DNA of 36,055 nt from Deltaproteobacteria bacterium (GTDB taxonomy: Bacteria > Myxococcota > B64-G9): NCBI GenBank assembly GCA_030591445.1, contig JAUVBB010000010.1, positions 1 through 36,055 of the forward strand. The letters are read 5' to 3'. A model generated the notes under the pieces. It was not told the DNA's origin. It made no database searches and saw nothing but the letters and a program-made list of their open reading frames with translations. Of the stretch, positions 1 through 36,055 are shown one piece after another; position 1 is the first letter of the stretch; each line of letters begins with the position of its first letter. A program made the position numbers and the translations under genes.

Positions 1-2
1 CC

Positions 3-743
3 GCCGACGTGGTGGTCCACCCCCTGGTCAACTCCATTGCCGGCGCCTACCATGAGCTGAAACCATCCTTCGAAAACAGTCGCGGCATGAACACCATCAA
101 CACCTTCAACCTGCACAACAAGGTAGAACATCTACAAGACGCCTATGTTCGTGACGAGTTTTTCGGCAAACACTTGAAACTTCGTGCTGCCGACTGGGAA
201 AGCATCAATTTTCCCCGCACCGCCGGCCACCACCTGCTGGGCAAAAAGAAGCGCCGCTTTATCGTCAATGATCTGGAGGAATTCTACCGATTTCGCTCCG
301 ACTCGCTCTACGGCGCCACTCTCGAACAAGAATCAGGCAAGCTCAACTACTTTACCGACGTCTCCTCCGCCTCGGCGGTGTCCTTTCGAAACTACTGCGT
401 AAATATGATTCCAAATCGGAAAGGTATGAAGAAGGACGAGGCTGCCATCGTCCAGCCCCGTACTTTTGAAAAGTACCTAAACCAGGCCGTCGATCTGGCC
501 CAGGAAATGATACTTGAGTCCATGGCCTACCTGAACAATCGTAAGCCACTAAGCCAATCGGCCGAGGACGCGCAGGACATGTACCTAGAGAAGAAACGCT
601 TTTTCAAACTACTCAGGCGCCATTGGAACCTAGATTGCGGCATCGGCTTCCAATTCGACGAACGGGCCAAACCCAGCACTTTTTCGGGCACCAATGCCCG
701 GCTTTGTCTGCCCTTACTGATGAACCTGGTGCACGAAGATTGA
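3..743 (+). CDS. Hypothetical protein, 5'-truncated
   Basis: The reading frame is open from the left edge and ends at a TGA at 741-743, so this is the C-terminal part (about 247 residues) of a longer protein. I do not recognise the family. The visible part is soluble, with no membrane segment or signal peptide, and is rich in charged and aromatic residues. It has basic stretches such as GKKKRRF and YLEKKRFFKLLRRHW. It lies 46 bp upstream of a LysM/peptidoglycan-binding gene on the same strand and may be co-transcribed with it. Such LysM/PG-binding genes often sit in contractile-injection or type VI clusters, so a role in such a locus is possible but not shown. The coding status is well supported by length and the neighbour; the function is unknown. 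Confidence 0.7.
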   Translation, partial: ADVVVHPLVNSIAGAYHELKPSFENSRGMNTINTFNLHNKVEHLQDAYVRDEFFGKHLKLRAADWESINFPRTAGHHLLGKKKRRFIVNDLEEFYRFRSDSLYGATLEQESGKLNYFTDVSSASAVSFRNYCVNMIPNRKGMKKDEAAIVQPRTFEKYLNQAVDLAQEMILESMAYLNNRKPLSQSAEDAQDMYLEKKRFFKLLRRHWNLDCGIGFQFDERAKPSTFSGTNARLCLPLLMNLVHED

Positions 744-789
744 GCTAGCCGCCATTTATGTCGCTTAGGATGTCGGGAGAGAAACAACC

Positions 790-1422
790 ATGAAATGGGT
801 TCAAGTAAAACAAGGCGATTGCCTAGCCAGTATTGCCGATCAACATGGATTTTTCTGGGAACAACTCTGGAATCACCAACAAAATTCCGACTTGAAGGAA
901 AAACGAAAGAATCCAAACGTTTTACTTCCCGGAGACAAGGTTTTCATCCCCGATCTTGATCCCTTCATTGTGTCCTGCCCAACCGGCCAGGCTCACAAGT
1001 TCATGGTCAAAGGTGTTCCAGAAGAACTGAATCTGCAAATGAAAATAGACGGCCTGCCCGTGAAAAACACCGACTATATCTTGGAGCTCGACGGCCAGGA
1101 AATCGCCGGCACCACCGACGGAGAAGGCCGCATCGTCCAATCCATCATGCCCAGCACAAAATCAGCCAGAGTCGTGCTTGGCGAGGGAGAAGACCGCCTG
1201 GAGTACAATCTAAATTTGGGCCATTTGGATCCCATTGACGAGGTCAGCGGTGTACAAGCCCGCCTGGACAACCTCGGCTTCGGCCTAGGAAAAACCGACG
1301 GTGAACTCGGTCAAAACACCGCCGCCGCACTAAAGTCTTTTCAAGAAGCCCACGATCTAGATCCCAGCGGAGAACTAGACCAAGCCACCAAAGACGCCCT
1401 ACTCAAAGAGCACGAGAGTTGA
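790..1422 (+). CDS. LysM-like and peptidoglycan-binding (PGBD1) protein
   Basis: A 210-residue protein with an N-terminal LysM-like domain (about 1-57, starting WVQVKQGDCLASIA and ending LLPGDKVFIPD). A beta-rich middle segment follows (about 60-140, with ELDGQEIAGTTDGEGR resembling an Ig or carboxypeptidase-regulatory fold). A C-terminal putative peptidoglycan-binding domain (about 145-208) has the usual VQARLDNLGF, GELGQNTAAALKSFQ and LDQATKDALL helices. There is no signal peptide, so export would need a secretion apparatus, or the protein acts inside a phage-tail-like machine. Proteins of this layout are commonly encoded beside type VI or contractile-injection tip genes, which fits the toxin-rich surroundings by inference. 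The ATG at 790 is preceded by a GGGAGAG ribosome site at suitable spacing. Confidence 0.8.
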   Translation: MKWVQVKQGDCLASIADQHGFFWEQLWNHQQNSDLKEKRKNPNVLLPGDKVFIPDLDPFIVSCPTGQAHKFMVKGVPEELNLQMKIDGLPVKNTDYILELDGQEIAGTTDGEGRIVQSIMPSTKSARVVLGEGEDRLEYNLNLGHLDPIDEVSGVQARLDNLGFGLGKTDGELGQNTAAALKSFQEAHDLDPSGELDQATKDALLKEHES

Positions 1423-1458
1423 ATCGGGCAGTGCTTGAGCATATTTCAGTATTGTAAA

Positions 1459-1502
1459 TAGATTCGAATAGATTCGTAGATTCGGGTAGATTCGTAGATT
1501 CG
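1459..1502. repeat. Five-copy TAGATTCG octamer array
   Basis: Five copies of TAGATTCG begin at 1459, 1469, 1477, 1487 and 1495, so the spacing alternates 10, 8, 10, 8 bp. The last copy runs into the left arm of the inverted repeat at 1501. The array lies in an untranslated AT-rich gap 36 bp after the LysM gene. It could be a slipped-strand microsatellite or clustered protein-binding sites; nothing in the sequence decides between these. Confidence 0.75.
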
Positions 1503-1694
1503 GGGACGGTCTTTAGTTTTTTAGTTACGTAAAAGATATTTACAGTTTTTCCATATTTGAGGAGTGCTAAACACCAGAATACACTTTTCACAAGACGTTA
1601 ATATATTCAAACGCAAGTCGATTCATATTTCTATTTTTCTCTTTGTTTTCTTTAGTCTTACCAACCACTACTAAATAACTAAAGACCGTCCCCG
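1501..1694. repeat. 18-bp perfect inverted repeat pair (REP/MITE-like)
   Basis: The left arm at 1501-1518 (CGGGGACGGTCTTTAGTT) is exactly reverse-complementary to the right arm at 1677-1694. The 158 bp between them is AT-rich and contains no convincing gene. The GGGGACGG core with a T-rich continuation resembles the ends of REP-like or small non-autonomous elements associated with Y1 (RAYT) transposases; a related core appears near 32960. The element occupies the gap between the LysM gene and the convergent RHS/immunity operon, whose last stop codon (1709) is 15 bp from the right arm. The 1423-1708 gap holds this element and the octamer array and nothing else recognised. Confidence 0.7.
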
Positions 1695-1708
1695 TTTTTC
1701 CGTTTTTC

Positions 1709-2047
1709 TTACCACAAAGAGCCAATAAACTCGCCATTGTCGAATCCAACCAGCCAGCCATCGTCAATTTCAATCACATGACGACTGCCAGCGGGAATTT
1801 TCTTGAAGAGTTCCTTCAACTCAAAAGGAAGAATGTCTTGTGGGGTTTGCTTGTCACTGGAAGCGATTTTCAACCCATCAGCTTCCAAAGCAACAACCCA
1901 GGAAAGCGAGGAGAGATTGGCACAACGGATCTGATCTTGCGTTGGATTTCCCTCAAGGCAAAACCAGTTTCTGAGATCATCTGCGCTTTCAGCATCGCAT
2001 GTCAAAAAATGAGCGAAGAGGACAGAAGCCAACATAGTGGTCTTCAT
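1709..2047 (-). CDS. Small exported protein, candidate immunity partner
   Basis: A 112-residue protein with a short N-terminal signal sequence (MKTTMLASVLFAHFLTCDA), so probably periplasmic or lipid-anchored. No family was recognised. The mature part has an amphipathic Asp/Trp-containing C-terminus (EIDDGWLVGFDNGEF). Its ATG overlaps the stop of the upstream gene by 4 bp (ATGA, 2044-2047), which implies translational coupling. Both genes follow the RHS toxin gene on the same strand. In RHS polymorphic toxin loci the small genes just after the toxin tip usually encode immunity proteins, so that role is inferred from position. The DNA here is AT-rich compared with the redox operons, as expected for an exchanged toxin-immunity cassette. 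Confidence 0.65.
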   Translation of the reverse strand: MKTTMLASVLFAHFLTCDAESADDLRNWFCLEGNPTQDQIRCANLSSLSWVVALEADGLKIASSDKQTPQDILPFELKELFKKIPAGSRHVIEIDDGWLVGFDNGEFIGSLW

Positions 2048-2466
2048 GGATGGTTAGAAACTCTGCGCTGTAGCGTTTCACACTGTTTTGGTATTACCCA
2101 ATGGCTATATTTCCAGCCTCTTAATTCATTAAGAATTTCATTTGTCTTTTGTTTCTCTTTTATTGTCAGTGCATATGCGCACTTTTTAGTACTTCGCTCA
2201 AACCATCTCTGAGAATTAACTACTAGTAGATCTAAAACCCCAATCAGAACCAAAATGCCAAATATACTAATATTCAATTTAACTACTCTTCTTTTCTTGT
2301 CACCACAAACAGCCAAAATAAGCACTCCAAATACAACGAAAAAAAGCGATGCATATACAAATACTATCTCAAATCTCGTATTTGATAAAAATCCAGTGAA
2401 AACATATGTGAATAAAATACTCACAAGACCTAACAACACGATAATTAAAATTGTCCGTTTAAACAT
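2044..2466 (-). CDS. Small multi-pass membrane protein, candidate immunity protein
   Basis: A 140-residue protein with three hydrophobic segments: about 5-27 (ILIIVLLGLVSILFTYVF), about 33-54 (IVFVYASLFFVVFGVLILAV) and about 66-83 (SIFGILVLIGVLDLLVV). A basic soluble tail of about 55 residues follows. No family was recognised. It starts 53 bp after the stop of the RHS lipoprotein gene on the same strand, with AGGG just before the ATG. Membrane immunity proteins protect against toxins acting at the envelope, so this is a plausible cognate of the RHS C-terminal domain; this is inference from position and topology. The next gene overlaps it by 4 bp. Confidence 0.65.
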   Translation of the reverse strand: MFKRTILIIVLLGLVSILFTYVFTGFLSNTRFEIVFVYASLFFVVFGVLILAVCGDKKRRVVKLNISIFGILVLIGVLDLLVVNSQRWFERSTKKCAYALTIKEKQKTNEILNELRGWKYSHWVIPKQCETLQRRVSNHP

Positions 2467-2519
2467 AGCCCTACAACCCTATATACGCGTTAATGCAGTA
2501 TTATTGGTCCTGATTACTA

Positions 2520-5500
2520 TTACCGACCAAGTGGCATGTTTGTAAATCTCTTCTGCTGTTCCCAATTTGAAAGTTCAGTTGGCCCCCTCACCATATCTAG
2601 CGCCCAATCAATGCAATTGTATAACGTACCGATGTAGCTGGGAGGATTTTCTTTACTTGCATGAATTCTCGCCCATACAAGAATATCCATAGCATCATCT
2701 GCATATGTCTCGAAGCACATCATGTTGAAATTTTCGCTGGCAACTCGCCCCTTCACTGCACCAAAAAATGTTCCATAGAGACCTTCTAATATACCTCCTG
2801 CTGGAGCGAAACCCCACTGACCACTTAGCCCGAGTCCTTGAGAAGATGTGATCTTTACTGATGCGTGCGTTAATGTCCAGCAGATTGAAATTCTATTCCC
2901 ATCCAAATCAAAAGCATTTACAGGATCACCTAATACATATCCATAAAGATTTGTATCGAATCCGTCAAAAAGTATAGGATCCTTGGTCGTCCACCGTCCA
3001 ATCTTTTGAACGTAATCTCTGGCGCCAAAACGCGTCATTGCTATGTCATGATCATAGATTCCCCCGCCAAAACCAAACGGCTGGAAACTCGAATTTGTGT
3101 CCTGCAAAACTTCGCCGAATTCACTATATGCGAGCTGCTGGATAGTTGTGCCGGTTGTCGTATCAACGACCATGCGAGGACTGCCAAGGTAATCGATCAC
3201 AATTCTGTAGGTAATCCAAGTGTTACCATCTCCTTTTTTCGAAAGCATGTAGTCGGGTACGTTTGCGCGGCTGCCGTAGACAAAGAGGCTTACGATGTCG
3301 CCGGTGCCGTCTAGTTCGGCAACTGGGTTCAATTGATCCTGGTAGAGAAAACCCTGGACCAGAGTTCCATCGATTTTTTTGCCGATGCGGCGGTTGTTGC
3401 CGTCAATTAGGTAAGCAATCTCGGTGCCGTCAGGTAGGGATACCTGGGTCAGGTTGCCAAGGACATCGTAGGTGTAGGTGGTGGTCTCGGCGTTGTCGGT
3501 CTTGGTGGCGAGTTCGCCGTTGGGGGTGTAGGTGTAAGATGCGTCACCGTAGGTCAGCATGCGATCCTGGGCGTCGTAGGTGGCGTTTGTGATGTCGCTG
3601 TTTTCGTCGGTGAAGGCGACGCGGTTTGAATTGTCGTCGTAATCGTAAAGGGAGATGGTGGTGCCGTCTCTACGGACTTCGTGCAGGCGGCCGGCTTGGT
3701 CGTAGTCGTATTGGAAAACCGTGGTGGTGGCTTCGATGGTCTCGGTCTTCTCGGTGATTCGGCCCAGCAGGTCTCGCTGGTAACTCACATTGAAAATGGA
3801 CGAAGCCGAGAACTGGAACATACTGCTTAGCACTTCACCGAAGACGCTGTAAATGTTGCTGGTGGTGATATTGCCCAGCGTGGTGGCCGCTAGCAAGCCG
3901 TTGGCCGAGTCACGGGTCAGGGTCAGGTCACCGGCTTGGGTCAGTAGGCCGTCGTTGTCATAGGTGTAGGCAGTACTCGCCATGGCGCCGACAGTTAGGC
4001 TATCGAGCCTCAGGTTATTGTCGTAGCTGCGCGAGACATTGCCGGCTACGCTGCCGGTCCAGTTGCTGGTCTCGAGTAAAGGGCCATCCCAGGTGAGGGC
4101 TAGCATACCGCCATCGGGGGCGGTGACAGTGGCAATCTGGCCAGTGCTTGCGTGATAGGAAAGATCGACGGTGCCCCGGGGGATGGTGACCGAGGAGAGA
4201 CGGCCGTCAGAGTTGTAGGCGGGTTCGATGGTTTTGCCGTCGGGGCGGGTGATCATTTCTAACTGGTTGTCGAGATTGTAGTCGTAGTGGGTCAGGTTGC
4301 TGCCAGCGCCGATGTCGGGGGGGATATAGTCTTCGGTGCGATCAATAGCATCGTAGGCAAAGGCATGGGCCGGGCGACCAGGGGGCGTGATGGTGGTGAT
4401 GTTGCCATTGGCATCGTAGGTCATGCCCACCACCCGACCATCGGGCATCGTCTGGCTAAGCACGCGGCCGGCCTGATCGTAGGTAAAAGTAACCGTGCGT
4501 AGAAGCGGATCGCTTATGGTCGCTACCTGACCATCGGAATCGTACGTTACCGAGTGTACCCGGCTTTGTGCGCCTTCGCCTTCGGCTATGCTGCTTATTC
4601 GGCCGTCGGCATCATAGGCAAAACGAACCGAATCTAGAGTTCCCGCTTGCAGACCGGTCAGGCGGCTGTGTTCGTCGAACTCGGCCTGGGACACTCGGCC
4701 TTCGGGGCTGGTGAAGGTTTGTTTACGGGTAGCTGACTCGTAGACAGAAGTAAAAACCCGGCCGTTGATGTCGCTGGTGATTGTCTCTGATGTCAGGCTG
4801 AGCGAATTGTCGGGATCGCTGAGTACAGTGCTGCGGGCAGTGCTGAGGCTTAGGTTGCGGCCCTGCGGGGTGGTCACGGTGCTTTGGCTTGTGACCGGAG
4901 CGGACATACCCCATCTTGGATCTGGGCCCTCTTGGGTGCTTACTTGGGTGCCATCGGCAAAGCTGTAGGCCTTGGAAGCATCCGATTTCTCTGCAAGCTC
5001 ATTGATCTGGCCGCCGGGGAAAGTGTTGGTCAAGACTTTGGTGCCATCTGCTGATTTCTCCACGGTGTAGGTAGTGCTCCGCCCGAGGGCGGTGCTGCGT
5101 TCTACCTGGTAGCCGGTGTCGGTATCACTGTGGGTGAAGGTCTGGATGCCGCCGGCGGGATTTTCGTCGCGGGTAAGATTGCCGCGGCTGTCGTATTGGA
5201 AATCGTGAACGTTTCCTTTGGGGTCGGTCATGCTCAGCATCAGGCCGTCATCTGCGTAGCTAAAGGTATAGACCTCGCCGGCGGGATTTTCTATGGAGTT
5301 CAGATAGCCGTTGGCATCGCGGCCGAGCACGGTACGTTGCCCGTAGGGGCCTTCGATAAATTCGGGATTGCCCGTGGCATCTCGGCCGATGCTGGTCACC
5401 AGGCCGGCTAGATTGGTTACGGTGCTCAGCAGGTTATCGCTGGTGTAGCCAAATTCAATGAGCGAAGTGCCGGTGCGGGCATCTCGGGTGCTTTGATGGC

Positions 5501-8500
5501 GTCCGGTGGCATCGAAGCTAAACAAGTGGGCACCCGAAGTGGAAGCAATTGCGATTTCACCAGTGGAAAACCCGGGCAAAGAAGCGACCACTTCGCGAAC
5601 GCTTTTGTTTAGCGCTTCTAAGATGAACAGCGAGCCTTCGTGGTCGATAAATATATCGAAGGTGCTCTGCAGTTGGGTCATGGTTGCCGGCAGCTCATCA
5701 CCATTGTAACCACACTCGTTGCCGGCCTGCTTCTCGTAACCGGCCACGGTCATGATTCTGCCGTCGTGGCCCACCTTGCGCACTTTGCAATCGTCACCAA
5801 CGATATACAATGCGCCCTCTGGGTCCAGGGCTATGCTGGAAATTCGATTCAGTTTCACATCCCGCGCTGGGTGGCCATCTACCTCTCCGTAGGGCAGGGC
5901 GCCACCACCGGCCACGCGGGTGATAATGCCGTCCACGCCGATTTTGTAAACGGAAGCAAAATCGCCGACAAAAATCGAACCATCGCGGCCAACGACCACA
6001 TCGGCAATGTTGCACAGGCCAAAATCGATGGCCAGCGTACCGTCGGGTTTGGCGCAGTCAGTGCCGCCATAGCCAGCCACGGTGTCAATCAAGCCGTCAG
6101 GTCCGACCCGCCGGATACGGCCGTTGCCGCTGTCGGCAATGTAGAGGCTGCCGTCCGGGGCCAAGTCGATGTCGATAGGTTGGCTAAGCGAGGCATCCAC
6201 GGCCAGGCCGCCGTCACCACCAAAGCTGCCGTAACTGCGGGCCACCCCGGCGAAGGTAGTAATGATTCCAGCGGCGTCGATTTTTCGGATGCAGTGGTTT
6301 TCGCTATCGGCGATGAACATATTCCCCTGGTCCGATAAGACAAAACCGGTTGGCTGGTCAAGCAAAGCCGCATCGGCCGGCCCACCATCGCCATCGTAGC
6401 CGCTTTGGCTACAGACCCCGGCCACGGTGCTGAGCACACCATCGCTGTCTATCTTGCGCACGCAGCTTTGGTAGGTTTGTAAAATGTACACATTGCCGTC
6501 GACGTCCATTTCCAGGTCACGCAGGTCCTGGACATTGTCATCGGGATAGCCTTGGGCATCGAAAACCGTCCTGACCACCGCCGGGATGGACTGCGAGCTG
6601 CGTTGTCCTCCCCCACCCCAATGGAGCTCATGGGCATAGGCGTCATAACGATGAACTACATCCAAGCTCCAAGCACCCAGGATTTTTGCCGGATCGATCC
6701 AGGCACCAATGGGCACCACCCATGAACTCCAAATGGTGACTTGCCGGGCCGAGGTGTTGGTCACTACCGCTGACGCCCCACCGGAGCCTCCGCGCACGCG
6801 GGCAAAGGAGTTGTTGAGGTCTCTGGCTACCTGGTAATACACCCCCGGATAGACATAGCCTATGCGTACATTCGCCCTTTGCTTGCCCTGCAATCTGCGC
6901 CCGTAGGCGTCTAGACCGTCCCAGGTAAAAGAGTAGTCCAGGTTCGGAGCCGGCACGAATTCCATTTGGAAAATTGCGCCGGCCACTTCCACCTCGAGTT
7001 CAATTGCTACCATGCTGGCCGGAATGCTATCGCCAGTGAGGTGGATGTTCAGGGTGTAAGCCTCCACTCTTCCGGCTACCCTATTGGAGCGATAGTTCAG
7101 CGAATAGGGCGTGCCGGTAATCGGCAAGCGTTGGCCCAAGACTTGGTTCTGGCATTCAATGATTGAACCAAAGACCTCACAGAGCTCCTCTTCGATGTCC
7201 CGACCGGCCGGCGGATTCGGTCTGGGATCTATGGCATCGAGGGGCGGGCCAAAGGGCCAATTGAGATCCCAAGGAGTAAAATGGCTAATGGGAACGCGCC
7301 ACAAGGTCTGACCTGGTTCATAAAGGGTGGCCAGTTCGGCTCGTTCCGCATCACTGACCGTGAATCCCACGCCGGTGTCGGGCATTCCATTGCCATAGGT
7401 GTCGATCTTGGCCATGCCGTCCTGTTCCGATAAAATTTCGATCACCCGGCCGTTGTCGGCGGCAATCCACTGGCCCATTTGCTTGTCGTAGAAGCCAGAG
7501 GGAACACCGCTGCCCACGGGGAAACCCAGGAAGTTCTCCAGGTAATGTATGACCGGCTGATTGAAGCGCACGGCCACTGCTGCCTGGGCCAGGGCCTCGT
7601 CTACACTGTATTCTAATGCATACGTATAAGCTGAACTGGGCGGAAGCTCGCCAGGCATGGCCGCCGGACCGTTTTCGCCTACGGTATACTCAGTGGCGCG
7701 GACCCCGATGGTGAACAGTTGCTGGCTACTGTCGTCCGGCAGTTCCATCATGGCTTCGGTACCGGCAAAGAACAGGGCTGTTGCTTGTCGGGATCCATCT
7801 TCATCGGTCACCAGCGAGCCGCGGGCCACCTGGACCGCGGCCGGATTGGTCAGATCGATTTCGGTCAAATAGGGGTCCAGCAGAATCATCACCACATCGG
7901 GTAGCCAAACAAAGTCTCTGACCGGCACATGAACTTTTCGCTGCATGGGCAGATAAGATTCCTCCTGGTACTCTACGGTCAGCGCCACGCCTCCGTTGAC
8001 CGCCATATCGAACACACCGTCGTCCCGGGTCATGGTCTGTCCGTACTCGGGATGATCGAGAATGGTGATAATTACGCCGGCAATGGCTAATCCATCGCGG
8101 TCGCTCACCCGGCCCCTAATTATCGCCATGCGTTCAGCATCGATGGTGCCATCGGCTACCCCGGTCTGAATGGGATCGTCGTCGGTGTAGATAAAGTCGT
8201 TGCTATCGGCAAAGGAGTCGCTACCGGTCCCATCTAAGTCAGGCGCGGTATCAGAGGGGTCTACCGGAAACTCCGAGGCACAAGCGCCATCGGCACAACC
8301 AAATCCGCAAACCTGGCACGAAATCTCATCGACCGTAATCACGCACAAGGCATCGGCACCACACTCTTGTGACAGCACCCACTCTCCCCATTTCAGATTG
8401 TCGTCCAGGCATTGGGCGCTTAGGCCATTGCAATAACGATGCTGCGCGCGGCTTACAATATCGGCTCCGCAAGTGCTGTCGGCACAGCCCTGTTCCTCTT

Positions 8501-8969
8501 GCTCGGGCTCCGTTTGACACTGAACCTCGGTTCCCAAAAACTGCCCATCACCACAGCAAGGACCGGCGCTACATTCGGTACCCAGGCAGGCACCCTGGGC
8601 ACAACCTTGCTCGCAGTCGACCGTTTGGCTGGCATACTCGCAGCCCGCGGCAGTGCAGGTCCCCGGTGATTCGTACACCAGCAAAGTGTCATCATCCTGG
8701 CAGGTATCGGCCGGCGGATCCTCACACACTACATCTTGGCAAGAGAAAGGGCTGCAAGCGGCTTCGGCGCAACCATACTCACACTCGGTCTCCTGACTTT
8801 GGTAGGAGCAATTTCCCTTCGAGCAGGTCCCGGTCGAGTTGTATTCGGTCAAAGTATCGACATCCAGGCAAACATCTGCCGGCGGCGAATCGCACTTAAC
8901 TCCTTTACAAGGATCACAGGCAGCAACCATCAAAGCCAATCCAGCCAAGAACCATCCCAGCCATTTCAT
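2520..8969 (-). CDS. Teneurin-like RHS/YD-repeat lipoprotein with C-terminal toxin domain
   Basis: 2,149 residues. The start at 8969 was chosen because GGGAGGA precedes it and it gives a lipoprotein signal with lipobox VAAC (Cys18). Order: Cys-rich repeats (18-230); TTR/carboxypeptidase-regulatory domain (282-365, TRDDGVFDMAVNGG); a bacterial RHS-type insert (about 375-570); an FN-plug-like region (about 610-800, with TWDGLDAYGRRLQG and LGAWSLDVVH); NHL propeller units (about 804-1130, repeated VAG...DGDGG...IRKI); a long run of YD repeats (G.L...YDA.GN); an RHS core ending GRWTTKDPI...NLYGYVLGDPVNAFDLDG; and a variable tail (2026-2149). The YD shell of RHS proteins encloses a C-terminal toxin. 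The module order and several motifs match animal teneurin ectodomains, which are thought to derive from bacterial proteins of this class. Two small genes follow as candidate immunity genes. Confidence 0.93.
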   Translation of the reverse strand: MKWLGWFLAGLALMVAACDPCKGVKCDSPPADVCLDVDTLTEYNSTGTCSKGNCSYQSQETECEYGCAEAACSPFSCQDVVCEDPPADTCQDDDTLLVYESPGTCTAAGCEYASQTVDCEQGCAQGACLGTECSAGPCCGDGQFLGTEVQCQTEPEQEEQGCADSTCGADIVSRAQHRYCNGLSAQCLDDNLKWGEWVLSQECGADALCVITVDEISCQVCGFGCADGACASEFPVDPSDTAPDLDGTGSDSFADSNDFIYTDDDPIQTGVADGTIDAERMAIIRGRVSDRDGLAIAGVIITILDHPEYGQTMTRDDGVFDMAVNGGVALTVEYQEESYLPMQRKVHVPVRDFVWLPDVVMILLDPYLTEIDLTNPAAVQVARGSLVTDEDGSRQATALFFAGTEAMMELPDDSSQQLFTIGVRATEYTVGENGPAAMPGELPPSSAYTYALEYSVDEALAQAAVAVRFNQPVIHYLENFLGFPVGSGVPSGFYDKQMGQWIAADNGRVIEILSEQDGMAKIDTYGNGMPDTGVGFTVSDAERAELATLYEPGQTLWRVPISHFTPWDLNWPFGPPLDAIDPRPNPPAGRDIEEELCEVFGSIIECQNQVLGQRLPITGTPYSLNYRSNRVAGRVEAYTLNIHLTGDSIPASMVAIELEVEVAGAIFQMEFVPAPNLDYSFTWDGLDAYGRRLQGKQRANVRIGYVYPGVYYQVARDLNNSFARVRGGSGGASAVVTNTSARQVTIWSSWVVPIGAWIDPAKILGAWSLDVVHRYDAYAHELHWGGGGQRSSQSIPAVVRTVFDAQGYPDDNVQDLRDLEMDVDGNVYILQTYQSCVRKIDSDGVLSTVAGVCSQSGYDGDGGPADAALLDQPTGFVLSDQGNMFIADSENHCIRKIDAAGIITTFAGVARSYGSFGGDGGLAVDASLSQPIDIDLAPDGSLYIADSGNGRIRRVGPDGLIDTVAGYGGTDCAKPDGTLAIDFGLCNIADVVVGRDGSIFVGDFASVYKIGVDGIITRVAGGGALPYGEVDGHPARDVKLNRISSIALDPEGALYIVGDDCKVRKVGHDGRIMTVAGYEKQAGNECGYNGDELPATMTQLQSTFDIFIDHEGSLFILEALNKSVREVVASLPGFSTGEIAIASTSGAHLFSFDATGRHQSTRDARTGTSLIEFGYTSDNLLSTVTNLAGLVTSIGRDATGNPEFIEGPYGQRTVLGRDANGYLNSIENPAGEVYTFSYADDGLMLSMTDPKGNVHDFQYDSRGNLTRDENPAGGIQTFTHSDTDTGYQVERSTALGRSTTYTVEKSADGTKVLTNTFPGGQINELAEKSDASKAYSFADGTQVSTQEGPDPRWGMSAPVTSQSTVTTPQGRNLSLSTARSTVLSDPDNSLSLTSETITSDINGRVFTSVYESATRKQTFTSPEGRVSQAEFDEHSRLTGLQAGTLDSVRFAYDADGRISSIAEGEGAQSRVHSVTYDSDGQVATISDPLLRTVTFTYDQAGRVLSQTMPDGRVVGMTYDANGNITTITPPGRPAHAFAYDAIDRTEDYIPPDIGAGSNLTHYDYNLDNQLEMITRPDGKTIEPAYNSDGRLSSVTIPRGTVDLSYHASTGQIATVTAPDGGMLALTWDGPLLETSNWTGSVAGNVSRSYDNNLRLDSLTVGAMASTAYTYDNDGLLTQAGDLTLTRDSANGLLAATTLGNITTSNIYSVFGEVLSSMFQFSASSIFNVSYQRDLLGRITEKTETIEATTTVFQYDYDQAGRLHEVRRDGTTISLYDYDDNSNRVAFTDENSDITNATYDAQDRMLTYGDASYTYTPNGELATKTDNAETTTYTYDVLGNLTQVSLPDGTEIAYLIDGNNRRIGKKIDGTLVQGFLYQDQLNPVAELDGTGDIVSLFVYGSRANVPDYMLSKKGDGNTWITYRIVIDYLGSPRMVVDTTTGTTIQQLAYSEFGEVLQDTNSSFQPFGFGGGIYDHDIAMTRFGARDYVQKIGRWTTKDPILFDGFDTNLYGYVLGDPVNAFDLDGNRISICWTLTHASVKITSSQGLGLSGQWGFAPAGGILEGLYGTFFGAVKGRVASENFNMMCFETYADDAMDILVWARIHASKENPPSYIGTLYNCIDWALDMVRGPTELSNWEQQKRFTNMPLGR
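2523..2894 (-). other. Variable C-terminal toxin domain of the RHS protein
   Basis: This covers the 124 residues after the conserved DLDGN end of the RHS core. The domain has an early His in THASVKI (about residue 2035), then QWGFAPAGG, and about 80 residues later LYNCIDWALDMV (Cys about 2119). An early His plus a late NC..WA motif is the circularly permuted layout of papain-like/NlpC-P60/LRAT-type folds, seen in other RHS tips with H.....GF.P and NC.DWA motifs. A peptidase, amidase or acyltransferase activity is therefore suggested by inference. The DNA becomes AT-rich compared with the YD-encoding part, consistent with tip exchange. Confidence 0.5.
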
Positions 8970-8974
8970 GATAT

Positions 8975-8981
8975 TCCTCCC
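8975..8981 (-). promoter_or_regulatory. Ribosome binding site fixing the RHS gene start
   Basis: Read on the minus strand this is GGGAGGA, 5 nt before the ATG at 8969-8967. It supports the lipoprotein start over the in-frame ATG at 9023, which would add 18 residues before the signal peptide and bury the lipobox. Confidence 0.8.
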
Positions 8982-9171
8982 GGATAATGTAAGCATTCCA
9001 TTTGCCATCTTCTTATCAGCCAAGCCATGATACCCAGCGGACTCTTAATGGAAACAATCTAACCGATTTTTTTACCGCGCCCCCGCATGAATCCGTATTG
9101 TGCAAAAGCTTACAGAAAGCTGCAAGGAGTTTTGTAGTGATTTTTGCGACTGGAGCAGATTTGCTTCAGGG

Positions 9172-9297
9172 TCAGTTTTTCTTTTCGCGATCGGTCAGAA
9201 ACATCCAGAAGGGAATAAAGCCAACCAAGAAAATGGCGGCGACGATGTAGCAGGCGCCCTTGGTGGAGGTCAGGAAATCTTGCAGAACGAAGTCCAT
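9172..9297 (-). CDS. hmcD: HmcD-like small membrane subunit
   Basis: A 41-residue protein with one hydrophobic segment (ACYIVAAIFLVGFIPFWMFL) followed by a charged end (TDREKKN). It begins at an ATG 17 bp after the hmcC stop, with GGGAGA upstream, and is the last gene of the Hmc-like operon. HmcD of Desulfovibrio is likewise a very short single-span protein encoded right after HmcC, so size, topology and position all agree. It probably stabilises the membrane part of the complex. It is easily missed because it is so short and sits inside a longer frame overlapping hmcC. Confidence 0.75.
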   Translation of the reverse strand: MDFVLQDFLTSTKGACYIVAAIFLVGFIPFWMFLTDREKKN

Positions 9298-9314
9298 GGT
9301 TCCGTCTCCCGCGG

Positions 9315-10484
9315 CTAGTGTTGGCCGCGCCATTCGGGATGCTCGTTCAAAATGGGCATCCGCTTCACGATCCAGCGAAAAGCCACCACCCCAACGGTGA
9401 TAATGGTGACCGTAATCCAGATCTCCATCCAGGAAGGCATGTAGCGCTCCGCGGATGGCAATTGCCAGTTCAGGGCAAAGATAGACACATTGAGTCGGTT
9501 CAATACGATACCCAGCACCGTGATGACCGCGCCAATGCGTATGGGCAAAGTCTTCTTTTCGCGGTAGCCGATCATGAACAAGAAGCAAGGCAAGACCACG
9601 AAGCCCAAGAGCTCGAAGAGGAACCAATGTCCATAGGGAGAGGCCAGGTAGTGCCACTTGTCTTCCAAGGTGATGCCCATGACCTTGATGGCCAGGTAGA
9701 TGGCCAGGGTCACCGCGCCCGCCTTGCCCAGACCCAGGGTGAGCTTGTCGAAGGTTTTGTGCGAGAGCTCAACCTTGTCACCGAAAACCCGGTGCGACAG
9801 CGCACCTTCAAAAATCACCATCGACAGGCCGGCCGCCACCGCCGAGACAAAGAAGTGCACCGGCATATAGGGCGAGTACCATAAGGGATGCAGCTTGGTG
9901 GGCGTAATCAAAAACATGGCGCCCAGGGTCGACTGGTGCATGGTCGAGAGAATAAGACCCAAAATGGTCAAGGCAATGGTCATCTTCCCCACCAGCTTGC
10001 GCAAGCGCTTCCACCCCAACCACTCGAAAGCGGCCGGCGTAAACTCGATAAACAGGGTCGAGAGATACAAGGCCACACAGAGGGCAATCTCGAACAGCAT
10101 GGAGGTAGGGCCGGGAGAGACCACAAAGGGATAGGGCAAACGATACCAACGACCCAAGTCAAACATCAAACCGACTACCACCAGGGCATAGCCCAGAAAA
10201 CCGGTAAGAATGGCCGGTCGTACGATGGGCTGGTATTCCTTCATGCCAAACAGGTACACGGCCGAAGAGATGACAAAACCACCGGCCGCCAGGGCGACGC
10301 CGGTCATGACGTCGAAGCCAATCCACAGGCCCCAGGGCACGGTGTCGGTCAGGTTGGTGGTCGCCGCCAGCCCGTCGATAAAGAATCGTTTAATGGCAAT
10401 CACACCGCCCACGGCCAGAATAATGGCCGCGATGACATTGAAGGGTGTGATCAGCTTATTGCTGGCCGTAGCGGGCTGGCTCAT
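9315..10484 (-). CDS. hmcC: HmcC-like NrfD/PsrC-family integral membrane subunit
   Basis: A 389-residue polytopic membrane protein of the NrfD/PsrC family, with about ten hydrophobic segments. Typical family stretches are TVPWGLWIGFDVMTGVALAAGG, HQSTLGAMF and LNRLNVSIFALNW. In Hmc-type complexes this subunit binds quinone and docks the four-cluster ferredoxin subunit. Its ATG overlaps the hmcB stop by 4 bp (10481-10484) and follows a strong AAGGAGG site. It ends in TAG, showing that TAG is an ordinary stop codon in this genome. It has no fused cytochrome, unlike its paralogue at 20902-22806. Confidence 0.9.
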   Translation of the reverse strand: MSQPATASNKLITPFNVIAAIILAVGGVIAIKRFFIDGLAATTNLTDTVPWGLWIGFDVMTGVALAAGGFVISSAVYLFGMKEYQPIVRPAILTGFLGYALVVVGLMFDLGRWYRLPYPFVVSPGPTSMLFEIALCVALYLSTLFIEFTPAAFEWLGWKRLRKLVGKMTIALTILGLILSTMHQSTLGAMFLITPTKLHPLWYSPYMPVHFFVSAVAAGLSMVIFEGALSHRVFGDKVELSHKTFDKLTLGLGKAGAVTLAIYLAIKVMGITLEDKWHYLASPYGHWFLFELLGFVVLPCFLFMIGYREKKTLPIRIGAVITVLGIVLNRLNVSIFALNWQLPSAERYMPSWMEIWITVTIITVGVVAFRWIVKRMPILNEHPEWRGQH

Positions 10485-11539
10485 GGGGAGTCCTCCTTAC
10501 CGGCTTGTTCGTCTTTGACCTTGGCTTCGGCCAAGGCCTTTTTCACCGCCGCCGCGATGGCTTTTTCTTTGTCCTTGCCAGCCTTGGTAGCGGCATCGGC
10601 CAATTTCTTTTTGGTCTCGTCGCTGGCCTTGGCCAGGGTGTCGGCCACCACCTGCTCCAGTTCGACCTTGGCCAAGCGGTCCTTACGCTTGGAAAAAGCG
10701 TAGAAGCCGGCCAGCAGGCCCGGATAGATGGTGATGACTAGCGGCACCACGGTGAGGTAACTAGAACCGATTTCCGGCAGAGAAGTATGGGTTACGCCCT
10801 CGTGCAAATCGAGTTCGCCAAAAGGCGTACCGCCGATGGTCAGCCAACTGGTGCCGCCAAACTCATGCTCGCCGAAGATATGATTCAGGTAACGTTCGGG
10901 TTGCTTGCGAATGCGCTCGCGGGCGATCTTGATCAGATCGGTACGCTTGCCGTACTTGATAGCGCCCATGGGACAAGCCTCGGCACAACCGGGTTGCTTG
11001 CCCTCTTTGATGCGGGGATAACACATGGTGCAGCGGCGCACCTCGGGAGTATATACGTTGTCGTATTCGTAGGACAAAGCATAATAGGGACAAGCCATGA
11101 CGCAATAGCGGCAGCCCACACATAGCTCGGGGTGATGCAAAACCGGGCCTTCCGGCGTCTTTTCAAAGGCGTTTACAAAGCACACCGCGGCACAACAGGG
11201 CTCGTTGCAATGCATGCACTGGTGCTTGCGATAGACGGCCGGTTGGTCGCCTTGGGCCTTACGGTAGCGATTGACTACCGTATACTCCCGCGGAGAAGTA
11301 CGCCGTTTGGTTTCGAACACTGACTGGTCTGCCAATGGAAGTTCCGCGGCCGGCTGTTCGTTGACCTCTTTGCAGGCCGCCTCACAAGAACGGCAACCCA
11401 CACACAAGCTGGTATCATGCAACAGACCATAGCGATCGGGATAGCCGGGGAAATGCTTGTAGCCGGCAGCTTTGGCGCCCCCGGCGGCTAGCGCGGTGGC
11501 GGCGACGCCCCCCAGGAATCCTCTACGGGAAATGCTCAT
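10481..11539 (-). CDS. hmcB: HmcB-like four-cluster ferredoxin subunit with TAT signal
   Basis: A 352-residue protein. The start at 11539 follows GGAGG and gives an N-terminal twin-arginine signal (SISRRGFLGG), so the protein is exported folded and works on the outer face. Four cysteine groups bind [4Fe-4S] clusters: CVGCRSCEAAC, CMHCNEPCCAAVC, CVGCRYCVMAC, and CTMC...CAEAC. A hydrophobic segment near the C-terminus (VVPLVITIYPGLLAGFYAF) could anchor it beside HmcC. An unusual Lys/Ala-rich helical tail of about 60 residues follows, which I do not associate with HmcB. It should relay electrons between the HmcA haems and the membrane subunits. It overlaps hmcA and hmcC by 4 bp each. Confidence 0.9.
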   Translation of the reverse strand: MSISRRGFLGGVAATALAAGGAKAAGYKHFPGYPDRYGLLHDTSLCVGCRSCEAACKEVNEQPAAELPLADQSVFETKRRTSPREYTVVNRYRKAQGDQPAVYRKHQCMHCNEPCCAAVCFVNAFEKTPEGPVLHHPELCVGCRYCVMACPYYALSYEYDNVYTPEVRRCTMCYPRIKEGKQPGCAEACPMGAIKYGKRTDLIKIARERIRKQPERYLNHIFGEHEFGGTSWLTIGGTPFGELDLHEGVTHTSLPEIGSSYLTVVPLVITIYPGLLAGFYAFSKRKDRLAKVELEQVVADTLAKASDETKKKLADAATKAGKDKEKAIAAAVKKALAEAKVKDEQAGKEDSP

Positions 11540-13041
11540 TTTTCCACCTCCTGAGCCGCCTCGGCGTGGCAATCGGTGCATCCCTGCTGCTTGAGGCCCA
11601 TTTGCTGGTGGCAACCCACACACTGCCGATGGTAGGCGGTGAACAGATCTGGTTGGTCCTTATCGGCGGTGCCTTTGGCATCATGGCAAGCACCACAGGC
11701 CGCCGGCCGTTCTCCCACCGGGCTGTGATGATGGCAGCCGGCGCACAGGGTCTCGGTCTTGCTATGCATGGCAGTAGCCAAGCGACTATCGACCACGTTC
11801 TGGTGCAAGGCGGCCACAATCTTGCGGTGCGGGAACTTGGCTGCCTGGTACTTTTTGGCCAAAGTGCCTATCTCCACCTGGGCGGGAAAATCGTGCGAAT
11901 CCGCGGGCAAATCGGCCAGCATCGTTTGGCTGGCCACCGGTTCGGGCAAGGCCAGTTTCTCGGCGCCTGGCTGCGGCCCGGCATGACATACCAGGCAAGC
12001 CGCTTCGCCTGGCGGCGGAGTCAGCACTTGGTGACAACCCCGACAAGCTTTCTTCGCCGATTCTTGGCTGTGGCAACCCACGCAACTGTGCTCGGAACTC
12101 GCCCGGTGATAGGCTTGCTCCAGGCTCACTCCCCCACCCTCGGCTACCGCTTCGACCTTATGACATTCAGAACAGGCCTTGAGCGTCTGGTGATGGCAAG
12201 TGGAACAATTTTTGGTCAGCGGTTCGTGCAACTCGTGATTGAAAAGCACCACCTTGCTGCTGGCCTCGGGGGCATGGATCCAGGTCAGGGTCGGCTGCTG
12301 TCTTTCCAGCCGCGGCACTTGCTTGAGTTTCTCAATGGCCTGCTGCTTGCCGGCATCGTGACAACCCGCGCATTCGATGGGCCCGGTCTCTTGTTTCTTT
12401 TCGCCGCGGGCTCGGTGACAACTGATACAAGCACGATGAGAGGCGTTGGCCAGCGAGAAATTCTTGCCGTCGTCTTCTTTGCCGTGACAATCGCGGCAGG
12501 CGCTTTCGGCCCCCTTCTTGTGAGCCAGGGTCTTGGTCGCTTCATCGTAGACATGATGGCAAGCACCGCAGTCGTCTACATAATTGCGCTCATGGCGATG
12601 ATGTAAAGAATAGTCAAAGGTCATCTGTTGCCAGGCCGATGGTGCTTCTTCCTGCCCGACATGACATTCGCCGCAAAGCAAGGGCCCGGTCTTTTTCCCG
12701 TCCCGGTCATGCTCCCGGTGACAAGCCATGCACTTTTGATGATAGTGCTCGGTGGCGGCCGTGTGGTCGGCAATGTCTGCCTCACGATGGAACAGCGGCA
12801 CCACCGTGCCTTGCTCATCGATGGGATGACAACTCTTACAAGCGTCTTTTTCACCAGAATCAACGACGACTTTGAGGTGCTGGGCATGGTCGAAGCGAAC
12901 CGGCGCCCGGCGCAAATCACCGGCCAAGCGAAGCTCGATGACGGCTGCACTCTGCGTTGCCGGCTCGGGTGGGGGCGGTCCGTAACACCCGCTCCATAGG
13001 ACCAGCAAGACGGTGCCGGTTATTTGTCTGACCCGGATCAT
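11536..13041 (-). CDS. hmcA: HmcA-like 16-haem high-molecular-weight cytochrome c
   Basis: 501 residues with sixteen CXXCH haem c motifs, the first CKSCH and the last CTDCH, plus many extra His for bis-His ligation. Sixteen haems in about 500 residues is the signature of HmcA of sulfate reducers. The start at 13041 follows GGAGGTGG and overlaps the hmcF stop by 4 bp. It yields a hydrophobic leader ending VLLVLWSGC, which looks like a lipoprotein signal although Trp at -3 is not canonical. The mature protein is periplasmic and would take electrons from soluble cytochromes or hydrogenase/formate dehydrogenase partners and pass them to HmcB. No such dehydrogenase lies in the window. Confidence 0.92.
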   Translation of the reverse strand: MIRVRQITGTVLLVLWSGCYGPPPPEPATQSAAVIELRLAGDLRRAPVRFDHAQHLKVVVDSGEKDACKSCHPIDEQGTVVPLFHREADIADHTAATEHYHQKCMACHREHDRDGKKTGPLLCGECHVGQEEAPSAWQQMTFDYSLHHRHERNYVDDCGACHHVYDEATKTLAHKKGAESACRDCHGKEDDGKNFSLANASHRACISCHRARGEKKQETGPIECAGCHDAGKQQAIEKLKQVPRLERQQPTLTWIHAPEASSKVVLFNHELHEPLTKNCSTCHHQTLKACSECHKVEAVAEGGGVSLEQAYHRASSEHSCVGCHSQESAKKACRGCHQVLTPPPGEAACLVCHAGPQPGAEKLALPEPVASQTMLADLPADSHDFPAQVEIGTLAKKYQAAKFPHRKIVAALHQNVVDSRLATAMHSKTETLCAGCHHHSPVGERPAACGACHDAKGTADKDQPDLFTAYHRQCVGCHQQMGLKQQGCTDCHAEAAQEVEK

Positions 13042-14366
13042 TCCGCCACCTCCTCTCCCTTGTCCATGCACTTGATCAGCATTTCGCTGATAAAGCTCAC
13101 GTGCATGTCCAGGTGGTAGTGGCCAATGATGTCTTCGATGCCACTGTGACAGTTGTGACAGGGGGTAACGATGGTATGGGCGCCAGTGGCGGCAAATTGC
13201 TCGGCTTTGACTCGAATGCTCTTCATGCGCGAGAGTTTCCAGGGCGGTCCGCAGTTGATGATGCCCCCGCCGGCGGCACAGCAATAGTTGTGCTCATAAC
13301 GGGGATCGACATCCCGAAAATCCTCACAGAGCGCGTTCATGAGGTAACGCAGCTTGTGATGTAATCCTCGGCCCCGGACAATATTGCAAGGATCTTGCAC
13401 CGTCACCGGGCCTTCGATTTTGCGGACGATCTTAATGCGTCCCTCTTTGATTAGATCGTAGTAGAACTCGACCGCGTGCACCATCTTGATGGGCGGCCGC
13501 TTCCAGCCCAGCCACTTGGGGCCGTCGTAGACCGCGCCGCGATAGGCATGGCCGCATTCGCCCATGACCACCCGCTTGACCTTGAGGCTCATGGCCCGCT
13601 CCCAGTGCAAGCGCTCGACCCGGCCCATGACCTCGAAGTCGCCCGAATACATGGCCATGTTGGAGTTGTCCCAACCGTCGAGGCTGGGCATGGTCCAGTC
13701 CATGTCGGCTACCTTCATGATGATGGCCATATTGGCCAAAAGCTGGGCCAGGATCTTGGGCTCGGGACCAATGACCGAATACATGATGTCGGCCCCTTCC
13801 TTGTCCAAGGGAATGCGCACGCCCGCCAATTCGTCGGCGGCGTCCTCTTCCTGCCAGATCAAGGTATCGATCCAGTCGTCGGGCTGAACCCACATTTGAT
13901 TCGAGGTCACCGCGTGGCTATTGGTGGTGTCTTGCAGATACTGCGGCACCACCCCTAGCAAACTGCATATGCGGCGCACCACCATAATCAGGTAGGCAAT
14001 ATCGATGCCGAAGGGGCAATACATGCTGCAGCGACGGCAGGCGCCGCATTCGGTAAAGGCAATGCGCGCGCATTTCTTGATGAACTCGGGCTCTACCCGC
14101 CCCTTGCGCTTGACCATCTCCCACAGGGTATCCTTGACCTTGGCCACCGGAGCAAAATCAGGATCTTTGTCCCGGGACAAATAGGTATGGCAACCCTCGG
14201 AGCACAAACCACAGTGCACGCAAGTCTCCAGGTACACTTTCAGTCGCGCGGCGCTTTCTTTCTTTAGTACTCGCAGGATGACTTTTTCGATCCGGTCGAC
14301 GGTCAGCTTCTTGATGGGCTCGTCGATGCCGGCATCTACCACTTGTTGATCTGCTAAATCGGCCAT
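13038..14366 (-). CDS. hmcF: HmcF/DsrK-like iron-sulfur protein with CCG domain
   Basis: 442 residues, no signal peptide, so cytoplasmic. Two [4Fe-4S] motifs lie at C49/52/55/59 (CVHCGLCSEGC) and C107/110/113/117 (CGACRRCSMYC). The C-terminal HdrD-type CCG region has GECGHA (271), DPCN (327), CCAAGGG (362-363) and PCHNC (403, 406). In HdrB/HdrD the CCG cysteines bind the catalytic iron-sulfur site for disulfide chemistry; HmcF, TmcB and DsrK are homologues thought to act on a thiol/disulfide partner such as DsrC. Here the CC pair is followed by AAGGG, where the two paralogues in this window have CCGGGG, a possible functional difference. It starts after AGGAAC, 19 bp downstream of hmcE. Confidence 0.88.
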   Translation of the reverse strand: MADLADQQVVDAGIDEPIKKLTVDRIEKVILRVLKKESAARLKVYLETCVHCGLCSEGCHTYLSRDKDPDFAPVAKVKDTLWEMVKRKGRVEPEFIKKCARIAFTECGACRRCSMYCPFGIDIAYLIMVVRRICSLLGVVPQYLQDTTNSHAVTSNQMWVQPDDWIDTLIWQEEDAADELAGVRIPLDKEGADIMYSVIGPEPKILAQLLANMAIIMKVADMDWTMPSLDGWDNSNMAMYSGDFEVMGRVERLHWERAMSLKVKRVVMGECGHAYRGAVYDGPKWLGWKRPPIKMVHAVEFYYDLIKEGRIKIVRKIEGPVTVQDPCNIVRGRGLHHKLRYLMNALCEDFRDVDPRYEHNYCCAAGGGIINCGPPWKLSRMKSIRVKAEQFAATGAHTIVTPCHNCHSGIEDIIGHYHLDMHVSFISEMLIKCMDKGEEVAE

Positions 14367-14385
14367 GTTCCTCTTTCCTTAAGAA

Positions 14386-15030
14386 TCACCAGTCACGTGC
14401 GTTACGTACGGCGCCAAAATCGCTGCCCATGAATGCGCGGGTAAACACGAACCAAAGCATGTGCGAGAGCCAAGTCAGGGGGATGGCGATCAACCACAAG
14501 GCCCCGGTCACAATATGTAGCACCATGGCCTGGCGGTAGGGCAGCCAATGCAAATGGGCAGCCAACCCGGTCAAGAAGGGAGCCGCCACCAGCAACAACA
14601 GGGCAAAATCCTTCCAGGTACTAACGTTGCGAACCTCGGGCGCGGCCACGCGCCGCAGGGCAAAAAAGACCACGGCAAACACCACGGTAAGCGACATGAC
14701 GTCGGCCAGCCCAGCCGGCAAGCTCCACCAGCTTATTCCCCAGTACTCTTGCCAGAGCACGGCATGTCCCATCACCAGCAGCGGGGTCAGCAGCAGGCAA
14801 ATATGAAAGACATAGGACACCAAAGTCACGACCGGCCGCAAGCGCTGACTGCGGCTAGACAAGGGAATCAGCCAGTGCATCAACGAGCGCAAACCGTACT
14901 TGGCACTCATGACCGGCAGCACTACCTTTTCCCTATCGGCCAGCCGGTACATCAAGATCAGCTTAACCAGGCAGCCAAGCACAAACACGGTCAAGGCGAC
15001 CCAACTGCCAATGCGTATGAGCATCTCCAT
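14386..15030 (-). CDS. hmcE: HmcE/TmcC-like cytochrome b (NarI family)
   Basis: 214 residues with about five membrane spans, NarI/DsrM type. His residues suited to haem b ligation lie in VFHICLL, VMGHAVL, VLHIVTG and LSHMLWF. The subunit would exchange electrons between haem b, menaquinone and the cytoplasmic HmcF, which is encoded next (19 bp gap). It begins 15 bp after the tmcD-like gene. Its closest counterpart in the window is 19350-20060, with which it shares the RSLMHWLIPL / ASLRWLIPV block between spans one and two. Confidence 0.85.
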   Translation of the reverse strand: MEMLIRIGSWVALTVFVLGCLVKLILMYRLADREKVVLPVMSAKYGLRSLMHWLIPLSSRSQRLRPVVTLVSYVFHICLLLTPLLVMGHAVLWQEYWGISWWSLPAGLADVMSLTVVFAVVFFALRRVAAPEVRNVSTWKDFALLLLVAAPFLTGLAAHLHWLPYRQAMVLHIVTGALWLIAIPLTWLSHMLWFVFTRAFMGSDFGAVRNARDW

Positions 15031-15045
15031 TTCTCTCGCCTCCGC

Positions 15046-16308
15046 TCAGCCCTGTCGGACTTGATCAACGGGCACTACTTGTCTGAAATAGGCGCCATTT
15101 TCCACAGCCCGAACCAGCAAATGTTTGCCGTCGGGACTAAAAATCGGTTCCCAGAGCTGGTTGAAACTACCCCAGAGCTTTCCGTCCAAGGCAATGGCGA
15201 ACACACCGTTTCTTTCCACTTTCGCCGCCACCTGGCTGCCGTCCGGACTAAAGACCGGGTCCCAGGCCATGTCGAAGCCCTCGGACCATTTCTTGCCATC
15301 GACCGCGATTCCCCAGCTTTCACCGTCTTTGCCTACCGCGGCTAGGCGATGACCGTCGGGAGAAAAGATCGGCGGCAAGACCAAGTCCTCAAAGCTGCAG
15401 CGCCAAGGATCATCGTCGCGGACCACGGTCCATTTGCCGTAAGCGGTCGCGGCCACTGCCGCAATGCCTTTGCCGTCTGGCTCAAAGGTTTGATGCCAGA
15501 GCTGGACATAGCGCCCTTTCCACAAGGGGCTGCCGTTTTCAACCAGGGTCCAGCCGCCGTCGACCTTCACCGGCAACACGATGCCACCATCGGGCCGGTA
15601 GCGAGGCGCCCAAATGCAACCGAATTTCGACTGCCAGACTTTGCCGTCCTGGGCCACGGTGTACTCGTTGATGTCTAAGCGAACCTCGGCGGCCACATGT
15701 TTGCCGTCGGGACTGATGGCCGGGGAATAGACGTTGATGAACTTCTGCTCCCAGGTCACGTCATCGAGGACCACCGACCAGGTACCCTCCATAAACTTTA
15801 CGATGTCGGCCTCGGGCAAGGCTTCGACCTGTACCAGCGCGGCCATGTGGGCACCGTCGGGGCTAAGTGAAAAATCCCGACAGGAGATGAACTTTTTCTC
15901 CCAGGCCTTGCCGTTGGCAACCAATGAATACTCCATGCCCTCTTTTACCTGCAGAGCAATCACGCTGCCGTCCTGGGAGAACTTCGGGTTCCAGGCAAAG
16001 TCGTAATCCTCGGGCCATTTCTCATCGTCGACGGCCGCCGACCACATATCGTCGACCCGCACCAGGGCAAAGAGCCGTCCGTCGGCGGTAAAACGCAGAC
16101 TCCAGGCCCTTTCGAAATCGTTTTCCCAAACGCCGCCGTTGACCCAGACCTTGGCGCTGCCCGCCTCGGGCACCACCACCACCGCGATTCGCTCGCCGTC
16201 GGGGCTGGCCACAAATTCGTGCACTTCTTGGAACTGCCCCGTCAAGTCGCCAAGCTCGGCCACTTTTTTCTTGCCGGGTTCCCAGTTCCAGCTTTTTCGG
16301 TCGAACAT
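15046..16308 (-). CDS. tmcD: TmcD-like tryptophan-rich beta-propeller protein
   Basis: 420 residues without signal peptide or membrane span. About eight repeats of roughly 45 residues follow the pattern W.P.FSPDG...AA.V......W.V.VDGK.W...F, with 23 Trp in total. This is a WD40/TolB-like beta-propeller, predicted cytoplasmic. The Tmc complex of Desulfovibrio includes a tryptophan-rich subunit, TmcD, with no defined role, and this protein fits by composition and neighbourhood. Here it heads an operon that is otherwise Hmc-like, which is unusual. ATG at 16308 follows AGGAGA and lies 20 bp after the sigma-54 regulator gene, so the two may be co-transcribed. Confidence 0.8.
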   Translation of the reverse strand: MFDRKSWNWEPGKKKVAELGDLTGQFQEVHEFVASPDGERIAVVVVPEAGSAKVWVNGGVWENDFERAWSLRFTADGRLFALVRVDDMWSAAVDDEKWPEDYDFAWNPKFSQDGSVIALQVKEGMEYSLVANGKAWEKKFISCRDFSLSPDGAHMAALVQVEALPEADIVKFMEGTWSVVLDDVTWEQKFINVYSPAISPDGKHVAAEVRLDINEYTVAQDGKVWQSKFGCIWAPRYRPDGGIVLPVKVDGGWTLVENGSPLWKGRYVQLWHQTFEPDGKGIAAVAATAYGKWTVVRDDDPWRCSFEDLVLPPIFSPDGHRLAAVGKDGESWGIAVDGKKWSEGFDMAWDPVFSPDGSQVAAKVERNGVFAIALDGKLWGSFNQLWEPIFSPDGKHLLVRAVENGAYFRQVVPVDQVRQG

Positions 16309-16328
16309 CTAGCTTCTCCTTACTCTGC

Positions 16329-17690
16329 TCAGGCAGACGGATCTTTAGTATCCGGTGCGAGAATCCCGTACTTCTTCATCTTGCGCCAAAGAGTATTGCG
16401 TGAAATCCCCAGTTCTTTGCTGGCCTGGCCGCGACGGTAGTCACACTGCTCTAGCGTAGCTCGGATTGCCTGGGCCTCGGCGTCATCCAAGGGCCGATCC
16501 CGGACGGCCGTTTTTTCTGGCTCCCGGTCCAACGAAGAAAGAATATGTTGCGGCAGATCATCCATCTGAATCAAGTTGTCGGTACAAACCACAAAGGCAT
16601 GCTCAATGGCATTTTCCAGTTCGCGAATGTTGCCCGGATACTGGTAACGCATCAACACGGCCATCACTCGCTCGGAACAGCCGCTGATTCGGCGCCCCTG
16701 CAAATGGTTGAATCGTTCGATGAAATACTGGACCAAGAGCGGAATGTCTTCCTTGCGCTCTCCCAAAGGAGGCAGGCTGAGATGGACCACGCAGAGCCGA
16801 TAAAACAAATCCTGGCGAAACTTGCGTCGCGATACTTCTTGGGCCAAGTCCCGGTTGGTGGAAGCAATCACCCGGACACTGGCCCGGACGGTCGTGTTTG
16901 AACCCAAGGGTTCATACTCTTTTTCTTGCATGACCCGCAGCAGCTTCACCTGCATGGCGCGGGTCAACTCACCCACTTCGTCCAGAAGCAAAGTGCCGCC
17001 TTCGGCCATGGCAAAGCGTCCTAGCTTGTCTTGTTTGGCGTCGGTAAAAGCGCCCTTTTTATATCCGAACAGCTATGACTCGATGAGGTTGTCGGGCACC
17101 GCGCCACAGTTCAAGGCCACAAAGGGCTTGTCTTTCCAGGGGCCGAGATTGTGAATGGCCCGGGCAATCAGCTCTTTGCCGGTTCCGGACCCGCCCTCAA
17201 TCAATACCGTGCTTCGACTGTTGGCAACCAAAGGCAAGAGATCAAAAATCTGCCGCATGCGGTGATTCTTGGAGACGATATCCTCAAAAACATAACTATT
17301 GTTAAGTTTTTTCCTGAGTTCGGTTACCTGCCGCAGATCCCTAAACATCTCCACGCCACCGATGATCTTGTCATCTTCATTGATCAGGGCCGCCGTCGAC
17401 ATGGCAATGGGGATGACATTGCCATCCTTGGCGGTAATGCGAACCTCTTGATCCTCAATCCGCCGGCCGGTGTTAATGCTGCTTTTAAGCGGACAGTTGG
17501 TTTGACACAAGTCGGTACGAAAAATACTAGAGCAAGGTTTGCCCACCGCTTCGCCACAGCTGAAACCGGTTAACTCGGAAGCCATCCGATTGAACGAGGT
17601 AATGGTCTGGTTGGAATCAATGGTGAAAATACCCACAGGAATGGCATCAAAAATCAGCGGGAAAAACCGTTCGTCCAAAACGACTGTCAC
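16329..17690 (-). pseudogene. PAS-sigma-54 activator-Fis HTH regulator, broken by in-frame TAG
   Basis: The frame encodes a bacterial enhancer-binding protein: a PAS domain (about 10-120) with a C-x7-C-x3-C motif (CSSIFRTDLCQTNC), an AAA+ domain with Walker A GGSGTGKE, GAFTDA loop and Walker B GTLLLDEVGEL, and a Fis-type HTH (GQASKELGISRNTLWRKM). A single TAG at 17075-17073 replaces the codon expected for Glu in ES-E-LFGYKKGAFTDA; GAG to TAG is one base change. Both halves are in the same frame, so there is no frameshift. I prefer the GTG at 17690 (GAGGAT upstream) to the ATG at 17741. The regulator is divergent from a sigma-54 promoter and probably controlled one or both redox operons. It may be a recent nonsense mutation or a sequence error. 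Confidence 0.85.
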
Positions 17691-17718
17691 TTTGTTATCC
17701 TCACATCCATGCTCCAAT

Positions 17719-17868
17719 ATTGTAACAAATAAATGCGACATGTCTCGTTACTGGAACATAACAGAAAACATAGTACACCTTATTCCATTAAAAGTAAACC
17801 GACGCAAGCAATTTTTACTGTTCATATTTCGGGTAGTTACAATGTTTTTCGATATCTTGTACATGTCT
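17719..17868. promoter_or_regulatory. Candidate enhancer sites for the sigma-54 activator
   Basis: In the AT-rich divergent gap, ATTGTAAC (17719-17726) is matched by its reverse complement GTTACAAT (17836-17843). The palindrome GACATGTC (17737-17744) is echoed by ACATGTCT (17861-17868). They lie roughly 40 to 185 bp upstream of the -24 element, where enhancer-binding proteins usually bind. Binding is inferred from position and symmetry only. Confidence 0.35.
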
Positions 17869-17901
17869 TTCTTCTTTTTATGATGTCACTCCAGACCTTC
17901 C

Positions 17902-17917
17902 TGGCACGATGATTGCT
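17902..17917 (+). promoter_or_regulatory. Sigma-54 (-24/-12) promoter
   Basis: TGGCACGATGATTGCT matches the RpoN consensus TGGCAC-N5-TTGCW at every defined position, with the GG at 17903-17904 and the GC at 17915-17916. It lies 54 bp upstream of the ATG of the TmcB-like gene at 17971, leaving room for a 5' UTR of about 40 nt with a GGATGAGG ribosome site. A divergent gene encodes a sigma-54 activator, which supports function. It should drive the 17971-22806 complex and possibly the signalling genes after it. Confidence 0.88.
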
Positions 17918-17970
17918 CTAGCCTCAGGGAAAGAGAGTTGGAACATCGCAAACCAAAGGATGAGGCATAG

Positions 17971-19317
17971 ATGAAAGCACAAGCGAAATACAGCTATCAC
18001 GTCGAAGCGGTGGATGGGCAAGAGCGGCCCCGGAGATTTCTCGAGGCCTTTGCGGCCATTCTTGAACACTCCAACTATGGTCCAGTCCTGGAACACTATA
18101 CCCGAGTGTCGGCAAAATGCTCACGCTGCACCGCCTCCTGCCAGGTGTATGAGGCCAGCGGCGACCCGCGTGACATCCCCTGTCACCGCACTGAGCTGCT
18201 GCTGAAAGTATACCGCCGATACTTCACCCTGGCCGGTCAACTCAAGGCGCGCCTGTACGACTATTACACCTTGACCGACGCCCATATCGATGAGATGGCC
18301 GAAGAATTCTGGCGCTGTACTGCCTGCCGGCGCTGCAAGTTATCTTGTCCCATGGGTATCGATCACGGCATGGTCGCCCATCTCGCCCGCTGGGTTATGT
18401 CGGAAATCGACATCGTGCCCAAAGCTCTTTTGGTCTCGGTCAGAGAGCAGCTCGAAGGAAAATCCAAGAACACCTCGGCCATCCCGGTCGCGGCCATCAA
18501 AGATACCTTGGAGTTTCTGGAAGAAGAGCTGGAAGAAGTATTTCCCGACCAGAAGATCAAATTCCCCGTGGATGTCGAAGGCGCCAAGTATGTGTTTTTT
18601 CCGGCGGTTTCCGACTACTTGATGGAGGCTGATACCCTGATGGGAAATGCCGCCATGATGCATGCCATCGACGCCTCCTGGACCGTGGGTACTCAGAATT
18701 TGGATGGCATCGACTACGGTCTCTTTTACTCCGATCGGATGTGGGAGCGAATCATCAAGGCCCAGCTTGCCGAAATCAAGCGCCTGGGCGGCCAAGTCAT
18801 GCTGATTGGCGAGTGTGGGCACGCCTCGCGCTCGGCTCGCGAAGGCATGCAAAATTTCATTGCTCCCGAAGATCGGGTACCGGTGGTCAACATCATGGAA
18901 CTGGCGCACGAAAAATTCAGGCAAGGAAAGCTCAAACTCAAACCTGACGTCATCGAGGAGCGAACCACCTACCACGATCCCTGCAACATCGCCAGAACCG
19001 GTTGGATCGTCGAGCAACCCCGCGTGCTCCTGCGCCACATTTGCAAAGATTTTGTGGAAATGGATTCTCACGGCGTCAACGGCATCTGCTGCGGTGGCGG
19101 TGGCGGTACGGTATCCATCGATGAAATTCACGAATTCAGGATGATGATTGGCGGCAAGACCAAAGCGGAGCAAATCCGCAAAACCGGGGCCCACTATGTG
19201 GTGACCCCTTGCGCCAACTGCAAGAAACAAGTCGATGAAATCATCAAGGCCCACAAATTGCCAACCAACCGGGTCGGTTTGCACGACTTGTTGATCAAGG
19301 CCATCGATTTCTCCTGA
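17971..19317 (+). CDS. tmcB: TmcB/HmcF-like iron-sulfur protein with CCG domain
   Basis: 448 residues, cytoplasmic by lack of a signal. The first Fe-S motif is spaced CSRCTASC (C50/53/57) with C71 as likely fourth ligand; the second is CTACRRCKLSC (C116/119/122/126). The HdrD-like CCG part has GECGHA (282), DPCN (338), CCGGGGG (373-374) and PCANC (414, 417). It is homologous to the minus-strand hmcF and to 34593-36055, but the first motif spacing and full CCGG place it nearer TmcB/HmcF than DsrK. Expected role: electron exchange between the membrane subunits and a cytoplasmic disulfide or thiol partner. It is the first gene after the sigma-54 promoter. Confidence 0.87.
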   Translation: MKAQAKYSYHVEAVDGQERPRRFLEAFAAILEHSNYGPVLEHYTRVSAKCSRCTASCQVYEASGDPRDIPCHRTELLLKVYRRYFTLAGQLKARLYDYYTLTDAHIDEMAEEFWRCTACRRCKLSCPMGIDHGMVAHLARWVMSEIDIVPKALLVSVREQLEGKSKNTSAIPVAAIKDTLEFLEEELEEVFPDQKIKFPVDVEGAKYVFFPAVSDYLMEADTLMGNAAMMHAIDASWTVGTQNLDGIDYGLFYSDRMWERIIKAQLAEIKRLGGQVMLIGECGHASRSAREGMQNFIAPEDRVPVVNIMELAHEKFRQGKLKLKPDVIEERTTYHDPCNIARTGWIVEQPRVLLRHICKDFVEMDSHGVNGICCGGGGGTVSIDEIHEFRMMIGGKTKAEQIRKTGAHYVVTPCANCKKQVDEIIKAHKLPTNRVGLHDLLIKAIDFS

Positions 19318-19349
19318 AATCACCACTCGGGACGAAAAGGACAAACTCA

Positions 19350-20060
19350 ATGGAACACTGGTTAGAATGGGCGCGCGGCCCACTTTTTCGGGCCTCATTC
19401 GCTATTATGATCTTGGGACTGCTGCGGGTCCTGGTCCTGCAGGCCATCAGCCTGTTTGGCCTGATCCGGCAAGCCAAGCGCAACCAACGCAAGATCCCTT
19501 ATGCCGTGGTCGCCAAGGCCTCTCTTCGTTGGCTGATTCCTGTAGGAAAACTATTCGAACGCCGGGCGGTTTTTAGTCTGACCTCGGTTCTGTTCCACAT
19601 TTGCATCATCGTGGTCCCGATTTTATTGGGAGCGCATATCTTGTTGTGGGAAAGAGGCATCGGCCTGAGCTGGCCGGCCATCAGCATGCAGTTGGCAGAC
19701 ATCTTAACATTGGGGGCCATCGTCACCGGCCTGGCTCTGTTTGTGATCCGCTTGAGCGTCATGGCCAACCGGGCCATTAGCCGGGCCCAAGATTATGTCT
19801 GGCCCTTGCTGATTGTGCTGCCTTTCCTGAGTGGGTATCTGGCTATGCACCCGGCCATCAACCCCTTCTCCTATGAAGCCAGCATGCTCATCCATGTACT
19901 TTCCGCCAACCTGATTTTCTTGTTGCTGCCCTTCTCCAAGCTGAGTCATATGGCCCTGTTTCCCGCCACGCAGCTGGTCTCGGAACTGGGCTGGTTTCTC
20001 AAGCCCGACTCGGCCCAGAAGGTGATGACCACCCTACACAAAGAGAACGAAGCGATATGA
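19350..20060 (+). CDS. tmcC: TmcC/HmcE-like cytochrome b (NarI family)
   Basis: 236 residues with about five hydrophobic spans. His in SVLFHICI, LLGAHILL, MLIHVLSA and KLSHMALF can serve as haem b ligands, as in NarI/TmcC proteins. It sits 32 bp after the TmcB-like gene with AAGGAC upstream, and its stop overlaps the next ATG by 4 bp (20057-20060). It should carry electrons across the membrane between haem b, quinone and the TmcB-like subunit. Confidence 0.85.
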   Translation: MEHWLEWARGPLFRASFAIMILGLLRVLVLQAISLFGLIRQAKRNQRKIPYAVVAKASLRWLIPVGKLFERRAVFSLTSVLFHICIIVVPILLGAHILLWERGIGLSWPAISMQLADILTLGAIVTGLALFVIRLSVMANRAISRAQDYVWPLLIVLPFLSGYLAMHPAINPFSYEASMLIHVLSANLIFLLLPFSKLSHMALFPATQLVSELGWFLKPDSAQKVMTTLHKENEAI

Positions 20061-20905
20061 GCTACCAGAACATGGCAATTTTGACCGATGTCACCCTTTG
20101 CATCGGCTGCGAACAATGCGTCGAGGCCTGCCAAGAGGCCAACCGACTGCCCAAGGAAAAACCCTGGCGCTGGGTGAAAAACATTACCGATCTTTCCTCG
20201 GCACGCTGGACCACTTTGCGAAAAATAAAGGCGCCCGCTGGCAGCAGATACGTCCGTCGCCAGTGCCGGCATTGCCTGGAGCCGGCCTGTGTCGAGGCCT
20301 GCATCGTTGGCGCCTTGACCAAAACCGCCGAGGGTCCGGTTATCTACGACCGGGACATCTGCATCGGCTGTCGTTACTGCATGATCGCTTGTCCCTGGGA
20401 GATTCCCCGCTATAGCTGGGAAGACACGGTACCCTATATCCAGAAGTGCGATATGTGTTACCAGCGGGTCCGCGAAGAACAAAAACCGCCGGCCTGCGTG
20501 TCTGCCTGTCCGACCCAGGCCACTATTTTTGGCGAACGCGATCAATTGCTTGCAGAAGCCCGCCGGCGCCTGGCGGCCCAGCCAGACAAATACATCCAGA
20601 AGATCTGGGGAGAAAAAGAAGTGGGCGGGACCTCGGTGCTCTACATTTCCGATGTCGATATCTGCCTATGCGATCTCAAGCAGAAGATCACCGACACCAC
20701 CCCCATGCCTGGGCGAACTTTCAAGATCCTACGGCACATGCCCTCGGTTTTTGGCGGCATGGCCGTCACCATGGGCGGGATCTGGTGGGTAATCGAGCGC
20801 CGCCAGAAACTGATGGCTAAGCCCAAGCCCGAGTCCGAGCCCGCCTCCGAACCAGAATCCGGCTCGACCGATGCCAACTCCAATGAGAAAGATCAGCAAT
20901 CATGA
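20057..20905 (+). CDS. HmcB-like four-cluster ferredoxin, no export signal
   Basis: 282 residues with four [4Fe-4S] groups: CIGCEQCVEAC, CRHCLEPACVEAC, CIGCRYCMIAC and CDMC...CVSAC. Unlike the paralogue at 10481-11539 it has no twin-arginine leader; it starts MSYQNMAILTDVTLCIGC, so it is predicted to lie on the cytoplasmic side unless carried out by a partner. A hydrophobic patch (GGMAVTMGGIWWVI, about 232-245) could associate with the NrfD subunit, and the tail is Pro/Glu/Ser-rich. It overlaps both neighbours by 4 bp. The missing signal sets the likely sidedness of this complex apart from Hmc. Confidence 0.87.
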   Translation: MSYQNMAILTDVTLCIGCEQCVEACQEANRLPKEKPWRWVKNITDLSSARWTTLRKIKAPAGSRYVRRQCRHCLEPACVEACIVGALTKTAEGPVIYDRDICIGCRYCMIACPWEIPRYSWEDTVPYIQKCDMCYQRVREEQKPPACVSACPTQATIFGERDQLLAEARRRLAAQPDKYIQKIWGEKEVGGTSVLYISDVDICLCDLKQKITDTTPMPGRTFKILRHMPSVFGGMAVTMGGIWWVIERRQKLMAKPKPESEPASEPESGSTDANSNEKDQQS

Positions 20906-22806
20906 GTCTTCGTGGCCTGAAAACATTGCTTTGGTTTCTTTGTGGCGCGGGTTTGACCGTCATCCTCCTGCGAATCATCCATGGTCCGGGCTCGGTAGTA
21001 GCCCTGACCGACATCATCCCCTGGGGCCTATGGAAAGGCGGCGGCGTTGTCGCCTTGGTGCCCATCGGCGGCGCCGGCTTCACCCTGGCGGCCATGGTCT
21101 ATATCTTTCATTGGAAACGCTACCAAGTTTTGGCCCGCGGCGCGGTATTGCTGGGCCTGGTCTGTTACAGCAGCGTAGCCGCCGGCTTGACCTTCGACAT
21201 CGGTATCTGGTGGCGTATCGTCTACCCGCTCTTTTATTGGCAATTCCACTCCACGTTGTTTGAGATTGCCTGGTGCATCATGCTCTATTTGGGCGTGTTG
21301 GCCGTCGAATTCAGCCATGCCATCGTCGAAAAATTCAACATGCCCCGCCTGCGCTCCATCATTGAGAAGACCAGCATCGTCTTTGTCATTGCCGGCATTT
21401 CGCTGTCGACTTTGCACCAGTCCTCGCTAGGCACCATGTTCTTGGCCACGCCTTACCGCCTGCATCCGCTGTGGCACACCGACTGGCTACCGGGCTTTTT
21501 CTTGCTTACCTCGATCGGCCTCGGCTGTCTGACCATCAGTTGGCTCACCCTGGTTGTATTTCGTCTCTACAAGGTCGAACAACCCATGGACGCCATCTCG
21601 GGCCTGGGCCGCATCGCCGCCGTGGTGCTGGGCTTCTATGGCTTGCTTAAGTTTGTCGAGATCCTGATCGCCGGCGAAGGCGCCTTGTTACTAACGCTTG
21701 ATTGGAACGTGGCCAATTTCTGGTTCGAGATCCTGCTAAGCGCGCTGATTCCGGTTGCCCTGCTCGCCTTTCCCCGATTCAGACAGAGCGCGACCGCCAT
21801 GTTTTGGATTGCCAGCACCGCCATCGTGGGCATGTCGCTCAACCGAGTCAACGTCGCCGGTTTGGCCACCCTCGATGCCACCAGTGCCACCTACTTCCCC
21901 ATCTGGCCAGAGTGGGCCGTCACCCTGGGTATTCTCTCCTTTGCCGGCCTGGTCTATTTGTTCTGCGTAGAACGGTTTGAGGTCTTTTCAGCTATTGATG
22001 AGCAAGCGGTCAAGCGGGTCTACGCCAGTGAGCAAGTGGATCACGCCGACTGGAAGACCTTGTTCTTTCGCATTCCTCATGCCGAATCAAGATTGTATTC
22101 CGCGGTCTTCGTGCTGGCCATGGGCCTGGCCTTAGGCTGCGTCCCCGACGGTTCCGTGTTCGGGGAACAACCCCAGAAGACACCGGTAACCGGAAGTCGC
22201 GTAGTAGAAGTCGCCAAGGTCGAAAACCCCCAGGGCCCGGGATCGCAGTTTATGATCGGAGCCCAGGCATTGGCGGAACATGCGACCGGGCACACAGACG
22301 TGTTCGTTATTGACGCCAACCGCCAGGCCGAGTTCGTGCTTTTCGATCACGAATCCCACATCGACGGCTTGGTCGCCCAAGGCGCGGATTGCAGCACTTG
22401 CCACCACATGAACAAACCCTATGACAAGGCCACCGGCTGTCACCAATGCCACGCCGACATGTACCTGGAGACCGACATTTTCAACCACGATTTGCACCAG
22501 AAGAAGCTGGGCAACAATGCCGGTTGCGCCAAATGCCATGTCGATGACAGCTTGCCCAAAGTCCGCAAAAACACCACCGCCTGCGCCGAATGCCATCCGG
22601 GCATGCGCCAAAATGACGCGGTCGGTGATCCGCAAAAGCGCAACCTGGCGCCCGGATACATGGACGCCATGCACGGACTATGCATCGGCTGTCACCAAGA
22701 ACGAAAGGACACTTTGGCAGAGAAAAACGAGGACTTTGCCCGTTGCACCCAATGCCACCGCGACACGCCTGGTTTCGATAGCCCGGCTTGGAACGATTTA
22801 CGCTAA
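20902..22806 (+). CDS. NrfD-like membrane subunit fused to six-haem cytochrome c
   Basis: 634 residues in one frame. Residues 1-365 form an NrfD/HmcC-type membrane protein with about nine to ten spans (IIPWGLWKGG, LHQSSLGTMF, LNRVNVAGL, matching HmcC). A further hydrophobic segment at about 398-412 ends LALGC (Cys413), which looks exactly like a lipoprotein signal in the middle of the chain. The C-terminal part has six CXXCH motifs (497, 513, 542, 561, 594, 615) with His ligands in FDHESH and FNHDLH as in cytochrome c3/c7. The cytochrome should face the periplasm and replace a separate TmcA/HmcA subunit. I see no internal start with a ribosome site at the junction, so a real fusion is favoured. 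Confidence 0.87.
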   Translation: MSLRGLKTLLWFLCGAGLTVILLRIIHGPGSVVALTDIIPWGLWKGGGVVALVPIGGAGFTLAAMVYIFHWKRYQVLARGAVLLGLVCYSSVAAGLTFDIGIWWRIVYPLFYWQFHSTLFEIAWCIMLYLGVLAVEFSHAIVEKFNMPRLRSIIEKTSIVFVIAGISLSTLHQSSLGTMFLATPYRLHPLWHTDWLPGFFLLTSIGLGCLTISWLTLVVFRLYKVEQPMDAISGLGRIAAVVLGFYGLLKFVEILIAGEGALLLTLDWNVANFWFEILLSALIPVALLAFPRFRQSATAMFWIASTAIVGMSLNRVNVAGLATLDATSATYFPIWPEWAVTLGILSFAGLVYLFCVERFEVFSAIDEQAVKRVYASEQVDHADWKTLFFRIPHAESRLYSAVFVLAMGLALGCVPDGSVFGEQPQKTPVTGSRVVEVAKVENPQGPGSQFMIGAQALAEHATGHTDVFVIDANRQAEFVLFDHESHIDGLVAQGADCSTCHHMNKPYDKATGCHQCHADMYLETDIFNHDLHQKKLGNNAGCAKCHVDDSLPKVRKNTTACAECHPGMRQNDAVGDPQKRNLAPGYMDAMHGLCIGCHQERKDTLAEKNEDFARCTQCHRDTPGFDSPAWNDLR

Positions 22807-22843
22807 CGACCTGGGAGGGTAAGAAAGGAAAAACAGGCTCCCC

Positions 22844-23239
22844 ATGTCTAAGAAAAACATAGTGCTGGTCGACGACGAGGCCGACGTCATCACCTTCCTG
22901 CAAACCGTGTTGGAAGATCATGGCTATGCGACCTGGCCGGCAATCAACGCCGCCGAGGGCTTGAAACTCATTAAGGAACATAAACCAGATCTGGTCTGTC
23001 TCGACGTCTTGATGCCCGAAGAGTCCGGTATCTCGATTTTTCAAAAGATCAAAACCGACCCGGACTTCCAGCAACTGCCGGTAATTATTCTCAGCGGTCT
23101 GAACCTCTCCCAGGATTTAGAGCAAGTACAATTTCGTAAACTAGCCGACGGCACCATTCTGCCGGCCCCAGAAGGCATTCTGGAGAAACCGGCCAACGCC
23201 GAACAATTTTTGGCGTTGGTGGACAAGATACTAGGCTAA
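22844..23239 (+). CDS. Single-domain response regulator (receiver)
   Basis: 131 residues forming one CheY-like receiver: VDDEAD acidic pocket, phospho-acceptor Asp in CLDVLMPEESG (about 54), Ser in ILSG and Lys in LEKP. There is no output domain, so it acts by protein contact or in a phosphorelay. Its TAA overlaps the kinase ATG by one base (TAATG at 23239), implying a cognate pair. It starts 37 bp after the NrfD-cytochrome fusion on the same strand. Confidence 0.9.
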   Translation: MSKKNIVLVDDEADVITFLQTVLEDHGYATWPAINAAEGLKLIKEHKPDLVCLDVLMPEESGISIFQKIKTDPDFQQLPVIILSGLNLSQDLEQVQFRKLADGTILPAPEGILEKPANAEQFLALVDKILG

Positions 23240-25053
23240 TGGAAAAAACCTTCCCAAATCTGCCCGTGGCAGTTCGCAACTGGATAGGCCGACAACTTTT
23301 CGAAGCCGTGCCCAACAACATTGTGGTTATCGATCGGGATTACCGGGTTATTCTGGCCAACTCCAATTTCAAGGAGGTCTTCGGCAAGGCGGAAGGGAAA
23401 CACTGTTACCAAGCCTACAAAAACCGCAGCGCGATTTGCGAAAACTGTATGGCAGCGCAAACCTTCGAAGACGGCAAGGTGCGCATCAACGATGAGGCCG
23501 GCTTCGATCGCAATGGCCGGCCCGCCCACTATGTGGTGCATATCGCGCCGGTCTACGACGAGACCGGCCGGGTGGCCTATGTGATTGAGATGTCCTATGA
23601 CGTCACCGAGAACAAATCCCTGCAAAAAGAATACAACATCTTGTTCGAGCGGGTACCCTGTTACGTCGCCGTCATCAACCGTAATTTGCAAATTGTCCGG
23701 GCCAACGAAAAGCTGCGCGATACCTTCGGCGAGACTCTTGGTGAGCACTGCTACGAGGTATACAAGAACCGCAGCGAGCAATGTCCCGATTGTCCGGCGC
23801 TTAAAACTTTCGCCGACGGCAAGCCCTACCAGTCAGAGCAAGTGGGCATCGCCAAGAACGGGGAAATCACCCGCTATGTAGTCTCGACCGCCCTAGTGTC
23901 TCGGAGCGGACAAGATTTCAGCCATGTGGTGGAGATGTCGGCCGATGTAACCGCCCTGCATGAACTCTCAGCAAAACTTTTACAAGAGAGCAACTTCAGC
24001 AAGTTGCTCATTGGCAACACCCTGGATGCGGTAGTAGCCGTCGATGCCTCCGGTCGCGTCAACATCTTCAACCGCGCCGCCGAGACCCTGTTTCAGGTAA
24101 GCGCAAAAGAGGTCATCGGCAAATCCAAGGGCCGCCGCTTTGTGCCCCGCGAATTTCTCGACCTCATTCAGAACGGGGGCAACAGCCTCAAGCTGGAAGA
24201 ATCTATGGTCAAAAACGCTGCCCATGAAGAGATCCCCATCCGCTTTTCCGGTTCGGTCTTACGCGACGGGGACAAAGTGATTGGCGGCGCCGGCTTCATC
24301 CAGGACTTGCGCGAACGCAAGGCCATGGAGCAGGAATTGCTAGAAAACGAACGCTTGGCCGCGGTGGGACAAACCGTGGCCCAATTGGCTCACGGTATCA
24401 AGAACATCCTCACCGGCCTGCAAGGGGGCATGTACGTTATCAAGTCGGGCCTCAAGGCCGGCTCGCAGCCCCGCATCGACAAAGGCTGGGACATGCTCGA
24501 ACGCAACGTCGACCGGATCACGGTGCTGGTCAAGGGCTTCCTTAGCTTTTCCAAGGGCCAGGTCCCCGAAGTCGCTTTCACCAACCCCAACGCCATCGCC
24601 AAAGAAGTTTTTCAACTCTACCGTGACACGGCCAAACAAAAAGGCATCACGGTCCGCTTCCTGCCCGGCAAGGCCCTGGCCAGCGCCTATATGGACGCGG
24701 AAAAAATTCACACTTGCCTGGCCAACCTGGTCTCTAATGCCATCGACGCCTGTCAAACCACTGAAAACCAGGACTGTTCGGTCACTCTTGATGTTAAAGA
24801 AGAGAATGATACCATCATTTACGAAGTGGCTGACACGGGCTGCGGCATGGAATATGAAATCAAAAATAAGGTCTTCACTACTTTTTTCACCACCAAGGGC
24901 CTGGGCGGCACCGGCTTGGGGCTGATGGTCACCAGAAAAATTATCCAAGAGCACGGCGGTAAAATCACCGTCCATTCGAATCCGGGTAAGGGCTCCGTCT
25001 TCCGCATTGAGTTGCCGCGCCGACGATTGCCTCAACCGCAAACGGGGAGATAA
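23239..25053 (+). CDS. Three-PAS cytoplasmic histidine kinase with Cys-motif PAS domains
   Basis: 604 residues with no membrane span. PAS1 (about 20-125) and PAS2 (about 138-240) each contain the same block CYxxYKNRSxxCxxC (Cys56/67/70 and 171/182/185). PAS3 (about 255-360) lacks it. The kinase core has the H box AQLAHGIKNILTG (His385), N box NLVSNAIDAC, and G boxes DTGCGM and GLGGTGLGLMV. The paired Cys motifs suggest thiol redox sensing or a metal/Fe-S site; this is inference. In Desulfovibrio the tmc genes also have sensor-kinase and receiver genes beside them, as far as I recall. It most likely reports redox state to the flanking receivers. Confidence 0.9.
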   Translation: MEKTFPNLPVAVRNWIGRQLFEAVPNNIVVIDRDYRVILANSNFKEVFGKAEGKHCYQAYKNRSAICENCMAAQTFEDGKVRINDEAGFDRNGRPAHYVVHIAPVYDETGRVAYVIEMSYDVTENKSLQKEYNILFERVPCYVAVINRNLQIVRANEKLRDTFGETLGEHCYEVYKNRSEQCPDCPALKTFADGKPYQSEQVGIAKNGEITRYVVSTALVSRSGQDFSHVVEMSADVTALHELSAKLLQESNFSKLLIGNTLDAVVAVDASGRVNIFNRAAETLFQVSAKEVIGKSKGRRFVPREFLDLIQNGGNSLKLEESMVKNAAHEEIPIRFSGSVLRDGDKVIGGAGFIQDLRERKAMEQELLENERLAAVGQTVAQLAHGIKNILTGLQGGMYVIKSGLKAGSQPRIDKGWDMLERNVDRITVLVKGFLSFSKGQVPEVAFTNPNAIAKEVFQLYRDTAKQKGITVRFLPGKALASAYMDAEKIHTCLANLVSNAIDACQTTENQDCSVTLDVKEENDTIIYEVADTGCGMEYEIKNKVFTTFFTTKGLGGTGLGLMVTRKIIQEHGGKITVHSNPGKGSVFRIELPRRRLPQPQTGR

Positions 25054-25057
25054 AGAC

Positions 25058-25585
25058 ATGACAAGACCAGAAGACAAAACCATCCTGGTCGTGGATGATG
25101 AAGACGACGTACGCGAATACCTGGCCACGGTACTGGAAGACGCCGGCTTTCAAGTCATGACCGCCGGCGACGGAAACCAAGCCTTGGATCGCCTGCGCGA
25201 AAAGATCCCCGATTTCATCTCCCTCGATCTGGTCATGCCCAACAAGTCGGGCCTGCGCTTCCTGCGTGATCTGCGCCGGAATCAAGACTGGGCGGCCATC
25301 CCCTTCGTGGTGGTCACCGCCCACGCCAACGACGACCTGGGCAAAGGCGACCTGAAGGACATCCTCGATAGCGGCAAGCCCTCCGGCCCCAATCTATACT
25401 TGGAAAAACCGGTAAAACCAGAACAGTATGTGCGCCTGGTATTCGAAAGACTCGGCCTGGAAGTAGACCCGAAAAAAGACGAGATGGCCCAAACCCAACT
25501 CCAGACCGAGCTGCTTAATCTTTCCCAAAACGCCAGCCGGCAACAACTTGAAGCCGCCATCCAGGCAATAAAAAAGAAGCCCTAG
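25058..25585 (+). CDS. Response regulator with short C-terminal helical extension
   Basis: 175 residues. The ATG at 25058 follows GGGGAGA and lies 4 bp after the kinase stop. Residues 1-125 are a receiver: VDDEDD pocket, Asp in SLDLVMPNKSG, Thr in VVTAHA and Lys in LEKPVKP. About 45 residues of Gln/Lys-rich helix follow (TQLQTELLNLSQNASRQQL), too short for a known DNA-binding domain. It probably works as a diffusible receiver. It ends in TAG. Confidence 0.88.
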   Translation: MTRPEDKTILVVDDEDDVREYLATVLEDAGFQVMTAGDGNQALDRLREKIPDFISLDLVMPNKSGLRFLRDLRRNQDWAAIPFVVVTAHANDDLGKGDLKDILDSGKPSGPNLYLEKPVKPEQYVRLVFERLGLEVDPKKDEMAQTQLQTELLNLSQNASRQQLEAAIQAIKKKP

Positions 25586-25602
25586 CGGGCGGGAGGTGAA
25601 CC

Positions 25603-25959
25603 ATGGCAAAGCGAATATTGGTCGTTGATGACGAGCCAGACATCGTTGAGTATCTCAAGACCCTACTCGAGGACAATGGCTATCAAGTCCACGGTGCCAA
25701 CAACGGTGTGGATGCCATGGAAAAGCTGAAAGCGAACCGCCCCGATCTGATTCTGCTCGATCTCCAAATGCCCGAAGAAACCGGCACCGGCCTCTACCGG
25801 AAACTCCGCGACAAGAAATCATTGGCCACCATCCCAGTCATCATCATCAGCGGCATGGCCGGCCGCAATGTTGCGGTAAGCAAATCGGTGGTGGTCCTCG
25901 ACAAACCAATAGACGACCAAAGAATCCTCACCGAAGTCGAAAAAGCCCTGGCAGACTAG
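25603..25959 (+). CDS. Single-domain response regulator (receiver)
   Basis: 118 residues, a bare CheY-like receiver: VDDEPD pocket, Asp in LLDLQMPEETG, Ser in IISGMAG and Lys in LDKPIDD. It is the third receiver around one kinase and shares the EYL.TLLEDNGY..HGANNG pattern with the other two. GGGAGG lies before the ATG. It is probably the last gene of the plus-strand operon and is followed by a hairpin repeat. It ends in TAG. Confidence 0.88.
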   Translation: MAKRILVVDDEPDIVEYLKTLLEDNGYQVHGANNGVDAMEKLKANRPDLILLDLQMPEETGTGLYRKLRDKKSLATIPVIIISGMAGRNVAVSKSVVVLDKPIDDQRILTEVEKALAD

Positions 25960-25986
25960 GTTTTTCATGAGCCCCCCAAAAAAAAC

Positions 25987-26083
25987 GTCATCCCCGAAAT
26001 GTTTCTGTCGGGGACCCAGGGGGGTTGCCTCTAGGGCATAAAATCAAAGGCTGGGTCCCCGACAAAAACGACTCGGGGATGAC
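25987..26083. repeat. Inverted repeat (33-bp arms), bidirectional terminator or REP-type hairpin
   Basis: Left arm 25987-26019 begins GTCATCCCCGA and ends GTCGGGGACCCAG. The right arm 26051-26083 is its reverse complement with four mismatches. The loop is about 31 bp. It sits in the 172-bp gap between convergent genes, so a transcript from either side would fold here. GTCATCCCCGA...TCGGGGATGAC hairpins are widespread dispersed repeats in bacteria, so a mobile REP-type origin is as likely as a dedicated terminator. Confidence 0.7.
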
Positions 26084-26131
26084 TTGGTGTTTTCACATCA
26101 AATAAACCAACTACGTTTCCACTGTTCTCTC

Positions 26132-27484
26132 TCAACAATCAGGCCAGCAAACTTTACGGAAGCATTGCCACTGACCAGCATCGCAACCGGCGGGCAGGGT
26201 TAGCGCATCGCAGTCGCTGGCATCCAGACAGTCGAAGTCAGCACAATCGGTCGGGCAGGACTCCGGGCATTCGCCGGCGGTGGGGTCGCAAGTCCCGTCC
26301 CCACATACGTCCTGCTCACAGACCCGGTCGCAGGTTTCGCTGGCCGCGTCACAAACCCAATGCCCCAGACCGGCGCAAAAGTTCCCTCTTTCGGCGTACC
26401 AAGCGTTCAGGAAACAATCGGCTACCCCGAGTTGGCAGGATCCAACCACACAGTCAGAGGGACAGGTCTCTCCATCCTCTCCCTCATGCGGTTCGCAGAT
26501 GGCGTTGCCGCAGGGCCCATCGCATTGTGCCGTGCAGGTATAGACCCCGGCCAGACAGTCCCAGTGGCCCTCGCAAGCGCTGGGCCAGCCTTTGGTCAGG
26601 GCGCAGCTTTCGTCACCGAAGCAAAATCGAGAAAGGCAATCTTCCGGACAAGCCGGGCCTTCCCATGTCTCACAGGAGTCGTCGCCACAGGCGATGTAGT
26701 CGCACACGCCCTGGCACAGGCCGTCTGCACAAGTCCAGTAACCAGAGCAAGGCAGCGGGAAGTCGTAAACGGTACAGTTGTCGGCATCGGCGCAAAGCAG
26801 ATCACAATCAGTGAGGCAGGTGTCGACGGTCTCTCCCTCGGCGCAAATACCGTCGCCACAGCCCAGGTCATCACAAACGCGGGTGCAGGTGTCCCGCTCG
26901 CATTGAAAGCGGCCCCCGCAGAGTTCCTCCCACAGCCAGTCGGTACAGTCGGCATCATTCTCACAGCAGACCGGGCTGCAGGTCCCGTCCAAACACTCCC
27001 AGGCGGTCACATTGCCTTCGCAGGCAGCCAACTCAGGACAATCCGCGTCAATCTCGCAAGCGGGACAAACTGTCTTACAGATGTTGTTTGTGCACTGCCA
27101 ATGCCCGTCGTCCTCATCACAGCCGGCATCGGTTGGCCAAGCCTGGCTTTCGCAATCCGCCACCGCGTGGCAGCAATCAGCGATCTCTTCGTTTACACAG
27201 AACCAGCTTTGGTCGCAGTAGTCCGAGGTGCAGATATCCGCATCATGGCAGTCGCTATCGGTCTCACAACCGTCTTTACAGACCGGTACACAGACAAAGT
27301 TCATGCATTCCCAATAACCATTTTCTTCGCTGCAGCCGGTATCCCCCGGCCAGCTCCGAGTTCGACAGTCCGAAGCCACGTCGCACTCTTTGTAGACCGG
27401 ATCGCAATCACAGTGGACCAAACTTCCCGCCGATACGCCAAACAGCAGAACGGACAATACCAACTGCTTCAAATAGCCCATCAT
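26132..27484 (-). CDS. Secreted cysteine-rich repeat protein
   Basis: 450 residues with about 73 Cys (near one in six). The N-terminus is a signal sequence (MMGYLKQLVLSVLLFGVSAG). Two repeat types are visible: DC....W....GC....G.W.C....C..VC, repeated throughout, and CGDG.C...E....C..DC with four variants (LGCGDGICAEGE, CGDDSCETWEG, CGNAICEPHEG, CGDGTCDPTAG). Such disulfide-rich proteins are typical of secreted proteins in Myxococcota-like genomes; I cannot assign a role. The N-terminal Cys region of the RHS lipoprotein has a similar flavour. The start at ATG 27484 (or the adjacent 27481) is chosen over an upstream GTG because the GGGGTGGAG site lies directly before it. Confidence 0.85.
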   Translation of the reverse strand: MMGYLKQLVLSVLLFGVSAGSLVHCDCDPVYKECDVASDCRTRSWPGDTGCSEENGYWECMNFVCVPVCKDGCETDSDCHDADICTSDYCDQSWFCVNEEIADCCHAVADCESQAWPTDAGCDEDDGHWQCTNNICKTVCPACEIDADCPELAACEGNVTAWECLDGTCSPVCCENDADCTDWLWEELCGGRFQCERDTCTRVCDDLGCGDGICAEGETVDTCLTDCDLLCADADNCTVYDFPLPCSGYWTCADGLCQGVCDYIACGDDSCETWEGPACPEDCLSRFCFGDESCALTKGWPSACEGHWDCLAGVYTCTAQCDGPCGNAICEPHEGEDGETCPSDCVVGSCQLGVADCFLNAWYAERGNFCAGLGHWVCDAASETCDRVCEQDVCGDGTCDPTAGECPESCPTDCADFDCLDASDCDALTLPAGCDAGQWQCFRKVCWPDC

Positions 27485-27638
27485 GATCTCCACCCCTTTG
27501 TCGCAAGATGAGTTTCTTACCGTTCTTATTCACACCCACAACCAAGGCCCTAGTCTGTGATTCGACTCACCTTTCTAAGAATGCTATGATGCCCACCGAA
27601 TTTGCCTGCAGTCAACGGGGGTGCGGCAGGGGGCAGGA

Positions 27639-28193
27639 ATGGAAGTCATTGGTACCGCGGTCCGATCGACCGCATTGTTCGTACGCAAGACCAACAAGAA
27701 CCGTTTCGATGAATGGGTCGATACCCTTTCGCCTAGGGCCCGCGGTATCGCCACCGCCAAGATTGTACCCTCCGCCTGGTATCCGCTTGAGGAAGGCATG
27801 GTCGAACCCACCCGAAAAATCTGTGAATTGTTCTATGACGGTGACATCCGAGGCGCCCGAGAGATTGGCCGTTTCAGCGCCGATTATTCGCTCTGGGGCC
27901 TTTTTCGCCTTTTTGTCCGCATTGGCTCACCACAGTTTCTGATCCGGCGGGCCAGCGTCGTCTTTTCCTCCTACTACCAACCCTCCCAAATGACCGTAAA
28001 GACCCTCGAAGACAAGCGAGCCATTGTACAGATCGTCGAGTTTCCCGACCCCAGCGATCTGGTCGAAGCCAGAATCGGCGGTTGGATCGAACGCGCCCTG
28101 AAAATAAGCGGCTGCGAAGAAGTACAGTGCAAATATATAAGCTCTCTGACCCGCGGCGATCCCAGCTCCGAATTCGTCGCCGAGTGGCGATAG
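27639..28193 (+). CDS. Conserved hypothetical protein (DUF2378/TIGR02265-like?)
   Basis: 184 residues, soluble, no signal. It has features of a conserved family: RFDEWVDTLSPRARGIA, SAWYPLEEGMVEPTRKICELFY, IGRFSADYSLWGLFRLFVRIGSP, FSSYYQPSQM and a C-terminal GGWIERALKISGCEEV...SLTRGDPSSEF. The layout resembles the DUF2378/TIGR02265 family known as multiple copies in Myxococcus, but I hold that link weakly; function is unknown. The ATG at 27639 has GGGGG upstream; an in-frame GTG at 27621 is an alternative. It is divergent from the Cys-rich gene and ends only 2 bp from the convergent kinase gene. Confidence 0.75.
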   Translation: MEVIGTAVRSTALFVRKTNKNRFDEWVDTLSPRARGIATAKIVPSAWYPLEEGMVEPTRKICELFYDGDIRGAREIGRFSADYSLWGLFRLFVRIGSPQFLIRRASVVFSSYYQPSQMTVKTLEDKRAIVQIVEFPDPSDLVEARIGGWIERALKISGCEEVQCKYISSLTRGDPSSEFVAEWR

Positions 28194-28195
28194 GA

Positions 28196-31100
28196 TTACT
28201 TGCGTAGCCAGGTTTTGATATCTTGTGCTTCCCGCGTCCGAAAGACCAGGATCTCGCTGTAGATTTTCAGGGCTTCTTCGGCTAGCTGCCGGGCGTGGGC
28301 AGGATCTTGGCCCAGTTTCCGTAATACCTGGGCCAGGCCGAATCGGGCCCGGGCGCAAATGAGCCAGTAGTGAGGCTTAGCGGTACAAACAGCCAGCGCT
28401 TGTTTGAAATAATCGCGGGCTGTCTCTAGGCGCTTGGACTGAGCAGCGGTCTCGCCTAGCCGGGTGACCGGCCAGACGGAATAGGAACTATCGACTCCCA
28501 GGGTTTTCTCCGCAATGCTGGCCGAGCGCGAGTGCAGGCTTCGGGCTTCTTCCAGCTTACCCTGGCGGAAAGAAAGCTCTCCCAAATCGGAAAGAGAATA
28601 GGCGACTTGCTGGTGATCGGGACCGAAGGCTTTCTCCCGAATTGCCAAAGCGCGCTGGAAGGCGTTCATTGCTTCCAGATGGCGGCCGAGCTCTGTCAGT
28701 ACCAGCCCCAGGTTGCTTAGACTGTAGGCGATGCGGGTGTCTTTGGCGGAAAGTGCCTTGTTACGAATGGCCAGTGCGCGTTCAAGGAGGCTTAGGGCAA
28801 GATCCAGTTTTCCTTGTTCCCAGTACAAAGCACCTAGGCTATTGAGGACGGAGGCCACGCGCGGGTGATCGGCGCCAAGAGTGTCTTGGTAGATGGCAAG
28901 CGCCCGTTGCAGGTTTTTTCTCGCTTCTTCAAACTGGCCCTGACGAACATGGATCCGACCCAGCGTGCGCAGACTGCTAGCCACCAGGGAATGGGCCGGT
29001 CCCACGGCCCGGGTCTGAATGACCAGCGCTCGCTCGATGCAATGCTGTGCTTTGTCCAACTGGCCGAGATCTATATATACCGAACCCAGATTCTTCAAGC
29101 TGAAGGCCAGATCGGGATGTTCCGCGCCCAGCACTTTTTCCTTGATGCGCAAGGATTGCTCATGCATGCCGCGGGCTTCGGCCGCTCTGCCCACCTGCTG
29201 CAGCAAATTCGCATAGTTATTAAGCAAGGCGGCCTCTTTGGCGGTATCCGGGCCGCTGAGCTTACGATGTAAAGCCAGAGCCTTGTTGAAATTTGTCTCG
29301 GCTTGGTCATAATGGCCGTGATCCTCTAACAACAAGGCCTTGAAGTTGAACAGAGTGACTGCTAGTTCATCGTCGCCACCGGCAAGCGCCAGCGAGGTTT
29401 CCGCCGCCAGCTGGTGTGCCCGAGCCTGCTCCCCTTGGGCCAGCTTCACTCCCCTGGTGAACATGGCTTCGGCATGAATACGAGCGGTCAGCCGGGCCAT
29501 CCGGTTGCGGGCAGCGATATCGGCGGCCCGTTCCAAGGTGGCGATTGATTTTTTGAATGTGCCGGCGCGCTCCTCTACCGAAGCCAGGCGGAACAAGACC
29601 TCTGCCAGCAGCGGCTGGTAAGCGGTCTCCTTGGCCGCGGAACTTAGCTGCTGGGACATTTGCAAGGCTGTTTCGTATTGTCCCGAGTCCTCCAGCACTT
29701 TGACTCTATCCAAACGAGCGTACAGCTTTTTGACCAGCGGGCGGATTTTCGGATCACGCGGCGGCGGCGTCTGGGCCGCCAAGGCTTCCCGATCGGCACA
29801 GGCATCCAGTCGGTCCAGTTCCAGGCTGGCCTTGACCGCCCGGTCCACCACATCCTCCCCTGATTCTTCGGACAACACCCGGCAAAGAGCATCGAGCTGA
29901 TTCAGGCGTCGCTGCAGGCACTGCATGCGCAGGTCCAACATGCTCTCCGATTGTTCTCCACCCAGGTGAGTCGCCCGGCAGGCCTCGGTCCAGCCGGCAT
30001 TCCAAGCGGTAGCGTATTTATCCAGGATTTTGACCACCCGATCGAAAGTATCCAGGGCGTAGTGACGCTTGCTCTGCTTGAAACGCTTCTGGATAGCCTC
30101 TTTGCGCTCTGGATTCCAGATCGCTTGCAGATGCGCATCGGCCCCAGCGCACAAGCGAGCGCCCCGAGTCACGCCGTACCACAAACCAAAGACCGCGATA
30201 GCGGCAAATATTGACAGCAAGGCACCCACCCAAAGTCGATGGCGGAGCTGCGCTCGTTTTCTGACCATGGCCTCGGTAGGATCATTTGCCAGCTCCGCCA
30301 GCAAGACGGTCATAGATGGGTAGCGATCGGCGGGATCGGCAGCCAGGCCTTTTTCGGCAATCCGCATCACCCAGGACGGCACGTCGGCGTTTGCCAGCTT
30401 GCGAATCTTTCCCCGCAAGATATTCCCGTAGCGCTGAATGGCCAAACGCCCGCCAAAGGGTCTTTTTCCCTGCAAAGCCTGGAAAAGCACAACGCAAAAG
30501 GCAAACTGATCAGAGGCTGCCCGGCAGGGTTTGCCCTGGAGTTGCTCCGGGGCCATGTAGCCAATGGTGCCCACGATGGAGCCAACCTGGGTCAATGACG
30601 ATCTGAGCAAGCTGTCACTGGACGATTCCAATGAGGGGGTGGAAAGTGAATCGTCCAGATCAGCGCTGCCGTCGTCACTGGAAGGGTCAAGCGGAGCCGC
30701 GATGCCATCGGTGGGCATCAGCTCTTCGGCGCGAGCCAGGCCAAAATCGAGAACCCGTACTCTGCCATCCTTGCCAATGATCATATTCGAAGGCTTGAAA
30801 TCACGATGAACCATGCCCGCCAAATGGGCCGCCGCCAGGCCCTGGCCCGCCGCCTGCATCACCGCGACGATCTGCCTCCAGTCCGGGTGAGTCTGCCGAA
30901 GCCACTGTTTCAGGGTCAGGCCTTCGACCAATTCCATGGCGATAAAAACCGATTTTTCGAAAGTGCCTACATCGTGTACGGCAACCACATTGGGATGAGA
31001 CAGCTGCGCCAGCGCCTGGGCTTCCCGCAGCAAACGCTGCCGGCCCAGGGAATCGTCGCCCCGCAGCGCGCGCTGGCCGTTCAATATTTTCAGTGCCACC

Positions 31101-31315
31101 GGCCGGTTCAAGTCGGGATCGAAGGCCCGGTAAACCTCCCCCATGCCACCCCGGCCGAGTTCATCCACGATCAAATAGCGACCAACGTTTGTGCCCCGGG
31201 CCAGATCGAATGACGCAACTTCCTCTTCCGCCTGCTCGGACTGCGTACGGTCGGCATAAGTTTTCGACAGCTCTTTTTCCGAATCCGAGTTCGGCTTTTT
31301 TCGATCGCCGTCCAA
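28196..31315 (-). CDS. Membrane Ser/Thr protein kinase with TPR sensor region
   Basis: 1,039 residues. Kinase domain (about 46-335): GRGGMGEVY loop, VALKIL Lys76, HRDFKPSN catalytic loop (Asp172), DFGLAR (190) and APEQLQG (255). The activation segment between DFG and APE carries an extra stretch of about 45 residues very rich in Ser and Asp (about 197-243). One membrane span (about 358-380, WVGALLSIFAAIAVFGLWYGV) separates the kinase from a long tetratricopeptide region with at least ten TPRs (A...Y.DTLG.DHP.VA..L..LG), the kinesin-light-chain type. Hanks-type kinases with this layout are frequent in Myxococcota. It starts with TTG at 31315, 26 bp after the YD-repeat lipoprotein gene, so the two may form an operon. 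Confidence 0.92.
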   Translation of the reverse strand: MDGDRKKPNSDSEKELSKTYADRTQSEQAEEEVASFDLARGTNVGRYLIVDELGRGGMGEVYRAFDPDLNRPVALKILNGQRALRGDDSLGRQRLLREAQALAQLSHPNVVAVHDVGTFEKSVFIAMELVEGLTLKQWLRQTHPDWRQIVAVMQAAGQGLAAAHLAGMVHRDFKPSNMIIGKDGRVRVLDFGLARAEELMPTDGIAAPLDPSSDDGSADLDDSLSTPSLESSSDSLLRSSLTQVGSIVGTIGYMAPEQLQGKPCRAASDQFAFCVVLFQALQGKRPFGGRLAIQRYGNILRGKIRKLANADVPSWVMRIAEKGLAADPADRYPSMTVLLAELANDPTEAMVRKRAQLRHRLWVGALLSIFAAIAVFGLWYGVTRGARLCAGADAHLQAIWNPERKEAIQKRFKQSKRHYALDTFDRVVKILDKYATAWNAGWTEACRATHLGGEQSESMLDLRMQCLQRRLNQLDALCRVLSEESGEDVVDRAVKASLELDRLDACADREALAAQTPPPRDPKIRPLVKKLYARLDRVKVLEDSGQYETALQMSQQLSSAAKETAYQPLLAEVLFRLASVEERAGTFKKSIATLERAADIAARNRMARLTARIHAEAMFTRGVKLAQGEQARAHQLAAETSLALAGGDDELAVTLFNFKALLLEDHGHYDQAETNFNKALALHRKLSGPDTAKEAALLNNYANLLQQVGRAAEARGMHEQSLRIKEKVLGAEHPDLAFSLKNLGSVYIDLGQLDKAQHCIERALVIQTRAVGPAHSLVASSLRTLGRIHVRQGQFEEARKNLQRALAIYQDTLGADHPRVASVLNSLGALYWEQGKLDLALSLLERALAIRNKALSAKDTRIAYSLSNLGLVLTELGRHLEAMNAFQRALAIREKAFGPDHQQVAYSLSDLGELSFRQGKLEEARSLHSRSASIAEKTLGVDSSYSVWPVTRLGETAAQSKRLETARDYFKQALAVCTAKPHYWLICARARFGLAQVLRKLGQDPAHARQLAEEALKIYSEILVFRTREAQDIKTWLRK

Positions 31316-31330
31316 TTGCCCCAGCCTGTC

Positions 31331-31349
31331 CTGGCTGGCGCTCAGCCAG
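31331..31349 (-). other. Small hairpin at lipoprotein-kinase gene junction
   Basis: CTGGCTG and CAGCCAG form a perfect 7-bp stem with a GCGCT loop, covering the last codons of the lipoprotein gene and the leader of the kinase gene. No T-run follows on the minus strand, so it is not a classical terminator. It could dampen or couple expression of the TTG-started kinase. Confidence 0.35.
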
Positions 31350-32433
31350 CCCAGCAGTCGTAAGTCGAGGTAATCAGTAGCTCCACAATCCCATCGCCGT
31401 CGAAATCATGCTCTTCGCTGAGCAGGTTACCGTCAGGGTCGTAAGTGAAAATGGTTCGCATTTCGGCGGTGTCGCCGCCGTCGTCATAGTTCTCTTCCTG
31501 AATCAGGTTGCCATCGGCATCATAGGTATAGCGATCACGACCGTCCACTATGCCATCGGCGCCATAATCCAGAGTTTTCTCTAGCAGGTTCCCGTCGGCA
31601 TCGTAGCTATAGGTCACCCGGCCATCGGCCACCCCGTCGAGATCGATATCGCTGTCCTCACTGAGCAGATTCCCGTCCGAGTCGTACGCAAAGGTCACGC
31701 GGGTGTCTATTTTGCCATCGGCCTCGGCATCGGTCTCAGCGGAAATCAGATTTCCGTCAGCGTTATACTGATAGAAATAGCGCTTGTTGGCGATGCCGTC
31801 GGCTTCGTAGTCTAACTCTTCACTAAGCCGATTGCCGTCCACGTCGTAACTATAGGTTACGCGGTCTTCCATCACGCCATCGGCGTCATGATCGTTTTCA
31901 GTCGAAATCAGGTTTCCATGCACATCATAGCTATTGATCATCCGGCTATCGATGACCCCATCGGCATTGTTGTCAATCTCATGGCTGACCAAATTGCCAA
32001 CTGCGTTGTAAATGTTCTTGGCTTGGTAGTCGACAGTGCCATCGCCATCGTAATCGGAGGCTACCGTAAACGGGTTCCCGTTAATGTCGTAGCTGTATTC
32101 CGAGCGCGAGTCCAGGTCACCATCGGCATCTTTGTCAACCTCGACGACAAGCAAACGTCCCTCGTCATCATAGGCGTAGGTATAACGGTCGTCGATATGA
32201 CCATCAACCAAGGAATCTAATTCGGTCATACAGGGACCAGGATACTGACAGCGATCCACCCCGCAGCCACAAACACCGGGTTCGGTCTTGGTCGGATCAT
32301 TGTCGCATTGGTCCTCGCCCCCCGGAGTCCCGTCCACCCCATCGCCATCCAGGTCTTGATTGACCAGTTCGGTCGTTCCACAGGCCATAATCAGCAAGGA
32401 AAAAAGCATAATAATACCCAGTAAAAATCTCAT
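31342..32433 (-). CDS. Lipoprotein of ten 27-residue YD/Asp-rich repeats
   Basis: 363 residues. The start at 32433 follows GAGGGG and gives a lipoprotein signal with lipobox IMAC. A short Asp/Cys-rich linker (DLDGDGVDGTPGGEDQCDND, thrombospondin type-3-like) leads into exactly ten tandem units of 27 residues, consensus RVTYSYDADGNLLSE..D.DADGI.D, ending STYDCWAG. Each unit joins a YD-repeat strand (YDADGNL, as in RHS proteins) to a DxDxDG-type loop that could bind calcium. There is no RHS core or toxin end, so this is not a delivered toxin. It is probably a surface protein; its partner is unknown. It precedes the Ser/Thr kinase gene by 26 bp and is divergent from the bactofilin gene. Confidence 0.85.
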   Translation of the reverse strand: MRFLLGIIMLFSLLIMACGTTELVNQDLDGDGVDGTPGGEDQCDNDPTKTEPGVCGCGVDRCQYPGPCMTELDSLVDGHIDDRYTYAYDDEGRLLVVEVDKDADGDLDSRSEYSYDINGNPFTVASDYDGDGTVDYQAKNIYNAVGNLVSHEIDNNADGVIDSRMINSYDVHGNLISTENDHDADGVMEDRVTYSYDVDGNRLSEELDYEADGIANKRYFYQYNADGNLISAETDAEADGKIDTRVTFAYDSDGNLLSEDSDIDLDGVADGRVTYSYDADGNLLEKTLDYGADGIVDGRDRYTYDADGNLIQEENYDDGGDTAEMRTIFTYDPDGNLLSEEHDFDGDGIVELLITSTYDCWAG

Positions 32434-32544
32434 TATCTGACCCCTCAGATCATAGTAACTAAGCAAGTTACTACTTCACTCCTGCCCAGATTGGAAGCAA
32501 TCTTTACTTAGCCAAGGTCCCCCATCCCTTTAGTCATTGCCCGA

Positions 32545-32550
32545 TTGACA
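32545..32550 (+). promoter_or_regulatory. Possible -35 element upstream of bactofilin
   Basis: TTGACA is a perfect sigma-70 -35 hexamer, 70 bp upstream of the bactofilin ATG in the divergent gap. The hexamers 16-18 bp downstream are poor -10 matches, so the assignment is weak. Confidence 0.3.
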
Positions 32551-32619
32551 ATTAATCTTGGATCATGGTCTTCTTACTTTTTTCAGCACTTTCTCTTTCG
32601 TGAACTGGAGGAAAAGACA

Positions 32620-32937
32620 ATGGCGATCGGGGTAATTGGCAGAGGCATTTTTATTCGTGGTGAATTGGTAGGGGAAGAAGACCTTATCATCGAAGGCACT
32701 GTTGAGGGCACCATTTCCATGCAGCGCAGCCTAACCATAGAAACTGACGGAAAAATCAAAGCCGATATCGAGACCGAAGATATCGTCATCCGGGGTGAAA
32801 TTGAGGGCAATCTAAACGCTCGCAACAAAATCACCATTCATGAAGGCGCAAAAGTGATAGGTGATATGTCAGCGCCTCGTCTTGAAATCGAGGATGGTGC
32901 CTACTACAAAGGCATAATCACTATGCCGGCACCCTAA
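32620..32937 (+). CDS. Bactofilin family cytoskeletal protein
   Basis: 105 residues forming one bactofilin (polymer-forming, DUF583) domain: GRGIFIRGELVGEEDLIIEG, then repeated hydrophobic strands spaced by Gly and charged residues (GKIKADIETEDIVIRGEIEG, GAKVIGDMSAPRLEIEDGAYYKG). This is the right-handed beta-helix that polymerises into filaments. The protein is short and nearly without tails, so it should be cytoplasmic and membrane-associated through partners. ATG at 32620 follows GGAGGAAA. Bactofilins often direct local cell-wall work, but no wall enzyme is adjacent here. Confidence 0.9.
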   Translation: MAIGVIGRGIFIRGELVGEEDLIIEGTVEGTISMQRSLTIETDGKIKADIETEDIVIRGEIEGNLNARNKITIHEGAKVIGDMSAPRLEIEDGAYYKGIITMPAP

Positions 32938-32941
32938 CCTC

Positions 32942-32963
32942 ATATACGGGGTTATATACGGGG
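32942..32963. repeat. Direct repeat ATATACGGGG x2 with REP-like end
   Basis: ATATACGGGG occurs at 32942-32951 and 32954-32963, separated by TT, immediately after the bactofilin stop. The second copy continues as GGGGACGGAGC, sharing the GGGGACGG core of the inverted repeat at 1501-1694. No matching inverted end was found nearby, so it may be a decayed or single-ended copy of the same repeat family. Confidence 0.45.
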
Positions 32964-33025
32964 ACGGAGCTTTCCTATCTGCTTGTTTTCTTAGAAGTTA
33001 CTTCATATCCGGCATCTGCCTTCCT

Positions 33026-33047
33026 GTTGAATTTTGTAAAATTCAAC
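33026..33047. promoter_or_regulatory. 22-bp palindrome upstream of the Rrf2-type regulator gene
   Basis: GTTGAATTTT and AAAATTCAAC form perfect 10-bp arms around a GT centre. It lies 28 bp upstream of the candidate -35 box and is too AT-rich for a good intrinsic terminator. It could be an operator for the adjacent Rrf2 protein or another dimeric regulator. Confidence 0.45.
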
Positions 33048-33075
33048 CAATTTTGTAGTTGACTACTGGGGTCTA

Positions 33076-33105
33076 TTGACTTACAACTCCTATCAGTGTT
33101 ATAAG
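33076..33105 (+). promoter_or_regulatory. Candidate sigma-70 promoter of the Rrf2 regulator gene
   Basis: TTGACT (33076-33081) and TATAAG (33100-33105) are separated by 18 bp and lie 50 bp upstream of the ATG at 33156. Both hexamers are close to consensus. The position fits expression of the regulator and possibly the redox genes after it. Confidence 0.5.
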
Positions 33106-33155
33106 AGTAGTAGGAGATAAGTAGTAAATAGCTGAAAAACCCAATAGGAACAACG

Positions 33156-33602
33156 ATGAAGCTCAGAACACGTGCGCGGTATTCGGTTCGGATGATGATG
33201 GCTATAGCCAAATTATCCTTGGATGGTAATCCGGTGGGCTTGGGGAATGTGTCTCGCCAATGTGGGGTAACTCGGCGATATCTCGACCAATTGGTTACGC
33301 CTTTGCGAAACGCGAAGCTGGTGAGGGCTTTTTCGGGGCGTGGGGGTGGATATACCCTTGGACGTCCGGCCGAGGACATTAAGGTGGGCGATATTATCGA
33401 GGCGGCCATCGGGGCAATCGCGGTGGCCGATTGCGCCATCGATTCCGACTCCTGTATTCACGCAGAATATTGTAATTGCAGGGGCTTATGGACGCTCATC
33501 AATCACAAAATCAATGAAGTCTTAGACGAATATTCGCTGCAAGACATTTTGGCTGATGATTGGTCGAAGACCGTGGAGAAAGAATTGAGTGCCATGGCCT
33601 GA
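33156..33602 (+). CDS. Rrf2-family transcription regulator with Fe-S cysteines
   Basis: 148 residues. The N-terminal winged helix has the family hallmarks KLRTRARYSVRMMMAIAKL, GVTRRYLDQLVTPLRNAKLV and SGRGGGYTLGRP. A cysteine cluster follows, DCAIDSDSCIHAEYCNCRG (Cys spacing 7, 5 and 1 residues between), matching the Fe-S binding loop of Rrf2/IscR/NsrR-type sensors. In Desulfovibrio vulgaris an rrf2 gene belongs to the hmc operon and affects its expression. Here the gene lies 43 bp upstream of a NarI/DsrM-like gene on the same strand, so it probably controls the third redox module in response to redox state or iron. The ATG is preceded by AGGAA. Confidence 0.9.
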   Translation: MKLRTRARYSVRMMMAIAKLSLDGNPVGLGNVSRQCGVTRRYLDQLVTPLRNAKLVRAFSGRGGGYTLGRPAEDIKVGDIIEAAIGAIAVADCAIDSDSCIHAEYCNCRGLWTLINHKINEVLDEYSLQDILADDWSKTVEKELSAMA

Positions 33603-33645
33603 GATGGGCAAGGCATAACACAACCTTTTTGGAGGAGCTAGAGGA

Positions 33646-34596
33646 ATGGGAGCTATACAGATATTGACCTACCTATGCACCGCGAGTTTCTTGGTGTTTC
33701 TGGTGGCCCGTGTGGTCAAGTACATGAAAACACCAATTCATGTGCGTTGGGAGTTGTACCCGGTGGCCCACGAAAAGGGCCGGGCCGAGTACGGCGGTTC
33801 TTACTTCGAAGAGTTTGAGTGGTGGAAAAAGCCTCGAGAAATTGACTTTGTCAACGAGCTGAAAGAGATGTTCTTAGAGATCATCCTGCTCAAGGGCGTG
33901 TATCAACACAACCGCAAGCTCTGGGTCTTCTCCTTTCCTTTCCATATGGGCATGTACCTGATCATCGCCTGGCTGGGCTGGCTGACTTTCTCGGTAATTT
34001 TTGCGCTGGCCGGGATGTCGATGGTGGGCGGTTTCGGCAAGTTCTTGCAGGTGGGCAATGCCATTTTAGGCTTTGGCGGGCTTGGCTTGACGGCCGTGGG
34101 TGCGCTGGGGTTATTGTACCGTAGAATCAGCGATGACAACGTGCGCCGCTATTCCACGCCGGTCGAGTACCTGAACTTGATCTTCGTGCTAGCATCGGTG
34201 GGCACGGCATTAGCCTACCACATTGGCACCGACCCCTGGTTCGGTTCAGTGGCCGCATTTATGGCCGCGTTGTTTTCCTTCAGTCCGGCCATGCCCATGT
34301 CGACCTTGTTCCAGGTGGAAGTGGTACTGGGGGCCTTGTTGCTAGCCTACATGCCCTTATCGCGCATGGGGCATTTCATCGCCAAGTACTTTCTGTACCA
34401 TGACGTGCGCTGGTCAGACGAACCCAATATGCGCGGCAGCAAGATCGAGGCCCAGGTCATGGAGGCTTTCGGTTTCCACGTGAACTGGAGTGCGCCCCAC
34501 ATCCAAAGCGGCAAAACCTGGGGCGAAGTTGGTACTTCCGGGATGGCTGATCAAAAAGTTGAAGAAAGCAAGAACACCAAGGAGGCCAAGGCATGA
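33646..34596 (+). CDS. DsrM/NarI-like cytochrome b subunit
   Basis: 316 residues with about six hydrophobic spans. It begins with a long soluble stretch after span one (PIHVRWELYPVAHEKGRAEYGG), a signature of NarI-like subunits paired with HdrD/DsrK-like proteins. Candidate haem b ligands are His in FPFHMGMYLI, ALAYHIGTD and RMGHFIAKY. It is larger than the HmcE and TmcC-like paralogues in the window and closer to DsrM in size. The stop overlaps the next ATG by 4 bp. GGAGG and AGAGGA precede the start. With its partner it should link menaquinol to a cytoplasmic disulfide or Fe-S acceptor. Confidence 0.85.
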   Translation: MGAIQILTYLCTASFLVFLVARVVKYMKTPIHVRWELYPVAHEKGRAEYGGSYFEEFEWWKKPREIDFVNELKEMFLEIILLKGVYQHNRKLWVFSFPFHMGMYLIIAWLGWLTFSVIFALAGMSMVGGFGKFLQVGNAILGFGGLGLTAVGALGLLYRRISDDNVRRYSTPVEYLNLIFVLASVGTALAYHIGTDPWFGSVAAFMAALFSFSPAMPMSTLFQVEVVLGALLLAYMPLSRMGHFIAKYFLYHDVRWSDEPNMRGSKIEAQVMEAFGFHVNWSAPHIQSGKTWGEVGTSGMADQKVEESKNTKEAKA

Positions 34597-36055
34597 GAGC
34601 CCAAGACGTACGACCATCCGACATCGCCAAGAAAACCAAGCAACTGGTCACCCTGGACGTGGCTGACGTGCCCAAGCTCCCGCCTCCTTACGACGACTGG
34701 GTGGACAAGCAATACAGCGAATTGCCCGAGAAAAAAGCCGAGATCATGGAGCATTCCCTGGACGGCATCGTGGGCATGCGCATTGACAAACCGAAAACCG
34801 AGCAAGAAAAACAGGAAATCGTCGAGAAGTTTTTGCGTGGCGTCGACAAGTTGTTTTCGAAAGAAGACAACTGGACTTTCCTTCAGCCTTTCCTGCTCTC
34901 GATTGAGAACTGCGTCAAATGCAATACCTGCGCCGACGCCTGTCCTCACTTTGAACAAAGTGGCCGCGCCGAAATCTATCGTCCCCTCTTCCGTTCCGAC
35001 ATCTTACGACGTATCGCCCAGCGACAGCGGTCCCCATTGGGCAAGGTGCTGGGCAAACTGACCGGCGCCGACATCGAGGTCAACTATGATTCCGTCGTGC
35101 GTCTGGCCGACCTGGCCTATCGCTGCACACTTTGCAGGCGCTGTGCACAACACTGTCCCATGGGCGTGGACAACGCATTAATCACCCGCGAGTTGCGCAA
35201 GCTCTTTAGCCAAGAGCTGGGCATGGCCCCAGCCGAGTTGCACGCCGACGGCACCGCCAAGCACCTGACCGTGGGCTCTTCGACCGGCATTAACAAACAC
35301 GCGCTGATGGACATCCTGGAATTCGCCGAAGAAGACATCGAAGACCGCACCGGCATGAAGATCAAGATCCCCATCGACAAGGCCGGCGCCGACATTCTCA
35401 TCATGCACAATGCCGGCGAGTTTCTCTCCTGGCCGGAAAATCTGGAAGCCTTCGCCATCCTGTTCGAAATCGCCGGCTTGTCCTGGACCATCTCCAGCGA
35501 TCTGGTCGGTTACGATTCGGTCAATTATGGCCTCTTCTATGATGACGTCCAATACGCCCGCATCACCCTGAAGCACGCCGAAATAGCCAAAAAGATGGGC
35601 GTAAAGAAGGTAGTCATGGGCGAATGCGGCCATGCCCACAAGGCCTTTATGGCCACCGGCGACCGGCTCTGGGTCGGCGAAAGCAATATCCCGCGCGAAA
35701 GCGCGCTCACGCTGATGGAAGATCTGGTCTGCAACGAAAAGGTCATGGTCGATCCCTCCCGCAACGATTTTCCGGTGACCCTGCACGACCCCTGCAACAT
35801 CGTTCGCTCCATGGGCATCGTCCAACCCCAGCGAAATATCCAGAAGAAAATCTGCCCGCAGTTCAGGGAAATGACTCCGCACGGGGTCAATAACTATTGC
35901 TGCGGCGGCGGCAGCGGCTTCGCCATCATGCAGTCGAACAACTTCCCGGACTGGCGCATGCGCATCAGCGGCCGCAAGAAGTTCGCCCAGATCATCGGCG
36001 CCTTCGAGGGCCAGATGGACCCCAAGATACATAAATACGTCTGCGCGCCTTGCTC
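34593..36055 (+). CDS. DsrK/HdrD-like iron-sulfur CCG protein, 3'-truncated
   Basis: Starts at the ATG overlapping the previous stop (ATGA, 34593-34596) and runs off the right edge after 487 codons. Two [4Fe-4S] motifs: C107/110/113/117 (CVKCNTCADAC) and C178/181/184/188 (CTLCRRCAQHC). The HdrD-like part then shows GECGHA, HDPCNIV, YCCGGGSG and VCAPC. An N-terminal extension of about 100 residues, absent from the two paralogues, brings it to DsrK-like size. It forms a two-subunit module with the upstream DsrM/NarI-like protein, as in DsrMK. No dsrAB, dsrC or dsrJOP is in view; genes beyond the edge are unknown. Confidence 0.87.
   Translation, partial: MRAQDVRPSDIAKKTKQLVTLDVADVPKLPPPYDDWVDKQYSELPEKKAEIMEHSLDGIVGMRIDKPKTEQEKQEIVEKFLRGVDKLFSKEDNWTFLQPFLLSIENCVKCNTCADACPHFEQSGRAEIYRPLFRSDILRRIAQRQRSPLGKVLGKLTGADIEVNYDSVVRLADLAYRCTLCRRCAQHCPMGVDNALITRELRKLFSQELGMAPAELHADGTAKHLTVGSSTGINKHALMDILEFAEEDIEDRTGMKIKIPIDKAGADILIMHNAGEFLSWPENLEAFAILFEIAGLSWTISSDLVGYDSVNYGLFYDDVQYARITLKHAEIAKKMGVKKVVMGECGHAHKAFMATGDRLWVGESNIPRESALTLMEDLVCNEKVMVDPSRNDFPVTLHDPCNIVRSMGIVQPQRNIQKKICPQFREMTPHGVNNYCCGGGSGFAIMQSNNFPDWRMRISGRKKFAQIIGAFEGQMDPKIHKYVCAPC

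Follow-up and report, generated by a model that had tools for sequence, protein, structure and literature searches.

An NrfD-type membrane subunit fused to a six-haem cytochrome, encoded in a dsr-linked operon of Myxococcota and other bacteria

A gene in a 36,055-nucleotide stretch of DNA from a member of the Myxococcota (contig JAUVBB010000010.1; the whole stretch is referred to as the window) encodes an NrfD-type membrane domain and a six-haem cytochrome c domain as one protein, here called PJ. It is the last gene of a four-gene operon encoding a DsrK-like protein (K), a NarI-like protein (M), an HmcB-like protein (O) and PJ. We consider, with moderate confidence, that PJ serves both as membrane subunit and as cytochrome subunit in an accessory electron-transfer complex, K-M-O-PJ, associated with dissimilatory sulfite reductase (Dsr). 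A preliminary description of the window had recognized the fusion, which stands. It had also read the junction as a lipobox in a possible polyprotein, which is not supported, and it had passed over the operon, the linkage to dsr genes and the lack of a Tat signal in the Fe-S subunit.

Results and Discussion

Domain organization of the fused protein

The reading frame of PJ runs from ATG to stop without interruption and specifies 634 residues. The translation and the profile matches bear out the earlier statement that a single frame unites an HmcC-like membrane domain with a cytochrome containing six CXXCH motifs. An assembly error or missed stop codon was ruled out, as the same joined frame was seen in 42 recovered proteins. 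An ATGA overlap at 20902-20905 joins PJ to O, and a like overlap occurs one gene earlier. The coordinates of all features are given in Table 1.

Table 1. Features of the operon, the fused protein and neighboring genes in the window.
Feature	Position	Strand	Basis
Sigma-54 promoter-like site TGGCACGATGATTGCT	17902..17917	+	53 nt before K; sole match in the window, 0.09 expected
K, DsrK/HdrD-like protein with Fer4 and CCG domains	17971..19317	+	DsrK model 258 bits, below cut-off of 400; Pfam CCG; conserved gene order
M, NarI-like cytochrome b (TmcC/HmcE-like)	19350..20060	+	TmcC 118.9 bits, HmcE 112.7 bits
O, HmcB-like [4Fe-4S] protein without Tat signal	20057..20905	+	HmcB model matched from its position 36 (249 bits); start fixed by ATGA overlap with M
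PJ, fused NrfD and hexahaem cytochrome gene	20902..22806	+	634 aa; profile matches, fused relatives
PJ residues 1-358, NrfD/HmcC-like part, ten predicted helices, N-in	20902..21975	+	AlphaFold2 helices; K/R distribution; best Foldseek match to ACIII ActC
PJ residues 394-413, predicted 11th transmembrane helix (the "lipobox-like" segment)	22081..22140	+	Mean AlphaFold2 pLDDT 91 for residues 401-410; Cys413 at 22138-22140
PJ residues 475-620, cytochrome domain with six CXXCH plus six additional conserved His (483, 486, 502, 529, 532, 591)	22324..22761	+	Pfam; alignment
Response regulator (22844-23239) and PAS histidine kinase (23239-25053)	22844..25053	+	Conserved downstream neighbors
Divergent PAS/sigma-54 activator, two ORFs owing to one in-frame stop	16329..17741	-	Homologues adjoin the operon in L007, L018 and L163
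DsrM2/DsrK2-like pair, K part running off the contig end	33646..36055	+	DsrK 325.8 bits (cut-off 400), DsrM 44.5 bits

Residues 9-364 were matched by the NrfD-type models PRK10881/HybB (207.6 bits), HmcC (198.5 bits) and QrcD (83.6 bits). Judged by these scores, the nearest kin of the NrfD part within the NrfD superfamily are HybB and HmcC. The HmcC score is far below the cut-off of 550 bits for the HmcC equivalog NF045714. The DsrP equivalog NF045798 did not match the fused protein at E 0.01, and it matched the separate HmcC of the window weakly. Members of the NrfD/PsrC superfamily have eight to ten helices in an NrfD fold; AlphaFold2 placed ten helices in the NrfD part of PJ plus one more at residues 394-413. 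The best structural matches of the NrfD part using Foldseek were ActC and ActF (E 5e-9 for ActC of alternative complex III, ACIII). A BFVD search returned no matches, and a plasmid search returned only partial matches, confined to the NrfD domain (hybB, for example), with none spanning the fusion.

The C-terminal domain (residues 475-620) was identified as a class III cytochrome c by Pfam Cytochrom_CIII (47.4 bits, cut-off 22.9) and also scored above the cut-off for Cytochrome_C7 (30.9 bits, cut-off 24.8). Its CXXCH motifs are at residues 497, 513, 542, 561, 594 and 615. Exactly six His residues outside these motifs are conserved in at least 41/42 sequences; therefore bis-His ligation of all six haems is predicted, and with it a role in electron transfer rather than catalysis. 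AlphaFold2 modelled the haem domain poorly, with much of it at pLDDT under 50, and this part of the model was set aside. The genome of the window encodes a second fused paralogue, L002 (G000:C265:11325-13169), with five haems. In L002 the third CXXCH reads CAAID and His529 is replaced by Ala, so that both sites are gone together. This one instance suggests that haem site 3 pairs with His529.

Distribution and origin of the fusion

The first scan of species genomes yielded 16 fusion loci in Myxococcota, Planctomycetota, Latescibacterota, Acidobacteriota and unplaced bacteria. Wider searches raised the number of proteins with the six-haem domain to 42, including that of the window; 2/42 were cut off by contig ends ahead of the NrfD part. 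The fusion family spans bacteria of at least four phyla. Above 500 bits against a profile of the fused protein, all recovered NrfD proteins carry the six-haem domain (one paralogue has five haems), and below 480 bits every one is unfused or joined to another cytochrome. A free six-haem gene of the same kind was not seen beside unfused NrfD genes within the stretches examined. In a tree computed from the NrfD part by itself, using a quick method with no bootstrap, the 39 usable fused rows formed one side of a branch (SH-aLRT 99, one change). The simplest account is therefore a single origin of the fusion, followed by its spread through descent or transfer.

The recovered fused proteins support the earlier suggestion of an in-frame union of two ancestral modules. 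Relatives that always have two genes had been named as evidence against it; when homologues were compared for fused versus separate genes, close relatives always had one. A literature search of papers available without subscription found no description of the NrfD-hexahaem fusion.

Other NrfD-cytochrome fusions were encountered. At L005/L006, L026, L033 and L085 an NrfD protein is joined to a different cytochrome with 11-14 haems; these form a separate clade, and their Fe-S partner bears a Tat signal where visible. In an Acidobacteriota sample, L113, L116 and L129 join NrfD to a three-haem domain. These lie outside the six-haem clade, so fusion of NrfD to a cytochrome seems to have had more than one origin.

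The K-M-O-PJ operon and its link to dsr genes

The order K-M-O-PJ was found in 25 genomes whose contigs reach far enough. dsrA was present in 24/25 genomes with the K-bearing operon and in 0/6 genomes lacking K (Fisher 1e-5, a value that ignores kinship and is drawn from incomplete MAGs). The K-bearing genome without dsrA, G229, has a canonical DsrK (738 bits). G747 has its dsrA broken into two frames, and its score falls just under the cut-off. In a sample of 195 genomes from the window's phylum, 4 had the fusion and 9 had dsrA, and all 4 are within the 9 (Fisher 2e-6, not corrected for descent); 5/9 dsrA genomes in this phylum are without the fusion.

The two are also neighbors. In G580 the genes for a response regulator, a kinase, K, M, O, PJ, DsrA and DsrB follow one another on one strand, with the fusion gene ending just 5' of dsrA. 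The same contig carries a canonical DsrK and a DsrK2-like gene. In G378, G747, G107 and G093 the fusion, dsrA, a canonical DsrK and a DsrK2-like gene likewise share a contig. In the genome of the window, a canonical DsrK (733 bits) and dsrA are on another contig. A canonical DsrK was above the cut-off in 25/28 genomes examined. Because it is present in most genomes, the operon is not needed for Dsr as such, and K-M-O-PJ looks like an accessory Dsr-linked complex. Paralogues dsrM2/dsrK2 lying upstream of dsrAB are noted by Hausmann et al. 2018 (PMC6018796); the K-M-O-PJ complex was not found in the passages searched.

A different reading is that the core M-O-PJ is a menaquinol oxidase feeding periplasmic or outer membrane cytochromes in extracellular or general respiration, with the dsr linkage reflecting shared lineages and genomic islands. 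At six loci (L011, L012, L013, L014, L016 and L020) M is without K ahead of it, and those genomes are without dsrA, which means that the core can have another use. The Myxococcales loci with M-O-PJ and no K fit a respiratory role, as do five Planctomycetota loci (L009, L011, L012, L019 and L021), in genomes without dsrA, where a 23-haem cytochrome gene lies directly 3' of the fusion gene. We nevertheless regard this reading as rather unlikely, given that most recovered loci bear K in genomes with dsrA and that five genomes have the fusion and dsrA on one contig. The same five Planctomycetota loci limit the earlier claim that the fusion removes the need for a separate cytochrome, which holds for the operon of the window, where there is no other cytochrome c gene.

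The sigma-54 motif ahead of K was found near K in 5/25 relatives. In the divergent activator the in-frame stop lies just before the GAFTDA motif, and its homologues are longer single ORFs; the stop could mark a true pseudogene, be recoded, or come from a sequencing error. By eye, the respiratory genes of the window are flanked by very large RHS/YD-repeat-like proteins (2520-9023, minus strand) and a Cys-rich, secreted-looking protein (26132-27493, minus strand).

The junction segment and topology

The hydrophobic segment reported at the junction, SRLYSAVFVLAMGLALGC (residues 396-413), is present and ends in LALGC, as had been described. Its identity as a lipobox did not hold. Lipoboxes are described by a permissive PROSITE-type pattern and by a strict pattern, [LVI][ASTVI][GAS]C; the end of the segment satisfies the first and fails the second. 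Column 413 among 40 fused proteins is Cys in 3, Leu in 26, Phe in 6 and other residues in 5. Cys is found in the window, L023 (65% identical) and L007 (59%), and Leu in the next sister, L018 (56%). By alignment, Cys413 is thus lineage-specific, its three bearers being close relatives. The conserved lipobox with Cys at +1 that marks bacterial lipoproteins was not found in the family.

The topology prediction that the preliminary description had proposed as a check located the 11th helix, which would place the haem domain outside. On average each protein has ∼19 K/R on the loops assigned to the cytoplasm by an N-in topology versus ∼6 on the opposite side, and this bias is alike in fused and unfused NrfD proteins. 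Because an even number of NrfD helices leaves the C-terminus inside, an extra helix is needed for the haem domain to be periplasmic. The junction segment is most likely an uncleaved tether, the 11th helix, bringing the haem domain to the periplasm. An inverted orientation of the NrfD part, which would suit a cytoplasmic Fe-S subunit, is disfavored by the K/R pattern.

Cleaved cytochrome polyproteins do exist, as in Bradyrhizobium FbcH (cytochrome b/c1), and all three Cys413 proteins meet the permissive pattern. Signal peptidase II might then cut before Cys413 and free a lipoprotein cytochrome, at least in the small clade of the window. We consider this very improbable: 37/40 fused proteins, including sister L018, are without the Cys, none of the three bearers meets the strict pattern (0/3), and the helix is conserved without Cys and is needed for the topology.

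Comparison with known complexes

K-M-O-PJ is a Dsr/Hmc-type complex in which the NrfD and cytochrome subunits are one protein. It resembles DsrMKJOP in its modules (an HdrD-like K, a NarI-like M, a multi-cluster ferredoxin O, an NrfD-type P and a haem c subunit) and in its linkage to dsrAB. It differs in that P and the cytochrome are joined, in its HmcC/HybB-like NrfD part, which the DsrP model does not match, in an O without a Tat signal, and in its coexistence with a canonical DsrK in most genomes. K itself is below the cut-off of the DsrK equivalog NF045796. DsrJ is an unusual trihaem cytochrome, according to the title of Grein et al. 2010 (cited in PMC10504309); PJ, with six haem sites and six further conserved His rather than three haems with unusual ligation, is not a DsrJ.

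HmcABCDEF and TmcABCD of Desulfovibrio share HmcB-, HmcC-, HmcE/TmcC- and HmcF/TmcB-type subunits with the operon. Here there is no separate HmcA or TmcA, and six haems replace sixteen or four. That the operon is a plain Hmc complex with HmcA fused to HmcC is hardly credible. The NrfD part does match HmcC, O matches HmcB and the HmcA model gave a weak match (33.9 bits) over part of the haem domain, but all these scores lie far under the curated cut-offs. Moreover, the window encodes a separate, unfused Hmc/Tmc operon with better scores on the other strand (9172-16308; HmcC 564.9 bits, HmcA 445 bits), which serves as an internal control, and in the tree the fused proteins are set off from its HmcC as a clade of their own.

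QrcABCD and alternative complex III also combine a ten-helix NrfD subunit, a multihaem cytochrome and an Fe-S subunit. Their cytochrome is separate and they are without K and M; K-M-O-PJ in turn is without their molybdopterin-like subunit.

The Fe-S subunit O

A Tat signal is missing from O in 37/37 readable fused loci, and the start of O is fixed by its overlap with M in the window and several relatives. HmcB beside unfused Hmc-type proteins bears a Tat signal. Absence of the signal as a hallmark of the fusion was weakened by 36/75 unfused relatives that also are without one. Many of these have a GcvH-like gene upstream; at L078, L079, L081, L083, L099, L100, L118, L120, L116 and L129 a gene that looks GcvH-like by eye lies just 5' of the genes for a Tat-less Fe-S protein and an NrfD protein.

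In all groups, K/R residues are more numerous at the C-terminal side of the tail helix of O. NarH docks to NarI, and by analogy O may be cytoplasmic and dock to M or K; otherwise it would be exported by an unfamiliar route. Characterized Qrc-type and Dsr Fe-S partners are on the periplasmic side (PMC8076601; PMC13059093). Those of Hmc-type NrfD proteins are periplasmic too, and the missing signal on O counts against the complex proposed below. A tentative and somewhat doubtful suggestion is that O stays cytoplasmic while the tethered six-haem domain sits in its stead at the periplasmic quinone site of NrfD. If true, this O-inside arrangement of a Dsr-linked complex would be unlike any characterized NrfD complex.

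Proposed role

In the accessory Dsr-associated complex that we favor, the ten NrfD helices would hold a menaquinone site, and the uncleaved 11th helix would carry the bis-His six-haem domain into the periplasm. M would supply a cytochrome b, and O would be a multi-cluster ferredoxin. K would be a cytoplasmic DsrK/HdrD-like CCG protein whose probable target is a thiol/disulfide partner, for example the DsrC trisulfide. With these roles the complex would thus link periplasmic cytochromes and menaquinone to cytoplasmic sulfite/sulfide chemistry, and the direction of electron flow may vary with the organism.

In sulfate respiration, the complexes that supply sulfite reduction with electrons, and the membrane side from which they do so, are an open question. 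Here the covalent link between cytochrome and quinone subunit fixes their stoichiometry and should make the electron route easier to test. K-M-O-PJ is a widespread and apparently undescribed complex that tracks dsrAB in several phyla beyond the usual sulfate reducers.
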